From Bradyrhizobium diversitatis (GTDB taxonomy: Bacteria > Pseudomonadota > Alphaproteobacteria > Rhizobiales > Xanthobacteraceae): a stretch of DNA of 64,000 bases. Made by a program: the position numbers and the translations under genes. This document shows, in pieces, positions 1-64,000 of this stretch. Each line of letters starts with the position of its first letter. Position 1 is the first letter of the stretch. The notes beneath the pieces are model-generated. The model did not search any database. It was not told the origin of the DNA and was given only the letters and a program-made list of their open reading frames with translations. The DNA is taken from assembly GCF_016031635.1 (NCBI RefSeq), contig NZ_JACEGD010000008.1:124001-188000 (forward strand), written 5' to 3'.

Positions 1-318
1 GCGCCCGAGTTTCAGGAGCGGCACCCCGACCTGATGCAGGATCGTCGCGCCGCATTCTTACGGACCGATCCCGATGTGTTTCGCAGCGCATGTGAGGCGT
101 TGGCTAGCCTCGATCTCCGCGCCGAGCTTGCCGCGGTGAAAGTTCCGGTCCTCGTTCTGGTCGGCGAGCACGACGAAGCAACGCCTCCGCCGATGTCGCA
201 CGAGCTGGCCGCTGGATTGCCGCACGCTGAGCTCAAGATCATTCCAGGATGCGCGCACGTGCCGCAGCTTCAATCGCCGCGGCAGTTTCTCGGAGCTCTC
301 GAGGGATTCTTGCTCTGA
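1..318 (+). CDS. alpha/beta hydrolase, C-terminal part (5' truncated)
   Basis: The reading frame is open from the first base and ends at 318, giving the last 105 residues of an alpha/beta-fold hydrolase. Visible features are a hydrophobic strand VPVLVLVGEHDEATPP, whose Asp fits the acid of the catalytic triad, and GCAHVPQLQSP, whose His fits the catalytic histidine before the terminal helix QFLGALEGFLL. The nucleophile elbow lies upstream of the window. This layout is usual for 3-oxoadipate enol-lactonase-like and other small esterases. The substrate cannot be told from this part. The fold assignment is firm; the specific function is unknown. Confidence 0.8.
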   Translation, partial: APEFQERHPDLMQDRRAAFLRTDPDVFRSACEALASLDLRAELAAVKVPVLVLVGEHDEATPPPMSHELAAGLPHAELKIIPGCAHVPQLQSPRQFLGALEGFLL

Positions 319-714
319 CCTTCGCCCGGCCAGCGCCGGCCGCGTATCGGAAGCAGCGATGCCTTCCGAGCGGTTAATGGCGTCGGTGCAACGACGAACT
401 CGCAATTGGCGATGTTGTCATTCTGCGCCTGTTTTGCCCGACGAGTCAAACCTTCGTGCCGACAGGGCAAGAGTCGCGGCGGACGAAATTCTTCAGTGAT
501 TTCTACTTTGCATGGGGTTGTTTTCGCGTTTTTTGTCGGCGCGCTCCGCGGCCACAGCATCAGCTGTCAGATTCCGTATCGCGACGGGACCTCCTAAGAG
601 TTTTTATACACAGTTCTGGCACGCTCCGCGCGTCAAGATCCGCAACCTGCATCGTCGCCTCTCATTGCGCGCACGAAAAGACGGGGACCTGCGGGCATCG
701 AGGGGGCGTGAGCG
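319..714. other. gene-free stretch
   Basis: About 400 bases separate the hydrolase from the exporter. Short open frames exist but none has a convincing ribosome binding site or protein-like composition. An AT-richer patch with a run of T (roughly 500-540) and the imperfect pair TTTTGCCCGACGAGTCAA / GACAGGGCAAGAG (about 430-475) resembles intergenic repeat debris known from Bradyrhizobium, but I cannot confirm that. The sequence TTTTTATACA near 601-610 may belong to a promoter for the exporter. Confidence 0.3.
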
Positions 715-1929
715 ATGACTGCACTTGCTTCGGACACCGGCCGCGCGAAGGGCGGGATCGTGCCGATCCTGCTGTGCGTCGTGCCGTTCAGCCAGATTCC
801 GCTCGATGCCTATACGCCCGGCCTGCCGCAGATGGTGGTGGATCTCGCCGCCGACGCGGCGTCGATGCAGAACACCGTCACCGCCTACATGCTCGGCATG
901 AGCCTTGCCCTGGTGCCGGTCGGCATCGCCTCCGACACGCTCGGCCGCCGCAACGTCCTGCTCGCAGGGCTGTCGGTGCTGATCGCGATGAGCATCGCCT
1001 GCGCGCTGGCCACCAGCGCCTCGCTGCTGCTTGGCTTGCGCTTCCTGCAAGGCATCTGCGGCTGCACCTGCCTCGTTGTCGCCTATGCGGTCGCCGCCGA
1101 TTGCTTCCGCGGGCGCGAGCTCACTGCGATCTCGGGTCTGCTTGGAGCCGCATGGGGATTGGCGCCCGTGCTTGCGCCGGCAGCCGGCGGCTTCATCGTC
1201 GAGCTGACGTCGTGGCGCGGCGTCTTCGTGGTCATTGCGATCGCCGCGGCGATCGTTGCCACGATCGTCGTATTCCTTCTGCCTGAAACGTTGCCAGCGG
1301 AACGGCGTGCACCGTTCGATCCGCGCCGCACTGCCGGTATCTTGCGCGAGGCGCTCGTTCGTCGGGGCTTCCTGGCTTTCGTGCTGGTCTTCGCCGCTGT
1401 CGCCAGCGCGCAACTGGCATTCGGCGTCGTCGCGCCGTTCTTCTACCAGACTGGCCTCGGCTATTCGGCGGCCATCTACGGCCTCGTCGCGCTCGGCCTT
1501 GGCGGCGTCAATCTCGCCGGCGAACTGGGTTGCGCGCACTTCGCGCGCTTCATGCCGGCCCGCGTGATGGGCTTCGGCGCCTTCGCGCTATTCCTCGCCG
1601 GCGCCGCCGTCCTGACCGTAACAGGCATGACGCTGGGCCTCGATTTTGCGTCGATCACGATCGGCGGCGCGCTGGTGCTCGGCGGCTGCGGCGTGCTGTG
1701 CCCGATGATGTACGGCATGGCGCTCGGCCTGTTCGAGCGCGACCACGGCCTGATCGGCGGCCTGATCAGCGCGCTCTGCTATCTCGCGGTGAGCGGCGCC
1801 ATGGCGATCGCGGCGGTGCTGCCTGAAGCAACGCAGGCGCCGCTCGGATGGCTGTATCTCGGCCTCTGCGCCGTCGCCGGAACGCTGCTCGCGATCTCGC
1901 TGCCATCGGCGCGCCACTCACAGACTTAA
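715..1929 (+). CDS. Bcr/CflA-type MFS drug exporter
   Basis: A 404-residue inner-membrane protein with about 12 hydrophobic segments. The N-terminal part has the Bcr/CflA-like start (IPLDAYTPGLPQMVVDL) and the major facilitator motif A, GIASDTLGRRNVL, between segments 2 and 3. This subfamily are proton antiporters that export small molecules such as bicyclomycin, chloramphenicol or sulfonamides; the substrate here is unknown. ATG start at 715; no strong Shine-Dalgarno is seen (AGGGGGCGTGAGCG lies just upstream). The guanine deaminase gene starts 14 bases after its stop, so the two may be cotranscribed, which would also allow a purine or metabolite export role. Confidence 0.85.
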   Translation: MTALASDTGRAKGGIVPILLCVVPFSQIPLDAYTPGLPQMVVDLAADAASMQNTVTAYMLGMSLALVPVGIASDTLGRRNVLLAGLSVLIAMSIACALATSASLLLGLRFLQGICGCTCLVVAYAVAADCFRGRELTAISGLLGAAWGLAPVLAPAAGGFIVELTSWRGVFVVIAIAAAIVATIVVFLLPETLPAERRAPFDPRRTAGILREALVRRGFLAFVLVFAAVASAQLAFGVVAPFFYQTGLGYSAAIYGLVALGLGGVNLAGELGCAHFARFMPARVMGFGAFALFLAGAAVLTVTGMTLGLDFASITIGGALVLGGCGVLCPMMYGMALGLFERDHGLIGGLISALCYLAVSGAMAIAAVLPEATQAPLGWLYLGLCAVAGTLLAISLPSARHSQT

Positions 1930-1943
1930 GGGAGGAACCAATC

Positions 1944-3341
1944 ATGACCACCGTTGCCATTCGCGGCACGTTCTTCGACTTCGTCGACGATCCCTGGAAG
2001 CACGTCGGCGACGAGCAGGCCGCGGCGCGCTTTCACCAGGATGGCCTCATGGTCGCCACCGACGGCGTGATCAAGGCGTTCGGCCCTTATGACAAGATCT
2101 CCGCCGCGCATCCGGGCGTGGAGATCACCCACATCAAGGACCGCATCATCGTTCCGGGCTTCATCGACGGCCACATCCATCTGCCGCAGACCCGCGTGTT
2201 GGGGGCCTATGGCGAGCAGTTGCTGCCGTGGCTCCAGAAGTGGGTCTATCCGGAAGAGCTCAAATACCGGGATCGCAACTACGCGCGCGAGGGCGTGAAG
2301 CGTTTCCTCGATGCGCTGCTCGCTTCCGGCACCACCACCTGCCAGGCCTTTACCAGTTCCTCGCCGGTCTCGACCGAAGAGTTGTTCGAGGAAGCGAGCA
2401 GACGCAACATGCGCGTCATCGCGGGCCTCACCGGGATCGACCGCAACGCGCCGGCCGATTTCATCGATACTCCTGACAATTTCTATCGCGACAGCAAGCG
2501 GCTGATTGCGCAGTACCACAACAAGGGCCGCAACCTCTACGCCATCACGCCGCGCTTTGCCTTCGGTGCCTCGCCGGAATTGCTGAGAGCGTGTCAGCGC
2601 CTCAAGCACGAACACCCGGACTGCTGGGTCAACACCCACATCTCCGAGAACCCGGCCGAATGCAGCGGCGTGCTGGTCGAGCATCCGGACTGCCAGGACT
2701 ATCTCGGCGTCTACGAGAAGTTCGACCTGGTCGGTCCAAAGTTCTCCGGCGGCCACGGCGTCTATCTCTCCAACAACGAATTCCGCCGCATGTCGAAGAA
2801 GGGCGCCGCGGTGGTGTTCTGCCCGTGCTCGAACCTGTTCCTCGGCAGCGGCCTGTTCCGGCTCGGCCGCGCCACCGATCCCGAACATCGCGTGAAGATG
2901 TCGTTCGGCACCGACGTCGGCGGCGGCAATCGCTTCTCGATGATCTCCGTGCTCGACGACGCCTACAAGGTCGGCATGTGCAACAACACGCTGCTCGACG
3001 GCAGCATCGATCCCACGCGGAAGGATCTTGCCGAGGCCGAGCGCAACAAGCTCTCGCCCTATCGCGGATTCTGGTCGATCACGCTCGGCGGTGCCGAAGG
3101 TCTTTACATCGACGACAAGCTCGGCAATTTCGAGCCCGGCAAGGAAGCTGATTTCGTCGCCCTCGATCCGAACGGCGGACAGGCCGCGCAAGCGTGGCAT
3201 CAGTCGCTGATCGCCGATGGCGGGAGCCCGCGCACGATGGACGAGGCCGCGAGCATGCTGTTTGCCGTCATGATGGTCGGCGACGATCGCTGCGTCGACG
3301 AGACCTGGGTGATGGGCAAGCGTCTCTACAAGAAGAGCTGA
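1944..3341 (+). CDS. guaD: guanine deaminase
   Basis: A 465-residue amidohydrolase that would convert guanine to xanthine and ammonia in the cytoplasm, a step of purine salvage and catabolism. The metal site is visible: PGFIDGHIHLPQ (H77, H79), NTHISEN, GHGVYLS and FGTDVGGGN, the Asp-containing motif typical of guanine deaminases. The length matches the family (about 430-470). The ATG at 1944 is chosen because GGGAGGAACCAATC lies directly before it; the frame is open further upstream but into the previous gene. It follows the exporter gene closely and is followed 15 bases later by the ABM protein gene. No other purine genes are adjacent. Confidence 0.93.
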   Translation: MTTVAIRGTFFDFVDDPWKHVGDEQAAARFHQDGLMVATDGVIKAFGPYDKISAAHPGVEITHIKDRIIVPGFIDGHIHLPQTRVLGAYGEQLLPWLQKWVYPEELKYRDRNYAREGVKRFLDALLASGTTTCQAFTSSSPVSTEELFEEASRRNMRVIAGLTGIDRNAPADFIDTPDNFYRDSKRLIAQYHNKGRNLYAITPRFAFGASPELLRACQRLKHEHPDCWVNTHISENPAECSGVLVEHPDCQDYLGVYEKFDLVGPKFSGGHGVYLSNNEFRRMSKKGAAVVFCPCSNLFLGSGLFRLGRATDPEHRVKMSFGTDVGGGNRFSMISVLDDAYKVGMCNNTLLDGSIDPTRKDLAEAERNKLSPYRGFWSITLGGAEGLYIDDKLGNFEPGKEADFVALDPNGGQAAQAWHQSLIADGGSPRTMDEAASMLFAVMMVGDDRCVDETWVMGKRLYKKS

Positions 3342-3356
3342 AGCGGACGGCTGCCA

Positions 3357-4340
3357 ATGAGCGCAACTCCTGACGCGGCCGGCCAGCCGGTCGCACTCGT
3401 CATCCAACGCCGCATTGCCGACGATGGCTTTGCTGCGTTCGCACGCTGGAACGGCGAGGTCGGCGAGGTGCTCGAGGCTTGGCCCGGCTTTCTCGGCCAG
3501 GAGGTGGTGCCGCCGCGACCGCCGGCGCATGTGGACTGGGTGACGATACTGCGTTTCTCCAGCCCCTCCGCAGCACGCGCCTGGCTCCAGAGCGATGTGC
3601 GGGCACGACTCATCGCGGAAGTGCAGCGCTTCTTCGTCGGTTCGGAGGACGTCCATATCCTGCCCGACACCGGCGTTCAGCGCGACAGCGCGGTCTCGGC
3701 CGTCATCTCGTTCAAAGTCCCTGATGGGCTCGAGGATGCGTTCCTGAAATGGCAGCAGCGCATCCAGGCCGCGGAGGCCGAGTTCAAGGGTTTCCTGCGC
3801 CACAAGATCGAGCGGCCGATTCCGGGCCTGCACGACGAATGGATCATCATCCTGTCGTTCGACTCTGATGCCAATCTCAATGCGTGGCTCGACTCGCCGT
3901 TGCGGCAGACCCTGCTGAAGGAGGGCGAACGCTTCAATGCCGGCATGAACGTGAAGCGAGCGAGCTACGGATTCAATTTCTGGTTCCCGGCCGGCAAGAC
4001 GCCGGCTCCCGAGCAAGGGCCGGGCTTCATCTGGAAGAGCAACCTGATCGTCCTGCTGGTGCTCTATCCCGTGGTCTATCTCTGGGGCTACTTCATCAGC
4101 CGGCCGCTGATCGACAGTCATGGCGTGCCGGTCTGGCTATCGCTGTTCGTCGGCAATCTCGTCAGCACCCAGTTGCTCGGCTGGTGGCTGGTGCCCGCCG
4201 CCTTCAGGGCGCTCGACTGGTGGGTGACGCCGAAGGCGACGATCAGTCGCCAGATCGCGGGCTACGCACTGCTTGCGGCGCTCTACGTCGCGTCGATGGC
4301 CCTGTACGCGCTGCTGCTCGCGTGGCATTGGGGACGGTGA
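3357..4340 (+). CDS. double ABM-domain membrane protein
   Basis: A 327-residue protein with two tandem antibiotic-biosynthesis-monooxygenase (ABM) type ferredoxin-like domains (about 10-100 and 105-205) followed by three predicted membrane segments (about 230-250, 260-285 and 298-322). Both ABM repeats carry the family pattern of a W-PGFLG or F-KGFLRHK motif, then a W-V/I-I-L-F/S strand, then a terminal 'RLIAEVQRFF / TLLKEGERFN' helix. ABM domains act as small oxygenases or heme- and quinone-binding proteins; a membrane-anchored tandem form (COG3224-like) has no settled function. It lies in a tight row with guaD and the RNase Z gene. I assign the domains, not a reaction. Confidence 0.75.
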   Translation: MSATPDAAGQPVALVIQRRIADDGFAAFARWNGEVGEVLEAWPGFLGQEVVPPRPPAHVDWVTILRFSSPSAARAWLQSDVRARLIAEVQRFFVGSEDVHILPDTGVQRDSAVSAVISFKVPDGLEDAFLKWQQRIQAAEAEFKGFLRHKIERPIPGLHDEWIIILSFDSDANLNAWLDSPLRQTLLKEGERFNAGMNVKRASYGFNFWFPAGKTPAPEQGPGFIWKSNLIVLLVLYPVVYLWGYFISRPLIDSHGVPVWLSLFVGNLVSTQLLGWWLVPAAFRALDWWVTPKATISRQIAGYALLAALYVASMALYALLLAWHWGR

Positions 4341-4388
4341 GGCCGGCCGGGCGGGCGGCCTCAACCACCTTCTGGGCTCGTGACGACC

Positions 4389-5291
4389 ATGTTCGCCCTG
4401 ACATTTCTCGGGACCTCCGCCAGCGTTCCCTCGACCGAGCGCAACCATCCCGCGCTCCTCGTGGAGGCCGCAGGCAAGCGTGTCCTGGTCGATTGCGGCG
4501 AGGGCACACAGCGCCAGTTGTTGCGCAGCGGCGCCGGCTTTCGGCGGCTCGACCGCATGTTGCTGACGCACGCGCATCTCGATCACATGCTCGGCATCCC
4601 CGGCCTGTTCTCGACGCTGGGCTTGCGGCAGACTTCCGACGTGATGACAATTCACGGCGGGGAAGGAACGCTCGACATCGTCATCCGGATGCTTGCAGGC
4701 CTGTGGGGCGCGGGCAGGGCGCCGATCCCGGTCGAGTTCGCGCCGCTGACCGAAGGACGGGTCATCGATGCCGGTGATTTCACCATCGACTGTTTTCCGG
4801 TCCGCCACCGCGACACCGACAGTTTTGGTTTCGTCTTCCAAAGCCCCGCGCGCCGTCGTCTTCGGCCTGATCGGCTCATGGCGCTTGGTGTCCCCGACGG
4901 TCCCTTGCGCGGCGAATTGGCCGCGGGGCGCCCGGTCGTGCTTGCCAACCGAACCATCGATCCGGAAGACGTCCTTGGCCCGCCGAGCGGCGGCAGGAAA
5001 CTCGTCGTGATCGGCGACACCGAGACCACCGAGGGGCTGTCGCAATACGTTGCCGACGCCGACGTGCTGGTGATCGAGGCGACGTTTCTCGATCGCGACG
5101 CGCCGATCGCGCGGAACTACGGCCATCTCACCGCGGCGGAAGCGGGTTCCTTGGCTGTCACGAACAACGTCGGACAACTCGTGCTGACGCATCTGTCGGG
5201 ACGCTACGAAGACGAGGAGATACTCGCCGAGGCGGCAAGGATCTTCCGGAACACTCGGATCGCCGCAGACTTCGATCGCATCGTCGTCTAG
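4389..5291 (+). CDS. rnz: ribonuclease Z (metallo-beta-lactamase fold)
   Basis: A 300-residue metallo-beta-lactamase fold protein. The N-terminus FLGTSASVPSTERN, the strand DCGEGTQRQLL and the zinc motif HAHLDH (H61, H63, D65, H66) are characteristic of RNase Z, which cuts the 3' trailer of tRNA precursors. Further ligand regions are VRHRDTDSFGF, GDTETT and the HLT near 'YGHLTAAEAG'. Its length fits the short bacterial form. The start is either ATG 4389 (chosen) or GTG 4380; neither has a clear ribosome binding site. A tRNA-Gln gene lies 210 bases downstream, but that gene encodes its own CCA end, so the closeness may be chance. Confidence 0.82.
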   Translation: MFALTFLGTSASVPSTERNHPALLVEAAGKRVLVDCGEGTQRQLLRSGAGFRRLDRMLLTHAHLDHMLGIPGLFSTLGLRQTSDVMTIHGGEGTLDIVIRMLAGLWGAGRAPIPVEFAPLTEGRVIDAGDFTIDCFPVRHRDTDSFGFVFQSPARRRLRPDRLMALGVPDGPLRGELAAGRPVVLANRTIDPEDVLGPPSGGRKLVVIGDTETTEGLSQYVADADVLVIEATFLDRDAPIARNYGHLTAAEAGSLAVTNNVGQLVLTHLSGRYEDEEILAEAARIFRNTRIAADFDRIVV

Positions 5292-5501
5292 TCAACCCAT
5301 GGCGAGGCCGGGACTGTCCGAAAGAGCAGCAACGTTTCGCTCGGGCGTGAACGCAGTAAGAACATGCGACGATGTTCACAGAAGGACTGGACCGCAAACG
5401 CTGGCGCGGCTATATGACCGGCCTGCGGGCCGCTGATTTGCGGAACTTTCAGCCAGTCTTGCAGAACTCCGAAGAAAGCTTAGCAATTTCAAGCGCTTCG
5501 G

Positions 5502-5575
5502 TGGGGAATGGTGTAACGGTAGCACAACAGACTCTGACTCTGTTTGTCTTGGTTCGAATCCAGGTTCCCCAGCCA
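5502..5575 (+). tRNA. tRNA-Gln (anticodon CTG)
   Basis: A full cloverleaf can be drawn. The acceptor stem TGGGGAA (5502-5508) pairs with TTCCCCA (5565-5571). The anticodon stem ACAGA/TCTGT encloses the loop CTCTGAC with anticodon CTG, reading the glutamine codon CAG. The T arm carries GGTTCGAATCC. The discriminator base is G and CCA is encoded (5573-5575). No integrase or second copy of the 3' end is seen nearby, so there is no sign that it serves as an attachment site here. Confidence 0.95.
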
Positions 5576-5743
5576 GTTCCTGGCCCTCTTCCAATGTGAA
5601 GTTCCCTGTCCTCCCGACCAGGATTTGCCCAGTGATCGGCCGCGTCGCGCTCGCGACGCTTTGCCTCACTCGCATTCGTATTTCCGGGTCGGATCGCCGC
5701 GCGCAGTATCGTCCTTGGGCCGTACAACCCAAGGAGATCCCTA

Positions 5744-6106
5744 ATGCCCTATGTCGATGGTTTCGTTCTCGCCGTGCCGAAGGACAATCTCGAGGCCTAC
5801 AAGGCGATGGCGGCGACCGCCTGTGCGATCTGGATGGAGCACGGCGCGCTCGATTATGTCGAATGCATCGGCGACGACGTTCCCTATGGGGAGCTCACCT
5901 CGTTTCCGCGCGCGGTGATGGCGAAGGAAGACGAGGTCGTGGTGTTCGCCTGGATCGTCTACCGGGACCGGGAGAGCCGCGATGCCATCAACAAGAAGGT
6001 GATGGCGGATCCCCGGCTGAAAATGGAGGGCATGCCGTTCGACGGCAAGCGCATGATCTATGGCGGCTTCACGACGCTGCTCCGGGCGAGCGACGTCGTG
6101 ACGTGA
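5744..6106 (+). CDS. DUF1428 family protein
   Basis: A 120-residue cytoplasmic protein starting MPYVDGFVLAVPK, with the conserved DUF1428 blocks W-EHGALDYVECIGDD, FPRAVMAKEDEVVVFAWIVY, RD-INKKVMADPR and PFDGKRMIYGGF. The family has a ferredoxin-like (dimeric alpha/beta barrel) fold and no established function. Start at ATG 5744 with AAGGAGATCCCTA just upstream. It stands alone, converging with the IalB-like gene 10 bases away. Family assignment is confident. Confidence 0.88.
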   Translation: MPYVDGFVLAVPKDNLEAYKAMAATACAIWMEHGALDYVECIGDDVPYGELTSFPRAVMAKEDEVVVFAWIVYRDRESRDAINKKVMADPRLKMEGMPFDGKRMIYGGFTTLLRASDVVT

Positions 6107-6116
6107 GGCGGAGCGG

Positions 6117-6683
6117 CTACTTGATCTTGTCGTAAGCGGCCGAGAAATCGCCCAGCGGCATCGGGATCGCGATCGTCTCCTTGGCCATGTTCTGGAAGGT
6201 GACCTTCAGCTGCTTGCCTGACCGCAAGGCGGCGAGCAGGTCCGGCGCGATCGGGGTCGAGGCGTAGCAGCCGCGGTTCTCGCAGGTCTGGATCTGGAGA
6301 TCGACCGTCTTGCCCTCGTCGACCTGGAGCTTGGCACCGATGGGAAGGTTGAGGCCAAGCGGCAATTGCAGCAGCGCTACCGGCGTGCGGGTGTCGGGCG
6401 CGATGCGGATGTTGATCAGGAGGACGGTCTGGCCGGTCTTGGTCAGTACCGCGTTCTGCTCCATCGCGCATTCGAGTGGCGCATCGCGGCTGGCACTGGT
6501 GCAACGGACGATCCAGCCGGACTGCCCGGGAGTGCCGTCCGCCTGTGATTGCGTCGGGGCAGGCGCAGGCTGTGTGGCCGGGGCAGGGGGCGCGGTGTTT
6601 CTCTTGGCGCCCTGCTGGGCATGCGCAGCGCCAATTGACAAGACGGCTGCGGCAAGGGCGACAAGTCTGGATTGCATGAGCAT
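6117..6683 (-). CDS. invasion-associated locus B (IalB)-like secreted protein
   Basis: The product has a signal peptide (MLMQSRLVALAAAVLSIGAAHAQQ), a Pro/Ala/Gln-rich linker, then an IalB domain: GWIVRC, LECAMEQ, LLQLPLGLNLP, IGAKLQVDEG and CENRGCYAS, with four cysteines able to form two disulfides. IalB proteins are periplasmic or surface proteins widespread in Rhizobiales; in Bartonella IalB is linked to red-cell invasion, but in free-living relatives the role is unknown. The frame is open further upstream, but the signal peptide fixes the start at 6683 or 6677. It lies 64 bases downstream of the RND pump gene on the same strand and may be in its operon. Confidence 0.83.
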   Translation of the reverse strand: MLMQSRLVALAAAVLSIGAAHAQQGAKRNTAPPAPATQPAPAPTQSQADGTPGQSGWIVRCTSASRDAPLECAMEQNAVLTKTGQTVLLINIRIAPDTRTPVALLQLPLGLNLPIGAKLQVDEGKTVDLQIQTCENRGCYASTPIAPDLLAALRSGKQLKVTFQNMAKETIAIPMPLGDFSAAYDKIK

Positions 6684-6747
6684 GGCGAAACTGCGCTGGC
6701 GTGAAACAGGCGCCTCGCTGTAGCGTCGCCGAAGCCGCAGCGCAAGC

Positions 6748-9700
6748 TTACTCGGCGGCTTCCTTGACGCTGCCGTGCTCGGGGGCCTCGTCGCCTTCGC
6801 CATCGCCCGAACGGACCCAGGTGGCGAACCAGTTGTTGAGCTTGTCGAGATAGAGATAGACCACGGGCGTGGTGAACAGCGTCAGCGCCTGGCTGACGAT
6901 CAGGCCGCCGACCATGGCGTAGCCGAGCGGCTGACGGATCTCGGCGCCGGTGCCGTGACCGAGCATCAAGGGCACGCCGCCCAGAAGCGCGGCCATCGTC
7001 GTCATCATGATCGGGCGGAAACGCAACAACGCGGCCTGGCGGATCGATTCCTCCGGCGTCTTGTGCTCGTCGCGCTCGGCGGCGATCGCGAAATCGACCA
7101 TCATGATGCCGTTCTTCTTCACGATGCCGATCAGCAGGATGATGCCGATCAGCGCGATCAGGCTGAAGTCGAAACCCGCCGCCATCAGGATTGCGAGCGC
7201 GCCGACGCCGGCCGAGGGCAGCGTCGACAGGATCGTGATCGGGTGGATGTAGCTCTCGTAGAGAATGCCGAGGATCAGGTAGACCACGACTAGGGCGGCG
7301 AGGATCAAGAGCGGCACGGTGCCGAGCGACTGCTGGAACGCCTGCGCGGTGCCCTGGAAGCTGGAGTTCAGCGTCGGCGGTGCGCCGAGATCGGCCATTG
7401 CCCGCTGCACCGCCTCCGTGGCCTGGCCGAGCGCCACGCCTTGCGCCAGGTTGAAGCTGATCGTGATCGATGGGAACTGGCCTTGATGGCTGATCGAGAG
7501 CGGACGGACCGGGTCGGTGGTCCAGGTCGCGAAGGTCGACAGCGGCACCTGGTCGCCGGTCAACGGCGATTTCAGGTAGAGCTTGTTCAAGCTGTCGAGA
7601 TTGCCCTGCATCTCCGGCAGGATTTCCAGAATGACCTTGTAGGTGTTGAGCTGGGTGAAATACTGCGTGACCTGCCGCTGTCCGAAGGCGTCATACAGCG
7701 TGTCGTCGATCAGCTGCGGCTGGATGCCGTAGCGGGCGGCGGTGTCGCGGTTGATCTTGAGCTGCACCGTTGTGCCCTGTGTCTGCTGGTCGGTCGCGAC
7801 GTCGCGCAGCTGCGGCAGGGTCTGCATTTTGGCGAGGATCTTGGGCGCCCATTCGTTGAGCTCGTCAAGATTGGCGTCCTGCAGCGTGAATTCGAACTGC
7901 GTGCGCGTCGGCCGGCCGCCGAGCCGGACGTCCTGGGCCGCCTGCATGTAAAGCCGGGCGCCCTCGACCTTGTCGAACTGCGGACGCAGCCGCGCGATGA
8001 TCTGCTGAGCAGAGGCCTCGCGCTGATCGCGAGGTTTCAGCGTGATGAACAGGTTGCCGTTGTTGCCGGCGCGGCCGCTGCCGCCGATCGACATGGCAAC
8101 GCTGGCAACGTCGGGATCGGCCATGATGATCTTGCCGAGCTCCTCCTGGCGCCGGGTCATCTCCTTGAACGAAATGTCCTGCGAGGCTTCCGAGGTGGCG
8201 GTGATCAGGCCGACGTCCTGCTGCGGGAAGAAGCCCTTCGGGATCAGGACGAACAGGTAGATCGACAGTCCGAGCGTGACGAAGAAAATTGCAAGCGTGG
8301 TGCGCCGCCAGGCGAGGGCGTGATCGAGCACATATTCGTAGCCGCGCAGCATCGCGTCGAAGGCGCGCTCGCTCCATTGATAGAAGCGGCCGTGCTGAAC
8401 CTCGCCATGGGCGCGCAGGAAGCGCGAGGCCATCATCGGCGTCAGGGTCAGCGACACGAACATCGAAACGAAGATGGTCATCGCCAGCACCACGGCGAAT
8501 TCGCGGAACAGGCGCCCGATGATGCCGCCCATCAGCAGCAGCGGGATCAGCACCGCGACCAGCGAGATGCTGATCGAGACGATGGTGAAGCCGATTTCCT
8601 TGGAGCCCTTGAAGGCGGCCTCCATCGGCGAGTCGCCTTCCTCGATGTAGCGGGTGATGTTCTCGAGCATCACGATGGCGTCGTCGACCACGAAACCGAC
8701 CGCAATGGTGAGTGCCATCAGCGACAGATTGTCGAGCGAATAGCCGACCGGCCACATCAGGGCGCACGCGCCCAGCAGCGCCAATGGCACCGTGACGGTA
8801 GGAATGACCGTCGCCCAGAAGCTGCGCAGGAAAATGAAGATCACCATGACCACGAGTGCGATGGTCAGCAGCAGCGTGAATTGGACGTCCTCGACCGCGG
8901 CGCGGATGGTGGTGGTTCTGTCGCTGATGAGCTCGATCTTGATCGCGGGCGGGATCGCTGCCACGAGGCGGGGCAGGGTCGCCTTGATCCGGTCCACGGT
9001 CTCGATGACGTTGGCGCCGGGCTGCTTGAAGATCACCAGGAAGACGCCGCGCTTGCCATTGGCCCAGGCCGCCTGCTTGGCGTCTTCAGCGGCGCTGACC
9101 GCTCGGCCGATGTCGCGAATCCGCAACGGACCGCCGTTGCGATAGGCGATGATGACGTCGTTCCAGTCCTTCGCCTGGGTGAGCTGGTCGTTGGCGTAGA
9201 TCGTGTAGGCGCGTTTTTCGCCGTCGATATTGCCCTTGGGGCTGTCGACCGTGGTGATCGCAATCTGGCTGCGCACGTCCTCCAGCGACAGGCCCTTGGC
9301 GACGAGCTTCGCCGGGTCGACCTGGATGCGGATCGAAGGTTTCTGCTGGCCGCCGATGAAGACCTGGGCGACGCCCGACAGCTGGCTGATCTGCTGAGCA
9401 AGCTGGGCGTCGACCGCGTCGCTGACGCTGGTCAGCGGCAGCGTCTCTGATGTCGCCGACAATAGCAGGATCGGCGCGTCGGCCGGGTTGACCTTGCGGT
9501 AGGTCGGGGGCGAGGGCAGGTTTTTGGGCAACTGGCCGCTGGCAGCGTTGATGGCGCCCTGGACGTCATTCGCGGCGCCGTCGATGTTGCGGTTGAGGTC
9601 GAACTGGATGGTGATCGACGCCGTGCCCAGATAGCTCGTCGAGGTCATCTGCGCGATGCCGGGGATCTGGGCGAACTGCCGCTCCAGCGGCTGTGCCACC

Positions 9701-9894
9701 GAGGAGGCCATCGTCTCGGGGCTGCCGCCGGGCAGGTTGGCGGTGATCTGGATGGTCGGAAAGTCCACCTGCGGCAGCGGCGCAACCGGAAGCAGCGGAT
9801 AGGCGACGAGACCGACGAAGAGGATCCCCGCCATCAGCAGCGAGGTGCCGATGGGATAACGGATGAAAGGTGCCGAAATCCCGCCTTCGGTCAT
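6748..9894 (-). CDS. RND multidrug efflux permease (HAE1/MdtBC type)
   Basis: A 1048-residue inner-membrane pump with two halves, each with one membrane segment, a large periplasmic loop and further segments, as in AcrB/MdtB/MuxB. Visible marks are VAPLPQVDFPTIQITANLPGG at the start, the double aspartate of segment 4 in AVGFVVDDAIVMLENITR (proton relay), and GIVKKNGIMMVDFA in the second half. The N-terminal sequence is closer to MdtB/MdtC than to AcrB. The start ATG overlaps the stop of the adaptor gene by four bases, so the two are translationally coupled. No outer-membrane channel or local regulator gene adjoins, so a shared TolC-like protein is presumed. Substrate unknown. Confidence 0.92.
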   Translation of the reverse strand: MTEGGISAPFIRYPIGTSLLMAGILFVGLVAYPLLPVAPLPQVDFPTIQITANLPGGSPETMASSVAQPLERQFAQIPGIAQMTSTSYLGTASITIQFDLNRNIDGAANDVQGAINAASGQLPKNLPSPPTYRKVNPADAPILLLSATSETLPLTSVSDAVDAQLAQQISQLSGVAQVFIGGQQKPSIRIQVDPAKLVAKGLSLEDVRSQIAITTVDSPKGNIDGEKRAYTIYANDQLTQAKDWNDVIIAYRNGGPLRIRDIGRAVSAAEDAKQAAWANGKRGVFLVIFKQPGANVIETVDRIKATLPRLVAAIPPAIKIELISDRTTTIRAAVEDVQFTLLLTIALVVMVIFIFLRSFWATVIPTVTVPLALLGACALMWPVGYSLDNLSLMALTIAVGFVVDDAIVMLENITRYIEEGDSPMEAAFKGSKEIGFTIVSISISLVAVLIPLLLMGGIIGRLFREFAVVLAMTIFVSMFVSLTLTPMMASRFLRAHGEVQHGRFYQWSERAFDAMLRGYEYVLDHALAWRRTTLAIFFVTLGLSIYLFVLIPKGFFPQQDVGLITATSEASQDISFKEMTRRQEELGKIIMADPDVASVAMSIGGSGRAGNNGNLFITLKPRDQREASAQQIIARLRPQFDKVEGARLYMQAAQDVRLGGRPTRTQFEFTLQDANLDELNEWAPKILAKMQTLPQLRDVATDQQTQGTTVQLKINRDTAARYGIQPQLIDDTLYDAFGQRQVTQYFTQLNTYKVILEILPEMQGNLDSLNKLYLKSPLTGDQVPLSTFATWTTDPVRPLSISHQGQFPSITISFNLAQGVALGQATEAVQRAMADLGAPPTLNSSFQGTAQAFQQSLGTVPLLILAALVVVYLILGILYESYIHPITILSTLPSAGVGALAILMAAGFDFSLIALIGIILLIGIVKKNGIMMVDFAIAAERDEHKTPEESIRQAALLRFRPIMMTTMAALLGGVPLMLGHGTGAEIRQPLGYAMVGGLIVSQALTLFTTPVVYLYLDKLNNWFATWVRSGDGEGDEAPEHGSVKEAAE

Positions 9895-11057
9895 TCCTGT
9901 CGTACCTTGCTCTGGGCCGGATCGGAGCTTGCCACTGCCGTCGACACGAGGCTTCCGGGCTGGACCTTGAACTGGCCGCCGACGATCACCTGCTGGCCCG
10001 GGCTCAAGCCTTCCTCGATGACCGAACGTCCGTCGATGCCATAGCTGACCTTGACCTTGTGAACCTCGGCCTTGTTGTCCTGATTGACCGTATAGGCGTA
10101 GAGGCCGTTGGTGGAATGCTGGACCGCATCATCAGGAACCACGGTCGCATCCTTGAGCGTCCGCACCAGGAGCCGCGTCGAAACCGACTGGCCCGGCCAC
10201 AGCGCGTGGTCCTTGTTGTCGAACACCGCCTTGAGACGGATCGTTCCGCTGGTCGTGTCGACCTGGTTGTTGATGACCGCGAGCTTGCCCTCGGCCAGCG
10301 TCTTCTTGCCGTCGGTCGTGAAGGCAATCACCTTCAGCGCGCCGGCCTTCTGGCCTTCGGTGATATAGGGGAGCTGGTCTTCCGGAGCGGTGAAGATCAC
10401 GGAGATCGGTTCGACCTGCGAGATCATGACGATGCCCGTCTGGGTCGAGGCGTTGACGATGTTGCCGATGTCGACCTGGCGGAGCCCTGCGACACCGGTG
10501 ATCGGTGCCTTGATCTGCGTGTAGTCGAGCTGGGTCTGGGCGTTGGCGATCGCGGCTTCGTCGGCGGCGATCTGGGCGGTGAGCTGCGCGACGGTGGAGC
10601 GTTGGGTATCCACCCGCTGTGTTGTTGCGAATTCGCCGAGCTTCACGGCGCGCTGGAGCTCCAGATTGGCGTTGGCGAGGTTTGCCTCGTCCTGCGCCTT
10701 CTTGGCCTTGGCCTGGTCAAGCGCGGCTTGGTAGGGCCGGGGATCGATCGAGACCAGAAGGTCGCCCTGCTGGACGATCTGGCCTTCCTTGAACTCGAGC
10801 CTGATGATCTGGCCGTCGACCCGGCTGCGGACCTGGACGGTGTTGAAGCCCTGGACCGTGCCGAGACCGGTCAGGTAGACCGGGAAGTCGGCCTTCTGGA
10901 CCGGCGCGACGCTGACGGGAATAGCGGACGGGCGGGGCGACGCCTTCTGTGCTGTCTGGGTCTGTCCGGCCGAGCCAAATCTCTGCCAACCATAGTAACC
11001 TGCGGAGGCCACGGCCGCGATGATCGAAATCCAGAGGATCGGCCGGGACTTTTTCAT
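9891..11057 (-). CDS. RND efflux periplasmic adaptor (membrane fusion protein)
   Basis: A 388-residue MdtA/AcrA-type adaptor. It starts with a membrane anchor (MKKSRPILWISIIAAVASAGYYG), then beta-barrel, lipoyl (VQVRSRVDGQIIRLEFKEG and KAPITGVAGLRQVDIGN halves) and alpha-hairpin regions rich in Ala/Gln/Leu, and ends in a membrane-proximal domain (GLSPGQQVIVGGQFKVQPG). It bridges the inner-membrane pump and the outer channel. The ATG at 11057 is chosen because it starts the anchor; ATG 11111 would add 18 residues and sits nearer the presumed promoter. It is the first gene of the efflux operon. Confidence 0.9.
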   Translation of the reverse strand: MKKSRPILWISIIAAVASAGYYGWQRFGSAGQTQTAQKASPRPSAIPVSVAPVQKADFPVYLTGLGTVQGFNTVQVRSRVDGQIIRLEFKEGQIVQQGDLLVSIDPRPYQAALDQAKAKKAQDEANLANANLELQRAVKLGEFATTQRVDTQRSTVAQLTAQIAADEAAIANAQTQLDYTQIKAPITGVAGLRQVDIGNIVNASTQTGIVMISQVEPISVIFTAPEDQLPYITEGQKAGALKVIAFTTDGKKTLAEGKLAVINNQVDTTSGTIRLKAVFDNKDHALWPGQSVSTRLLVRTLKDATVVPDDAVQHSTNGLYAYTVNQDNKAEVHKVKVSYGIDGRSVIEEGLSPGQQVIVGGQFKVQPGSLVSTAVASSDPAQSKVRQE

Positions 11058-11130
11058 ATCGTCTCGTGTCGGCTCTCGTGCCCTACGCTTACGAAATATG
11101 GGGCCAATCATACGGTTCCAGCGCGCTTGT

Positions 11131-11157
11131 ATAATACACGCCAAGTTCCAGTGTAAA
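11131..11157 (-). promoter_or_regulatory. possible promoter of the efflux operon
   Basis: On the minus strand TTTACA (11152-11157) is followed after 15 bases by TATTAT (11131-11136), an acceptable -35/-10 pair apart from the short spacer. It lies 74 bases before the chosen adaptor start. The surrounding stretch 11058-11435 (about 380 bases) holds no gene that I can support. The short inverted pair TACAC/GTGTA flanks the spacer and could be a repressor site, but the evidence is weak. Confidence 0.35.
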
Positions 11158-11435
11158 CAGCACTATCAGTTCGGAAACCTAAACAATTGGAAAGCTTTGC
11201 ACGCCCTGGGCAGTGCTCTGGCGCCGCGCTGTGCAGGGCTGCATTTTTCCGGGCGCGACCGATCGCCGTGCCCCTCTTGCGCAGCACCGATAGCGGTGTG
11301 CTCAGGCCGAATGGCGCTGCGCTGAGTCCTGGTTCGGATCAGTCACGAGAACGGTTCTAAATCGCGCGGAGGCCGTTTCGGTTGTCAGGGATTTCGGCAT
11401 CGTTCATATCGGCGCCGCCACGAATGGAGCGCAGG

Positions 11436-11675
11436 ATGGACGAGCTGAACGGCAAGCTGATCGCGTGTCAGATTTTGATCACGGGATTGATCGCGCGTGT
11501 CGCCAACGAGCAGCGCGATCCCTTGCGCTTCCTCACCGACTTTCGCGACGAGATCAAAGCCGTCGTGAACGGCGTCAACATCGCCGGCATGGACAGCACC
11601 GATCGCGTGCGCGCGGTCGCGCAGAAGACGGTCGACGAATTGTTCTCGCTGATGAAGCCGCCGAGTAGCGACTGA
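11436..11675 (+). CDS. small conserved-looking hypothetical protein
   Basis: A 79-residue acidic, helical protein beginning MDELNGKLIACQILITGLIA, with no signal peptide or clear membrane span and no family I recognise. The ATG at 11436 is preceded by GGAGCGCAGG; ATG 11424 or TTG 11382 would lengthen it by 4 or 18 residues. Codon use is like that of its neighbours, so I take it as real. It lies between the divergent efflux operon and the iron-uptake operon but ends before the ICE-like boxes, so it is probably transcribed separately from both. Confidence 0.55.
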   Translation: MDELNGKLIACQILITGLIARVANEQRDPLRFLTDFRDEIKAVVNGVNIAGMDSTDRVRAVAQKTVDELFSLMKPPSSD

Positions 11676-11699
11676 GAGCGAACGTCTTTCTGCGTTGTC

Positions 11700-11762
11700 T
11701 TTAGAACGAGTCCAATCTCGATCTTAGAACGATTTCAAACTGTAGTTTAGAATCGCTTTGAT
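11700..11762 (+). promoter_or_regulatory. three tandem iron control elements (ICE / Irr boxes)
   Basis: Three 17-base sites start at 11700, 11723 and 11746, an exact 23-base period: TTTAGAACGAGTCCAAT, CTTAGAACGATTTCAAA and TTTAGAATCGCTTTGAT. Against the known palindrome TTTAGAA-N3-TTCTAAA (degenerate form TTTRGAAYNRTTCYAAA), I count 15, 15 and 13 of 17 positions matching. ICE motifs bind Irr in Rhizobiales. The boxes end 103 bases before the siderophore receptor start. A weak promoter candidate, TTGACC (11799) - 17 bases - TACCAA (11822), lies between, placing the boxes upstream of it. Confidence 0.75.
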
Positions 11763-11865
11763 CTGGATTGATTCAAGGGTTCTCGCGGGCGGCTCGCATT
11801 GACCCGCTATTTTGTGGCCGATACCAACAGCCATCGTTCGTCGAAGTGAATGAGCGAACAGGAAT

Positions 11866-14280
11866 ATGGGGCGTTTGGTAATGGGGCAGGTGGTCGCACC
11901 GAAGTCGTTGCGTTCGGTCGCAGCATTCGATTTGATGGATGAGAGGTTCGCGGGCGTTTCCGGCAAAAAAGTTTCGGCGGTCGCGAGCTTGATCGCGGTG
12001 GCGTCGGTGTCGGGCGGCGCGCAGGCGCAGCAGTCGAACCTGCCGCCGGTGACGGTCGATGCTCCGGTCGAGCGGCCGCGTCCGGCGGCCTCGAAGCCTT
12101 CACCCGAGCAGGTCCGTGCCCGCAACGCGCTTCGCCGCGCCGCGCAGCGGCAGCAGGCGCAGCAGACGGCTCCCGTCACGCCGTCAGGCCCCGCCGACGC
12201 CAATCCCTATGCCGATCCCGCGGCGCCCTACAAGGTCGATCACGTGCAGGCCTCGGGCAAGTTTCCCGAGAAGATGCTGAACACGCCGAAGAGCATTACG
12301 GTGCTCAGCAAGGAAGTGCTTGAGGACAAGAACGCCACGACGCTGAAGGAGGTCGGACGCTCGACGGCGGGCGTGACGCTAGGCTCGGGCGAGGGCGGCA
12401 ACGCGTTCGGAGACCGCTTCTTCATCCGCGGCTTCGACGCACGCAACGACGTCTTCATCGACGGCATCCGCGATCCCGCGGTTTCCATCCGCGAGAATTT
12501 CTTCACCGAGCAGATCGAGATTCTGCGCGGCCCGGCATCCTCCTATGCCGGCCGGGGCACCGCCGGCGGCGCCATCAACATCGTCACGAAGCAGGCCGGC
12601 GACGTCAACTTCAAGCGGATGGATAGCGAGTTCGGAACCGACATGACCAAGCGCGTCACGCTCGACGTGAACCAGGTCATCGATCCGACCTTCTCGGTGC
12701 GCACGGGCGGCCTGTTCCAGGACGCCAACGTCGCCGGACGCAACTACGTCACCGACAATCGCTGGGGCAACTTCATCTCGACCAAGTACACCCCGACCAG
12801 CGACATCAAGATCACGACGAACTACGTCCATACCGATCTCAGCGGCTATCCGGATTTTGGCGTGCCCTACTACAAGCAGGGCAACGTGCCGGTGACCTCG
12901 GCGGGCATTCCGCGTGAGAACTGGTACGGCTTCCTCAATCGCGACTTCCAGACCGCGCGGCAGGATTTCGGCACCGGCACGATCGAGTACAAGGTCAACG
13001 AGGCCATCACGCTGACCAGCAAGGTGCGCGGCGAGCACTCGCTGCTCAACTACATCGGCACGCTGCCGCAGAATCCGAATACCACCAGCCCCAATCCGCT
13101 GCTCTGGACCACGACGGCGAGCGCGCAGAGCCGCTACCAGAACGTCGACGTATGGGCCAACCAGAACGAGGCCACCTTCAAGCTCGACACCGGCGGGGTC
13201 AAGCACACTGCGGTGTTCGGCGTCGAATATTCGAACGAGAACATCTCGATCGACCGCTATGCCGGCCTCGCGTCAGAACTGTCCGGCTCCGCTTTCACGA
13301 GCAACGGTGCCGTCCAGAACGTCAATCTCTACTCCCCGCAGTACACCAACATTCCCTTCGGCACGCCGTCGCTGCTTGGAAATCCGACCCGCTATGGCGT
13401 CAACACCAGTAGCGTGTACGTCATGGACACCGCGAACTGGCAGGACACCATCATCGTCAACGGCGGCGTGCGCTACGACGGCTACAGCCAGAGTGCCTCG
13501 AACAATAGCCCGAACTATGTGAAGCAGAATTCCGATCTGGTGAACTACAACGTCGGTGTGGTCTACAAGCCGATGTCGATCGGCAGCGTCTATGCCGCCT
13601 ACGCAACTTCGGCCAATCCGTTCGGGTCGGAGCTGGATGCGACCGGCACCGAATACGGCGGCGTTCCCCCCAACTCGACCATCCTGCTCGGGCCCGAGCG
13701 CAACAAGGCGATCGAGCTCGGCACCAAATGGGAGCTTGCGGATCGCCACTTGCTGGTGACCGGTGCGCTGTTCCAGACCACCAAGGACAACGCGCGCGAG
13801 ACCGTCAACAACCTGCTCACATCGGGTGCTGCCTACAGGATCCAAGGCATCGACATCGAGGCGGAGGGCAAGATCACCGATCGCTGGAGCATCTTCGGCG
13901 GATTGGTGCTGATGCAGTCGAAGGTCACGCAGAGCGGCGTTGCTTCGAATATCGGGCTGCAGCTTGCCAACATTGCCCACCAGTCGTTCAGCATGCTGAC
14001 CAAGTACAAGTTCGATGGCGGTTGGGAGCTTGGCGGCCAGGCGGTGTACCGTTCGAAGGTCTATGGCGGCACGTTCGCGGCCAACACCAACGAGCTGCCG
14101 AGCTATTGGCGTTTCGATGCGTTCGTCGAGAAGAAGATCGACCAGAACTGGACCATGAAGCTCTACGCGCAGAACCTGACCAACAAGCTCTATTACGACT
14201 CGTTCTATCGCAGCAACGTTCCGTTCGTGGCGGTCGCGCCGGGACGGGCATTCTACGTCGTGACGACAGCGAAGTTCTGA
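11866..14280 (+). CDS. TonB-dependent siderophore receptor (Fiu/catecholate type)
   Basis: An 804-residue outer-membrane receptor. A long N-terminus carries the signal peptide (about 34-55, ending SGGAQAQ), a TonB-box-like PPVTVD near 60-65, a Pro/Gln-rich linker, a plug domain (about 135-242: [53 protein letters not shown]), and a beta barrel ending in the aromatic VVTTAKF. This is the layout of Fiu/CirA-like ferric-catecholate receptors. Start ATG 11866 follows ACAGGAAT; ATG 11881 or 11935 are alternatives that keep the signal peptide. It heads a five-gene iron operon with ICE-like boxes upstream, so iron/Irr control is likely. Confidence 0.92.
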
Positions 14281-14282
14281 TC

Positions 14283-14968
14283 ATGTTGACCTGCCTGCCT
14301 GGCGTTCTCAGCAAGGATGATGTGGCGGATTTCCGCCGCATCATGGACGTCAGCGACTGGGAGGACGGCCGCTCCACCGCCGGCGCGCAGTCAGCGATGG
14401 TCAAGCGCAACGAGCAATTGCCGCCGGATAGCGAGGTCGCGCGCAAGCTCGGCAACCGCATCATCTCGGCGCTGACCTCGAACCCGCGCTTTATTGCGGC
14501 GGCGATCCCGCTGCAAATCTTCCCGCCGCTGTTCAACCGCTATGCGGCGAGCAGCGGCCATCATTTCGGCCTGCACGTCGACAATGCGATCCGCGGCGAC
14601 CGCCTGACGGGCCTTCGCATCCGCACGGACCTGTCGGTCACGCTGTTCCTCGCCGAGCCGGAAGACTATGACGGTGGCGAACTTGTGATCGAGGACACCT
14701 ATGGTTCGCACGAGGTCAAGTTGCCAGCCGGGGACTGCGTGCTCTATCCCTCGACCAGCCTCCATCTGGTCACCCCCGTGACCAGGGGAACGCGGGTTGC
14801 GTCTTTCTTCTGGCTTCAGAGCATGATACGGGACGATCAAGCTCGGAGCATGATCTTTGACCTCGACACCGCGATACAGGCGCTGGTGGAACGGCTCGGG
14901 CGTGACGATCCCGAAACGGTCAAATTGACGGGTATCTATCACAACCTCATTCGCTACTGGGCCGAAGT

Positions 14969-14972
<4 letters not shown>
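14283..14972 (+). CDS. PKHD-type Fe(II)/2-oxoglutarate dioxygenase (PiuC/YbiX)
   Basis: A 229-residue cytoplasmic dioxygenase of the PiuC family, usually found beside catecholate siderophore receptors. The iron triad is visible: H98 and D100 in FGLHVDN, and H161 in [10 protein letters not shown]171 in VTRGTRV fits the 2-oxoglutarate ligand. The second half ends in the usual helical region ([15 protein letters not shown]). Its start ATG lies three bases after the receptor stop and its stop overlaps the exbB start (ATGA), so coupling is tight. The family's substrate is not established; hydroxylation of a siderophore-related compound or another iron-linked role is inferred from context. Confidence 0.92.
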
Positions 14973-15934
<962 letters not shown>

Positions 15935-15937
15935 ACC

Positions 15938-16396
15938 ATGGGTGTTTCGCTCGCAGACAACGACGGCGAAGACGACGATTTCTCGGAGACGCATGACATC
16001 AACGTCACGCCGTTCATCGACGTCATCCTGGTGCTGCTGATCATCTTCATGGTCGCGGCGCCGCTCTCCACGGTCGACCTGCCGATCGATCTGCCGACGT
16101 CGAGCGCGACGCCGCAGAAGAAGCCGGACAAGCCGACTTACCTCAGCATCAAGCCCGATCTGACGCTCGCGATCGGAGAGAACCCGGTTCACCGGGCAGA
16201 GTTGATCGGGACCCTCGACGGCCTGTCCGACATGAGCAAGGATAAGTATGTGTTCCTGCGCGCCGATCGTTCGGTGCCGTATGGCGAATTGATGGGAGTT
16301 ATGGAGCTCTTGCGCTCAGGCGGCTATACACGGGTGAAACTGGTCGCGCTGGAAGGCGCGCCGGGGGCGCCTGCTCCAGGCGCCGCTCAGCCCTAA
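15938..16396 (+). CDS. exbD: TonB-system protein ExbD
   Basis: A 152-residue protein with a short acidic cytoplasmic start, one membrane segment with the functional aspartate (VTPFIDVILVLLIIFMVAAP) and a periplasmic domain (YLSIKPDLTLAIGEN; FLRADRSVPYGELMGVMELL). It partners ExbB. Its start lies three bases after the exbB stop. The C-terminus ends in an Ala/Pro-rich tail. The order exbB-exbD-tonB is standard. Confidence 0.93.
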   Translation: MGVSLADNDGEDDDFSETHDINVTPFIDVILVLLIIFMVAAPLSTVDLPIDLPTSSATPQKKPDKPTYLSIKPDLTLAIGENPVHRAELIGTLDGLSDMSKDKYVFLRADRSVPYGELMGVMELLRSGGYTRVKLVALEGAPGAPAPGAAQP

Positions 16397-16407
16397 GAAG
16401 ACGCACA

Positions 16408-17220
16408 ATGTCGGACGAAGTCAGGCCATCCCGGAAGCTCTGGATCCTCGCGGCGGTCGCGGCGCTCGCGCTCCATCTGGGTGGTGCTGCGCTCGCGCTG
16501 GCGCATCTGCGGGCCGACGACGACGGCGACGGCCTGGGTGCCAACGGTGCAGAGTTCGCCGTCGAGATGGCATCGCCCAAGGCGCCCGAGACGGATCTGC
16601 CGCCCGGACCCGACAGCGAAGCGATGCAGGAACAGCAGGCGCTCCCCGAGCAGAAGGCCGAGACCAAGGAGACGGAGCTTCCAAAGGATCAGTCTCAGGA
16701 GGTCGAGGATCCCGACCGCGTCGTGACCGAGAACAACGCGAAGAAACCGACGGAGGACGATCCGAAGATTCAGGCGGTCGAGACTCCCGCCGCCGAAGCC
16801 TCGCCGAAATCGGTTGCCACCGCGCGGCAGACGCTCGAGGAGGATGCGCGCGAGGCCGAGAAGGCACTGGCGCCCGTCATCGGTATCGGCAAGGACATCC
16901 TGAAGCTGACGGCCGATTGGAACCGCAAGATCAGCGCGCATCTGGCGCTGCACAAGGTCAATCCGGACGGCAAAGTGCCCAATAACCAGAAGGTCAAGGT
17001 GAGCTTCGCGATCAACCGGAAGGGCAACGTGCTGTCGGTGGATGTCGTGGAATCGTCGGGGGATGGAGCCTACGATGCGGCGGCGGTGTCGATCGTCCGC
17101 AAGTCCGATCCCATCCCGCAGCCGCCCGCCGGACTGACCGAAGACCGGTTCGAACGTACGGTCGACATCATCTTCACTCCGCCGGACGCGAAGAAGAAAA
17201 AGACGGCTCAGCGCCAGTAG
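16408..17220 (+). CDS. tonB: energy transducer TonB
   Basis: A 270-residue TonB. A membrane anchor (about 11-33: LWILAAVAALALHLGGAALA) is followed by a long Pro/Glu/Lys-rich spacer (about 55-160) that crosses the periplasm, and a TonB C-terminal domain (about 175-258) with VSFAINRKGNVLSVDVVESSG, YDAAAVSIVRKSDPIPQPP and a final strand RTVDIIF. It transmits force from ExbBD to the receptor encoded at the front of the operon. It ends convergently, overlapping the last 13 bases of the next gene on the minus strand. Confidence 0.92.
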   Translation: MSDEVRPSRKLWILAAVAALALHLGGAALALAHLRADDDGDGLGANGAEFAVEMASPKAPETDLPPGPDSEAMQEQQALPEQKAETKETELPKDQSQEVEDPDRVVTENNAKKPTEDDPKIQAVETPAAEASPKSVATARQTLEEDAREAEKALAPVIGIGKDILKLTADWNRKISAHLALHKVNPDGKVPNNQKVKVSFAINRKGNVLSVDVVESSGDGAYDAAAVSIVRKSDPIPQPPAGLTEDRFERTVDIIFTPPDAKKKKTAQRQ

Positions 17221-17648
17221 AGCCGGATCCCAACATAGACCACGACCAGGCACACAAAGATCAGCGCTACCGGGAGCGGCCGTTTCTGGCTTCCAGCGAA
17301 CGCCGCCGCTCCGAAGGAGGCGGCCTTCTTCGGTTTCGGCGCCGGCCGGCGGAAAGCGGTAACATTATCCGCCGCTGGTTCAGACGGACGGGGGCGGACG
17401 TCGGGTGGCGATCCGGCGCCGCCCATCTCGACATAATAGGCCCTGTAGATCGCGCCGATGGTGGCTTCGCTGGCCTCGTTCTCGCTCATCTGCGTCAGCA
17501 GGTTCCTGTAGCTGGCGAGGAACTCCTGGGCCTCAGGTGGCAGCGCGGACGCCCCGTTGAGCTTGGCCATCATGTTCCAGGTGGCAAAATCAGCGCGGGC
17601 GCGGGTGTCGGCGCGTCGCGCGATCAGCATATCGGCAGCTTTGACCAA
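17208..17648 (-). CDS. hypothetical protein with C-terminal membrane anchor
   Basis: A 146-residue protein with a helical N-terminal part (1-75), a Pro/Arg-rich linker (75-115) and one membrane segment at the very end (LPVALIFVCLVVVYVGIRLYW), so it is tail-anchored with the bulk probably in the cytoplasm. I do not recognise a family. The start is TTG at 17648 (GAGG nine bases before) or ATG at 17630. It shares 13 bases at its 3' end with tonB on the other strand and lies downstream of the M50 peptidase gene on the same strand, with a gap of 40 bases. Confidence 0.65.
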   Translation of the reverse strand: MVKAADMLIARRADTRARADFATWNMMAKLNGASALPPEAQEFLASYRNLLTQMSENEASEATIGAIYRAYYVEMGGAGSPPDVRPRPSEPAADNVTAFRRPAPKPKKAASFGAAAFAGSQKRPLPVALIFVCLVVVYVGIRLYWR

Positions 17649-17688
17649 GTCGGCCTCTGGCCCTTCGGCGTAGGAGTGTTCTGTTCAA

Positions 17689-18369
17689 CTAAACGTTGCC
17701 GGTGAGGAACAGAACAGCCTGAATCAAATAACCGGTCAACGTTCGCAGTATTGCTGAAATAACATCAAGATTTAGACCGAACTGCGAACCCGCAAGCGGC
17801 AGCAGGATCAACAGGCCGATCAGGATCAGCATACCGAACGGCTCGAGCCGGGACAGCGGCGCGGCGAGGGGGCGGGGCAGCAGCCCGACCGCAACGCGTC
17901 CGCCATCGAGTGGCGGTATCGGCATCATGTTGAACACGGCCAGGATCGCGTTGATCACCAAGGCATTCTTGAGGTTGTCCGCAACCCATTTCGCCGAGCT
18001 CGCGGGCACCAGGGGCAGGGCATGGAAGGCGAGGGCCGCGGCCAGCGCCAGCAGGATGTTGGTGACGGGCCCAGCCAGCGCCACCCAGACCATGTCGAGC
18101 CTGGGGTTGTTCAGCTTGCGGAAGTTCACCGGCACCGGCTTGGCATAGCCGAACAGAAATGGCGAATGCGCGAATAGCAACATCGCGGGCAGGATCAGGG
18201 TGCCGAACGGATCGATATGCCGAAGCGGATTGAAGCTGACGCGGCCGAGCTGCGAGGCCGTGTTGTCCCCGAGCCGGTCCGCGACGAAGGCGTGCGCGGC
18301 CTCATGAAAGGTAATCGCGAGCACCAGCGGCAGCACCCAGACGGAAAGATCATAGAAGGAGATGTTCAC
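17689..18369 (-). CDS. site-2 protease-like M50 family membrane peptidase
   Basis: About 226 residues with several membrane segments and both metalloprotease motifs of the short site-2-protease (FpvA/YwhC-like) group: HEAAHAF near residue 20, the zinc-binding HExxH, and NMMPIPPLDGGRV, the second ligand motif. The GTG at 18369 is chosen because it starts right at NISFYDLSVW; a TTG at 18405 would add 12 polar residues. These peptidases cleave membrane proteins, often anti-sigma factors, but no such partner is encoded next to it. Substrate unknown. Confidence 0.83.
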   Translation of the reverse strand: MNISFYDLSVWVLPLVLAITFHEAAHAFVADRLGDNTASQLGRVSFNPLRHIDPFGTLILPAMLLFAHSPFLFGYAKPVPVNFRKLNNPRLDMVWVALAGPVTNILLALAAALAFHALPLVPASSAKWVADNLKNALVINAILAVFNMMPIPPLDGGRVAVGLLPRPLAAPLSRLEPFGMLILIGLLILLPLAGSQFGLNLDVISAILRTLTGYLIQAVLFLTGNV

Positions 18370-18444
18370 GGCTCGTCCGTTCCGGTTCGCACGCGCGCTT
18401 TGCAAAGCAGGCCGTATAGGGCCACAACCCTTTACGATCTACTG

Positions 18445-19311
18445 TTATATGGCGCCCAATTGCGAAATTGCCCGCTGCAGATGATCCGCCAGCAGTGCCG
18501 CCGGACGCGACGGGTTGCGCGCGCGGTGGAGGCGGATGTCCGCCGCCGGCAGCGGCGGCAGGCCGTCGCGTTCGGACAGAACGCGCAGGCGAGGGGGCAG
18601 GGTGCTAGCCTTCACGACCGTGATCGCGAGACCCTCTGCCGCGATCGCTTCCACCGCTGCAAGCGTCCGGCTGACGAAGGCGAGCCGCCAGGGACGGCCG
18701 GCGGCATCGAGGGCCTCAGTGGCCCACTGCCGGAACAGGCAGCCCGGCGGGCAGAGTGCGACGGGCAGCGTGGGGCGCTGTGGCCCGGCTGAGTAGGACG
18801 CGGCTGCGGCCCAGACTGCCTGCTCGCGTCTCAGCAGTTCGCCATTGCCGCTTCCTTCCGGATGCATGGCGATGACGAGGTCATAGTCTTCGCCGAGCCG
18901 GGCCGGCATCGTCGCCGTCAGCCCCGTCTCGATCTCGACCCGGATCTCCGGACGACCTCTGGCAAAATGCGCCAGCAATGGCGGAATGACGATCGTGCCG
19001 TAATCGTCCATCACGCCGAGGCGGACCACGGCATCGGGCTTGCGCGGGCGGAGCGCATCGACCGCCTCTGCATTGAGGTCGAGAAGCCGTCTTGCATAGA
19101 CGAGCAGCTCGTGACCGGCCGCGCTCAGCGCCACACCCGACCTTGTGCGGTGAAACAGTCTGACGTTCAGCCGCTCTTCGAGGCGCCTGATCTGGACGCT
19201 CACCGCCGATTGGGTGCGGTTGAGGATCGCGGCCGCGCGCGTGAACGACCGATGATCGGCGACGGCGAGGAAGGCCCTCAGAAGGTCGGGGTCGAGATCG
19301 GACGCGGTCAT
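18445..19311 (-). CDS. LysR-family transcriptional regulator
   Basis: A 288-residue regulator with the LysR winged helix-turn-helix at the start (LLRAFLAVADHRSFTRAAAILNRTQSAVSVQIRRLE) and an effector domain after about residue 90 (VRLGVMDDYGTIVIPPLLAHFA). It is transcribed away from the EamA exporter gene across an 86-base gap, the usual arrangement for a LysR protein that controls its divergent neighbour and itself. Effector unknown. Confidence 0.9.
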   Translation of the reverse strand: MTASDLDPDLLRAFLAVADHRSFTRAAAILNRTQSAVSVQIRRLEERLNVRLFHRTRSGVALSAAGHELLVYARRLLDLNAEAVDALRPRKPDAVVRLGVMDDYGTIVIPPLLAHFARGRPEIRVEIETGLTATMPARLGEDYDLVIAMHPEGSGNGELLRREQAVWAAAASYSAGPQRPTLPVALCPPGCLFRQWATEALDAAGRPWRLAFVSRTLAAVEAIAAEGLAITVVKASTLPPRLRVLSERDGLPPLPAADIRLHRARNPSRPAALLADHLQRAISQLGAI

Positions 19312-19397
19312 GACGAAAACTTATCCTGGCATGACGGAAATTCCATTCCCCGTTTCGGCGCGTCTCCTATGCTGACCGAAAGCCATCGGGAGGAATC

Positions 19398-20279
19398 GTG
19401 GGCGAGGTTCTCGGCGTTCTTGCCGCCGTGTTGTCGAGCGCGCTGGGCGGGACGTCCATCGGTGCCACGCGCTATCTCGTGGGGAGCATCGATCCGCTCG
19501 CGATCGGCTCGTTCCGGTTCGGCATCGGCTTTCTCCTGTTGCTGCCGCTGGCGCTGCTGCGCGGCGATCGCTGGCCGAAGCGAGGGGATTGGGGTGCCGC
19601 CGTCGCGCTCGGCATCCTGTTCTTCGCGCTGTTTCCGATCCTGTTCAACGCGTCGCTGATCTTCACGACCGCCGCACGCGGCGCGCTGGCTCTGTCGACG
19701 CTTCCGTTGCTGTCGCTCGTGATCGGGGCTGCGCTCGGCGCCGAAGCCTTGACCTGGCGCAAATCGGTCGGTGTCGTGATCGCGACCATTGGCGTTGCTG
19801 TGGCGCTTCTGTCCGATCTGACCTCAGCTCCGTCGGGCGCCTGGCGCGGCGATCTCCTGATGATAGCGGCCGCACTGTGCATGGCCCTGTACGGCATCTG
19901 GTCGAAGCCGCTGATCCGGCGCACCAGTCCGATCGCCTTTACGACCATGAGCATGGCGGCCGGCGCGGCCTGCCTCATCCTGCTCTCGTCCATCCGCGGC
20001 AGCTTTGCGCCCGTCGCGGGCTTCGGGCTGCCGCAGTGGCTGGGAGCCTTCTATCTGGGTGCCTTCGGCGCAGCGCTGACCTTCTATCTCTGGGCCTTCG
20101 CGCTGGAGCGGACGACGCCGACGCGCGTCGCGATCTCGGTGACGGTCAATCCGGTCACGGCATCGCTGGTCGGGGCCTGGCTGCTGAACGAGCCGCTGCG
20201 CTGGAATTTAGCGGCCGGCATCGTCGCGGTGTTTGCCGGGATCTGGGTCGCGACGACCGCGGGCAAAGGCGCGCGATAA
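19398..20279 (+). CDS. EamA/DMT-family transporter
   Basis: A 293-residue inner-membrane protein with about ten hydrophobic segments in two repeated EamA halves; the second half contains the usual AFGAALTFYLWAFALERTTP and SLVGAWLLNEPL. Members export amino acids or metabolites. Start is GTG at 19398, supported by CGGGAGGAATC directly before it. It is divergent from the LysR gene, its probable regulator. Confidence 0.87.
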   Translation: MGEVLGVLAAVLSSALGGTSIGATRYLVGSIDPLAIGSFRFGIGFLLLLPLALLRGDRWPKRGDWGAAVALGILFFALFPILFNASLIFTTAARGALALSTLPLLSLVIGAALGAEALTWRKSVGVVIATIGVAVALLSDLTSAPSGAWRGDLLMIAAALCMALYGIWSKPLIRRTSPIAFTTMSMAAGAACLILLSSIRGSFAPVAGFGLPQWLGAFYLGAFGAALTFYLWAFALERTTPTRVAISVTVNPVTASLVGAWLLNEPLRWNLAAGIVAVFAGIWVATTAGKGAR

Positions 20280-20294
20280 GCAAGCCTGAGGTCT

Positions 20295-20561
20295 TCATGA
20301 AGCGGATCGCTGAGGCTCCTCAATCGACCGCAGCGTGACCGACTTGATGCCATAGTGCATGTGACTGTAGCGCTTGACGTACTCCCAAGCGCTTTGCCTC
20401 GCTCCTATCAGACCCGTGAAGCGGAAATTGAGAGGTCGACCACTGATCTTCACCAGCCAATACCAGTCCTCCTGCTCGACGGTGATAGGAGCCTGCTCTG
20501 GCGCCTCGACGGCGGGACGCAGGAACCACTTGTCGTCCTTGGCTTCCCAATAGAACTCCAT
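20295..20561 (-). CDS. small hypothetical protein
   Basis: An 88-residue protein beginning MEFYWEAKDDKWFLRPAVE, rich in aromatic residues (five Trp) with no signal or membrane span. ATG 20561 is preceded by GAGGAGAGCTTG, a good ribosome binding site. I recognise no family. The frame continues upstream into the remnant of a GFA-type gene, so this ORF may have been formed or fused there. It converges with the EamA gene 15 bases away and lies downstream of the SDR genes. Confidence 0.6.
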   Translation of the reverse strand: MEFYWEAKDDKWFLRPAVEAPEQAPITVEQEDWYWLVKISGRPLNFRFTGLIGARQSAWEYVKRYSHMHYGIKSVTLRSIEEPQRSAS

Positions 20562-20569
20562 CAAGCTCT

Positions 20570-20652
20570 CCTCATCGCAGTGGAAGATGCGGACGTTGAG
20601 TCCTCCGCCTCGAACCGCACGCGCCGCACAGGCATCCGCCTTCCCGAATCAT
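20570..20652 (-). pseudogene. remnant of a GFA-family gene 5' end
   Basis: Nine bases after the SDR stop, with GGAGCGCC before it, ATG 20652 opens MIREGGCLCGA, the usual start of glutathione-dependent formaldehyde-activating (GFA) family proteins with their zinc-binding CxC. The next family blocks occur in other frames: VRFEAED in the +1 frame and LNVRIFHCDEES in the third frame. The original frame stops at 20572. Two small indels within about 45 bases therefore break it, and the rest of the gene is absent. Family recognition is from short motifs only. Confidence 0.5.
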
Positions 20653-20660
20653 GGCGCTCC

Positions 20661-21407
20661 TCAATAGGTCGCGCGTCCGCCAGAGATGTCGAACACCGCG
20701 CCGGTCGAGAACGCGCAATCCTCGGATGCGAGCCAGGCCACCATCGCGGCGAGCTCTTCCACCAGCACGAACCGTCCCTTCGGAATCTTCGACAGCATGA
20801 AGTCGATATGCTGCTGCGTCATCTGGTCGAAGATCGCGGTCTTCGCCGCTGCCGGCGTCACCGCGTTGACGAGGATGTCGTGGCCGGCGAGCTCTTTGCC
20901 GAGCGATTTCGTCAGCGCGATCAGTCCGGCCTTGGACGCCGAATAATGCGCCGCGTTCGGATTGCCTTCCTTGCCGGCGATCGAGGCGATGTTCACGATG
21001 CGCCCGTATTTCCGCTCGAGCATCGCCGGCACGATAGCCTTGCTCACGATGAAGGGACCGTCGAGGTTGATGCGCAGCACCTTGCGCCATTCCTCCAGAT
21101 CAGTCTCCCAGACCGGCTTGTTGATTCCGGCAATGCCGGCATTGTTGACGAGAATGTCGATCCTGCCGAAGGCGGCCAGCGTGGCATCGCGCGCCTGCTC
21201 GACGGCCGCGGTGTCGGTGACGTCGACCTTGAAGACTTTCGTTTCGCCGCCAATCTCTTTTGCCGTCTTCTCGGCGAGTGCAGCGTCGAAATCCCAGATC
21301 GCGACCTTGGCGCCGGAGGCGACGAAGCGTTCGGTGATGGCGCGGCCAAAGCCCTGCGCGCCGCCCGTGACGATGGCGATGCGGCCGTTGAGATCGATCT
21401 TGTTCAT
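20661..21407 (-). CDS. SDR-family oxidoreductase (FabG-like)
   Basis: A 248-residue classical short-chain dehydrogenase: TGGAQGFG cofactor motif (14-21), an acidic residue after strand 2 (D39), which favours NAD(H), NNAG (88-91), and the catalytic S142, Y155 and K159 (YSASK). It lies last in the minus-strand run LacI - dehydratase - SDR - SDR, so it probably oxidises a sugar, polyol or sugar acid feeding the dehydratase. The exact substrate cannot be read from sequence. It starts 18 bases after the stop of the SDR gene upstream. Confidence 0.87.
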   Translation of the reverse strand: MNKIDLNGRIAIVTGGAQGFGRAITERFVASGAKVAIWDFDAALAEKTAKEIGGETKVFKVDVTDTAAVEQARDATLAAFGRIDILVNNAGIAGINKPVWETDLEEWRKVLRINLDGPFIVSKAIVPAMLERKYGRIVNIASIAGKEGNPNAAHYSASKAGLIALTKSLGKELAGHDILVNAVTPAAAKTAIFDQMTQQHIDFMLSKIPKGRFVLVEELAAMVAWLASEDCAFSTGAVFDISGGRATY

Positions 21408-21425
21408 GAGATCTGCTCCCGAGCG

Positions 21426-22157
21426 TCAGAGCATGTATCCGCCGTCGACGACCAGATCGACGCCGGTGGTGAAGGCGCTCTCGTCGCTGCCGAGATAGAC
21501 CGCCATGGATGCGATCTCCTCGGCGGTGCCGAGCCGGCCCATCTTCTGGCGGGAGATGAACATCTCCTTGCCCTGCGGTCCTTGCGCGGCGGCGCGGTCG
21601 AGCATCGAGGGGGTCTCGACGGTACCGGGGCAGATCGAGTTGCAGCGGATGCCCTTGGTGATGAAGTCGAGCGCGACCGCGCGCGTCAGCAGCGATACCG
21701 CCGCTTTCGACGCGCTGTAGACATAGCGATTGGCCGGCGGCCGCAGCGCCGCGCAGGACGAGATGTTGACGATGCTGCCGCCGCCGCCCGCGAGCATGTC
21801 GGGCAGGAACGCCTTGATGGTCCGGTGCATCGATTTGACGTTGAGGTCGAACGAAAAGTCGAAATCCTCTTCCGAGCATTCCAGGATGGTGCCGTGGTGC
21901 ACGAATCCCGCCGCATTGAGCAGAACGTCGATCTTGCCGACGCGCTTGGCAAAGGCGTTGACGTCGGCGGTGTTGCGGACGTCGAGCCTGGCGACCTCGG
22001 CGATGCCTTCCTTGGTCAGGCTCGCGATTCCGGGCTCGTTGATGTCGGTGGCGATCACGGTTGCGCCTTCGCGCGCGAATGCGATGGCGCATGCGCGCCC
22101 GATGCCTGCCGCAGCAGCCGTGATGACGGCGCGCTTGCCCTTGAGGCGGTCTGCCAT
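21426..22157 (-). CDS. SDR-family dehydrogenase, 2-keto-3-deoxy-L-fuconate dehydrogenase-like
   Basis: A 243-residue short-chain dehydrogenase with TAAAAGIG (13-20), D38 after strand 2 (NAD preference), NAAG (81-84) and Y147/K151 (YSASK). The start MADRLKGKRAVITAAAAGIG and the NISSCAALRPPANRYVYS block resemble the DHRS6/2-keto-3-deoxy-L-fuconate dehydrogenase group. In sugar-acid loci such enzymes oxidise the 2-keto-3-deoxy product of the dehydratase or a related hydroxy acid. ATG 22157 is chosen for the GGAGAACAAC upstream; the longer open frame runs through a palindromic repeat and is not used. Confidence 0.82.
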   Translation of the reverse strand: MADRLKGKRAVITAAAAGIGRACAIAFAREGATVIATDINEPGIASLTKEGIAEVARLDVRNTADVNAFAKRVGKIDVLLNAAGFVHHGTILECSEEDFDFSFDLNVKSMHRTIKAFLPDMLAGGGGSIVNISSCAALRPPANRYVYSASKAAVSLLTRAVALDFITKGIRCNSICPGTVETPSMLDRAAAQGPQGKEMFISRQKMGRLGTAEEIASMAVYLGSDESAFTTGVDLVVDGGYML

Positions 22158-22182
22158 GTTGTTCTCCTTTGAATTGTCTCTC

Positions 22183-22281
22183 GTCATTCCGGGGCGCGAC
22201 GCAATCGCGAGCCCGGAATCCATAACCACGATCGGGAATATGGATTCCGGGTCTGCGCCTTGCGGCGCATCCCGGAATGAC
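22183..22281. repeat. palindromic intergenic element, GTCATTCCGGGG family, copy 1
   Basis: The ends GTCATTCCGGGGCGCG and GCGCATCCCGGAATGAC pair with each other, with an inner pair GGAATCCAT / ATGGATTCC, giving a long cruciform or RNA hairpin. It lies between the dehydratase and SDR genes. Closely similar copies are at 35561-35659 and 37178-37257. Confidence 0.85.
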
Positions 22282-22289
22282 AATCTTTC

Positions 22290-24119
22290 CTAGTGGTTAT
22301 CCCGCGCCACGCCAAACGTGCCGGCGACGTTCTGATAACGCGTGGCAAGCTCCATGCAGGCACCCGTCGACTGCTGGCCGACGGTGTTGCGGTAGATCTC
22401 CTGCCAGGGCGTCTGGTTCGGCGGATGCTTGAAGCCGCCATTGGCCCTGAGCTCGGCGTGGCGCTTCTTCAACTCCTCGTCCGAGATCATGATGTTGGCG
22501 CTGCCCTTGTTGAGGTCGATACGCACCTTGTCTCCGGTCTTCAGGATCGCAAGACCGCCATTGGCGGCGGCTTCCGGCGAAGCATTGAGGATGGAGGGCG
22601 AGCCCGAGGTGCCGGACTGGCGGCCGTCGCCGATGCAGGGCAGGGACAGGATGCCGCGTTTGATCAATGCTGCCGGCGGCTGCATGTTCACGACCTCGGC
22701 GCCGCCGGGGTAGCCGATCGGACCGGTGCCACGGATGAACAGCACGCAGCGCTCGTCGATGTCGAGCGAGGGATCGTCGATCCGCTCGTGGTAATCCTCC
22801 GGCCCTTCGAACACGATGGCGCGGCCTTCGAAGGCATTGAGGTCCTTCGGATTGCTGAGATAGCGGTCGCGAAATTCCTTGGAGATCACCGACGTCTTCA
22901 TGATCGCGGAATCGAACAGATTGCCCTTCAGCACCAGGAAGCCGGCATCCTTCACCAGCGGCTTGTCGTAAGCCCAGATCACGTCGTTGTCGGGCGCCGG
23001 CGCATCCTTGCAGTTCTCGCCGATGCCGCGGCCGTTGACCGTGACTGCATCCTCATGGATGCGCTTGTGCTTCATCAACTCGCGCACCACCGCCGGCACG
23101 CCGCCGGCGCGGTGGAATTCCTCGCCGAGATAGAAGCCGGCCGGCTGCATGTTGACGAGCAGGGGCACGTCGTGGCCGACTTTCTGCCAGTCCTCGATCG
23201 AGAGCTCGACGCCGATGTGGCGGGCCAGGGCGTTGATGTGGATCGGCGCGTTGGTCGAGCCGCCGATGGCCGAGTTGATCACGATGCAGTTTTCGAACGC
23301 CTTGCGGGTCAGGATGTCCGAGGGCTTCAGGTCTTCCCAGACCATCTCGACGATGCGTTTTCCGGTCTCGTAGGCGATCTGGCCGCGCTCGCGATAGGGG
23401 GCGGGGATCGCCGCGCAGCCCGGCAGCGAGAAGCCGAGCGCTTCGGCAAGCCCGTTCATGGTCGAGGCGGTGCCCATCGTGTTGCAATGGCCGACTGAGG
23501 GCGCCGAGGAGGCCACGATCTCCATGAACTCTTCATAGTCGATCTCGCCGGCCGCGAGCCGCTCGCGCGATTTCCATACGATGGTGCCGGAGCCGGTGCG
23601 CTCGCCATTGTGCCAGCCGTTCAGCATCGGTCCGCCCGACAGCACGATCGCGGGCAGGTTCACGGTGGCCGCCGCCATCATGCAGGCCGGCGTGGTCTTG
23701 TCGCAGCCGGTGGTGAGCACGACGCCGTCGAGCGGATAGCCGTAGAGGACCTCGACCAGGCCGAGATAGGCGAGGTTGCGGTCGAGCGCCGCGGTCGGGC
23801 GCTTGCCGGTCTCCTGGATCGGGTGGGTCGGGAATTCCATCGCGATGCCGCCGGCTTCGCGGATGCCCTCGCGGACGCGATGGGCGAGCTCGATGTGGTG
23901 GCGGTTGCAGGGAGAGAGATCGTTGCCGGTCTGGGCGATGCCGATGATCGGCTTGCCCGACTGCAACTCGGCACGGGTAAGGCCGTAGTTCAGGTACCGC
24001 TCCATGTAGAGCGCGGTCATGCCCGGATTGTGCGGGTTGTTGAACCATTCCTGCGAGCGAAGGTGGCGGCGAGAACCGTTGCTGCCGGCGGCATGCCCAT
24101 TGGTTGGTTTCTTTGTCAT
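22290..24119 (-). CDS. IlvD/Edd-family aldonate dehydratase (xylonate/arabinonate/gluconate type)
   Basis: A 609-residue iron-sulfur dehydratase converting a sugar acid to its 2-keto-3-deoxy form. The cluster cysteines are C71 (SPCNRHH), C139 ([11 protein letters not shown]) and C212 ([11 protein letters not shown]); their spacing of 68 and 73 equals that I recall for Rhizobium L-arabinonate dehydratase (C59, C127, C200), and overall it resembles Caulobacter D-xylonate dehydratase. It is therefore a sugar-acid enzyme rather than IlvD or Edd. Start ATG 24119 has CAGGAGAAACCA before it. A LacI-type operator lies 140 bases upstream. The exact sugar acid is not determined. Confidence 0.88.
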
Positions 24120-24243
24120 TGGTTTCTCCTGCAATGCAAACGCGCTGGCGTCCGTCTCATGGTGTCGGCATGTGCGATGCCCAACGGCGCGAGCGATGAT
24201 CTGCCTTCCCGGCTGGCGGGTCGTTTCCTCACGAGTCCGAATA

Positions 24244-25344
24244 CTAGTCGTGGCTACTTGGTAACGCTATCATTTTGTTCACCGCGCCCGCGCCGGAAAC
24301 GACTGGCCTGCTGTCCGAACGTCGTGCCAACGAGCTTTGACGCTCGATCACCTTGAAGCCGAGATCGAGCACCGGCTGCTCCGGGCGCCGCCCTTCGATC
24401 GCGTTGATCAGCATGGTGGCGGCCGTCTTTCCCATCTCGTAGCGGTTGGTGCGGATGCTGGTGAGGGTGGGGACGGCGGAGGCCATGAATTCGAGGTCGT
24501 TGAAGCCGACGATCGCGATCTGCCCGGGGACTGCGATCTCCCGGCGCCGGGATTCGAACAGCACGCCGAGCGCGAGGTCGTCATTGGCGCAGAACACCGC
24601 ATCGATGTCGGGCTCCCGCGCCAGGAGATCGGTGAACAGGGCTCCGCCGAGCGTCACCGAAGTCGGCGTGGCCGTCGTGACGACGAGGCGCTGCTCGAAC
24701 AGTCCGGCGTCCTCCATGGCCGAGACATATCCGTCCAGCCGCCGCTGCACCCGCGGGTCCATGCGCGCACCGACGAAGCCGATCCTGCGGTGACCTTGCT
24801 CGAACAGGTGCGCAACCGCCGCGCGGGCTGCATCATAGTGCGAAAAGCCGATCATCATGTCGACCGGATCCGGCCCGATCTCCATGATCTGCACGATCGG
24901 GCAGTCCGCGGCCTCCAGCATCGCGCGGGACTCGGCGGTCTGGTCGATGCCGGTGACGATCAGCCCGGCCGGCTTCTGCGCCAGAAACAGGCGCAGCAAC
25001 TTCTCTTCCTGGAGAATGCTGTAGCGCGTGTTGGACAACTGGATCGAGTAACGGCTGCCCTCTGACGCGTCATAGATGCCGCGCAGCACGTCCGAGAACA
25101 CGTTATTGGTGAGGGAGGGGATCAATACACCGATGACTTCGGTGCGTTGCGAGGCCAGTGCGCGTGCGGCAAGGTTGGGCACATAGCCGAGCTCCTTGGC
25201 GGCGCTCTCGACCCGCGTCCGCTTGGCAACCGACAGGGCCTCCGGATTGCGGAAGAAGCGGGACGCGGTAATCGGGCTGACGCCGGCGAGCTCGGCGACT
25301 TCGGCCAGCCGGATTTTGCCTGACTTGGTGCGTTTTCGACCCAT
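24244..25344 (-). CDS. LacI-family regulator of the sugar-acid locus
   Basis: A 366-residue repressor with the LacI helix-turn-helix and hinge at the start ([21 protein letters not shown], then [13 protein letters not shown]) and a periplasmic-binding-protein-like effector domain ([22 protein letters not shown]). It is divergent from the ABC transporter and in line with the dehydratase. Two 14-base operators of one sequence type lie before both arms, one of them also over its own promoter region, so it likely represses both and itself. The effector should be an intermediate of the pathway. Confidence 0.9.
24259..24272 (-). promoter_or_regulatory. LacI-type operator before the dehydratase gene
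   Basis: The minus strand reads TGATAGCGTTACCA, differing at only two of 14 positions from the site at 25387-25400. It lies inside the last codons of the lacI-family gene, about 140 bases before the dehydratase start, so the dehydratase arm likely has its own regulated promoter. Confidence 0.6.
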
Positions 25345-25386
25345 TTGCTGCTCTTAACACAGTCAGTCCTGCAAACAAAGGAACGT

Positions 25387-25400
25387 TGACAGCGCTACCA
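25387..25400 (+). promoter_or_regulatory. LacI-type operator in the divergent promoter region
   Basis: TGACAGCGCTACCA is an imperfect palindrome with the central AGCGCT usual for LacI-family sites. It sits 43 bases before the regulator start on one side and just upstream of a -35 candidate for the transporter on the other. Confidence 0.62.
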
Positions 25401-25422
25401 GCAACGACTAACCAAAGACAAA

Positions 25423-25451
25423 TTGCCAAAACCGCACAAACTACCGACAAT
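25423..25451 (+). promoter_or_regulatory. probable promoter of the ABC sugar transporter operon
   Basis: TTGCCA (25423-25428) and GACAAT (25446-25451) are 17 bases apart and match the sigma-70 boxes at five and four of six positions. The operator at 25387-25400 lies 22 bases upstream of the -35 box. A leader of roughly 90 bases precedes the first gene, whose own ribosome binding site is GAGGAGGGAGCTAG. Confidence 0.45.
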
Positions 25452-25545
25452 GTCGCCCGCTAAGATCGGGCTTCGTTCGGTGAAGTCTGAAAAACAAGAC
25501 GGTCGCGGCGCGAGAGGCGTCGTGGACTTTCGAGGAGGGAGCTAG

Positions 25546-26613
25546 ATGTCGTCTGTGCAAATCCGCGACGTGCGGAAATCGTTCGGCAATTTTGAAGTCC
25601 TGCACGGCGTGACGATTCCGATCGAGGATGGCCAGTTCGTCGTCCTGGTTGGCCCCTCCGGCTGCGGCAAGTCAACGCTTTTGCGCATGCTCGCCGGTCT
25701 CGAGAACATCACCTCCGGCACGATCTCGATCGGCGACCGCGTCGTCAACAATGTCCAGCCCAAGGAGCGGGACATTGCGATGGTGTTCCAGAACTACGCG
25801 CTCTATCCGCACATGACGGTGGCCGAGAACATGGGCTTCTCGCTGAAGCTGCGCAATGCCGGCTCGGACGAGATCAACAAGCGCGTCAAGCGCGCCGCCG
25901 AGATCCTCGCGCTGTCGCCGCTGCTCGACCGCTACCCGCGCCAGCTTTCCGGCGGCCAGCGCCAGCGCGTCGCCATGGGCCGCGCCATCGTGCGCGATCC
26001 GCAGGTCTTCCTGTTCGACGAGCCGCTGTCGAATCTGGATGCCAAGCTGCGCGTCGCGATGCGCACCGAGATCAAGGAGCTGCACCAGCGGCTGAAGACC
26101 ACGACCGTCTACGTCACCCACGACCAGATCGAGGCGATGACCATGGCCGACAAGATCGTCGTCATGCATGACGGCATCGTCGAGCAGATGGGCACGCCGC
26201 TCGAGCTCTACGACAAGCCCGACAACCAGTTCGTCGCGGGCTTCATCGGCTCGCCCGCGATGAACTTCCTCAAGGGTCATGTTCGCGTCAACGGCGTTGC
26301 CACCTTCGAGGGACCGAACGGCGTCAAGCTGCCGCTCAAGACCGCGCCGGCGGGCTCCGACGGCCGGCCCGCAGTCTACGGCGTGCGGCCGGAGCACTTC
26401 ACCATCGCCGATGACGGCGCCGAGGCAGAGATCATCGTGGTCGAGCCGACCGGCTCGGAGACGCAAGTGTTCGCCAAGGTCGGCGGCGAGCAGGTCGTCG
26501 CGGTCTTCCGCGAGCGTCACCAGTTCAACCCGGGCGACAAGGTGCGGCTGAAGCCCGACCCGTCACTGGTTCATCTGTTCGACGATGCGACAGGCAAACG
26601 CATGAACGCCTAG
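25546..26613 (+). CDS. ABC sugar transporter ATPase (UgpC/MsmK type)
   Basis: A 355-residue ATPase: Walker A GPSGCGKST (36-44), Q-loop Q82, signature LSGGQ (134-138), Walker B VFLFDEP (catalytic E159), switch H192, then a TOBE domain (about 240-355) usual for the CUT1 carbohydrate importer group. It powers the importer encoded by the next three genes. It is first in the operon, 201 bases from the divergent regulator. Confidence 0.93.
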   Translation: MSSVQIRDVRKSFGNFEVLHGVTIPIEDGQFVVLVGPSGCGKSTLLRMLAGLENITSGTISIGDRVVNNVQPKERDIAMVFQNYALYPHMTVAENMGFSLKLRNAGSDEINKRVKRAAEILALSPLLDRYPRQLSGGQRQRVAMGRAIVRDPQVFLFDEPLSNLDAKLRVAMRTEIKELHQRLKTTTVYVTHDQIEAMTMADKIVVMHDGIVEQMGTPLELYDKPDNQFVAGFIGSPAMNFLKGHVRVNGVATFEGPNGVKLPLKTAPAGSDGRPAVYGVRPEHFTIADDGAEAEIIVVEPTGSETQVFAKVGGEQVVAVFRERHQFNPGDKVRLKPDPSLVHLFDDATGKRMNA

Positions 26614-26667
26614 CGCATCAGACCACGAAGCATAAGACGACAAAAAAAGCATCACAGGGAGGATAAC

Positions 26668-27987
26668 ATGCAAGACTTTACCCGCCGGACTCTGCTTCAG
26701 GGCGGAACGGCACTGGCTGCGACCGGCATGCTGACCGGGCCGGCGCTGTTCGACTTCGCCAAGGCCTGGGCGCAGAGCGCGCCCTGGAAGGCCGAGCCCG
26801 GCGCCAAGCTGACCGTGATGCGCTGGAAGCGCTTCGTGCCGGCCGAGGACGATGCATTCAACGCGATGGTGGCTGCGTTCAAGGCTGCCACCGGCACCGA
26901 GATGAACGTGTTCAGCGAATCCTTCGAGGACGTGCAGCCGAAGGCCTCGGTCGCGGCCAATACCGGCTCCGGGCTCGATCTTGCCTGGGGCTTGCACACG
27001 CTGCCGCAGCTCTTCCCCACCAAAGTGCTGAAGATGAACGACGTCGCCGATTATCTCGGCAAGAAATATGGCGGCTGGACCGATGCGGCCGCCAAGACCT
27101 GCAAGCTCGGCAACGACTGGCTCGGCATTCCCGTCGCGACCAACGGCGGCTACATGAACTACCGCAAATCGGCGCTCGACAAGGCTGGCTTCAAGGAATT
27201 CCCGAAGGATTTCCCCGGCTTCCTCGAAATGTGCAAGGCCCTGAAGGCCAACAACACGCCGGCCGGCTTCGCACTTGGGCATGCATCGGGCGACGGCAAT
27301 TCCTGGCTGCACTGGGTGCTGTGGGGGCACGGGGCCTACACGGTCGACCAGAACGACAAGATCATCATCAATTCGCCGGAGACGGCGAAGGCGCTGGAGT
27401 ATTGCAAGGCGCTGTATGAGAGCTTCATCCCGGGCACGGCATCCTGGAACGACTCCTCCAACAACAAGGCATTCCTCGCCGGAGAGCTCTATTGCACGGC
27501 GAACGGCATCTCGATCTACGTGGCCGCCAAAACCGACGCGAGCAAGAAAGAGCTTGCCGCGGACACCTATCACGCGCTCTGGCCGGTCGGTCCGGTCGGC
27601 AAGCCGACGGAACTGCAGCTCGCGCTGCCGATCCTCGCCTTCAACTTCACCAAATATCCGAACGCGGCGAAGGCCTTCGTCGCCTTCATGCTGGAGAAGG
27701 AGAACTACGAGAAGTGGCTGGATGGCGCGCAGGGCTACCTGACCCAGACCTTGAACGCCTATGAGACGGCGCCGATCTGGACGGCGGATCCCAAGAACAC
27801 CGTCTTCTCGCAGGCCTCCAAGCGCACGCTGCCGGCGTCCGGTATCGGTACGGTCGGCGAGAAGGCGGCGACCGCAATCGCCGATTTCATCGTCGTCGAC
27901 ATGTTCGCCAACTACTGCACCGGCGCCAAGGATACGAAGGGCGCGATGGCGGATGCCGAGCGCCAGCTGAAGCGCATCTATCGCTGA
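26668..27987 (+). CDS. ABC sugar transporter substrate-binding protein (Tat signal)
   Basis: A 439-residue family-1 extracellular binding protein (CUT1). The N-terminus FTRRTLLQGG is a twin-arginine export motif, followed by a hydrophobic stretch and AKAWAQSAPW, the likely cleavage area, so it is exported folded to the periplasm. Strong ribosome binding site (GGGAGGATAAC). A perfect hairpin follows the stop. The ligand is probably a sugar or sugar acid used by the adjacent enzymes. Confidence 0.9.
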   Translation: MQDFTRRTLLQGGTALAATGMLTGPALFDFAKAWAQSAPWKAEPGAKLTVMRWKRFVPAEDDAFNAMVAAFKAATGTEMNVFSESFEDVQPKASVAANTGSGLDLAWGLHTLPQLFPTKVLKMNDVADYLGKKYGGWTDAAAKTCKLGNDWLGIPVATNGGYMNYRKSALDKAGFKEFPKDFPGFLEMCKALKANNTPAGFALGHASGDGNSWLHWVLWGHGAYTVDQNDKIIINSPETAKALEYCKALYESFIPGTASWNDSSNNKAFLAGELYCTANGISIYVAAKTDASKKELAADTYHALWPVGPVGKPTELQLALPILAFNFTKYPNAAKAFVAFMLEKENYEKWLDGAQGYLTQTLNAYETAPIWTADPKNTVFSQASKRTLPASGIGTVGEKAATAIADFIVVDMFANYCTGAKDTKGAMADAERQLKRIYR

Positions 27988-27997
27988 CGGTCACGGG

Positions 27998-28021
27998 GCG
28001 GGCGGCCCTTCGGCCGCCCGC
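27998..28021 (+). terminator. hairpin between binding-protein and permease genes
   Basis: GCGGGCGGCC - CTTC - GGCCGCCCGC forms a perfect 10-base-pair stem with a four-base loop. No T-run follows, so it is more likely a partial terminator or a 3' stabiliser of the binding-protein mRNA than a full stop; such elements commonly give excess binding protein. Confidence 0.6.
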
Positions 28022-28051
28022 TCGTCAACATTTCGATCAGGGATATCGGGC

Positions 28052-29005
28052 ATGGCTGATGTCGCAATTCCCCGGGCCAAGCCTCAGATGAGCGAGGCGA
28101 GCGCCTGGACCCAGCTCAAATACAATCGCAACTGGCTCGGCTTCTGGTTCATGGTGCCGGCCATGGCGTTCCTGATCTTCTTCCTGGCCTATCCGCTCGG
28201 GCTCGGCATCTGGCTGTCGTTCACCGACACGCGCATCGGCAGGGTCGGGCAGTTCATCGCCACCGAGAACTACGAGTGGCTCTGGGACGACTCGATCTTC
28301 TGGCTTTCCGTATTCAATACGCTGCTCTACACCTTCGTCGCCAGTGCCTTCAAATTCGCGATCGGACTCTATCTCGCGCTGCTGCTCAACGAGCACATGC
28401 CCTTCAAGGCGATGCTGCGCGCGATGGTGCTCATCCCCTTCATCGTTCCGACCGTGCTCTCGGCACTCGCCTTCTGGTGGATCTTCGACTCGCAATTCTC
28501 GATCATTTCCTGGTCGCTGAAGCAGCTCGGCCTGATCAGCCAGAACATCAACTTCCTCGGCGACACCACCTGGGCGCGGATTTGCGTGATCTTCGCCAAT
28601 GTCTGGCGCGGCGTGCCGTTCGTCGCGATCACGCTGCTCGCGGGCCTGCAGACCGTCTCGCCCTCGCTCTATGAGGCGGCAACGCTCGACGGCGCCACGC
28701 GGTGGCAGAATTTCCGCTACATCACCTATCCGCTGTTGACGCCGATCATCGCCGTCGTGATGACGTTTTCAGTGCTCTTCACCTTCACCGACTTCCAGCT
28801 GATCTGGGCGATGACGCGTGGCGGCCCGGTCAACGCAACCCACCTGATGGCCACGCTGTCCTATCAGCGGGCGATCATCGCCGGGCAGCTCGGCGAGGGC
28901 GCGGCGATCTCCAGCGCCATGATCCCGTTCCTGCTCGCTGCAATCATGGTCTCCTGGTTCGGCCTGCAGCGCCGCAAGTGGCAGCAGGGAGAGAGCAATG
29001 ACTGA
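28052..29005 (+). CDS. ABC sugar transporter permease 1
   Basis: A 317-residue inner-membrane permease with six membrane segments and the coupling motif EAATLDGATRWQNFRYITYP. It is MalF-like, the usual first permease of a CUT1 importer. The next gene begins inside its last codons (ATGACTGA overlap). Confidence 0.92.
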   Translation: MADVAIPRAKPQMSEASAWTQLKYNRNWLGFWFMVPAMAFLIFFLAYPLGLGIWLSFTDTRIGRVGQFIATENYEWLWDDSIFWLSVFNTLLYTFVASAFKFAIGLYLALLLNEHMPFKAMLRAMVLIPFIVPTVLSALAFWWIFDSQFSIISWSLKQLGLISQNINFLGDTTWARICVIFANVWRGVPFVAITLLAGLQTVSPSLYEAATLDGATRWQNFRYITYPLLTPIIAVVMTFSVLFTFTDFQLIWAMTRGGPVNATHLMATLSYQRAIIAGQLGEGAAISSAMIPFLLAAIMVSWFGLQRRKWQQGESND

Positions 29006-29921
29006 TCTTCCTGCCTCGAAAGTCGATCTCAAGTCGGTCATATCGGCGCCGTCGCGCGTCGACAACAGCGAGGGCATGAGCTACCTGCAGTCGGTGCCGC
29101 GCAGGCTCGTGACGCTCTATCTGCCGCTCACGATCATCGTCGTGGTCCTGCTGTTCCCGTTCTACTGGATGGCGCTGACCTCGGTGAAGCCGGACGAGCA
29201 GTTGCTCGATCTCGACAAGTACAATCCGTTCTGGACCTGGAATCCGACGTTCAAGCACTTCCACAAGCTGCTGTTCGAGAGCTACTATCCGCACTGGCTC
29301 TGGAACACGATGTACGTGGCGATCTGCGCCACGGTGCTCTCGATCGTCGCATCGGTGTTCGCGGCCTATGCCATCGTGCGGTTGCGCTACAAGGGCGCCA
29401 ATCTCGTCGGGGGGCTGATCTTCCTCGCCTATCTCGTACCGCCGTCGATCCTGTTCATTCCGCTCGCCACCGTCGTGTACCAGTACGGCCTCTTCGACTC
29501 GCCGCTGGCGCTGATCCTGACCTATCCGACGATCCTGATCCCGTTCTCGACCTGGCTGTTGATGGGCTATTTCAAGACCATCCCCTTCGAGCTCGAGGAG
29601 TGCGCGCTGATCGACGGGGCGAGCCGCTGGCAGATTCTGGTCAAGATCGTGGTGCCGCTCGCGATTCCCGGCCTGATCTCGGCCTTCATCTTCTGCTTCA
29701 CGCTATGCTGGAACGAGTTCATCTATGCGTTGACCTTCCTGCAGTCGACCAGCAACAAGACGGTGCCGGTTGCGATCGTCAACGAGTTCGTGGACGGCGA
29801 CATCTACCGCTGGGGGTCGCTGATGGCCGGAGCCCTGGCCGGTTCGCTGCCGCTCGTGATCCTTTACGCCTTCTTCGTGGAGCATTATGTGTCGGCGATG
29901 ACCGGCGCCGTGAAGGAATGA
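28998..29921 (+). CDS. ABC sugar transporter permease 2
   Basis: A 307-residue inner-membrane permease (MalG-like) with six membrane segments after a longer polar start, and the coupling motif EECALIDGASRWQILVKIVVP. It overlaps the previous permease gene by eight bases, so the two are translated together. A short hairpin separates it from the catabolic genes. Confidence 0.92.
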   Translation: MTDLPASKVDLKSVISAPSRVDNSEGMSYLQSVPRRLVTLYLPLTIIVVVLLFPFYWMALTSVKPDEQLLDLDKYNPFWTWNPTFKHFHKLLFESYYPHWLWNTMYVAICATVLSIVASVFAAYAIVRLRYKGANLVGGLIFLAYLVPPSILFIPLATVVYQYGLFDSPLALILTYPTILIPFSTWLLMGYFKTIPFELEECALIDGASRWQILVKIVVPLAIPGLISAFIFCFTLCWNEFIYALTFLQSTSNKTVPVAIVNEFVDGDIYRWGSLMAGALAGSLPLVILYAFFVEHYVSAMTGAVKE

Positions 29922-29945
29922 TCGCGGGGCTTGCCGAGGGCGCAT

Positions 29946-29964
29946 CAGGAGCGGTGCGCTCCTG
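29946..29964 (+). terminator. short hairpin between transporter and catabolic genes
   Basis: CAGGAGCG - GTG - CGCTCCTG is a perfect eight-pair stem with a three-base loop and no T-run. It may tune expression or mRNA decay between the transporter and the downstream enzymes rather than end transcription. Confidence 0.45.
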
Positions 29965-29985
29965 CCAATAAGAAGGAGTAGGCTC

Positions 29986-30972
29986 TTGCACATTCTGGTT
30001 CTGGGCGCCGCCGGCATGGTCGGCCGCAAACTCTGTGAACGGCTGCTGCGCGACGGCCGGCTCGGCAAGAGCGACATCACGAGATTGACCATGCATGACG
30101 TGGTCGAGCCCAAGAAGCCGGAAAAGGCCGGTTTCCCGGTCGAGACCGTGTCGGGCGATTTCGCCGTGCCCGGCGCGGCCGAGAAGCTGATCGCCGGCCG
30201 CCCCGACGTGATCTTCCATCTCGCCGCGATCGTTTCGGGCGAAGCCGAGCTCGACTTCGACAAGGGCTACCGGATCAATCTCGACGGCACGCGGATGCTG
30301 CTCGATGCGATCAGACTCGTCGGCGGCGGCTACAAGCCGCGCGTCGTCTTCACGTCCTCGATCGCGGTGTTCGGCGCCCCGTTCCCGGATGCGATCGGCG
30401 ATGAGTTCTTCCACACCCCGCTGCTCAGCTACGGCACCCAGAAGGCGATCGGCGAACTCCTGCTCGCCGATTATTCGCGCCGCGGCTTCCTCGACGGCAT
30501 CGGCATCCGCCTGCCGACCATCTGCATCCGCCCCGGCCTGCCCAACAAGGCGGCATCGGGCTTCTTCTCCAACATCCTGCGCGAGCCGCTCGCCGGCAAG
30601 GAAGCGGTCCTCCCCGTGTCCGAGGACGTCCGCCACTGGCACGCCACGCCGCGCTCGGCCGTCGGCTTCCTGTTGCACGCCGGCACCATGGACCTCGCCA
30701 CCGTCGGCCCGCGCCGCAACCTGACCATGCCGGGCTTGTCGGCAACGGTCGGCGAGCAGATCGCGGCCTTGAAGCGCGTCGCCGGCGAGAAGGTTGCCGC
30801 CCGCATCAAGCGCGAGCCGGATCCTTTCATCGTCGGCATCGTCGGCGGCTGGCCGCGCAATTTCGACCCGAAGCGTGCGCGCGAGCTCGGCTTCACCACG
30901 GCCGAGAAGACTTTCGACGATATCATCCGCATTCACATCGAAGACGAGCTCGGCGGCAATTTCGTCGCCTGA
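29986..30972 (+). CDS. NAD-dependent epimerase/dehydratase-family dehydrogenase, DenD-like
   Basis: A 328-residue Rossmann enzyme with GAAGMVG (7-13) and a SYGTQK motif holding the catalytic Tyr and Lys. It resembles D-erythronate dehydrogenase (DenD), which oxidises the C2 hydroxyl of a four-carbon sugar acid. No OtnI/OtnK/OtnC partners of that pathway are next to it, so here it may act on a longer sugar acid of this locus. Start is TTG at 29986, supported by AAGGAGTAGGCTC; no ATG lies in a suitable place. It precedes the kinase and aldolase genes. Confidence 0.78.
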   Translation: MHILVLGAAGMVGRKLCERLLRDGRLGKSDITRLTMHDVVEPKKPEKAGFPVETVSGDFAVPGAAEKLIAGRPDVIFHLAAIVSGEAELDFDKGYRINLDGTRMLLDAIRLVGGGYKPRVVFTSSIAVFGAPFPDAIGDEFFHTPLLSYGTQKAIGELLLADYSRRGFLDGIGIRLPTICIRPGLPNKAASGFFSNILREPLAGKEAVLPVSEDVRHWHATPRSAVGFLLHAGTMDLATVGPRRNLTMPGLSATVGEQIAALKRVAGEKVAARIKREPDPFIVGIVGGWPRNFDPKRARELGFTTAEKTFDDIIRIHIEDELGGNFVA

Positions 30973-30998
30973 GACCTCTGACTGAGCGGGCCCTAGTG

Positions 30999-31967
30999 AT
31001 GGCGAGCGTTGCCTGCATCGGCGAATGCATGGTCGAGCTCAGGCAGGCGCAAGGAGGTGCGTCCGCCGGGCAGGGGGGCGGCCTGTACTCACGCGGCTTC
31101 GGCGGTGATACCCTCAACACCGCCGTCTATCTGGCGCGACTCGACGTCAAGGTCGACTATCTCACCGCGCTCGGCGATGACGGTCTCAGCGATGAGATGA
31201 TCGCGGCCTGGAACGCGGAGGGCGTCGGCACGCGGCGTGTCGTGCGGCTGGTGGGCAAGCTGCCCGGCCTCTACATGATCCAGCTGGATGCGAAGGGCGA
31301 GCGGCAGTTCTTCCACTGGCGTGACAGCGCGGCGGCGCGGCAGCTGATGAGCCTGCCGGAAACGGACGAGATCCTCAATTCGCTGATGAGCTACGACATC
31401 GTCTATCTCTCCGCGATCACGCTCTCGATCTACGATGCGCCCGGGCGCGAGCGCCTGTTCGCCGCGATCAAGCGCGCCCGCCTGCTCGGCACCCGCTTCG
31501 TGTTCGACACCAACTTTCGCGCACGCGGCTGGCCGGATCGCGATGTCGCCCGCGAGGTCTTTGCCGCAGCCTTCGCGATCGCCGACATCGTGCTGACCTC
31601 GACCGAGGACCTGCTCGCGCTCTATCCCGGCGAGAGTCACGACCAGCTGATGGCGCGCCTCCCGAGCCCGGAGCTGGTGTTCCGGCTCGCCGAGCCCGTC
31701 AGCCTGCTGCGCTTTCCCGGCGGGACCAGCGAGGTTCGCGCCGAACCCATGACGAAACCGGTCGTCGACACCACCGCCGCCGGCGACAGCTTCGCCGCGG
31801 CCTATATCGCGGCGCGCCTCGCCGGTTCCGATCCGGTCGAGGCGGCCCAGGCCGGACATCGCCTCGCCAGCCTCGTGATCTGCTATCCCGGCGCCATCAT
31901 TCCGGGCTATGCCATGCCCCCGAAGAAGCGGCACCGGCCGGCGGCCTCTCGCCAGGCCAGCAAGTGA
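30999..31967 (+). CDS. PfkB-family sugar kinase, 2-keto-3-deoxygluconate kinase-like
   Basis: A 322-residue ribokinase-fold enzyme. It begins ASVACIGECMVELRQA, as KDG kinases do, has GGDTLNTAVYLARL early, and the PfkB signature DTTAAGDSFAAAY with the catalytic Asp. The likely reaction is ATP-dependent phosphorylation of 2-keto-3-deoxygluconate (or a relative) to KDPG. That fits the KDPG aldolase gene 25 bases downstream and the dehydratase in the divergent arm. ATG 30999 is chosen; GTG 30996 is also possible. Confidence 0.85.
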   Translation: MASVACIGECMVELRQAQGGASAGQGGGLYSRGFGGDTLNTAVYLARLDVKVDYLTALGDDGLSDEMIAAWNAEGVGTRRVVRLVGKLPGLYMIQLDAKGERQFFHWRDSAAARQLMSLPETDEILNSLMSYDIVYLSAITLSIYDAPGRERLFAAIKRARLLGTRFVFDTNFRARGWPDRDVAREVFAAAFAIADIVLTSTEDLLALYPGESHDQLMARLPSPELVFRLAEPVSLLRFPGGTSEVRAEPMTKPVVDTTAAGDSFAAAYIAARLAGSDPVEAAQAGHRLASLVICYPGAIIPGYAMPPKKRHRPAASRQASK

Positions 31968-31992
31968 AAAGCGACCAAATGAATCGAGTCCT

Positions 31993-32643
31993 ATGACCAC
32001 GTCCGCCCAACAGAACCACCTCGTCGCGCTGTTCAAGGCGGCGACCGTCATTCCCGTCCTCACCATCGAGCGTATCCAGGATGCGGTGCCGCTGGCACGT
32101 GCGCTGGTTGCCGGCGGCGTCCGCACGCTGGAGGTGACCCTGCGCACCCCCGTCGCGATCGAAGCCGCGAGGGCGATGATGGCCGAGGTGCCCGAGGCGG
32201 TCGTCGGCATCGGCACGATTCTCAATCCGGCCGACTTCACCCGCGTCGAGAAGCTCGGTGTCGCGTTCGGCATCAGCCCGGGCCTGACGCCCGATCTGCT
32301 GAAGGCAGCAACCGACAGCTCCTTGCCGTTCGCGCCGGGCATTGCCACGGCCTCCGAACTGATGATGGCGCTGTCCTACGGCTTCGACGTCGCAAAGTTC
32401 TTCCCGGCCGAGCAGGCCGGCGGCATCAAGGGCCTGCGCGCCCTCGGCGGGCCGTTCCCGAACGTGCGGTTCTGCCCCACCGGTGGCGTCGGCGAGGCCA
32501 ATGCGGCGAACTGGCTGGCGGAGCCCAACGTGGTCGCGGTCGGCGGCTCCTGGCTATGCCCAATGGCGGAGATCCGGGCCGGGAACTGGGCCGGCATAAC
32601 TGCCATCTGCCAGCGCACCGTCCAGGCCCTGAAAGCCGCGTGA
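31993..32643 (+). CDS. eda: 2-keto-3-deoxy-6-phosphogluconate aldolase
   Basis: A 216-residue class I aldolase. Residues E47 (LEVTLRT), R51 and the Schiff-base lysine K135 (FDVAKFFPAE) match the catalytic set of E. coli Eda, and CPTGGV supplies the phosphate site. It cleaves KDPG (or the galacto isomer) to pyruvate and glyceraldehyde 3-phosphate. ATG 31993 gives the family's usual length. It closes the sugar-acid operon. Cleavage of KDPGal is an alternative activity. Confidence 0.9.
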   Translation: MTTSAQQNHLVALFKAATVIPVLTIERIQDAVPLARALVAGGVRTLEVTLRTPVAIEAARAMMAEVPEAVVGIGTILNPADFTRVEKLGVAFGISPGLTPDLLKAATDSSLPFAPGIATASELMMALSYGFDVAKFFPAEQAGGIKGLRALGGPFPNVRFCPTGGVGEANAANWLAEPNVVAVGGSWLCPMAEIRAGNWAGITAICQRTVQALKAA

Positions 32644-32702
32644 AGTCTTGCCATCTCTGGGCTAAGACTTAGCTCAGGAAGAGATCCCAGGGAGAGAACA
32701 TC

Positions 32703-33872
32703 ATGACCGCCAGCATCGTCGGATGGGCGCATACGCCGTTCGGCAAGTTCGACACCGAAACCGTCGAAAGCCTCGTCACCCGCGTGGCCAACGAAGCGCT
32801 GGCGGACGCCGGCATTTCGGCCGGCGACGTCGACGAGATCGTGCTCGGCCATTTCAACGCCGGCTTCTCCCCTCAGGATTTTACCGCCTCGCTGGTGCTC
32901 CAGGCTGACCCGAAGCTCCGCTTCAAGCCGGCGACCCGCGTCGAGAACGCCTGCGCCACCGGCTCCGCCGCCGTTCACCAGGGCCTGCGCGCGATTGCCG
33001 CAGGGGCTGCCAAGATCGTCCTGGTCGTCGGCGTCGAGCAGATGACGCGCACCCCTAGCGCCGAGATCGGCAAGAACCTGCTCAAGGCGTCCTACCTGCC
33101 CGAGGACGGCGACACCGTCGGCGGCTTCGCCGGCGTGTTCGGCAAGATCGCCAGCTCCTATTTCCAGAAATACGGCGACCAGTCCGATGCGCTGGCGCTG
33201 ATCGCGGCCAAGAACCACAAGAACGGCGTCGCCAATCCCTTCGCCCAGATGCGCAAGGACTTTGGCTTCGACTTCTGCCGCGCCGAGAGCGAGAAGAACC
33301 CTTACGTCGCAGGCCCCTTGAAGCGCACCGATTGCTCGCTGGTCTCCGATGGCGCCGCGGCGCTGGTGCTGGCCGATGCCGAGACCGCCAAGGGCATGAG
33401 CAAGGCGATCGGCTTCCGCGCCACCGCGCATGCCCAGGACTTCCTGCCCATGAGCAAGCGCGACATCCTGCAGTTCGAGGGCTGCACGGTCGCCTGGCAG
33501 CGCGCCCTGGAGAAAGCGGGCGTGACGCTGTCCGATCTCTCCTTCGTCGAGACCCATGACTGCTTCACGGTCGCCGAGCTGATCGAGTACGAAGCGATGG
33601 GCCTGACGCCGAAGGGGCAGGGCGCCCGCGCCATCAAGGAAGGCTGGACGCTCAAGGACGGCAAGCTGCCGGTCAATCCCTCCGGCGGCCTCAAGGCCAA
33701 GGGCCATCCGATCGGCGCCACCGGCGTCTCGATGCATGTGATGACCGCGATGCAGCTCGCAGGGCAGGCCCCCGAGGGCATGCAGCTCAAGAATGCCAAG
33801 CTCGGCGGCATCTTCAACATGGGCGGGGCTGCGGTCGCCAACTACGTCTCCATCCTGGAGCCGCTGAAGTAG
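32703..33872 (+). CDS. acetyl-CoA acetyltransferase (SCP-x type thiolase)
   Basis: A 389-residue thiolase of the sterol-carrier-protein-x group. The nucleophile C84 lies in ENACATGS, the second active-site block is ETHDCFTVAELIEYEA, and the His block NPSGGLKAKGHPIGATG is intact, so it should be active in thiolysis of a 3-ketoacyl-CoA. Strong ribosome binding site (CAGGGAGAGAACATC). It starts an acyl-CoA gene group with a CoA transferase and a second, Cys-less thiolase homologue. Confidence 0.9.
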   Translation: MTASIVGWAHTPFGKFDTETVESLVTRVANEALADAGISAGDVDEIVLGHFNAGFSPQDFTASLVLQADPKLRFKPATRVENACATGSAAVHQGLRAIAAGAAKIVLVVGVEQMTRTPSAEIGKNLLKASYLPEDGDTVGGFAGVFGKIASSYFQKYGDQSDALALIAAKNHKNGVANPFAQMRKDFGFDFCRAESEKNPYVAGPLKRTDCSLVSDGAAALVLADAETAKGMSKAIGFRATAHAQDFLPMSKRDILQFEGCTVAWQRALEKAGVTLSDLSFVETHDCFTVAELIEYEAMGLTPKGQGARAIKEGWTLKDGKLPVNPSGGLKAKGHPIGATGVSMHVMTAMQLAGQAPEGMQLKNAKLGGIFNMGGAAVANYVSILEPLK

Positions 33873-33879
33873 ACTCTCG

Positions 33880-33967
33880 TAGGTGGGCAAAGGCGCGCAA
33901 GCGCCGCGCCCACCTTTTCCTTGCGTTAGATCATGGTGGGCCCGCTTCGCTTGGCCCACCCTACGGC
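33880..33967. repeat. palindromic intergenic element, GTGGGCAAAGGCGC family, copy 1
   Basis: GTAGGTGGGCAAAGGCGCGC, a GCGCCGCGCCCACC arm, then ATCATGGTGGGCCCGCTTCG and GGCCCACCCTACGG give nested inverted repeats. A diverged copy is at 60204-60292. Bradyrhizobium genomes carry many such elements between genes. Confidence 0.75.
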
Positions 33968-33994
33968 TCCTGATTGATTGGCGAGACGCGCATC

Positions 33995-34201
33995 ATGAGC
34001 AACGACTACGAAGACTCTCTCTCCCTCGACGCACTCAACGACCGCATCGCGATCCTCGAGGACAATATCCGCCAGCTCATCGAGCAGGCAGCTGCCGCCT
34101 CGGGCGAGCAGAACGAGTCGCGCATCGCCGACCGGATCAGCCAGCAGAACGAAGAGCTCGACCGGCTCCTGAAGATCCGGGAATCCCGCCAGAAGAAATA
34201 G
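33995..34201 (+). CDS. small coiled-coil protein
   Basis: A 68-residue acidic protein, almost wholly helical with heptad spacing (LDALNDRIAILEDNIRQLIE, then NEELDRLLKIRESRQ), predicted coiled coil, no membrane span. It resembles SlyX/DUF465-like small proteins in size and style but I do not assign it. ATG 33995 starts MSNDYEDSLS; ATG-less upstream extension is possible from 33974 but has no ribosome binding site. Confidence 0.6.
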   Translation: MSNDYEDSLSLDALNDRIAILEDNIRQLIEQAAAASGEQNESRIADRISQQNEELDRLLKIRESRQKK

Positions 34202-34330
34202 CGGCCGATATCGCCGCCGCGCTGCGCATGCCGCCATACGCCGCCCGCCCTTGCGCGAGCGGCGGCGCTGCCGTTAGCTGGACCGAATTCGCGGGCCGCG
34301 TCTTGAGCCTCGCGCATTCGGGAGCAAACG

Positions 34331-35530
34331 ATGGGGCCGCTGAAGGGCATCAAGGTCATCGACATGACCACCGTGTTGATGGGTCCCTATGCGACCCAGA
34401 TGCTCGGCGACTAAGGGGCTGATGTCATCAAGGTGGAGTCGCTGGACGGCGACGTCACCCGCCTGATCGGCCCGATGCGACACGCCGGCATGGGCCCGGT
34501 GTTCCTCAACACCAACCGCAGCAAGCGCTCGATCTGCCTCGATCTGAAAAAGCCCTCGGGGCGCGAGGCCGTGCTGCGGCTGCTCAAGGACGCCGACGTG
34601 CTCGTCTACAACGTCCGTCCGCAGGCGATGGCGCGGCTTCAGCTCGGTTACGATGTCGTTTCCGCCATCAACCCGCGCCTCGTCTATGCTGGCGTGTTCG
34701 GTTTCGGTCAGGACGGGCCCTACGCCGCAAAACCGGCCTATGACGATCTGATCCAGGGTGCCACCGCGCTGCCGGCGCTGATGGCGCAGACCGGCGACGG
34801 CGTGCCGCGCTACGTGCCGAATGCGCTGGTCGACCGCATCGTCGGCCTCACCGCCGTCGGGGCGATCTGCGCCAGCCTCGTGCACCGCGACCGCACCGGC
34901 CGCGGGCAGCGCGTCGACATCCCGATGTTCGAGACCATGGCCGGCTTCGTCATGGGCGATCACATGGGCGGGCTCACCTTCGAGCCGCCGCTCGACAAGG
35001 GCGGCTATGCCCGCCACCTCTCGCGCGACCGCAGGCCCTACAAGACCTCGGACGGCTATCTCAGCGTCATCATCTACAACGACAAGCAGTGGGAGAATTT
35101 CTTCAAGGCCACCGGGCGCGACGATCTGCGCGCCGATCCCAAATTCGCGACCTTCGCGGGTCGCGCCGCCAACATCGATGTGGTCTACGCCGAGCTTGCG
35201 CGCGTCTTCGAGACGCGCACCACGGCCGAGTGGATCGACCTGCTCACCAGGGCCGACGTGCCGGTCATGCCGATGCACGACCTCGCCTCGATCCTGCACG
35301 ACGAGCATCTGGAGGCGACCGGCTTTTTCCCCGTGGTCACTCACCCGACCGAAGGTCCGATTCGCAGCATGAAGGTGACGGCGACCTGGTCCGAGACCGA
35401 GGCCGAGCCGGTGCGCCTGGCGCCGCGGCTCAATGAGCACGGCGCGGAGATTTTGCGCGAGATCGGCTACTCCCAGGACGAGATCGCCGCCATGGTCCGC
35501 GATGGCGTCACGCGCGCGGCTCCGGAGTAG
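34331..35530 (+). pseudogene. CaiB/BaiF-type CoA transferase interrupted by an in-frame TAA
   Basis: From ATG 34331 (GGGAGCAAACG before it) the frame gives [20 protein letters not shown], the family's usual N-terminus, up to Asp27 of GD; codon 28 is TAA (34412-34414), exactly where the family has Tyr in GDYGADVIKVE. The frame then runs on without fault for 371 more residues, including the catalytic Asp region PAYDDLIQGA and a normal C-terminus. TAC or TAT to TAA is a single change. Reinitiation at GTG 34433 would make a protein lacking the first 34 residues and part of the Rossmann fold. This is either a recent loss or a sequencing error. Confidence 0.8.
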
Positions 35531-35560
35531 GAGGAGGTGATGGCCCATACTCTCTCATCC

Positions 35561-35659
35561 GTCATTCCGGGGCGCGCCGTTAGGCGCGAGCTCGGAATCC
35601 ATACTCCCGATGGTGATTATGGATCCCGGGCTCGCGCCTTCGTCGCGCCCCGGAATGAC
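35561..35659. repeat. palindromic intergenic element, GTCATTCCGGGG family, copy 2
   Basis: Ends GTCATTCCGGGGCGCG and CGCGCCCCGGAATGAC are perfect inverted repeats over 16 bases; inner arms GGAATCCATA / TATGGATCC pair as in copy 1 (22183-22281). It separates the CoA transferase pseudogene from the thiolase-like gene. Confidence 0.9.
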
Positions 35660-35676
35660 AGAGGAGAAAGCCCGCC

Positions 35677-36813
35677 ATGAGCTTCATCACCGGCGTCGGC
35701 CTCACGCCGTTCGGCAAGCACGAAGGCTCGTCCTCGCTCGACCTGATGAGCAAGGCCGCCCAAGCCGCGCTCGACGATGCCGGGCTGAACCGCTCGGACA
35801 TCGACGGCATCCTCTGCGGCTACTCCACCGTCTCGCCGCACATCATGCTCGCCACCGTGTTTGCCGAGCATTTCGGGATTCGTCCGTCTTACGCCCATGC
35901 GGTGCAGGTCGGTGGCGCCACGGGACTCGCGATGACGATGCTCGCGCATCAACTCGTCGACGCCGGCGTCGTGCGCCACGTGCTCGTCGTCGCCGGCGAG
36001 AACCGCCTCACCGGACAGAGCCGCGATGCCTCGATCCAGGCGTTGGCGCAGGTCGGCCATCCCGACTACGAGGTGCCGCTCGGCCCGACCATTCCCGCCT
36101 ATTACGGCCTCGTCGCCAACCGCTACATGCACGAATACGGCGTGACCGAACAGCACCTCGCCGAGTTCGCGGTGCTGATGCGCAAGCACGCCTGCACCCA
36201 TCCCGGCGCGCAATTCCACGATCCCATCACGGTCGCCGACGTCATGGCCTCCAAGCCGGTGGCGATGCCGCTCAAGCTGCTCGATTGCTGCCCGGTCTCC
36301 GACGGCGGCGCGGCGTTCGTCGTCAGCCGAGAGAGAACCGGGGAAGCGGGCGTGCGCATCCGCGGCTGCGCCCAGGCCCACACGCATCAGCATGTCACGG
36401 CAGCGCCCGCCCTCGGCGAACTCGGCGCCGAGATCTCTATCGCGCGAGCAAAGGCGGCCACGGGTCTCGCGATCTCCGACGTGTGCTATGCCGCGATCTA
36501 CGACAGCTTTACGATCACGCTTGCGATGCTGCTGGAAGATCTGGGTCTTGCCGGCCGCGGCGAAGCGGCCGCGCGCGTCCGCGCCGGCCATTTCGGCCGC
36601 GACGGTGCCATGCCGCTCAACACCCATGGCGGTCTGCTCAGCTACGGCCATTGCGGCGTCGGCGGCGCCATGGCGCATCTGGTCGAGGCGCATTTGCAGA
36701 TGACGGGCCGGGCGACGAATCGGCAGGTGCGCGATGCCTCGATCGCGCTGCTGCACGGCGACGGCGGCGTGCTGTCGTCTCACGTCAGCATGTTTCTGGA
36801 GCGGGTCAGATGA
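35677..36813 (+). CDS. thiolase-like protein lacking the catalytic cysteine (Ltp-type)
   Basis: A 378-residue thiolase-fold protein of the lipid-transfer-protein group. Where true thiolases have the nucleophile in NACATG, this has QVGGATG, with G80 in place of Cys; the His block is changed to NTHGGLLSYGHCGVGG. It thus should not perform Claisen thiolysis. Its start codon-overlapped partner is a DUF35 zinc-ribbon/OB protein. Such Ltp-DUF35 pairs include Ltp2-type retro-aldolases that split acetyl- or propionyl-CoA from hydroxyacyl-CoA in steroid side-chain removal; a similar retro-aldol or acyl-transfer role is inferred. Confidence 0.85.
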   Translation: MSFITGVGLTPFGKHEGSSSLDLMSKAAQAALDDAGLNRSDIDGILCGYSTVSPHIMLATVFAEHFGIRPSYAHAVQVGGATGLAMTMLAHQLVDAGVVRHVLVVAGENRLTGQSRDASIQALAQVGHPDYEVPLGPTIPAYYGLVANRYMHEYGVTEQHLAEFAVLMRKHACTHPGAQFHDPITVADVMASKPVAMPLKLLDCCPVSDGGAAFVVSRERTGEAGVRIRGCAQAHTHQHVTAAPALGELGAEISIARAKAATGLAISDVCYAAIYDSFTITLAMLLEDLGLAGRGEAAARVRAGHFGRDGAMPLNTHGGLLSYGHCGVGGAMAHLVEAHLQMTGRATNRQVRDASIALLHGDGGVLSSHVSMFLERVR

Positions 36814-37169
36814 GCGAGCGTCTCGCGGACTGGACCAAGGGCGAAGAGGCGATCACGTTTCAGGCCTGTGACGCGTGCGGCCATGTGCAGTATTTCCACC
36901 GCGCCTTCTGCGCGGCCTGCGGCGCACCTGATCCGCGCGAGCAGCGTGCCAGCGGCAAGGGCAGGGTCTACGCGACCTCATTGGTCTGCCGCGCGGCAAC
37001 ACCCGAGACGCGCGCCCACGTGCCCTACAACATCCTGCTGGTCGATTGCGCCGAGGGGTTTCGCATGATGGCGCACGGCGCGAACGATCTCGCCATCGGC
37101 GATTCGGTCGTCGCGAGCTTCAAGCCCTTTGCGGGAAAGCTCGTGCCGTTCTTCACGAAGAGGGCCTAG
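36810..37169 (+). CDS. DUF35 zinc-ribbon / OB-fold acyl-CoA-associated protein
   Basis: A 119-residue protein with an N-terminal rubredoxin-like zinc ribbon (CDACG near 21-25 and CAACG near 34-38) and an OB-fold (GRVYATSLVCR to the C-terminus FFTKRA). Its ATG overlaps the stop of the thiolase-like gene by four bases, so the two are coupled. DUF35 proteins form complexes with thiolase-fold partners and help bind acyl-CoA; here it is surely the partner of the upstream product. Confidence 0.88.
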   Translation: MSERLADWTKGEEAITFQACDACGHVQYFHRAFCAACGAPDPREQRASGKGRVYATSLVCRAATPETRAHVPYNILLVDCAEGFRMMAHGANDLAIGDSVVASFKPFAGKLVPFFTKRA

Positions 37170-37177
37170 CGGGATTC

Positions 37178-37257
37178 GTCATTCGGGGGCGGTCATGGGA
37201 CCGAGCCTGGAACGGGTATTCTGGGCCTGGCCTGTGCGAGGGCCACCCCGGAATGAC
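37178..37257. repeat. palindromic intergenic element, GTCATTCCGGGG family, copy 3 (diverged)
   Basis: Outer ends GTCATTCGGGGGCGG and CCACCCCGGAATGAC pair, but the middle is shorter and less symmetric than copies 1 and 2 (22183 and 35561). It lies right after the DUF35 gene. Confidence 0.75.
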
Positions 37258-37276
37258 GAAAACGCTAAAACTCGAA

Positions 37277-37378
37277 CTAACGCCCGTAGAACAAGATGCT
37301 GGCGATGACGAGCATCGCCGTCACCGCCAGCATATGCGCGAGCGCTCCCGAGGCCGCCCCCTTGGTGGCTTCCTTCAT
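37277..37378 (-). CDS. 33-residue single-span membrane protein
   Basis: On the minus strand ATG 37378, preceded by TAGGGAGAGAACGGC, encodes 33 residues: a short charged start (MKEATKGAASGALAH) and one membrane span (MLAVTAMLVIASILFYG) ending in Arg. The ribosome binding site and the clean N-in/C-out-type layout argue that it is translated. No family is recognised and there is no partner gene on this strand. It would usually be missed by gene callers. Confidence 0.5.
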   Translation of the reverse strand: MKEATKGAASGALAHMLAVTAMLVIASILFYGR

Positions 37379-37649
37379 GCCGTTCTCTCCCTAGACTTGG
37401 GCATGACTCATCGTTGCGCGGTTAGCGCACATGATGGCCAATTGTTTTTACTCGGAACACCCCTTGCGAGTATCCGCCGCGATTTGTCCCCACGCGGCGA
37501 ATATCGACAGTGTCAGGGTCGATCAGCAATGCGGCGGCAATTTGACTCGATGATGTTGCTCCTGCGTCCGCCCGCGAATAGAGTCTTCGGGAACTTTCGC
37601 CGGTGGCGACAAGAAGCATCAAAAGCTCAGGGAAAACTTCAGGAAAATC
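37379..37649. other. gene-free stretch with a short hairpin
   Basis: I find no supported gene. The pair CGCCGCG / CGCGGCG (37475-37481 and 37493-37499) can form a seven-pair stem with an 11-base loop. The stretch likely holds the promoters of the small minus-strand gene and of the AhpD-like gene. Confidence 0.35.
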
Positions 37650-38177
37650 ATGGCCCGCATCCCGTACAGCGACCCGTCCAAGGCATCCGACCGCACCCGC
37701 GAAATCCTCGACAAGAACCGTCATGCCAACATCTTTCGGATGATGGCGCATTCGCCGAGTTACTTTGAGCAATATTGCCGCCTCGGTGGCGCTATCAGGC
37801 ACAAGGGCGAGCTCGATCCCATCGTGCGCGAGCTCGCGATCACCCGCACCGGCATCTTGTGCGAGGCGCCGTACGAGATCGTCGCGCACAAGCGCATCGG
37901 CAAGAACGTCGGCGTCACCGACGAGCAGAACGAGGCGCTCGAGAACTGGCAGGCGGCGTCCTGCTTCGATGAGGTGGAGCGCGCCGCGCTCGCCTTTACC
38001 GACGAGGTCGTGAAGCTGAAGAAGCCGACGGACGCGACGTTCAAGGCGATCGCGTCGAAGCTGACGCCGGCCGCTCTGGTCGAATTGCAGCTCTCGGTCG
38101 GCTTCTACATCATGACTTCGAAATTCCTGGAGACCTTCGAGATCGACCTCCAGCCGGTCACGGAAGTGGTGGGCTAA
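37650..38177 (+). CDS. carboxymuconolactone decarboxylase / AhpD-like protein
   Basis: A 175-residue helical protein of the CMD family: RELAITRTGILCEAPYEIVAHKRIGKNVG carries the family's core with Cys and the His about nine residues on, but only one Cys of the AhpD-type CxxC pair. Members are either lactone decarboxylases or peroxidase-reducing proteins; with one Cys, an AhpD-type thiol relay is unlikely. Start ATG 37650 with CAGGAAAATC before it. Function open. Confidence 0.8.
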   Translation: MARIPYSDPSKASDRTREILDKNRHANIFRMMAHSPSYFEQYCRLGGAIRHKGELDPIVRELAITRTGILCEAPYEIVAHKRIGKNVGVTDEQNEALENWQAASCFDEVERAALAFTDEVVKLKKPTDATFKAIASKLTPAALVELQLSVGFYIMTSKFLETFEIDLQPVTEVVG

Positions 38178-38203
38178 TCAGACAGAAGCGGCGAGGGAAG
38201 TCG

Positions 38204-38506
38204 ATGACGATCGATGAATATGCGGCTTGGGCCGCTGGCGTTGCCAAAGTCGACGAGCATCCGTCCAACGAGCGGTTGTCCTATCTCGGTCTTGGCCTTG
38301 CCGGTGAATCCGGCGAGGTCGCCGACCACATCAAGAAGCTCCTGCGCGACGATTGGCTCGACAAGGCGGGTCTCGTCGAAGAGCTCGGCGATGTCGTCTA
38401 TTACTGGGCCTGCCTGTGCGCCGCCACCGGCCAGCAGCCATCCGCGCTGCTCGATGCCAGTGCTGCCAAGATCAAGCGACGCATCAGCGAAGCTGCGAGC
38501 CGCTGA
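38204..38506 (+). CDS. MazG-like nucleoside triphosphate pyrophosphohydrolase
   Basis: A 100-residue all-alpha NTP pyrophosphohydrolase of the MazG-like group. The magnesium site ExxE...ExxD is visible: E35 and E38 (GESGEV) and E60 and D63 (EELGDVVYY). It would hydrolyse a (possibly damaged) nucleoside triphosphate to the monophosphate. Start ATG 38204 follows GAGGGAAGTCG. It lies 26 bases after the AhpD-like gene and may share its transcript. Confidence 0.85.
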   Translation: MTIDEYAAWAAGVAKVDEHPSNERLSYLGLGLAGESGEVADHIKKLLRDDWLDKAGLVEELGDVVYYWACLCAATGQQPSALLDASAAKIKRRISEAASR

Positions 38507-38545
38507 GCAAACGGCGTCGGCTGAGGCACCGACAGTTTCCACAGC

Positions 38546-38630
38546 GTCATGGGCCGGGCTTGTCCCGGCCATCCACGCCTTGCCACGCAGCACGGAGAAC
38601 GTGGATGCCCGGGACAAGCCCGGGCATGAC
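38546..38630. repeat. palindromic intergenic element, GTCATGGCCGGGCTTGTCC family
   Basis: GTCATGGGCCGGGCTTGTCC... pairs with ...GGGACAAGCCCGGGCATGAC at the other end, with ATCCACG / CGTGGAT inside. It lies between convergent genes (the MazG-like gene and the glutaminase fusion), where it may also end transcription. Confidence 0.85.
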
Positions 38631-38657
38631 GATCTCATGGGAATGAATGCCTACCGC

Positions 38658-40505
38658 TCACGTCGACGTCAGAATATCCACCTTCGCGTTGGCGACGATC
38701 AGGCGGTCGGCCAGCAGCTGGGCGAGGTTGCGCATGATGCATTCGCTGGCGCGTGGATGCTGCTTGCGGAAGCGTTCGAAATCCTTCAGCGACACTTCGC
38801 ATGCGGTTGCCGCCATGTCGGCTGACACGTCGGCAGAACGCGTTGCCTCCAGCAGTGCCATCTCGCCGAATGCCATGCCGGCGGTGAGCGTCGCCAGCCG
38901 TATGCCGTCTGGCAAGGTGACGTGCACCGCGCCGCTGCGCAGGAAATACAGGGCATCCGCAGGATCGCCGGTCGTGAGAATCTTCGCGCCGGACTGATAG
39001 GTCCTGACGGTGCAGAGCGAAGCGAGATCCGTCAGCTCTTCCTCGCTCAGCCCCGCCAGCAGGGGCTGCTCGGCAAGCTCGGTGGTCTCGTGAAAATCGA
39101 TCGAGCCGCCGTAGCGATAGACGATCTGGTCTTCGGCCCATTCGATCGCGGTATCGAGCAGAAAGAAGTCGCGCACGTTCTTCAACTCGGCGGTCCATTC
39201 GCGCAACGTGTTCCATTCCTTGGAGGCGCGCCGGACGCCTGACAAGACCACCGTGACATTCAGCGCAGCCAGTTCCTCGAACGCTTCTGCGACCAGCCGT
39301 GCGCCGGCGCGAGTAGTCGAGGTCACGCGGTGCAGATCGAAGATCACGAATTGCGGCCGCGGCCGGCCGGCGAGGCGCCGCGAGACGTAATCGACGGCCG
39401 ACAGCGACAGCGTGCCGACCAGCTCGATGATCCGCACCTCCTGTTCGTGTGCCGCCAGGATCTCGCGCTCCTGCGGGCGGCGCACGCGGCGCGACGGGCT
39501 CTTGCCGATGTCGTAATCGGCGATGACGGCATTGCGCGCGTCGTCGCTGCGGTTGAGCATGTGCAGATCGTAATGTGAGGACAGCGCCTCGCAGACCTTG
39601 ATGCCGCGCACGCTGTTGCCGTGCTTGTCGAGGCGCGGTGAATAGCTGCCGAGACCGAGACGCGCGGGGAGGGCGGCCAAAATGCCGCCGCCGACGCCGC
39701 TCTTGGCAGGAATGCCGATGCGGTAGATCCACTCGCCCGCATAGTCGTACATGCCCGACGACGTCATCACCGAGAGCGTGCGCGAGATCGCGTAAGCGCT
39801 GAGCACCTGCTCGCCCGTGACGGGATTGATGCCGCGATTGGCGAGCGTCGCCGCCATCACCGCGATGTCGCGCGCGGTGACCAGCACGGCGCATTGGCGG
39901 AAATAGACGTCGAGGACACCGGCGACATTGTCCGAGATGACCGCATTGGTCTTCAGCAGATAGCCGATGGCGCGGTTGCGGTCGCCGGTCTGACTTTCGG
40001 AAGCATAGACGGCCTCGTCGAGCGCGAGGTCGCGTCCGGCAAAGCGGCTGAGCGCAGTGCGAATCTGCTCGAAGGCCTCCACGCCCTTGCTGTCGTAGAT
40101 CAGCCCGGTGCAGGCGATCGCGCCGGCATTGACCATCGGGTTGAACGGATGGTTCTCGGAATTGAGCCGGATCGAGTTGAAGGGATCGCCCGATGGCTCC
40201 ACGCCGATCGCGCTCTCGACCCTGCCGGCGCCGAGCAGGTCCAGCGCCAGTGCGAACACGAAGGGCTTCGACATCGACTGGATGGTGAAGGGTACCCGGC
40301 TGTCGCCCACTTCATAGACATGGCCGTCCAGTGTGGCGAGGCTGATGCCAAAATAGGCAGGGTCGGCCTTGCCGAGTTCAGGAATGTAGTCGGCGACATG
40401 GCCCGAGGTCTCGGCGGAGAATTCGCTGAGGCAATTGTCCAGGAACCGCAGCAAAGGCGGTTTCGAGCGGGTCCAGGCGGAGGCGGCGGACAGGTGCGGC
40501 TTCAT
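38658..40505 (-). CDS. glsA: glutaminase fused to STAS and cyclic-nucleotide-binding domains
   Basis: A 615-residue three-domain protein. Residues 20-315 are a glutaminase A domain with the beta-lactamase-like S77-x-x-K80 (QSMSKPF) and NPMVNAGAI, converting glutamine to glutamate and ammonia. Residues about 355-465 form a STAS domain (VRIIELVGTLSLSAVDYV; VIFDLHRVTSTTRAG). Residues about 485-600 form a cyclic-nucleotide-binding domain whose phosphate cassette FGEMALLEATRSADV keeps the Glu and Arg. Ordinary glutaminases are about 310 residues. The gene starts 22 bases after the TRAP permease stop; ATG 40505 is taken (TTG 40526 possible). Control of activity or localisation by cAMP/cGMP is inferred. 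Confidence 0.88.
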   Translation of the reverse strand: MKPHLSAASAWTRSKPPLLRFLDNCLSEFSAETSGHVADYIPELGKADPAYFGISLATLDGHVYEVGDSRVPFTIQSMSKPFVFALALDLLGAGRVESAIGVEPSGDPFNSIRLNSENHPFNPMVNAGAIACTGLIYDSKGVEAFEQIRTALSRFAGRDLALDEAVYASESQTGDRNRAIGYLLKTNAVISDNVAGVLDVYFRQCAVLVTARDIAVMAATLANRGINPVTGEQVLSAYAISRTLSVMTSSGMYDYAGEWIYRIGIPAKSGVGGGILAALPARLGLGSYSPRLDKHGNSVRGIKVCEALSSHYDLHMLNRSDDARNAVIADYDIGKSPSRRVRRPQEREILAAHEQEVRIIELVGTLSLSAVDYVSRRLAGRPRPQFVIFDLHRVTSTTRAGARLVAEAFEELAALNVTVVLSGVRRASKEWNTLREWTAELKNVRDFFLLDTAIEWAEDQIVYRYGGSIDFHETTELAEQPLLAGLSEEELTDLASLCTVRTYQSGAKILTTGDPADALYFLRSGAVHVTLPDGIRLATLTAGMAFGEMALLEATRSADVSADMAATACEVSLKDFERFRKQHPRASECIMRNLAQLLADRLIVANAKVDILTST

Positions 40506-40526
40506 CGCCGCACTTGTGCAACGCAA

Positions 40527-42602
40527 TTAAGGCACGCGCAACCCGTCCGGCATCACAGGCTGGCGTCGGACCAGAAGAAGCGCGATCAAGATCGTCGGCA
40601 GCAAGATCGCAAGGCCCAGCAAGGTCACCTGCATCTGTGACAGCGGCATGATCCCGCCGCCGGGGGTCGCCACCACGAAGCCGCCGATCACGAGCAGCAC
40701 GCGAATGGGCCATTCCAGCGCGCCGGCACCGCGGAGATCGCCGACGAAGGGCTGGTAGCCCTGGATGCCGCCGCAGATGAACAGCGTGCCGAAGGCGGCG
40801 AGCCCCATCAGGCCGAGGCCGGCGAGATAGGGGCTCGGCCCTTGCAACACCAGGGCCGGATTGAGCACGAAGAAGAACGGCAGGAAATAGATGATGCTGC
40901 CGACCCACATCGATTCCCACCCGGTCTTCATCGCCGGCGAGCCGGCGATGCCCGCGGCCGCGAACGAGGCGATCGCGACCGGCGGCGTGATCGACGACAG
41001 CATGCCCCAGTAGAAGATGAACATGTGCACCGCCATGCGGTTGAGCCCGAGCTTCTCCAGCGCGGGCGCGACCAGGATGGCCAGGAAGATGTAGCAGGCC
41101 GTCGTCGTCAGCCCGAGCCCGAGAATGAGGCTGGTGAGCGCGCACATGCCGAGCAGCAGGAAGGCGTTGTCGCCGGCGATGTGCAGGAGGTCGTTGGCGA
41201 GGCTCGAGACGACGCCGGTCATCGAGAATGCGCCGATCAGCAGGCCGCAGCCGGCGAGGATGCCGACGAGCTCCACGAAGGTGCGTCCGTTCACCTCGAG
41301 GAATTTGCCGATCGTCGCCAACGTCCAGCGCGTGTCCTTGGAGAAGAACTGGTTGAGGACCAGCAGCAGCGCGGTGGCGTAGAACGGCGCGTGACTCTCG
41401 CGCTTGAAGTAAAGCAGCATCACGATCAAAAGCGCGATGACGAAGACGTAGTACCAGCCGTCCTTGATCGTATCCATGATCCGCGGCAGCTCGGCGCGCG
41501 GGATGCCTTTCAGCTTGTGGCGGGCCGCATAGGCGTCGACCTGCATGAACAGGCCGATGTAATAGAGCACCGCCGGAATGATCGCGGCGATTGCGACGTC
41601 AGCGTAGCTGACATTGAGGAACTGCGCGATCACGAAGGCGGTGGCGCCCATCACCGGCGGCGCCAGCACCGCGCCGGTCGAGGCGCAGGCCTCGATCGCG
41701 GCAGCATAGGAGGCGCGGAAGCCGCTTTTCTTCATGACGGGGATGGTCATGGTGCCGGCGGTCAGCACGTTGGAGATGATCGAGCCCGACATCATGCCGA
41801 GCAGGCCGCTGGCAAAGATGCAGACTTTCGCCGCGCCGCCACGGAAGGTGCCGCACAGCGCGAAGGCGAGGTTGATGAAGAATTTTCCGGCCCCGGTCAT
41901 CATCAGCGCGGTGCCGAATACGAGGAAGCCGATGACGGTGTCGGCAAAGGCCTGGATGGGAATTCCGAGCAGGCTTTCGCCCGACAGCACGTGATAGGCG
42001 GTCGCCTGTTCCAGCGTCGATTGAGTGCCGCGGAACGGGCCGAGCCAGCCGGCTTCGGCGAACAGCGGATAGACCGTGAAGGGCAAAACGCTCAGCAGCA
42101 GGCTCCAGCCGCCGGTGCGGCGCAGCGCCTCCATTAGCATTCCCCACATCACGAGGCCGGCGGCGATCACGCCCGTCGGCGCGCCGCCGAATTCCCAGCC
42201 GGCCTCCGCCGCCTTGCGCACGTTCGACATCAGCATGAGCGCTGCCGCGAAGGTCGCGACAAAAAGGACGAGGTCGTACCAGGGAATGCGATCGAGCGAC
42301 GCACGCGACGTTCCCGGAAAGATCAGGAAGGTGAAGGGCAGCATCAAGGCGATCAGGAGATAGAAATACTCCGTGTTGAGCTGGGTGTAGCCGATGAAGA
42401 AGCGCAGCGAGAATTGCTGATTGATGCAGAGCAGGATCGTCGCCGCGGTCGCGACGACCAGCGCCCAGCGCCAGGCACCGCGAAGTGCGCGCACGCGCGT
42501 GACCTCCGCCTCCTGCATGTTGGCGGCGGCGCCATGCGGATCGTCGAACACGACCCGCTTGGTCTCGTCTTGCGGGGCGGTGGTGGTGGAGGAAGACATC
42601 AT
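40527..42602 (-). CDS. fused TRAP transporter permease (DctQ-DctM type, TAXI system)
   Basis: A 691-residue inner-membrane protein with about 16-18 membrane segments: a small-permease (DctQ) part fused to the large permease (DctM) part, as is usual in TAXI-type TRAP systems. It shows the DctM motifs around TGAGKFFINLAFALCGTFRGG and GMMSGSIISNVLTAGTMTIP, and repeats these later (LGLTTTACYIFLAILVAPAL). It moves an organic acid with sodium or proton flow. It lies between the TAXI binding-protein gene (upstream) and the glutaminase fusion (22 bases downstream). Confidence 0.92.
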   Translation of the reverse strand: MMSSSTTTAPQDETKRVVFDDPHGAAANMQEAEVTRVRALRGAWRWALVVATAATILLCINQQFSLRFFIGYTQLNTEYFYLLIALMLPFTFLIFPGTSRASLDRIPWYDLVLFVATFAAALMLMSNVRKAAEAGWEFGGAPTGVIAAGLVMWGMLMEALRRTGGWSLLLSVLPFTVYPLFAEAGWLGPFRGTQSTLEQATAYHVLSGESLLGIPIQAFADTVIGFLVFGTALMMTGAGKFFINLAFALCGTFRGGAAKVCIFASGLLGMMSGSIISNVLTAGTMTIPVMKKSGFRASYAAAIEACASTGAVLAPPVMGATAFVIAQFLNVSYADVAIAAIIPAVLYYIGLFMQVDAYAARHKLKGIPRAELPRIMDTIKDGWYYVFVIALLIVMLLYFKRESHAPFYATALLLVLNQFFSKDTRWTLATIGKFLEVNGRTFVELVGILAGCGLLIGAFSMTGVVSSLANDLLHIAGDNAFLLLGMCALTSLILGLGLTTTACYIFLAILVAPALEKLGLNRMAVHMFIFYWGMLSSITPPVAIASFAAAGIAGSPAMKTGWESMWVGSIIYFLPFFFVLNPALVLQGPSPYLAGLGLMGLAAFGTLFICGGIQGYQPFVGDLRGAGALEWPIRVLLVIGGFVVATPGGGIMPLSQMQVTLLGLAILLPTILIALLLVRRQPVMPDGLRVP

Positions 42603-42678
42603 TGATCCCGCGCGTGGGCTACTGTGCAGATCAGGCGAACGACAGTTGTTTGAATCGCTCGCGCCGCGGGCGACGAAA

Positions 42679-42793
42679 CCTCTCCCGCTTGCGGGAGAGG
42701 TCGCCGCGAAGCGGCGGGTGAGGGTTCTCTACTCTGGGGGAGTCCCACCGTGGAGACACCCTCTCCCCAACCCTCTCCCGCAAGCGGGAGAGG
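42679..42793. repeat. palindromic intergenic element, CCTCTCCCGC family
   Basis: CCTCTCCCGCTTGCGGGAGAGG is itself a perfect hairpin at 42679-42700, and CCTCTCCCGCAAGCGGGAGAGG at 42772-42793 is a second one; the two also pair with each other. The element sits between the TAXI gene and the permease gene, and may lower permease expression relative to the binding protein. Confidence 0.88.
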
Positions 42794-42835
42794 GGGCGCA
42801 CCGCGGTCCCGGCAACCGACAATCCCATTGCGCGA

Positions 42836-44002
42836 CTATTCCTCGAACCCGTTCGGCATGTTGGCCTTGGCGAGTGCTGTCGCGCGGGCCTTCATCCAGC
42901 CGTCGAGAAACGCCTTGTCCTCCGACGCTGGATTGGACTTGCCGTAATCGGCCCACGCGGCTGCCAGCACCTCCTGCCGCTTGATCAGCTGGTTGTTGTG
43001 CGCCTCCTGCGCATCGCTCCATTGCCCGGCTTCCTTCAGCGCCTTCACCGCGCCGGGATGCACCGGCACCACCCAGTTCTTGGTCTGGCGGTCGGCGGCG
43101 AGACCGCCGGCGCCGGGCGCGGAGTCCTTGTAAGCGTCGTAGTTCACGATCATCGCCTTGGTCACTGCGTAGACCTGATCGGCCGGTTGCGACGCGTAGG
43201 CGACGAAGATCGGATAGGGATAGTTGCCGAGCTCGACCGGCTTTTGCGGCGAGATGCCGGCGCCGCAGGTGGCGGCTTGCGGGAAGAAGAACGAGCCGAC
43301 CTTCTGCATCCGCGCCCAGCCTTCCTTGTCTTTGGCCGGGAGCGGCGGCCAGATCAACCCGCGCGGCGAAGCCTCGGCCTCCTTGGCGGGACCGGTGATG
43401 GTGGTGCCGAAGGCGGCATCGACGTCGTTGTTGATGAGGCCCTTCCACATCGCGCCGTAGCTGGCGAACTCGACGGCCTTGACGTCCTTCTGCGTCAGCC
43501 CGGCGAAGGCGAGCACCGCGAGCGAGTTCTGGTTCAGCGCGGGCGAGCCGACGACGAAGCCGACGCGCTTGCCCTTGAGGTCCTTCAGCTCCTTCACGCC
43601 GGTGTCGGCGGCGACGCCGAGCGAGGCGCAGTTGCAGTCGACGGTCGAGAGCAGGGTCTGCAGCGGTTGCGGCCCCCATTCCTTCGAGCCGAACTCGAAC
43701 ACACCTTCCTGCGCGAAGTAGGTGCCCGATCCCATCGCCGATGAGGCCGCGCGCTTGGCGCGCAACGGCGCGAGGCGGGCGACATCGTTGCCTGCGGGAA
43801 GCACGCGCACATCGGTGCCGTACTTGTCCTTCATCATCTTGCCGACTCCGACCGCGATGTTGAAGCCGGCGGTTCCGGTGTCATAGGCCGTGAAGGTCAA
43901 TGTCGCCGGCAGCTTGATGTCTTCGGCGAACGAATAGCGTGTAGACGCAAAAGAAATGCCCGCCACCAAGGCAGGCGCGAGCACGAGCAGCCCACGAAGC
44001 AT
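42836..44002 (-). CDS. TAXI-family TRAP solute-binding protein
   Basis: A 388-residue periplasmic protein with a signal peptide (MLRGLLVLAPALVAGISFAS...FAED) and the TAXI fold: FTAYDTGTAGFNIAVGVGK, VRVLPAGNDVARLAPLRA and LKGKRVGFVVGSPALNQNS. TAXI proteins bind glutamate/glutamine or other carboxylates. Start ATG 44002 is chosen for TTGGAGGGAAAC right before it; the open frame extends upstream without a ribosome binding site. It leads the operon TAXI - TRAP permease - glutaminase fusion. Confidence 0.9.
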   Translation of the reverse strand: MLRGLLVLAPALVAGISFASTRYSFAEDIKLPATLTFTAYDTGTAGFNIAVGVGKMMKDKYGTDVRVLPAGNDVARLAPLRAKRAASSAMGSGTYFAQEGVFEFGSKEWGPQPLQTLLSTVDCNCASLGVAADTGVKELKDLKGKRVGFVVGSPALNQNSLAVLAFAGLTQKDVKAVEFASYGAMWKGLINNDVDAAFGTTITGPAKEAEASPRGLIWPPLPAKDKEGWARMQKVGSFFFPQAATCGAGISPQKPVELGNYPYPIFVAYASQPADQVYAVTKAMIVNYDAYKDSAPGAGGLAADRQTKNWVVPVHPGAVKALKEAGQWSDAQEAHNNQLIKRQEVLAAAWADYGKSNPASEDKAFLDGWMKARATALAKANMPNGFEE

Positions 44003-44168
44003 GTTTCCCTCCAATGATCCTCGCTTGCTTGCGAGGATTTTCTTTCTTTGTTTGAAACAACGTTTTGTTTGCAACAGATCATGTCACCGCGATCAAGCGA
44101 TGGCAACGCCGTACCGAGCATTCGGGAATGAGCCTGACAGATTGTCGCGGAAACCGCGAAGAATACAG

Positions 44169-44390
44169 TCAGTTCGCGACGATCGCGATCGCCTGTCCCT
44201 CGGCAACGACGTCGTCGAGCTTCACCAGAAGCGATGTGATTGTGCCGCTCGCGGGCGAGGGCACCGGAATTTCCATCTTCATTGCTTCGACAACTACAAC
44301 GTCATCGCCATCCGCGACGGTTCCTCCAACTTGCACGGGAGTTGCGCAGACGCGTCCCGCGATCTCCGTGACGATCTTAATTTCTGGCAT
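44169..44390 (-). CDS. biotinyl/lipoyl-domain carrier protein
   Basis: A 73-residue protein that is nothing but a biotinyl domain: AGRVCATPVQVG, the biotin-lysine motif VEAMKMEIPV (K38) and SPASGTITSLLVK. A free-standing BCCP-like protein of this size acts as carboxyl carrier in multi-subunit acyl-CoA carboxylases. It is divergent from the IclR gene and the carboxyltransferase gene beyond, so it may be the carrier of that carboxylase. ATG 44390 is chosen. Confidence 0.88.
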   Translation of the reverse strand: MPEIKIVTEIAGRVCATPVQVGGTVADGDDVVVVEAMKMEIPVPSPASGTITSLLVKLDDVVAEGQAIAIVAN

Positions 44391-44445
44391 GCCATCGCCT
44401 TTTTGTTGTCGTCGCAAAATGCCTGAGGTAGCGTCGTCTGCAAGT

Positions 44446-44469
44446 GGAATTTAATTCCGCACAGCGGAA
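44446..44469 (+). promoter_or_regulatory. overlapping palindromes before the iclR-type gene
   Basis: GGAATTTAATTCC (44446-44458) and TTCCGCACAGCGGAA (44455-44469) are perfect inverted repeats that share four bases. TTCCGC-N3-GCGGAA is the kind of site used by several IclR-family regulators. It lies 17 bases before the IclR start and in the divergent gap to the carrier gene, so it probably serves autoregulation and control of both directions. Confidence 0.6.
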
Positions 44470-44485
44470 CATAACGGTAGGGATC

Positions 44486-45460
44486 ATGGGACGACGTTCG
44501 GAGCGGTTGAGTAGGCAAGGTGCGCTCGCTGGCGATGCCGGTGAGGGTGATGTCATCCAGGTGGTCTCGCGCGCGTTCGACGTGTTGCGATGCTTCGAGG
44601 GCCACGAGGCGAGGCTCGGCAATCTCGAGATTTCGAACCGCTGCGGTCTGCCGCGCTCGACGGTATCGCGGCTCACGCACACGCTGACCCGCATGGGCCA
44701 GCTCGTCTATCTGCCGCGCGATCAGAAATATCGCATCGGCCCGAGCGCGGTGGCGATGAGCGCCTCGATGATGAAGGGTGCACAGCTGCGCAGCATGATC
44801 CGGCAGCGACTGCAGGAAGTGGCCGAGCAATTGCCGGGCACCGTCGGCTTCGTCGTCCCCGATCGCTTCCATCTCGTCTATCTCCAGTTCGCGCGCTCGC
44901 CCTCTGCACTCGGCTTGCACGAGGGCACCGGCAGCCGCATCGCGATGGCCTCGACCGCAGCAGGCGCGGCCTACACGGCGGCACTATCGCCGGAAGTCGG
45001 CGACGCCTTCATCGCTGAGATGGAGCGCGAAGCGCCCGAGGCTGCGAAGATCCTCAAGCCTCGCATCGAGGCCAACAGGCAGTCGTTGCGCGAGCGTGGC
45101 TATGTCGTGGCCTGCGGCCTCTGGAGCCCGCACATCAACGGCCTCGCGGTACCGATCTGGTCGCCGCAATACCAGACCTTCGTCGTCATCACGATCGGCC
45201 TCTTGGCTGCGATGTATGACGAGCAGCGTCTGCATGCCGAAGTCGCCCCGCTGATGCTGCAGCTTGGCCGCTCGCTCGGCAGCCTGATGGAAGGCGCGGA
45301 GGGCGACGCCTTCAGCAACCGTATCTCGCGTAAACCGGTCGCCATGGCCGTGCACAACAATAACAAGCCGATCAATTCGGAGGGAGTGAATGAACTGGAA
45401 GCCGGAACTCGACGAGCTCGCCCGGCGCGAAGCCTTCGCGCGGGAGATGGGCGGCGTTGA
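44486..45460 (+). CDS. IclR-family transcriptional regulator
   Basis: A 324-residue regulator: N-terminal winged helix-turn-helix (VVSRAFDVLRCFEGHEARLG, then NRCGLPRSTVSRLTHTL) and an IclR effector domain (about 115-290). Start ATG 44486 follows GGTAGGGATC. Its last 71 bases overlap the carboxyltransferase gene in another frame, and the final 24 residues (LEAGTRRARPARSLRAG...) are unlike the family, so the overlap probably arose by extension. It likely controls the divergent carrier gene and the downstream carboxyltransferase and oxidoreductase genes. Confidence 0.88.
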   Translation: MGRRSERLSRQGALAGDAGEGDVIQVVSRAFDVLRCFEGHEARLGNLEISNRCGLPRSTVSRLTHTLTRMGQLVYLPRDQKYRIGPSAVAMSASMMKGAQLRSMIRQRLQEVAEQLPGTVGFVVPDRFHLVYLQFARSPSALGLHEGTGSRIAMASTAAGAAYTAALSPEVGDAFIAEMEREAPEAAKILKPRIEANRQSLRERGYVVACGLWSPHINGLAVPIWSPQYQTFVVITIGLLAAMYDEQRLHAEVAPLMLQLGRSLGSLMEGAEGDAFSNRISRKPVAMAVHNNNKPINSEGVNELEAGTRRARPARSLRAGDGRR

Positions 45461-46949
45461 CAAGGTCAAGCGACAGCATGACCAGGGCCGGCTGACTGTT
45501 CGGGAGCGTATCGACAAGCTGATCGACAAAGGCAGCTTTCACGAGATCGGTGCCGTCTCCGGCATCGGTGAGTACGATTCCAGCGGCGAGCTGCAGAAAC
45601 TGACGCCGGCCAACTGCGTGTTCGGCCGCGGGCGCGTCGACGGCCGCACCGTCGTCGTGGTCGGCGACGATTTCACGGTGCGCGGCGGCTCGGCCGATGC
45701 ATCGATCTCCGCCAAGCCGCTGATGGCGGAGGAGATGGCGCACGATTTCCGTCTGCCCATCGTCCGCATCATCGAGGGCTCCGGCGGCGGTGGCTCGGTC
45801 AAGACCATCGAGACCAAGGGGGCGGCGAACCTGCCCGGCGGCATCGGCGGCACGCGCTGGTATCGTTTCACGACGGAAAATCTGTCGCGCGTGCCTGTGG
45901 TCGCACTCGGCCTCGGCTCGGTGGCGGGCCTGGGTGCGGCGCGTCTTGCCGCCAGCCACTATTCCATCATGACCCGGAAGTCCGCGATGTTCGTCGCCGG
46001 GCCGCCGGTGGTGAAGGCGCTGGGGCAGGACCTGACGAAGGAGGAGCTCGGCGGCGCTGACATTCAGACCCGCGCCGGCGCGGTCGATCACGCCGTCGAC
46101 ACCGAGGAGGAGGCCTTTGCCTGCGCGCGGCGTTTCCTCTCCTATCTGCCGTCATCGGTCTACGAGCTGCCGCCGACATTGCCCTGCACCGACGATCCGG
46201 AGCGCGGCGACGAGGCGCTGATGAATGCGGTGCCGCGCAACCGCAAGCAGGTCTACAAGATGCGACCGATCATCGAGTCCGTCGTCGACAGGGGCTCGTT
46301 CTTCGAGGTTGCCAGGAATTTCGGCAAGCCGATCATTGTCGGCCTCGCTCGGCTCGAGGGCAGGGCGGTGCTCCTGCTGGCCAGCGACAGCTTTCATTAT
46401 GGCGGCTCCTGGACCGCGGATGCCTGCCAGAAAGTGGTGCGCTGGGTCGACTTTGCCGAAACCTTCCATCTGCCGGTCGTCTATCTCATGGATTGCCCCG
46501 GCTTCATGATCGGTCTCGATGCCGAGAAGGCGGCCACCATCCGCCACGGCGTGCGCGCCATGGCCGCGGTCAACCAGACCACGGTGCCCTGGTGCACCGT
46601 GATCCTGCGCAACGCCTTCGGCGTCGCCGGCGTCGTGCATCAACCCGCCGACCGCTTCTCGATCCGCTATGCCTGGCCGTCGGCCTATTGGGGCTCGCTC
46701 CCGCTCGAAGGCGGCATCGAAGCCGCCTACCGTGCCGACATCGATGCGGCGGAAGACAAGGCGGGCAAGCTGAAGGAGATCGAGGAGCGCCTCAACAGGC
46801 TGCGCTCGCCGTTCCGCTCGGCCGAGAAATTCTGGGTCGAGGAGATCATCGATCCCAGGAAGACGCGGTCGCTGCTGTGCGAGTTCGCCCGGCTGGCGGA
46901 GCCCTTGCGCAAGCCGGGGCCGCCGGAGAACTTTTCGATCCGGCCGTAG
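45390..46949 (+). CDS. acyl-CoA carboxylase carboxyltransferase subunit
   Basis: A 519-residue carboxyltransferase of the propionyl/methylcrotonyl-CoA carboxylase beta type with both crotonase-fold halves: RIIEGSGGGGSVKTIETKGA and GGTRWYR in the first, ASDSFHYGGSWTADACQKVVRWVD and MDCPGFMIG in the second. It moves a carboxyl group from biotin to an acyl-CoA. The biotin carrier could be the small divergent protein, but no biotin carboxylase gene is in the neighbourhood. Start ATG 45390 follows CGGAGGGAGTGA inside the IclR gene. Confidence 0.85.
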   Translation: MNWKPELDELARREAFAREMGGVDKVKRQHDQGRLTVRERIDKLIDKGSFHEIGAVSGIGEYDSSGELQKLTPANCVFGRGRVDGRTVVVVGDDFTVRGGSADASISAKPLMAEEMAHDFRLPIVRIIEGSGGGGSVKTIETKGAANLPGGIGGTRWYRFTTENLSRVPVVALGLGSVAGLGAARLAASHYSIMTRKSAMFVAGPPVVKALGQDLTKEELGGADIQTRAGAVDHAVDTEEEAFACARRFLSYLPSSVYELPPTLPCTDDPERGDEALMNAVPRNRKQVYKMRPIIESVVDRGSFFEVARNFGKPIIVGLARLEGRAVLLLASDSFHYGGSWTADACQKVVRWVDFAETFHLPVVYLMDCPGFMIGLDAEKAATIRHGVRAMAAVNQTTVPWCTVILRNAFGVAGVVHQPADRFSIRYAWPSAYWGSLPLEGGIEAAYRADIDAAEDKAGKLKEIEERLNRLRSPFRSAEKFWVEEIIDPRKTRSLLCEFARLAEPLRKPGPPENFSIRP

Positions 46950-46975
46950 CATCCTCGTGCCAGGACATGATGCTC

Positions 46976-47110
46976 GTGCCCCGGACGCAGCGCGCCGCTC
47001 CTTCAGCGGTGCGCTGCAGAGCCGGGGACCATCTCAACGCGAACTCGGAGCCTCCTGGGTCCCGGCTCAGCGCCGCAACGCTTGAAGCGTTGCAGCGCGT
47101 CCGGGACACG
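46976..47110. repeat. palindromic intergenic element, GTGCCCCGGACGC family
   Basis: Outer arms GTGCCCCGGACGCAGCGCG and GCAGCGCGTCCGGGACACG pair, as do inner GCCGGGGACC and GGGTCCCGGC. It fills the gap between the carboxyltransferase and GMC genes; GAGCCGGGGACC-type pairs are common in Bradyrhizobium intergenic DNA. Confidence 0.8.
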
Positions 47111-47200
47111 AGGCGCGGCACCGACAGCATCTAAGACACTTCCACGACAAAACAATAACGAGCTAAGCTCCGCCAACAAGAACAACAGGAAACGCCAATC

Positions 47201-48898
47201 GTGTACGACTTCATCATCGTGGGCGGCGGCTCGGCGGGGTCCGTGCTGGCCCACCGGCTCTCCGCTAGAAGCGCCAACAAGGTCCTGCTGTGCGAGGCCG
47301 GGCAGGACACACCACCGGGCAATGAACCGGCCGAGATCAGGGACAGCTATCCCGGCACGGCCTATTTCGATCCCCGCTTTCACTGGACCGAGCTCAAGGT
47401 CACGACGCAGGTCGTCAGTCACAACAATCCAAACGAATCGCGTCCCCCCTTACGCAAATACGAACAGGCGCGCGTGCTGGGCGGCGGCTCGTCGATCAAC
47501 GGGCAGATGGCCAATCGCGGCGCGCCGACCGATTACGATGAATGGGAGGCGCGGGGCGCCGAGGGGTGGTCGTGGGCCGATGTGCTGCCCTTCTTCAAGA
47601 AGGTCGAGCGCGATCTCGACTTCGACGGACCGTATCACGGCAAGGACGGCCGGATTCCGGTGCGCCGCATCCCGCAGGAGCATTGGACGCGGCACTCGCA
47701 GGCCTTCGCGCAAGCCTTCCAGCAGGCCGGGCATCAATTCGTGCCCGACCAGAATGGCGAGTTCGTCGACGGCTATTTTCCGGTGACGCATTCCAACCAG
47801 GCCGAGCAGCGCGTCTCGGCCGCGATGGGCTATCTCGACCGCGACACCCGCAAACGTACCAACCTCACGATCTCCACCAACACGCAAGTCAAAGAGCTGC
47901 TGTTCGAAGGCACGCGCTGCGTCGGCGTGAAGGCGACGGTTGACGGACGCGAGCAGGAATTCCGCGGACGCGAGATCATTCTCTCCAGCGGCGCGATCCA
48001 TTCGCCGGCGCATCTGCTCCGCGCGGGTATCGGACCGGTCGGCCACCTCAAGGACATGGGCATTCCTGTGCTGATGGGCTTGCCGGGCGTCGGCCAGCGC
48101 CTGATGGATCATCCCTCGATCTCGCTGTCGTCCTTTGTCCGCCGCGGCGCCCGCATGAACGGGCACACCCGGCGCCACATGCAGCTCGGCCTGCGCTACT
48201 CGTCCGGGCTGCCTGATGTGCCGAAGGGTGACATGTTCGTCGTGGTCATCAGCAAATCGGCCTGGCACGCCGTCGGCGCACAGATCGGCTCGCTCCTGAC
48301 CTTCGTCAACAAGACCTATTCCGAGACCGGACAGGTCAAGCTCGCCTCGCGCGATCCCTCGGCAGAGCCGATCGTCGAGTTCAACCTGCTGTCCGACCGG
48401 CGCGACCTCGATCGCCTGATGAGCGGCTTCCGCAAGATGGCGGCGGTGCAGATGAGCGACGTCGTCAGGAAGGTGACGGACAAGCCGTTCCCCGCCGCCT
48501 ATACCGACCGCGTCCGCAAGATCGGCGTGGTCAACACCAGGAACAGAATCCTCACCACGATCGCCGCAGCCTTGATGGACGGGCCGGCTGCGCTGCGTCA
48601 CTACATGATCGACAATTTCGTGGTCGAGGGCTTCACCTTCGACCAGGTGATGAACGACGACGAGGCGCTGGAAGCCTTCGTGCGCAAGGCGACGATCGGC
48701 GTGTGGCACGCCTCCTGCTCGTGCCGCATGGGCCGGGCCGACGATCCCATGGCGGTGGTCGACAGTCAGGGCCGCGTCAAGGGCATCCAGGGCCTGCGCG
48801 TCGTCGACGCCTCGATCTTCCCGGTGGTGCCGTGCGCCAATACCAACTTCCCGGTCCTGATGTCGGCGGAGAAGATCGCGGCCGCGATGATGCAGTGA
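47201..48898 (+). CDS. GMC-family FAD oxidoreductase (choline-dehydrogenase-like)
   Basis: A 565-residue flavoprotein with the FAD motif VGGGSAG (7-13), the GMC signature VLGGGSSINGQMANRG, a second GMC block SSGAIHSPAHLLRAGIGP, and the C-terminal catalytic pair region (VWHASCSCRMG with the base His, VVPCANTNFPVLMSAEKIA with the second polar residue Asn). It oxidises an alcohol or polyol; substrate unknown. Start GTG 47201 follows CAGGAAACGCCAATC. It may share the IclR regulator. Confidence 0.9.
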   Translation: MYDFIIVGGGSAGSVLAHRLSARSANKVLLCEAGQDTPPGNEPAEIRDSYPGTAYFDPRFHWTELKVTTQVVSHNNPNESRPPLRKYEQARVLGGGSSINGQMANRGAPTDYDEWEARGAEGWSWADVLPFFKKVERDLDFDGPYHGKDGRIPVRRIPQEHWTRHSQAFAQAFQQAGHQFVPDQNGEFVDGYFPVTHSNQAEQRVSAAMGYLDRDTRKRTNLTISTNTQVKELLFEGTRCVGVKATVDGREQEFRGREIILSSGAIHSPAHLLRAGIGPVGHLKDMGIPVLMGLPGVGQRLMDHPSISLSSFVRRGARMNGHTRRHMQLGLRYSSGLPDVPKGDMFVVVISKSAWHAVGAQIGSLLTFVNKTYSETGQVKLASRDPSAEPIVEFNLLSDRRDLDRLMSGFRKMAAVQMSDVVRKVTDKPFPAAYTDRVRKIGVVNTRNRILTTIAAALMDGPAALRHYMIDNFVVEGFTFDQVMNDDEALEAFVRKATIGVWHASCSCRMGRADDPMAVVDSQGRVKGIQGLRVVDASIFPVVPCANTNFPVLMSAEKIAAAMMQ

Positions 48899-49148
48899 GC
48901 GGCAGCGAGGTCTGCCCTCGCAACGCTCCAAATGCGAATCTGACTTGATTGCATGCCGCAGGCTTGACGCGCTGAGCGGGCATTCGTGCGCCGCGAGTTA
49001 ATCATCTCGGTCGCTACGTGTAGGCTATGACGATTGCCGGCCGTGTCGCGTAATGCAGTCGGTTTTCAGCCGGCCTTTAGTCCCATTTCAGCCAAACTGT
49101 ATTTGTTTCTCATGATCCGGGGCAGGGTTTCTCATTTGGAGTCCTGCA

Positions 49149-49742
49149 ATGTTCAAGCAAGTATTTTCTGCGTGCCTCTTCATTGTCCTTGGTTCTGTCG
49201 CATCGGAAGCACGGCCTTATCGCTTTCATCAAGCTCCTGAATGCAATGTCACCATGCCCTGCGACTTCTCGTATTCGCAGACGCGACGCGAGCGGACTTC
49301 GCGATCCTTGTCAGCTTCCAGATCTTCACCGGTTTCCAGGTCCTCGCTGCAAGCCTACCGCTCGACGCAACTGACGGTAACTGATGCGGGGGGCACCGCC
49401 ACGTCGGCGACCGTCTCCGGTGTCTCCAGCGCTCGCATTGTCGGTGGCCGTCCGGCCGGTTGTCCTTCGTCCTTCTGCGGCTGTGGCGCTGCGCTGCGCG
49501 TGTTTGGCCGGATTGTGCCGGAATTGAATCTTGCGGCCAACTGGCTGCGCTTTCCGCGGACATCACCCGCACCAGGAATGGTTGCTGCACGACGAGGACA
49601 CGTTTTCGTCCTGGAGCAGCACCTCGGGGGCGACGTCTGGATGGCCTATGACGCCAACTCGGGCGGGCGCGCGACGCGAATCCACGCACGTTCATTGCGG
49701 GGGTATACGATCGTCAATCCCCGTGGCGGTTCGGTGGCTTGA
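49149..49742 (+). CDS. secreted protein with possible Cys/His/Asp hydrolase core
   Basis: A 197-residue protein with a signal peptide (MFKQVFSACLFIVLGSVASEA), a Ser/Arg-rich linker (about 45-95), then a compact domain: GGRPAGCPSSFCGCGAALRV, LAANWLRFP, MVAARRGHVFVLEQHLGG and YDANSGG, ending in RIHARSLRGYTIVNP. The order Cys at a helix start, then His, then Asp/Asn recalls CHAP/NlpC-P60 papain-like peptidases, but I do not recognise a named family. No neighbour explains it. Start ATG 49149; GGAGTCCTGCA precedes it. Confidence 0.65.
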   Translation: MFKQVFSACLFIVLGSVASEARPYRFHQAPECNVTMPCDFSYSQTRRERTSRSLSASRSSPVSRSSLQAYRSTQLTVTDAGGTATSATVSGVSSARIVGGRPAGCPSSFCGCGAALRVFGRIVPELNLAANWLRFPRTSPAPGMVAARRGHVFVLEQHLGGDVWMAYDANSGGRATRIHARSLRGYTIVNPRGGSVA

Positions 49743-49834
49743 GGACAGCTAACGCCACGCTCGACAAGACCACGGACGGGTCGCAACATCTTTGCGACCC
49801 TCCCACGCTGGACCAATTGTTGGCGCCGGGCCGA

Positions 49835-49895
49835 GCACCCTTGCCGGGATTCATGATGTTCTCTCGGATCGAGCGCCCGCTTGATGGTGCGCATT
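49835..49895 (-). pseudogene. 60-bp remnant equal to the 3' end of the FAD-linked dehydrogenase gene
   Basis: On the minus strand ATGCGCACCATCAAGCG... matches the last 58 bases of the coding end of the gene at 52927-54396 (52938-52995) at roughly 90 percent, with two one-base insertions and a nearby compensating deletion, so the reading MRTIKRALDP shifts soon after. Similarity stops sharply at both sides. Same orientation as the gene. Confidence 0.7.
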
Positions 49896-50288
49896 CTTGG
49901 CCCGGAAAGCCCGGCAATCAGGGCGTTTTTTGCAGTTCATGGGGGCGTTTTCGGGGGTCTTGTTTGAGCCGCCGTCCGCGCCAGGCGCGCCTGACGCGCT
50001 CTTCGTCTGCCGGTGCACGTCGTGTACCCGCCGGCACCTTGCGCATGATTCCGTTAACCGTCGATCTCTGCGATCGCGTTTAAGCGACGTTAATGATGCT
50101 TTCTCAATACGATATATCGCACTTTGTTGCGGTCCATGTTTGTCGATCGCCCGTAAGTCTTGATTAAGAAGGCCAAAAGCATATTGCAGCCTGCGATGTG
50201 GGGGTGATCGCAGCAATGCTGCGGCCTCTCCCATCACGAGATTTCAGGGAAGTTTTTTGCCGTAACGACGGCAATCAGGATGTAGGTC
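49896..50288. other. gene-free stretch before the Tad-like genes
   Basis: About 390 bases with no supported gene. AT-rich patches around 50085-50175 may hold the promoter for the pilus-like genes; CGTAACGACGG...ATCAGGATGTAGGTC leads into the first start codon. No attachment site or IS end is recognised. Confidence 0.35.
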
Positions 50289-51698
50289 ATGCTCCGCCGC
50301 GCAGTGCTCCGTTTCGGGAGTGATCGGAAGGCCAACGTCGCCATCATCTTCGCGCTCACGATGGTTCCGATCATCTTTCTTTTGGGCATGACGCTCGACT
50401 ACACACTGGCCTTGCGCAAGCGCGAGCAGTTGAACGCCGCCGCCGACGCCGCCGCGATCGCAGCCGTGCGGCCGGCGATGCTGGTGCAGAGTGACACGGC
50501 CGTGGTCAAGGCGACCGCGGAAGCCGTTTTCGCGGCGAAGGCGAATCTTCCCGGCCTGTCTTCGGTCCCGACGCCGACGGTCACCGTCACTGATACCGGT
50601 CTCGCGCGAACCATCACGGTGTCCTACACCGCGCAGTCCATCAACAATTTCCCCGGTGTTCTCGGCAAGCAGACCTGGCAGGTCAATGGATCCGCCACGG
50701 CGCGGGCGTCCAGCGCGCCCAACATGAATTTCTATCTGCTGATGGATGACTCGCCGTCCATGGGGATCGGCGCGACCGCGAAAGACATTAGCGATCTCAT
50801 CAAGTTCACCGCCCCCGCGTATCAGTCGGCAACGGCGTCACAGAATTGCGGCTTCGCTTGTCATCAGACCGACATCGCCCACGACGGCGGGAAATACGAT
50901 AACCTCGCGATCGCGCGAAACAATAATATCACTTTGCGGATTGATCTGGTGACAAATGCCGTCAATCAGCTGCTCAATTCATGGTCGAACTGCCCGCAGT
51001 CCGGCATCTCGGGGGGCGTCATGCAGTGCATGGCGGCGCTGAACAACACCACCTACAAGGCGGCGCTCTACACGTTCGACTTGAGTTTGAACACACTGGC
51101 CACGCTGACCACCCCGACCCTCGCCGGAACCAAGGTTTCCAGCATCTCGCTGATGCCGGTCGCCTACCAGAACTGCGTTGTTGTGAAGACCAACTGTAAG
51201 ACCGACAATGGCACGAACATCGCAGGCGCGCTCAAGAGCCTCAACGACATCATGCCCACGCCCGGGCTTGGGAGCAACGCGGCGGGAGATACGCCGCAGC
51301 AAGTGGTATTCCTCGTCACCGACGGCGTTGAAGACAAGATTTCCACGACCTGCCCCAACGCGAGCTTCGCCTCCAACAATCGATGCCAGCAGCCGCTCGA
51401 CACGACGATGTGCACGACCATCAAGAACCGCGGCATCAAGATCGCCGTCCTCTACACGGAGTATCTACAACTCATCGCCGATCCCAATACCGGCATCCAG
51501 AAAACCGATAAATGGTACATGGACTGGATCCACAAGTATAACCAGCCTGAATCCTCAACCGGCAAGATCGCGCAAAACCTCCAGGCGTGCGCCTCGCCTG
51601 GTTTCTATAAAAGTGTTCAGAGCGGCAAGAACATTTCCGATGCGCTGACCGACCTGTTCATCAAGGTCGCGTCCAGCACAGCCAGTCTCGTGCAGTAG
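50289..51698 (+). CDS. TadG-like pilus protein with von Willebrand A domain
   Basis: A 469-residue protein with the pseudopilin-like start of TadG (KANVAIIFALTMVPIIFLLGM, then LRKREQLNAAADAAAIAA) and a vWA region whose MIDAS motif DDSPS follows FYLLM; a VVFLVTDGVED strand comes later. The single N-terminal membrane span places the rest outside the membrane. TadG acts with TadE/TadF in Flp/Tad pilus assembly. The ATP-driven parts (CpaF/TadA, RcpA, TadB/C) and the Flp pilin are not in this window. Confidence 0.88.
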   Translation: MLRRAVLRFGSDRKANVAIIFALTMVPIIFLLGMTLDYTLALRKREQLNAAADAAAIAAVRPAMLVQSDTAVVKATAEAVFAAKANLPGLSSVPTPTVTVTDTGLARTITVSYTAQSINNFPGVLGKQTWQVNGSATARASSAPNMNFYLLMDDSPSMGIGATAKDISDLIKFTAPAYQSATASQNCGFACHQTDIAHDGGKYDNLAIARNNNITLRIDLVTNAVNQLLNSWSNCPQSGISGGVMQCMAALNNTTYKAALYTFDLSLNTLATLTTPTLAGTKVSSISLMPVAYQNCVVVKTNCKTDNGTNIAGALKSLNDIMPTPGLGSNAAGDTPQQVVFLVTDGVEDKISTTCPNASFASNNRCQQPLDTTMCTTIKNRGIKIAVLYTEYLQLIADPNTGIQKTDKWYMDWIHKYNQPESSTGKIAQNLQACASPGFYKSVQSGKNISDALTDLFIKVASSTASLVQ

Positions 51699-51708
51699 AG
51701 AAAGCGCC

Positions 51709-52269
51709 ATGACGGGGCCGGGAGATGCAACAACCATGAGACGCCGCAATCGCTGTGCCGCCTTCGCGCGGGACAAGAGGGGCGCGACGGCCGTCGAATT
51801 CGCGCTGGTCGCTGCGCCGTTCCTCGCCCTCATCATCGCGCTGATCCAGACGTTCCTCGTTTTCTTCGCCCAGCAGACGCTCGAAACCATCGTGCGCCAG
51901 TCGGCGCGCCTCGTCATGACCGGACAGGTTCAATCCGCACAGATGACGCAGGCGACTTTCAAGCAGAAGGTCTGCGAGCAGATCGTGATCCTGTTCAATT
52001 GCAGCGGTATCATGATCGATATGCAGGTGGCGACCTCGTGGACGTCGGCGAACACGGGAATGCCGACCCTGACCTTCGACGGATCGGGCAAGGTCACCAA
52101 TTCCTGGCAGTACGATCCCGGCGATGCCGGCGATATCGTCGTGCTCCGCGTCATGTATGTCTGGCCGGTCGTGCTCGGGCCGCTCGGCTTCAACCTCTCG
52201 AACCTCAGCAACGGCAACCGGCTGATCATGTCGTCCGCCGCGTTCCAGAACGAGCCAGGAGCCCCCTGA
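51709..52269 (+). CDS. TadE-like pseudopilin family protein
   Basis: A 186-residue protein with the TadE signature RGATAVEFALVAAPFLALII around residues 24-43, where the conserved Glu marks the prepilin-peptidase-type processing region, followed by a periplasmic domain. ATG 51709 is the first start; ATG 51736 would shorten the polar leader. It ends overlapping the next gene (TGATG). Confidence 0.87.
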   Translation: MTGPGDATTMRRRNRCAAFARDKRGATAVEFALVAAPFLALIIALIQTFLVFFAQQTLETIVRQSARLVMTGQVQSAQMTQATFKQKVCEQIVILFNCSGIMIDMQVATSWTSANTGMPTLTFDGSGKVTNSWQYDPGDAGDIVVLRVMYVWPVVLGPLGFNLSNLSNGNRLIMSSAAFQNEPGAP

Positions 52270-52919
52270 TGATCTCCCTGTCATCTCGCGCCCGGCACCT
52301 GCTGGCCGATGACCGCGCTGTCGCCGCGACGGAGTTCGCCATGGTGGTGCCGTTCATGCTGGTGCTCTATGTCGGCGGCGTCGAGCTCGCTACCGGCCTT
52401 TCGATGAACGTCAAGGTCAGCGCGACCGCACACAGTGTCGCCGACATGGTCACGCAGAACACGGCCGTCACCTCGTCTCAGATGGACGGCATTCTCGCGG
52501 CTGCGAGCGCCATCATGGCTCCCTATCCGACCAAGAGCGGCAGCACGTCCTTGATGACGATCACCGTCTCGGGCGTGTCGACCGACAGCAACGGCAATGC
52601 GACGGTGCAATGGAGCACGTCGACCAGCTCGACGGGCGCGAGAAAGCAGGGTGACCCGATGACCTTGTCGAAGTTCACGGGGCCGAGCGGCACCACCAAT
52701 GCCAACATCTCGCTCGTCCTGAGCGAGGTGACCTATGACTATGCGCCCAACCTCGGCTTCACCATCGCCGGCACCGTGAAGCTGTCCGACAACTACTATC
52801 TGTTCCCGCGCTGCTCGACCAACAGCCCGGCCACATCGAGCTTCCCCTACTACGACGTGAAGTATCCGGCGACCAAGACCTGCACCTGCGTCGAGCATTT
52901 GCAGAAGAAGACCTGTTGA
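52269..52919 (+). CDS. TadE/TadF-like pseudopilin family protein
   Basis: A 216-residue protein with the second TadE-type start DDRAVAATEFAMVVPFMLVL and a periplasmic domain containing four Cys near the C-terminus (CSTN, CTCVEHLQKKTC). It overlaps the upstream tadE-like stop by one base. Together the three genes form a small unit found outside the main Tad cluster in many Rhizobiales. It ends 7 bases before the convergent FAD-dehydrogenase gene. Confidence 0.85.
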   Translation: MISLSSRARHLLADDRAVAATEFAMVVPFMLVLYVGGVELATGLSMNVKVSATAHSVADMVTQNTAVTSSQMDGILAAASAIMAPYPTKSGSTSLMTITVSGVSTDSNGNATVQWSTSTSSTGARKQGDPMTLSKFTGPSGTTNANISLVLSEVTYDYAPNLGFTIAGTVKLSDNYYLFPRCSTNSPATSSFPYYDVKYPATKTCTCVEHLQKKTC

Positions 52920-52926
52920 GCGACAG

Positions 52927-54396
52927 TCAAAGCCGCAGCACCTTGCCGGGGTTCATGATGTTCTGCGGATCGAGCGCGCGCTTGATAGTGCGCATGATGT
53001 CGAGCTCGGTCTTCGACCGGTAGTGACTGAGCTCGTCGAGCTTGTCGATGCCGATGCCGTGCTCCGCCGAGATCGATCCGCCCATCGAAGTGATGAGGTC
53101 GTTCACGGCCCGCGTGATGGCGCCCTTGTATTGGGTCAGTGTCTGCTGATCCATGCCGGCCGGCCCCATGAACGAGAAATGCAGATTGCCGTCGCCGATG
53201 TGTCCCAGGGGGTAGGGGCGGATGGTCGGGAGGATGTCGATCACGGCCTTGGTCCCCTTGTCGATGAAGTCCGGTATCCTGGAGATCGCCACCGACACGT
53301 CGTAGCTCAGCCCTGGACCCTCGGCCCGGGAGGCCTCGGCCACACCCTCCCGGATCCGCCACATGTTGCGCGACTGGCCGACCGTGTGAGCGATCGCGGC
53401 ATCGAGCACGCGGCCGGCCTCGAACTGGTCGGCAAGGAACTGCTCCAGCTTCTCGGACATGCCCTCGGTCCCATCCCGGCGTGGGCGCGCAGACGACCAT
53501 TCGAGCAGGAGATACCATGGCGTGTCCGCCTTGAGCGGATCCTGGGTGCCGGGAATGTGGCGCAGCACCATATCGATGGCGGCGCGGCTCATCAGCTCGC
53601 AGGAGCCGACATTGTCCTCGGAGGCGCTATGGGCTTCGGACAGGATCTCCAGCGCCGCGCGTGGATCCCGGATCGCCAGCCACGCGGTGCTGACGTCCTT
53701 CGGCGCCGGCCACAGCTTGAGCACGGCCTTGGTGATGATGCCCAGCGTGCCTTCGGCGCCCATGAACAGGTGCTTGAGGTCGTAACCCGTATTGTCCTTC
53801 TTGAGCGCACGCAATCCATCCCAGACGTCGCCGTTGGGCAGGACGACTTCGAGCCCCAGCACGAGATTGCGGGCGTTGCCGTAGCGCAGCACCTGCACGC
53901 CGCCGGCGTTGGTTGAGAGATTGCCGCCGATCATGCACGAGCCCTGGGCGCCGAGGCTGAGCGGCAGGAACCTGTCGTGCTTGCTGGCGGTCTCCTGCAG
54001 CGTCTGCAGCACGCAGCCCGCCTCGACCGTCATCGAATAGCCGACGGGATCGACATCCAGCACGCGATTCATGCGGCCGAGCGACAGCACAATGCCGGTG
54101 TGTGCCGGCCAGGGCGTGGCCCCACCCATCAGGCCGGTGTTGCCGCCCTGCGGCACGATCGCGATGCCGTGCGCGTGGCAAAGCCGGACCACTTTCGACA
54201 CTTCCTCGGTGCTGCCGGGACGAACGACGGCGCCGGCCCCGCCGACCAGCAACCCACGCCAATCCGTCACGAACGGCTGCTTGCCATGCTCGTCCTCGAT
54301 AAATCCCTTCTCGCCGACGATCGCGCGCAACGCATCGCGCATCTCGGCGGTCACAGGAGTGGTCGGGATGATGGGTGCGGACGACGGAGCCGGCAT
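52927..54396 (-). CDS. FAD-linked 2-hydroxyacid dehydrogenase (D-2-hydroxyglutarate dehydrogenase-like)
   Basis: A 489-residue flavoprotein with a PCMH-type FAD domain (VVRPGSTEEVSKVVRLC, PQGGNTGLMGGATP, NLSTNAGGVQVLRYGN, MGAEGTLGIITKAVL) and an FAD-oxidase C-terminal domain (GHIGDGNLHF and SAEHGIGIDK, the substrate-site His and Arg/Lys blocks). It oxidises D-lactate or D-2-hydroxyglutarate-like acids. Start ATG 54396 is chosen because of CAGGGGAAACAAA upstream. A copy of its last 60 bases is found beyond the Tad-like genes at 49835-49895. Confidence 0.88.
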   Translation of the reverse strand: MPAPSSAPIIPTTPVTAEMRDALRAIVGEKGFIEDEHGKQPFVTDWRGLLVGGAGAVVRPGSTEEVSKVVRLCHAHGIAIVPQGGNTGLMGGATPWPAHTGIVLSLGRMNRVLDVDPVGYSMTVEAGCVLQTLQETASKHDRFLPLSLGAQGSCMIGGNLSTNAGGVQVLRYGNARNLVLGLEVVLPNGDVWDGLRALKKDNTGYDLKHLFMGAEGTLGIITKAVLKLWPAPKDVSTAWLAIRDPRAALEILSEAHSASEDNVGSCELMSRAAIDMVLRHIPGTQDPLKADTPWYLLLEWSSARPRRDGTEGMSEKLEQFLADQFEAGRVLDAAIAHTVGQSRNMWRIREGVAEASRAEGPGLSYDVSVAISRIPDFIDKGTKAVIDILPTIRPYPLGHIGDGNLHFSFMGPAGMDQQTLTQYKGAITRAVNDLITSMGGSISAEHGIGIDKLDELSHYRSKTELDIMRTIKRALDPQNIMNPGKVLRL

Positions 54397-54551
54397 TTTG
54401 TTTCCCCTGGGGTACATCTTGGCGTGTACTCGATGTGCCGATCCCGGCAACGTTCAGACAATCTTTGCAACATTTCTAAACAGCTTCGTCAACATCCCGT
54501 GGCTGTTGGGGCGTAGGACGCGCCCAGACTTTACAAATCGGGATCGGCAGA

Positions 54552-55046
54552 ATGATATTGAGGTTTCCGGCGGCGCGCTTGGGCATCGGCGCGGCCTGCC
54601 TCGTGCTTATCGGCATCAGCCCGTTGTGCGCAGAGCCGGTGTTCGACAGCCTGGCCGGCGCATGGTCGGGCATCGGTACGATGAAGCCGTCGGATGGTCC
54701 GCGTGAGAAGGTCCGCTGCAAAGTGGCATACAACGTCACCAGGCCGGGACGGTCGTTGACACTCGATCTGCGCTGCGCAAGCGATGCGTACAAGATGGTC
54801 CTGTCCGCGAACATCGAGCAGAGCGGGACGGAGCTTTCCGGCAACTGGTTCGAAAGCGAATATCGACAGGGCGGCAAGGTCTACGGCACGAACAAGGACG
54901 GCCTGATCGAGGCGCGAATCGAGGGAAACACGGTGGCCGCGCTGGTGACGATCCAGACCAAGAGCAATCATCAATCCTTCCTGATGGAGGCGCCGGGGTC
55001 CTGGGTGTCGGAGGTCGCGATCGAATTGAACAAGGATTCGAAGTGA
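54552..55046 (+). CDS. secreted hypothetical protein
   Basis: A 164-residue protein with a signal peptide (LGIGAACLVLIGISPLCAEP) and a beta-rich domain: AGAWSGIGTMKPSDGPREKVRCK, LTLDLRCAS, YKMVLSANIEQ and SGNWFESEYRQGG. Two conserved-looking Cys could form a disulfide. It resembles small periplasmic lipocalin-like proteins of Rhizobiales, but I assign no function. Divergent from the FAD-dehydrogenase gene. Confidence 0.65.
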   Translation: MILRFPAARLGIGAACLVLIGISPLCAEPVFDSLAGAWSGIGTMKPSDGPREKVRCKVAYNVTRPGRSLTLDLRCASDAYKMVLSANIEQSGTELSGNWFESEYRQGGKVYGTNKDGLIEARIEGNTVAALVTIQTKSNHQSFLMEAPGSWVSEVAIELNKDSK

Positions 55047-55136
55047 CGCCGATCCTCGTGCCGTCACTTCCATGCACGGCCATCGCTCTCCGCCTCGGCG
55101 CGCCCGGTGCTCAAGGGGTAGCCGGCTCGAGCGGAT

Positions 55137-55165
55137 TGGTGACGCCGCCGTACTCGGCGTCACCA
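55137..55165. terminator. hairpin between two convergent genes
   Basis: TGGTGACGCCG - CCGTACT - CGGCGTCACCA is a perfect 11-pair stem with a seven-base loop, 90 bases after the secreted-protein stop and 13 bases after the convergent MFS stop. Without a T-run on either side it is not a textbook intrinsic terminator, but its place suggests a two-way transcription end or an RNA 3' stop. Confidence 0.5.
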
Positions 55166-55178
55166 GCACGATCGGATA

Positions 55179-56468
55179 CTACGCCATCGCGGGCTGCGGC
55201 TTGGGCTGCCGCGACAGCGCCAGCACGATCAGCGCGGCGAACACGCAGAGCGCGCCGGCAATGAAGAACGCAGGCAGGTAGCTTTCATAGACCGTGCGCG
55301 ACAGGCCGGCGCCGAAGGCGGCGGCGCCGGCGCCGAGCTGATGGCCGGCAAAGATCCAGCCGAACACCAGATTGGCGCGCTCCGGTCCGAATTTCTGCGC
55401 GGTGATCCGCACGGTCGGCGGCACTGTGGCGATCCAGTCGAGACCATAGAACATTGCGAAGACGGAGAGGCCGTAGAACGAGAAGTCGCTGAAGGGCAGG
55501 AAGATCAGCGAGAGCCCGCGCAGGCCGTAATACCAGAACAGGAGCCAGCGATTGTCGTAGCGGTCCGACAGCCAGCCCGACATGATAGTGCCGAAGAAGT
55601 CGAAGATGCCCATCGCAGCCAAGAGGCTCGCCGCCTGAACCTGCGGGATGCCGAAATCGAGGCACATCGGGATCAGGTGCACCTGGACGAGGCCGTTGGT
55701 CGAAGCGCCGCAGACGAAGAAGGTTGCGAACAGGATCCAGAAGGCCGTCGATTTCGAGGCATCGCGCAACGTGCCGAGCGCAACGCCGGTGATCGTGCCG
55801 TGGCTGACCGGCGGGGCGGGCAAGGGCTCGGTACCTTCATCGCCGAACGGGCGCAGGCCGACGTCGCTCGGCCGGTCGCGCATCACCAGCAGCACGGCGA
55901 CCGCGGACACGCCGAGCGCGATGCAGACGAAGCCGAGTGCGAGCCGCCAGCCGTAATGGTCGGTGAGGCTCGCTAGCAGCGGCAGGAACACGAGCTGGCC
56001 GGTGGCGACGCTCGCGGTCATGATGCCGACGACGAGGCCGCGTCTTGCTGCGAACCAGCGCGTGGCAATCGTCGCGCCGAGTACCAGGGCGGTCATGCCC
56101 GTGCCGATCCCGATCACCACGCCCCACAGCGCGATGAGCTGCCAGACCTCGGTCATGCCCAGCGAGAGCACGAGCGCCGAGACCACGATCAACTGCGCGA
56201 GCAGCGTCACGTTGCGCAGGCCGTAGCGGTTGAGCAGGGCCGCCGCAAACGGCGCCATCAGCCCGAACAGGATGAAGCGGATCGACAGTGCGGAGGAGAT
56301 CTCCGCCGTGCTCCAGCCGAACTCCTTCTGCAGCGGCACGATGAACACGCCGGGCGCGCCGACCGTGCCGGCGCTGATCAGCGCGGCGAGGAAGGTCACG
56401 CCGACCATCACCCAGCCATAGTGAATGTTGCGGCGGGAAAGCGCTGCCGCGAGCCAGTTCGAGATCAT
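55179..56468 (-). CDS. MFS transporter (monocarboxylate/oxalate-type)
   Basis: A 429-residue inner-membrane protein with 12 membrane segments, starting NIHYGWVMVGVTFLAALISAG as members of the OFA/MCT-like MFS group do, with GLMAPFAAALLNRYGLRN as its motif A equivalent and AMGIFDFFGTIMSGWLSDR in the second half. A small organic acid is the likely cargo. It lies upstream of no regulator; the thiolase gene follows 115 bases away in the same direction of transcription. Confidence 0.85.
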   Translation of the reverse strand: MISNWLAAALSRRNIHYGWVMVGVTFLAALISAGTVGAPGVFIVPLQKEFGWSTAEISSALSIRFILFGLMAPFAAALLNRYGLRNVTLLAQLIVVSALVLSLGMTEVWQLIALWGVVIGIGTGMTALVLGATIATRWFAARRGLVVGIMTASVATGQLVFLPLLASLTDHYGWRLALGFVCIALGVSAVAVLLVMRDRPSDVGLRPFGDEGTEPLPAPPVSHGTITGVALGTLRDASKSTAFWILFATFFVCGASTNGLVQVHLIPMCLDFGIPQVQAASLLAAMGIFDFFGTIMSGWLSDRYDNRWLLFWYYGLRGLSLIFLPFSDFSFYGLSVFAMFYGLDWIATVPPTVRITAQKFGPERANLVFGWIFAGHQLGAGAAAFGAGLSRTVYESYLPAFFIAGALCVFAALIVLALSRQPKPQPAMA

Positions 56469-56583
56469 TGGGCCTCAATCTTGGTTTGCGAGCTCCGGGA
56501 GACCCGCATCATCGTTACATTCTGGCACAGGCGAGGGAAGTCTGAAATGACAGACTTCCCTTGATTTCGGCCATTGCAGACGG

Positions 56584-57780
56584 CTAGTGCGCCGGCCGCT
56601 CCACTGCGATGGCTGTGGCTTCGCCACCGCCGATGCAGAGCGCGGCGATGCCGCGCCTGAGGTTCTGCGCCTCGAGCGCATGCAGCAGCGTCACGATCAG
56701 CCGCGCGCCGGTGGCGCCGATCGGATGACCCAGCGCGCAGGCGCCGCCGTTGATGTTGAGCTTGTCGCGGGGAATGCCGAGATCGCGCTGCGCCGCCATC
56801 GCGACCACGGCGAACGCCTCGTTGATCTCGAACAGGTCGACATCGGAGGCAGCCCAGCCGACCTTGTCGAGCAGCTTGCGGATCGCCGGAATCGGCGCCG
56901 TGGTGAACCATTGCGGCTCCTGGCTGTGGGTGGCGTGGCCCTTGATCTCGGCGAGAACAGGAAGGCCGCCCCGGTCGGCCAGCGAGCGCTTCGTCAGAAC
57001 CAGCGCGGCGGCGCCGTCGGCATTGGCGGAGGAAGCCGCCGGCGTGATGGTGCCGTTGGCGCGGAACGCCGGCTTCAGGCCCGGGATCTTCGCGGGGTCG
57101 ACTTTCAGCGGGTGTTCGTCATTGGCGATGATCCGCGGACCTGCTTTCTCCGTCAGCGTGATCGGCGCGATCTCGGCCTTGAACGCGCCGCCCTCGACCG
57201 CCTTGCGGGCGCGGCTGAGCGTCTCCATGGCATAGGCATCCTGGTCCTTGCGGGTGAACTGATAGGTTTCCGCCGTGGCCTCGCCGAAATCGCCCATGGA
57301 ACGGCCGGTCTCATAGGCGTCCTCGAGCCCATCCATCATCATGTGGTCGATGACGCGGTCGTGGCCGACGCGATAGCCGCCGCGGGCCTTCGCGAGCAGG
57401 TAGGGCGCATTGCTCATGCTCTCCATGCCGCCGGACACCACGATCTCGGCCGAGCCGGCGCGGATGATGTCGTGCGCCAGCATGGTCGCCTTCATGCCGG
57501 AGCCGCAGACCTTGTTCACCGTGGTGGCGCCGGTGGCATCGGGCAGACCCGCGCCACGCGCCGCCTGGCGCGCCGGCGCCTGGCCTTGTCCGGCCGGCAG
57601 CACGCAGCCCATGAAGACCTCGTCGACCTTCTCGGGGGTGAGCTTGCCGCGTTCCAGGGCCGCCCCGATCACGTGCGATCCGAGCTTGTGGGCGGCCAGC
57701 GGCGACAATTCGCCCATGAAGCGGCCGAGCGGGGTGCGGGCGGCGGAGACGATGACGACGGGATCGGCGGCTTCGGCCAT
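56584..57780 (-). CDS. acetyl-CoA acetyltransferase (thiolase)
   Basis: A 398-residue classic thiolase. The start VIVSAARTPLGRF, the nucleophile block NKVCGSGMKA, the GGMESMSNAPYL loop, the NEAFA block and the C-terminal NINGGACALGHPIGATGAR and CIGGGEATA carry all active-site residues. It makes or cleaves acetoacetyl-CoA and related 3-ketoacyl-CoA. Start ATG 57780 follows GCAGGGAGTTCCGTC. It is next to an enoyl-CoA hydratase gene in the same direction, separated by a palindromic repeat. Confidence 0.92.
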   Translation of the reverse strand: MAEAADPVVIVSAARTPLGRFMGELSPLAAHKLGSHVIGAALERGKLTPEKVDEVFMGCVLPAGQGQAPARQAARGAGLPDATGATTVNKVCGSGMKATMLAHDIIRAGSAEIVVSGGMESMSNAPYLLAKARGGYRVGHDRVIDHMMMDGLEDAYETGRSMGDFGEATAETYQFTRKDQDAYAMETLSRARKAVEGGAFKAEIAPITLTEKAGPRIIANDEHPLKVDPAKIPGLKPAFRANGTITPAASSANADGAAALVLTKRSLADRGGLPVLAEIKGHATHSQEPQWFTTAPIPAIRKLLDKVGWAASDVDLFEINEAFAVVAMAAQRDLGIPRDKLNINGGACALGHPIGATGARLIVTLLHALEAQNLRRGIAALCIGGGEATAIAVERPAH

Positions 57781-57816
57781 GACGGAACTCCCTGCAATGA
57801 CGGGTAGGATTATGGT

Positions 57817-57828
57817 CATCATATGATG
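57817..57828 (-). promoter_or_regulatory. 12-bp perfect palindrome before the thiolase gene
   Basis: CATCATATGATG lies 36 bases upstream of the thiolase start. A related imperfect palindrome, ATGACACATATCAT (58944-58957), lies between the hydratase and the thioesterase. Both may be sites of the nearby TetR-family regulator, but this is only a guess from position. Confidence 0.35.
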
Positions 57829-57925
57829 CGACGCAAAAAATGCAACCGCGGCAGGGATGAGAAAATGTCGTGGCTCAGATGAGATTTGGTCGTTCGAGTG
57901 GAGGAGGTGCTGCCCACAGCACGCT

Positions 57926-58027
57926 GTCATCACCCGCGAAGGCGAGTGATCCCAGTATTCCAGAGGCTGTGCGGCTAGAACCGAGAAGCCGCGGCGTACT
58001 GGATGCCCCGCCTTCGCGGGGCATGAC
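57926..58027. repeat. palindromic intergenic element, GTCATCACCCGCGAAGGCG family
   Basis: GTCATCACCCGCGAAGGCG pairs loosely with CCCCGCCTTCGCGGGGCATGAC at the other end, and GATCCCAGTATTCCAGAG with a matching GTACTGGATGCCC arm inside. The right end is a perfect hairpin CCCCGCCTTCGCGGGG. It separates the thiolase and hydratase genes. Confidence 0.8.
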
Positions 58028-58043
58028 ACCGTCTTTGGTGCGC

Positions 58044-58814
58044 CTACCGCTTCCGGTTCACAAATGCCTGCATGAGCCGCGTCGGCTCGTCTGTCAGGAA
58101 CGACTCGCCGAACACCTTGACGCTCAGGTTCACCGACTCCGTCAGCGGCAGTTCTTCCCATTGCCGCAACAGTGCCTTCTGCGATCGCAGCGCCTCGGGG
58201 CCGCATTCGAGCAGTGCCTTCACGGTGTGCTCGATCACGGCATCGAGCTCGCCTTCCGGCGCGACCTTGTCGATCAGTCCCCAGGCCAGCGCGGTCGGAG
58301 CATCGATGTTCTCCGCCGTCATCACCAGCCAGCGCGCGCGGGCCCAGCCGATCAGGCGCGGCAAGAGAGCGGCATGGATCACCGAGGGGATACCGACGCG
58401 CACCTCCGGCATGCCGAAATGCGCATCATGCGCGGCAACGCGGAAGTCGCAGGCCGCCGCCACTTCGAGCCCGCCGCCGAGGCACCAGCCGGGCATCCGT
58501 GCGATCACCGGGGCGGGGAATTGGCGCACCGCCTCGCAGAGATCGCGCAGGCGGCTGATGAAGGCTTCGGCGGATTTTGGGTCGAGCTTGGCCATCTCCT
58601 TGATGTCTGCGCCGCCGATCATGCTCTTCTCGCTCTGGCCGCGCAGCACCACGACCCGAATGCTGCGGTCGGAGGCGAGCTGCTGGAGGCCTTCGCGCAC
58701 GGCCTCGGTGACGGGCGAACCGAGAATGTTGAGCGGGCCGGCGTGGCAGATCGCGACATGAACGACGCCGCGCGCGTCGCGCGTCACGCCGCAGTGGTTG
58801 TTGAGCATTTCCAT
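58044..58814 (-). CDS. enoyl-CoA hydratase/isomerase family protein
   Basis: A 256-residue crotonase-fold protein: VVVLRGQSEKSMIGGADIKEM (first oxyanion-hole strand) and PGWCLGGGLEVAAACDFRVAA (second, with Cys where many have Tyr or Ala), and HFGMPEVRVGIPSVIHAALL, whose Glu fits the catalytic one. It likely hydrates an enoyl-CoA. ATG 58814 is chosen; the longer frame to 58868 has no ribosome binding site. It is in line with the thiolase gene. Confidence 0.85.
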   Translation of the reverse strand: MEMLNNHCGVTRDARGVVHVAICHAGPLNILGSPVTEAVREGLQQLASDRSIRVVVLRGQSEKSMIGGADIKEMAKLDPKSAEAFISRLRDLCEAVRQFPAPVIARMPGWCLGGGLEVAAACDFRVAAHDAHFGMPEVRVGIPSVIHAALLPRLIGWARARWLVMTAENIDAPTALAWGLIDKVAPEGELDAVIEHTVKALLECGPEALRSQKALLRQWEELPLTESVNLSVKVFGESFLTDEPTRLMQAFVNRKR

Positions 58815-58971
58815 CGGGGCATCTCGAAGGTTTCGTGGACGCGTGCGAGGCGCACTGGTCGGGATCACTTCCGGGCCGAAACGGCCGGCTTGTCAAGCGG
58901 GGCCCATGAGACCGAGTTGCCAGCGCGAAGTCCGTGGCATAGTATGACACATATCATTTAATGAGGTGGCC

Positions 58972-59498
58972 ATGACCGACATCGATCAAATCGCCCTGTT
59001 TTCGCCGGCGCAACGGCGGGAGCGCGTGGTGGACTGGCAGGTGCCGGCGCCGTCGCGAAAGCGGCGATGGGCCTGTCCGGCATGGACGCCATGCTCGGCA
59101 TTCGCGACGGCCGGCTGCCGCCGCCGCCTTTTGCGAAGCTGATCGGGTTCATCATGGCCGTTGTCGAGCCGGGCCGGATCGTCATGGAACTGGAGCCGCG
59201 CGAAGATCTCGAAAATACCATCGGCCTCCTGCACGGCGCGACCGCAGCGGCGCTGCTCGATACGGCCATGGGATGTGCGATTTCGACCCGGCTCGAGGCC
59301 GGGCAAAGCTCGGTGACCCTCGATCTGAAGCTGACCTATCTGCGCCCGCTGTCGGTTCGTTCCGGGTTGATCTCCGCCGAAGGCAAGGTGATCAAGCTGG
59401 GACGCCAGACCAGCTACACCGAGGGCTTGGTCCGCGACGGAAAGGGGGCCCTGGCGGTCCATGCAACTGCAACCTTTTCCATGATCGGCGTAACTTAA
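58972..59498 (+). pseudogene. PaaI-like hotdog thioesterase with a frameshift
   Basis: ATG 58972, with GAGGTGGCC before it, opens MTDIDQIALFSPAQRRERVV and DWQVPAP, a believable start, but this frame ends at 59142. The continuation is in another frame from about 59040: KAAMGLSGMDAMLGIRDGRLPPPP, then the hotdog motif NTIGLLHGATAAALLDTAMG and a complete C-terminus ending at 59498. One base gained, or two lost, in the GC-rich CCGGCGCCGTCGCG tract joins them. A start at ATG 59067 would give a 143-residue protein with the hotdog core, so some product may be made. Confidence 0.6.
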
Positions 59499-59567
59499 CG
59501 TGAATTAATGCACCGATCGCGGCATTTGCGTGCTATGAGATGACTCTCGACATCCAATGAGATCCGC

Positions 59568-60188
59568 ATGCGCTATTCCCCGGAACACAAGCAGGAAACC
59601 CACGACCGCATCGTGAAGAAGGCCTCCGTGCGGCTGCGCGAGAAGGGTGCCCATGGTATCGGCGTCGCCGATCTCATGAAGGAGGCGGGCCTGACTCATG
59701 GCGGCTTCTACGCGCATTTCGATTCCCGCGAGGCCCTGGTGATCGAGGCCTTTGGCTATGCCATGGACCGCTCGATGGAGCACTGGCGCAAGCTCACCGG
59801 CGAGGCCGCTCCTGAAAAGCGCCTGGCGCTGGTCGCGGAGAGCTATCTGTCCACGCTGCATCGCGACAATCCCGGCCATGGCTGCTCGATCCCCGCGCTT
59901 GGCGCCGAGATCGCCCGCGAGAGCCCGAAGACACGCAAGGCCTTTGCCGGCAAGCTCGACCAGATGATCGAGATGATGACCGACTATATCCCGAACATGC
60001 CACGCAAGGCCGCGCGCAAGCAGGCGATCGCGACGCTGGCGACGATGGCCGGCACCATGCTGCTGGCGCGCATCGCCGGATCGAACGAATTGTCGGACGA
60101 GGTGCTGAAGGCAGGCCGGGATAGCGCGCTCGATGGCGTGAAGCGCCAGCCGAAGGTGCCTGCGGCGAAGAAGGTGAAGCAGAGTTAG
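59568..60188 (+). CDS. TetR/AcrR-family regulator
   Basis: A 206-residue repressor with the TetR helix-turn-helix (HDRIVKKASVRLREKG, then VADLMKEAGLTHGGFYAHF) and a C-terminal ligand domain with CSIPALGAEIARES. The tail is Lys-rich. It follows the thioesterase gene and may control it and the divergent hydratase/thiolase group through the ATGA/TCAT palindromes noted nearby. Confidence 0.88.
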   Translation: MRYSPEHKQETHDRIVKKASVRLREKGAHGIGVADLMKEAGLTHGGFYAHFDSREALVIEAFGYAMDRSMEHWRKLTGEAAPEKRLALVAESYLSTLHRDNPGHGCSIPALGAEIARESPKTRKAFAGKLDQMIEMMTDYIPNMPRKAARKQAIATLATMAGTMLLARIAGSNELSDEVLKAGRDSALDGVKRQPKVPAAKKVKQS

Positions 60189-60203
60189 GCCGACCTCGGC
60201 AGC

Positions 60204-60292
60204 CGTAGGGTAGGCAAAGGCGTTCTTGCGCCGTGCCACCATCTGTCCACTCGCGCGACTGATATGGTGGGCACGCTTCGCTCACCCTGCGG
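60204..60292. repeat. palindromic intergenic element, GTGGGCAAAGGCGC family, copy 2
   Basis: CGTAGGGTAGGCAAAGGCG pairs with the far end GCTCACCCTGCGG, and TGCGCCGTGCCACCAT with ATGGTGGGCACGC. Same build as 33880-33967 with about a dozen changes. It lies between the convergent TetR and LysR genes. Confidence 0.72.
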
Positions 60293-60300
60293 AAACGGCG

Positions 60301-61209
60301 CTACCGTCCCGCAAACAACGACCGCTCGCGCTCGACGATCTCGCTGATGTAGTCCGCCACCGCCCTGATCCGCGCGAGGTCCTTGCTGTCGGCGTGCATC
60401 AGCATCCAGAATGTCCGCATGATCGATATGTCGTCCGGCAGCACTGCGACGAGCTGCGGATGATCGCTCGCCATGAAATGCGGCAGCACCGCAATGCCGA
60501 AGCCCGAGAGCGTAGCATTGAGCTGGGCGATCAGATTGGCGCTGCGAAAACGCGCGGAAATCCGCGGCGACACCTGGGGCAGATAGTCGAGCTCCGGCGT
60601 GAACAGCAACTCCTCGATGTAGCCGACGAAGCGGTGCTGCGGCAGGTCTTGCCGTGACGAGATCCTGGGAAAGCGGTCGAGATAGGCTGGCGAGGCATAG
60701 AGCCCTAGGCGGTAGTCGAGCAGCTTGCGGCCGACGATGCGGCCTTCCTTCGGCATGGTCAGGCTGATGGCGATATCAGCCTCGCGCTTGGAGAGACTGA
60801 ACAGCCGCGCGGTTGCCACAAGTTGCAGATCGAGATCGGGGTAGCGGTCAGCAAAGGGCGCGAGTCGCGGCGCCAGGAAGGCGGTACCGAACCCGTCGGG
60901 TGCCCCGATCCGCACGGTGCCGGTCAGCCGTGCCACCGAGCCGCCGACCTGCTCCTGGTTGGCGACGATGGTCGATTCCATCGCTTCCGCACTGTCGGCG
61001 ACGCGCTGGCCTGCCTCGGTGAGGAGATAGCCGGTCTTGCGCCGGTCGAACAGCTTGGCGGAAAGGTGCTTTTCCAGCCGATCGACGCGGCGGATCACCG
61101 TGGCATGGTCGACGCCGAGCTGTTTTGCCGCAGCCGAGACCGAGCCGCCCCGCACGATGGCCAGCACGAAGCGAAAGTCGTCCCAGTCGATAGCGCCTTG
61201 ATCCAGCAT
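60301..61209 (-). CDS. LysR-family transcriptional regulator
   Basis: A 302-residue regulator with the winged helix-turn-helix near the start (DDFRFVLAIVRGGSVSAAAKQL, then VDHATVIRRVDRLEKHLS) and a LysR substrate domain. ATG 61209 starts MLDQGAIDWDD; the frame is open further upstream into the promoter region but without a ribosome binding site. It is divergent from mmsA across 101 bases, so it likely controls valine or methylmalonate-semialdehyde catabolism. Confidence 0.85.
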   Translation of the reverse strand: MLDQGAIDWDDFRFVLAIVRGGSVSAAAKQLGVDHATVIRRVDRLEKHLSAKLFDRRKTGYLLTEAGQRVADSAEAMESTIVANQEQVGGSVARLTGTVRIGAPDGFGTAFLAPRLAPFADRYPDLDLQLVATARLFSLSKREADIAISLTMPKEGRIVGRKLLDYRLGLYASPAYLDRFPRISSRQDLPQHRFVGYIEELLFTPELDYLPQVSPRISARFRSANLIAQLNATLSGFGIAVLPHFMASDHPQLVAVLPDDISIMRTFWMLMHADSKDLARIRAVADYISEIVERERSLFAGR

Positions 61210-61310
61210 TTTCGCACATCTATGGTGCATTATCTCAGACTTGAATCCTATAAAATGCAGGTCGATAGGATTTGTCAAAGCGACCACGCTCGGCCTAAGG
61301 AGATCATCCC

Positions 61311-62807
61311 ATGCGTTCAATCGGACATTTCATCGGTGGCAAGGAGGTCAAGGGCACCTCGGGCCGCACTGCCGACGTTTTCGAGCCGATGACCGGTGAC
61401 GTCCAGGCCAAGGTCGCGCTGGCCTCCAAGGCCGAAGTCCGCGCCGCCGTCGAGAACGCGCGCGCAGCACAGCCCGAATGGGCCGCAACCAATCCACAGC
61501 GCCGCGCCCGCGTGATGATGAAATTCGTGGAGCTGGTCCAGCGCGATTACGACAAGCTTGCCGAATTGCTCGCGCGTGAGCACGGCAAGACCGTGCCCGA
61601 CGCCAAGGGCGACATCCAGCGCGGCCTCGAGGTCGCGGAATTCGCTTGCGGCATTCCGCATCTGATGAAGGGCGAGTACACGGAAGGGGCGGGCCCCGGC
61701 ATCGACATCTATTCGATGCGCCAGCCGCTCGGCGTCGTCGCGGGCATCACGCCGTTCAATTTCCCGGCGATGATCCCGATGTGGAAGTTCGCCCCGGCGA
61801 TCGCCTGCGGCAACGCCTTCATCCTCAAGCCGTCGGAGCGCGACCCCGGCGTGCCGATGCTGCTCGCCGAGCTCATGATGGAAGCGGGCCTGCCGGCCGG
61901 CATCCTCAACGTCGTCAACGGGGACAAGGAGGCGGTCGACGCCATCCTCGACGATCCCGACATCAAGGCCATCGGCTTCGTCGGCTCGACTCCGATCGCG
62001 CAGTACATCTACGAGCGCGCCGCGCAGACCGGCAAGCGTTGCCAGTGCTTCGGCGGCGCCAAGAACCACGCCATCATCATGCCCGACGCCGACATGGACC
62101 AGGCTGTCGACGCGCTGATCGGCGCAGGCTACGGCTCGGCCGGCGAACGCTGCATGGCGGTCTCGGTCGCGGTGCCCGTCGGCAAGTCGACCGCCGACCG
62201 CCTGATGGAGAAGCTGATCCCGCGCGTCGAGTCGCTCAAGATCGGCACCTCGATCGATCCGTCGGCCGATTACGGTCCGCTGGTCACGCGCGAGGCGGTC
62301 GAAAAGGTCAAAGGCTACATCGACATCGGCATCAAGGAAGGCGCGACGCTCGCCGTGGACGGCCGCGGCTTCAAGATGCAGGGCTATGAGAACGGCTTCT
62401 ATCTCGGCGGTTCGCTGTTCGACAACGTCACCAAGGACATGCGGATCTACAAGGAAGAGATCTTCGGCCCCGTGCTCTCGGTGGTGCGCGCGCACGATTA
62501 CAAGGAAGCGCTGGCGCTGCCGTCGGATCATGACTACGGCAACGGCGTTGCCATCTTCACCCGCGACGGCGACGCCGCGCGCGACTTCGCAGCCAAGGTC
62601 AACGTCGGTATGGTCGGCATCAACGTGCCGATCCCGGTTCCGATCGCCTATTACACCTTCGGCGGCTGGAAGAAGTCGGGCTTCGGCGATCTCAACCAGC
62701 ACGGCCCGGACTCGATCCGCTTCTACACCAAGACCAAGACGGTGACCTCGCGTTGGCCGTCCGGCGTCAAGGAAGGCGCGGAGTTCTCGATCCCGCTGAT
62801 GAAGTAA
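61311..62807 (+). CDS. mmsA: CoA-acylating methylmalonate-semialdehyde dehydrogenase
   Basis: A 498-residue aldehyde dehydrogenase: GVVAGITPFNFPAMIPMWKF (cofactor region), FVGSTPIAQYIYERAA, and the nucleophile in SAGERCMAVSVA, the form found in MmsA rather than in ordinary aldehyde dehydrogenases. It turns methylmalonate semialdehyde into propionyl-CoA in valine breakdown. The acyl-CoA dehydrogenase gene follows after a repeat, forming the usual rhizobial valine set. Confidence 0.93.
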   Translation: MRSIGHFIGGKEVKGTSGRTADVFEPMTGDVQAKVALASKAEVRAAVENARAAQPEWAATNPQRRARVMMKFVELVQRDYDKLAELLAREHGKTVPDAKGDIQRGLEVAEFACGIPHLMKGEYTEGAGPGIDIYSMRQPLGVVAGITPFNFPAMIPMWKFAPAIACGNAFILKPSERDPGVPMLLAELMMEAGLPAGILNVVNGDKEAVDAILDDPDIKAIGFVGSTPIAQYIYERAAQTGKRCQCFGGAKNHAIIMPDADMDQAVDALIGAGYGSAGERCMAVSVAVPVGKSTADRLMEKLIPRVESLKIGTSIDPSADYGPLVTREAVEKVKGYIDIGIKEGATLAVDGRGFKMQGYENGFYLGGSLFDNVTKDMRIYKEEIFGPVLSVVRAHDYKEALALPSDHDYGNGVAIFTRDGDAARDFAAKVNVGMVGINVPIPVPIAYYTFGGWKKSGFGDLNQHGPDSIRFYTKTKTVTSRWPSGVKEGAEFSIPLMK

Positions 62808-62823
62808 GGCTGTAGCCCAGCCC

Positions 62824-62943
62824 GTCATTGCGAGGAGCGTAGCGACGAAGCAATCCAGAGTCTTTCCGCGGAGGCAGCCTGGATTGCTTCGCGGAGCCTG
62901 TCATCGGGCCGCGCTTCGCGCGGACCCGGTGGCTCGCAATGAC
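62824..62943. repeat. palindromic intergenic element, GTCATTGCGAGGAGC family
   Basis: GTCATTGCGAGGAGC...GAAGCAATCCAG pairs with CTGGATTGCTTCG and the far end CTCGCAATGAC. An extra stem GGGCCGCGC / GCGCGGACCC lies inside the right half. This form is very frequent between genes in Bradyrhizobium and Rhodopseudomonas. Confidence 0.88.
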
Positions 62944-62967
62944 GATGGGGCAAGAGGGTAGGCGGCA

Positions 62968-64000
62968 ATGCAGTTCGCTCTGAACGAGGATCAGATCGCG
63001 GTTCGCGACATGGCGCTTGCGTTTGCGGCCGAGAAGATCGCGCCGCATGCGCTGCGCTGGGACGAGGAGAAGCATTTTCCCGTCGACGTGATGCGCGAGG
63101 CCGCGACGCTCGGCATGGGCGGCATCTACATCCGCGACGATGTCGGCGGCTCAGCGATGACCCGCTTCGACGCGGCGCTGATCTTCGAGGCGCTGGCGAC
63201 GGGCTGCCCGACCACCTCCGCCTTCATCTCCATCCACAACATGGCGAGCTGGATGATCGATGCCTTCGGCAGCGACACCCAGCGCCATCAATGGCTGCCG
63301 AAGCTCTGCACCATGGAACTGATCGCCAGCTACTGCCTGACCGAGCCGGGCGCCGGCTCGGATGCGGCAGCGCTGCGCACCCGTGCGGTGCGCGACGGCG
63401 ATCATTACGTCCTCAACGGCCAGAAGCAGTTCATCTCCGGCGCCGGCGGCACCGACGTTCTGGTCGCGATGGTCCGCACCGGCGGTGATGGCCCCGGCGG
63501 CATCTCGACCCTCGTCATCGACGGCAAGACGCCGGGCGTCTCCTTTGGCGCCAACGAGCGCAAGATGGGCTGGAATGCACAGCCGACCCGCGCCGTCATG
63601 TTCGAAAACGCCCGCGTGCCCGTCGCCAATCGGCTCAGCGAGGAGGGCGTCGGCTTCAAGATCGCGATGGCTGGTCTCGACGGCGGCCGCCTCAACATCA
63701 CGGCGTGTTCTCTTGGTGGTGCCCAAACTGCGCTCGACAAGGCACGCGCCTACATGAAGGAGCGCAAGGCGTTCGGGAAGCGTCTCGACGAATTCCAGGC
63801 CCTGCAATTCCGCCTCGCCGACATGGCGATCGAGCTCGAGGCCGCGCGCACCTTCCTGTGGCGTGCCGCGGCAGCGCTGGACCGCAAGGACCCCGACGCC
63901 ACCATGCTGTGCGCGATGGCCAAGCGTTTCGGCACCGATGTCGGCTTCGAGGTCGCCAACCACGCGCTGCAGCTTCACGGCGGCTACGGTTACCTCAGCG
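62968..64000 (+). CDS. acyl-CoA dehydrogenase, isobutyryl-CoA dehydrogenase-like (3' truncated by window end)
   Basis: The first 344 residues of a flavin acyl-CoA dehydrogenase: MQFALNEDQIAVRDMAL, the FAD-binding block YCLTEPGAGSDAAALRTRA, the loop GQKQFISGAGG, and QLHGGYGYL near the cut, where the catalytic Glu region begins. ATG 62968 follows AGAGGGTAGGCGGCA. Beside mmsA this is most likely isobutyryl-CoA dehydrogenase of valine catabolism; a 2-methylbutyryl-CoA or short-chain enzyme is possible. The C-terminus is outside the window. Confidence 0.88.
   Translation, partial: MQFALNEDQIAVRDMALAFAAEKIAPHALRWDEEKHFPVDVMREAATLGMGGIYIRDDVGGSAMTRFDAALIFEALATGCPTTSAFISIHNMASWMIDAFGSDTQRHQWLPKLCTMELIASYCLTEPGAGSDAAALRTRAVRDGDHYVLNGQKQFISGAGGTDVLVAMVRTGGDGPGGISTLVIDGKTPGVSFGANERKMGWNAQPTRAVMFENARVPVANRLSEEGVGFKIAMAGLDGGRLNITACSLGGAQTALDKARAYMKERKAFGKRLDEFQALQFRLADMAIELEAARTFLWRAAAALDRKDPDATMLCAMAKRFGTDVGFEVANHALQLHGGYGYLS

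Follow-up and report, generated by a model that had tools for sequence, protein, structure and literature searches.

Does a transporter encoded immediately upstream of a glutaminase gene supply that enzyme with its substrate, and if not, how might the enzyme be controlled? The question is raised by a locus of the soil bacterium Bradyrhizobium within the window (the whole stretch of DNA analysed, 64,000 nucleotides), where genes for a TAXI binding protein, a fused TRAP permease and a glutaminase fused to a STAS domain and a cyclic-nucleotide-binding domain (CNBD) follow one another in that order on the minus strand. The initial annotation had recognized the three genes, their order and their shared direction, all borne out by open reading frame positions and profile matches, and had proposed that imported glutamine is hydrolysed by a nucleotide-gated enzyme, perhaps tethered to the permease through STAS. 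The reading we favor, with a probability of roughly 60%, is that the fusion is a cytosolic glutaminase controlled via its STAS-CNBD part by a cyclic nucleotide, with cAMP the likeliest one, and that the TAXI-TRAP system upstream serves a different function. The features are as follows.

38658..40505, minus strand: Glutaminase-STAS-CNBD protein, likely 615 aa with ATG at 40505 (Pfam/NCBIfam matches)
38757..39005, minus strand: CNBD, residues 508-590 (cNMP_binding, E 5e-17; cassette Glu555, Arg563)
39219..39455, minus strand: STAS domain, residues 358-436 (E 4.1e-7, 30.2 bits, cut-off 22.6)
39558..40403, minus strand: serine-dependent glutaminase domain (PF04960) at residues 42-323, numbered on the 622-aa frame
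40527..42602, minus strand: fused TRAP permease (TIGR02123), ending 21 bases before the glutaminase ATG
42603..42835, minus strand: spacer from binding protein to permease, containing a palindromic repeat in two inverted copies (42679-42700 and 42772-42793)
42836..44002, minus strand: TAXI-family TRAP solute-binding protein, 388 aa (TIGR02122), without the VcGluP glutamate determinants
44169..44417, minus strand: biotin carboxyl carrier-like protein (profile matches), adjoining the glutaminase gene at loci without the TRAP cassette

The open frame of the fusion spans 38658-40526 (622 aa), reaching a TTG at 40526. Spacing between permease and glutaminase is tight, as had been noted, although it measures 21 bases from the stop to the likely ATG and not 22. 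Upstream of the permease lies a spacer of about 233 bases, so the tight junction is that of permease and glutaminase only. The same genome encodes a second three-domain glutaminase, 59% identical to the window copy and free of TRAP genes in the flanks examined. Comparisons were made with 80 orthologues of the window fusion and with 31 further, more distant three-domain loci or proteins.

The catalytic domain is unambiguous in profile searches (Pfam E 2.4e-113; PF04960, 378.5 bits against a cut-off of 27; TIGR03814, 337.3 bits against 255.4). Ser84 and Lys87, in the Ser-x-x-Lys motif that we take to be catalytic, are present in all 80 orthologues and all 31 further proteins (111/111). The same is true of Glu177, Asn184, Tyr208, Tyr260 and Val278, with Asn133 retained in 79/80 and 31/31, respectively; these conserved Tyr, Asn, Glu and Val positions are presumably active-site residues. 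The fusion thus has an intact glutaminase active site, and from its sequence hydrolysis of glutamine is predicted. All three of its domains are under purifying selection whether TRAP genes are present or absent.

That transporter and enzyme can part company is evident from the orthologous loci. No TRAP genes stand beside 24 of the 80 orthologues, repeated loss of the transporter having left the glutaminase in place under purifying selection, and no orthologous binding protein was found elsewhere in any of the 23 TRAP-less genomes searched. At 17 of these 24 TRAP-less loci, though not at the other seven, the 103-base stretch around the glutaminase start resembles the 3' end of the permease more closely than any of 300 mononucleotide shuffles does, and because of this match transporter loss is preferred over gain. 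The reverse separation is seen in one genome (G006), which keeps the TRAP genes with the glutaminase deleted. No TRAP gene occurs in the flanks examined at any of the 31 other three-domain loci, and no glutaminase lies near a binding protein 43-45% identical to that of the window in the four records inspected out of 39. Transporter and glutaminase are therefore not conserved together as an obligate unit, and the uptake system looks like a passenger that can be separated from the enzyme.

What, then, does the transporter carry? Both components are assigned to their families with ample margin (TIGR02122, 289.3 bits, cut-off 84.35; TIGR02123, 651.8 bits, cut-off 320.65), and several characterized TAXI proteins bind glutamate or glutamine (PMC11574862, PMC12344293). 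Together with the spacing of 70 bases or less between permease and glutaminase genes at 55 of the 80 loci, this speaks for an importer of glutamine (or glutamate) that feeds a nucleotide-gated glutaminase, with STAS possibly tethering the enzyme to the permease. However, the separability just described argues against that explanation, as does the absence from the window binding protein of equivalents to Tyr45 and Gln93, the residues of VcGluP most important for glutamate binding. Depending on the alignment used, Tyr45 falls on Gly46 or a two-residue gap and Gln93 on Met90 or a gap, an assignment that is only moderately sure given the distance of the relationship (E 2.7e-9 to TtGluBP chain 1us4, one of five weak PDB matches). 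Both segments are invariant in 15/15 binding-protein orthologues; the AlphaFold model of the binding protein (mean pLDDT 36) is too poor to help. The context of the binding-protein gene is one of CoA-thioester acid metabolism, and the system would more plausibly import an organic or aromatic acid that goes with these surrounding genes. On separability, residues and context we set glutamine import aside: the neighboring uptake system probably does not import glutamine, and the coupled explanation as a whole is very improbable. The close spacing could still reflect some functional link in those 55 strains. Lying beside a glutaminase gene is no proof that a TAXI transporter imports glutamine, and the tempting reading of this locus is probably wrong.

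The case for control of the enzyme by a cyclic nucleotide begins with the CNBD itself. The cassette FGEMALL...TRSADV is found as it had been quoted, and its Glu555 and Arg563, presumably the ribose and phosphate contacts, are conserved in 80/80 orthologues and in all 28 further three-domain proteins with an unbroken frame, the remaining 3 of 31 having a frame break inside the CNBD. The AlphaFold model of the fusion (mean pLDDT 52) is fair for the STAS and CNBD parts only; with the CNBD model, Foldseek matched Clr-cAMP, the best-ranked soluble cAMP receptor, at 2.4-2.9 Å.

A second line of evidence comes from the neighbors of distant homologues. At one locus (L151), three genes follow in series on one strand: first that of a CHASE2 cyclase, then one of the MBL fold that matches PDEase_II, and last that of the fusion. 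The middle gene is a putative cAMP-phosphodiesterase by sequence, the PDEase_II match spanning only residues 45-108 and a generic beta-lactamase model scoring higher. Two more loci (L141 and L159) have a divergent CHASE2 cyclase no more than 3 kb from the fusion, and CNBD genes stand immediately beside it at L141 and L143. Counted by genus, a cyclase domain occurs within 3 kb in 3/19 genera against 0.21 expected (p ~0.001), a test, also run across all 30 loci, whose distance cut-offs were picked after the loci had been seen and whose three close cases include two (G039 and G1429) from a single family. Among the matches listed for 40 genomes with a plain glutaminase, 31 of which have a cyclase, none placed a cyclase within 20 kb. 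There is no cyclase in the flanks examined at 27 of the 31 further three-domain loci, nor on the contig that carries the window copy; in the window genome the cyclase nearest the second glutaminase copy is about 31 kb away from it. The gating proposed in the initial annotation thus gains indirect support, from the retained cassette residues and from the cyclase, phosphodiesterase-like and further CNBD genes that neighbor some of the distant homologues, and the domain would bind a cyclic nucleotide, most likely cAMP.

Could the CNBD instead have lost its response to cyclic nucleotides and serve as a structural or oligomerization domain, or bind another ligand? Some domains of this fold, such as those of FNR and hERG, have lost nucleotide binding, and dN/dS is somewhat higher in the CNBD (0.125-0.170) than in the catalytic domain (0.070-0.097). 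However, the cassette Glu and Arg persist even where overall identity has dropped to about 40%, and loss of binding would not maintain both; the cyclase and phosphodiesterase-like genes near some distant homologues likewise weigh against this explanation, which we consider unlikely. A further alternative is that STAS-CNBD docks the glutaminase on another STAS protein, for instance a SulP transporter or an anti-sigma-like partner, with the nucleotide controlling docking and not catalysis. In its favor, the STAS-CNBD part can be aligned to its counterpart on a SulP transporter at 10 of the 12 loci tested (identity 21-31%, E 4e-10 to 7e-32), and L143 has a SulP-STAS-CNBD gene some 4 kb away from the fusion. 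L143 is the only one of the 31 further loci with a SulP gene in the flanks examined, however, and the classical phosphoserine position is not conserved. Switch-type STAS domains such as SpoIIAA carry a phosphorylatable Ser in a conserved loop; what we take to be the equivalent position in the fusion is Arg406, an Arg in all 80 orthologues, with N, A, E, D, P and Q the six commonest residues there in the 31 further proteins. With no Ser at the aligned site in the orthologues, a SpoIIAA-like phosphoswitch is rejected. Docking is less probable than a structural CNBD. The suggested tether to the TRAP permease finds no support, as the STAS-CNBD pair resembles the SulP module and is kept on the enzyme under selection where no TRAP genes adjoin.

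Under the favored reading of a glutaminase controlled by a cyclic nucleotide, the nucleotide, probably cAMP from separate cyclases, would bind the CNBD of the fusion and shift it, STAS would relay that shift to the glutaminase oligomer, and glutamine would be converted to glutamate and ammonia at a higher or a lower rate. The position of the transporter points to a shared transcript with the glutaminase in many strains of Bradyrhizobium, and the enzyme would work independently of it. Glutaminase stands at the junction of nitrogen and carbon metabolism. If the reading is true, cyclic-nucleotide control of this enzyme would give rhizobia a rapidly acting switch, placing glutamine breakdown under immediate second-messenger control and not via transcription. 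More broadly, the odds are about even that these proteins represent a glutaminase family on which cAMP or a different 3',5'-cyclic nucleotide acts directly as a switch, by way of a SulP-type STAS-CNBD, with CHASE2 cyclase, phosphodiesterase and effector on one strand in at least one genome. In Sinorhizobium meliloti, CHASE2 cyclases and cAMP are reported to act in symbiosis (PMC13001267).

Several known systems resemble this arrangement in part. Micrococcus luteus Mglu (PDB 3agd, 3if5) aligns with the glutaminase domain over residues 24-326 (E 3.4e-81) and supplies the top Foldseek matches for the fusion model, but at an rmsd of ~18 Å because of the poor quality of that model. The C-terminal part of Mglu resembles STAS; in contrast to the 615 residues of the window fusion its chain has 456, and we know of no CNBD in it. 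Human kidney-type glutaminase (GLS) belongs to the same catalytic family (E ~1e-78) and follows its catalytic core with a regulatory tail of ankyrin repeats, where the window fusion has STAS-CNBD. SulP anion transporters with a C-terminal STAS-CNBD have both domains in this order, and the alignment extends over the pair, but they carry them on a membrane transporter and not on a soluble enzyme. Mycobacterial Pat, a cAMP-regulated protein acetyltransferase, offers a precedent for an enzyme-CNBD fusion, with its CNBD N-terminal of an enzyme domain unrelated to glutaminase; the match of the fusion CNBD to NF058543 is weak (E 3.7e-5, far under the cut-off). VcGluP and TtGluBP share the TAXI family (TIGR02122) with the window binding protein, which lacks the Tyr45 and Gln93 equivalents. 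In one paper (PMC2837644), glutaminase, STAS and cNMP appear only as separate domains in a list of those that occur together with PX domains in eukaryotes, and the open full-text literature, with subscription papers mostly outside its scope, yielded no paper on a cyclic-nucleotide-controlled bacterial glutaminase. A search for plasmid-borne three-domain glutaminases at E 1e-60 returned none, the best of 28 matching records covering 59% of the query.

A known structured RNA in the spacer between binding protein and permease was also considered, and 36000-46000 gave no Rfam match at gathering score. The strong fold of the spacer (z -8.7) arises from the inverted pair of the palindromic repeat, which is present in part of the strains only.

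The three genes at the centre of this locus, which lies in a genome of 8.45 Mb, are those described in the initial annotation, correctly as to coordinates, direction, domains and cassette letters: a TAXI solute-binding protein, a fused TRAP permease, and a glutaminase that also carries a STAS domain and a cyclic-nucleotide-binding domain (CNBD).

Genes of the TRAP-glutaminase locus
32703-33872: thiolase, first of two near the TRAP-glutaminase genes
34433-35530: class III CoA-transferase
35677-36813: thiolase, second of the two
38658-40505 (ATG at 40505; open frame extends to 40526), minus: Glutaminase + STAS + cNMP_binding protein
40527-42602, minus: fused TRAP permease
42836-44002, minus: TAXI solute-binding protein
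44169-44417, minus: biotin carrier-like protein
45390-46949: carboxyltransferase

The flanking genes are those of CoA-thioester chemistry, and farther out lie genes for a GMC oxidoreductase and an IclR regulator, the latter with a top NCBIfam match (PcaR/PcaU family) scoring under that model's cut-off. The spacer between binding protein and permease (42603-42835) holds a 22-base palindrome in two inverted copies. Among the 53 loci where it is measurable, this spacer exceeds 90 bases in 24, with a simple palindrome pattern in 20 of them, and is shorter in 29, where the pattern is absent; the palindrome is a repeat gained or lost between strains, and it may tune how much binding protein is made relative to permease.

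The pairing of transporter and enzyme was followed through 80 loci, the best of 458 relatives that the genome collection yielded; 78 of these 80 records are labelled Bradyrhizobium. A permease orthologue is present in 56 of the loci; in 55 it stands no more than 70 bases upstream of the glutaminase, and in the remaining one (L074) the two are 1767 bases apart. Binding protein and permease are both absent from the other 24; the flanking genes there match those of the window, and the biotin carrier gene thereby adjoins the glutaminase. No binding-protein orthologue was found elsewhere in the 23 of these 24 genomes that were searched (that of L048 is not among them): three had no match at all, and 20 had only long matches of at most 26% identity and short pieces of at most 41%. 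On the glutaminase tree, the presence or absence of TRAP requires at least six changes, three of them forced by well-supported branches. The most likely direction at the TRAP-less loci is loss of the transporter, since in 17 of the 24 the sequence before the glutaminase start still resembles the permease 3' end by a shuffle test (7 do not). The reverse loss is seen in genome G006, where binding protein (78%) and permease (86%) remain at the corresponding position (L186, 6324-9872) and the glutaminase is reduced to a 53-residue 3' remnant between the permease and a carboxymuconolactone-decarboxylase-family gene. All three glutaminase domains are under purifying selection with TRAP present or absent, median dN/dS being 0.070-0.125 in the 24 loci without TRAP and 0.097-0.170 in 20 loci with it, the window included. 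The flanks of 31 further three-domain loci, made up of the window protein's paralogue and more distant homologues, contain no TRAP permease and no TAXI gene (at most about 9 kb per side was covered, much less on several contigs). The paralogue is a second three-domain glutaminase of the window's genome, on contig 3 (640 aa, 59% identical), directly 3' of an MFS transporter gene and with no TRAP genes in its flanks. The separate losses, the selection without TRAP and the absence of TRAP from the 31 further loci together indicate that the pairing is confined to a single Bradyrhizobium locus and that the enzyme can do without it. The proposal that imported glutamine feeds a glutaminase perhaps tethered to the permease through STAS is not borne out.

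Several loci of this set are unusual in other respects. In five (L021, L028, L031, L062, L075) the permease matches over about 2200 rather than 2070 bases, at 72-76% identity, apparently through an insertion of some 40 residues. L077 has two TAXI binding-protein genes in tandem (1509 and 2731) ahead of a single permease, and the record titled Frankia sp. RB7 (L065), in which the Bradyrhizobium locus appears with 92% identity, is probably a mislabelled or contaminated assembly.

Glutamate or glutamine as the TAXI ligand likewise finds no support in the binding protein, to which the nearest solved TAXI proteins are weak matches (five sequences, E 5.5e-10 to 7.2e-9). In VcGluP, a characterised TAXI protein, loss of Tyr45 or Gln93 is reported to lower glutamate affinity 213- or 990-fold, respectively, and in TtGluBP the corresponding Gln may be less important (PMC11574862). 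Tyr45 aligns to Gly46 or a two-residue gap of the window protein and Gln93 to Met90 or a gap; neither equivalent appears in any alignment made, and the facing segments are identical in 15 of 15 orthologues. Described TAXI substrates also include 2-oxoglutarate and o-phthalate. Relatives of the binding protein occur in 39 plasmid records, and the four inspected (43-45% identical) have no glutaminase near the TAXI gene. The genes that they do have there encode acyl-CoA dehydrogenases, MaoC, PaaI, a thiolase with an OB-fold protein and an IclR regulator (L189); MaoC, an AMP-binding enzyme and fumarate hydratase (L190); fumarate hydratase, a citrate-lyase-family protein and an aminotransferase (L188); or a fumarylacetoacetate-hydrolase-family protein (L187). 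Our best guess is that the substrate is an organic acid, perhaps bound for a CoA thioester. TRAP-less Bradyrhizobium genomes (L171-L174, L182) have another TAXI protein with the Tyr45 equivalent and without that of Gln93.

What survives of the earlier reading, as a candidate that merits testing, is an enzyme that looks designed for switching by a cyclic nucleotide. Aligned with 111 other proteins (80 orthologues, 31 further proteins), the window protein shares its catalytic Ser and Lys with every one of them, and its cassette Glu and Arg with all 80 orthologues and all 28 further proteins that have an intact frame. The other three (L165-L167, one genus) have a frame break within the CNBD, which in L165 and L166 falls at almost the same position and reflects either assembly error or real loss. 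The modelled CNBD lies near Clr-cAMP, GlxR and other cAMP receptors in Foldseek (rmsd 2.4-3.5 A over about 130-153 columns; the whole model is poor, mean pLDDT 52). The STAS position that we take from SpoIIAA to be the phosphoserine is Arg in all orthologues and variable in the further proteins.

Cyclase genes stand beside some of the distant homologues, in L151 (G1064) on a single strand with the fusion.

Genes of L151, all on one strand
4431-6260: three-domain glutaminase
6480-7244: metallo-beta-lactamase-fold protein (PDEase_II match over cut-off, generic lactamase model higher)
7281-9482: CHASE2-cyclase

In a second genome of this genus (G1129) the contig carrying the fusion is not long enough to tell whether this arrangement is conserved. 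Divergent CHASE2 cyclases lie less than 3 kb from the fusion in L159 (G1429) and, with the cyclase domain about 3 kb off and an FAD-binding-domain gene in between, in L141 (G039), where a single-domain CNBD protein is directly 3' of the fusion. In L143 (G285) the gene immediately upstream is a CNBD-patatin of neuropathy-target-esterase type, with a SulP-STAS-CNBD transporter at about 4 kb and a cyclase at about 10 kb; three different CNBD proteins thus cluster at 7151-15359. CNBD genes are plentiful in general, between 6 and 28 in each of 12 genomes.

Expected numbers of close cyclases were calculated by a Poisson model from how many cyclases each genome has. With one locus for each of 19 genera, a cyclase domain lies within 3 kb in 3 (expected 0.21, p 0.001; two of the three from one family) and within 20 kb in 6 (expected 1.3, p 0.0008), both cut-offs having been picked after the loci were inspected. 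All 30 loci give 3 (expected 0.32) and 8 (expected 2.0); short contigs bias these counts against finding neighbours, and they omit the window's locus, L170 and the other Bradyrhizobium orthologues. Among the matches listed (out of 266 counted) for 40 genomes whose glutaminase match is confined to the glutaminase domain, 31 of them with a cyclase, the closest cyclase is some 32 kb from the glutaminase (G417), so that none falls inside 20 kb. Given this enrichment, the association is likely real but sparse, as 27 of the 31 further loci have no flanking cyclase and none is near either copy in the window's genome.

The STAS-CNBD part can be aligned to the corresponding two domains of the L143 SulP transporter for 10 of the 12 loci compared (identity 21-31%, E from 4e-10 to 7e-32) and for the window protein (27.5%), so the glutaminase may have taken over a ready-made two-domain regulatory module. 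We found no bacterial combination of glutaminase, STAS and cyclic nucleotide binding in the open full-text literature, judged mostly by title; PMC2837644 names the three only as separate domains, among those that accompany PX domains in eukaryotes. The fusion is uncommon. A phylum sample of 398 genomes has full three-domain matches in 12, ten of which (the window's own genome included) are of the window's genus; a class sample has them in 5 of 385 genomes, another order in 5 of 349, and the home order in 34 of 397, with 15 from the window's genus. The threshold of E 1e-100 also admits the three frame-broken proteins.
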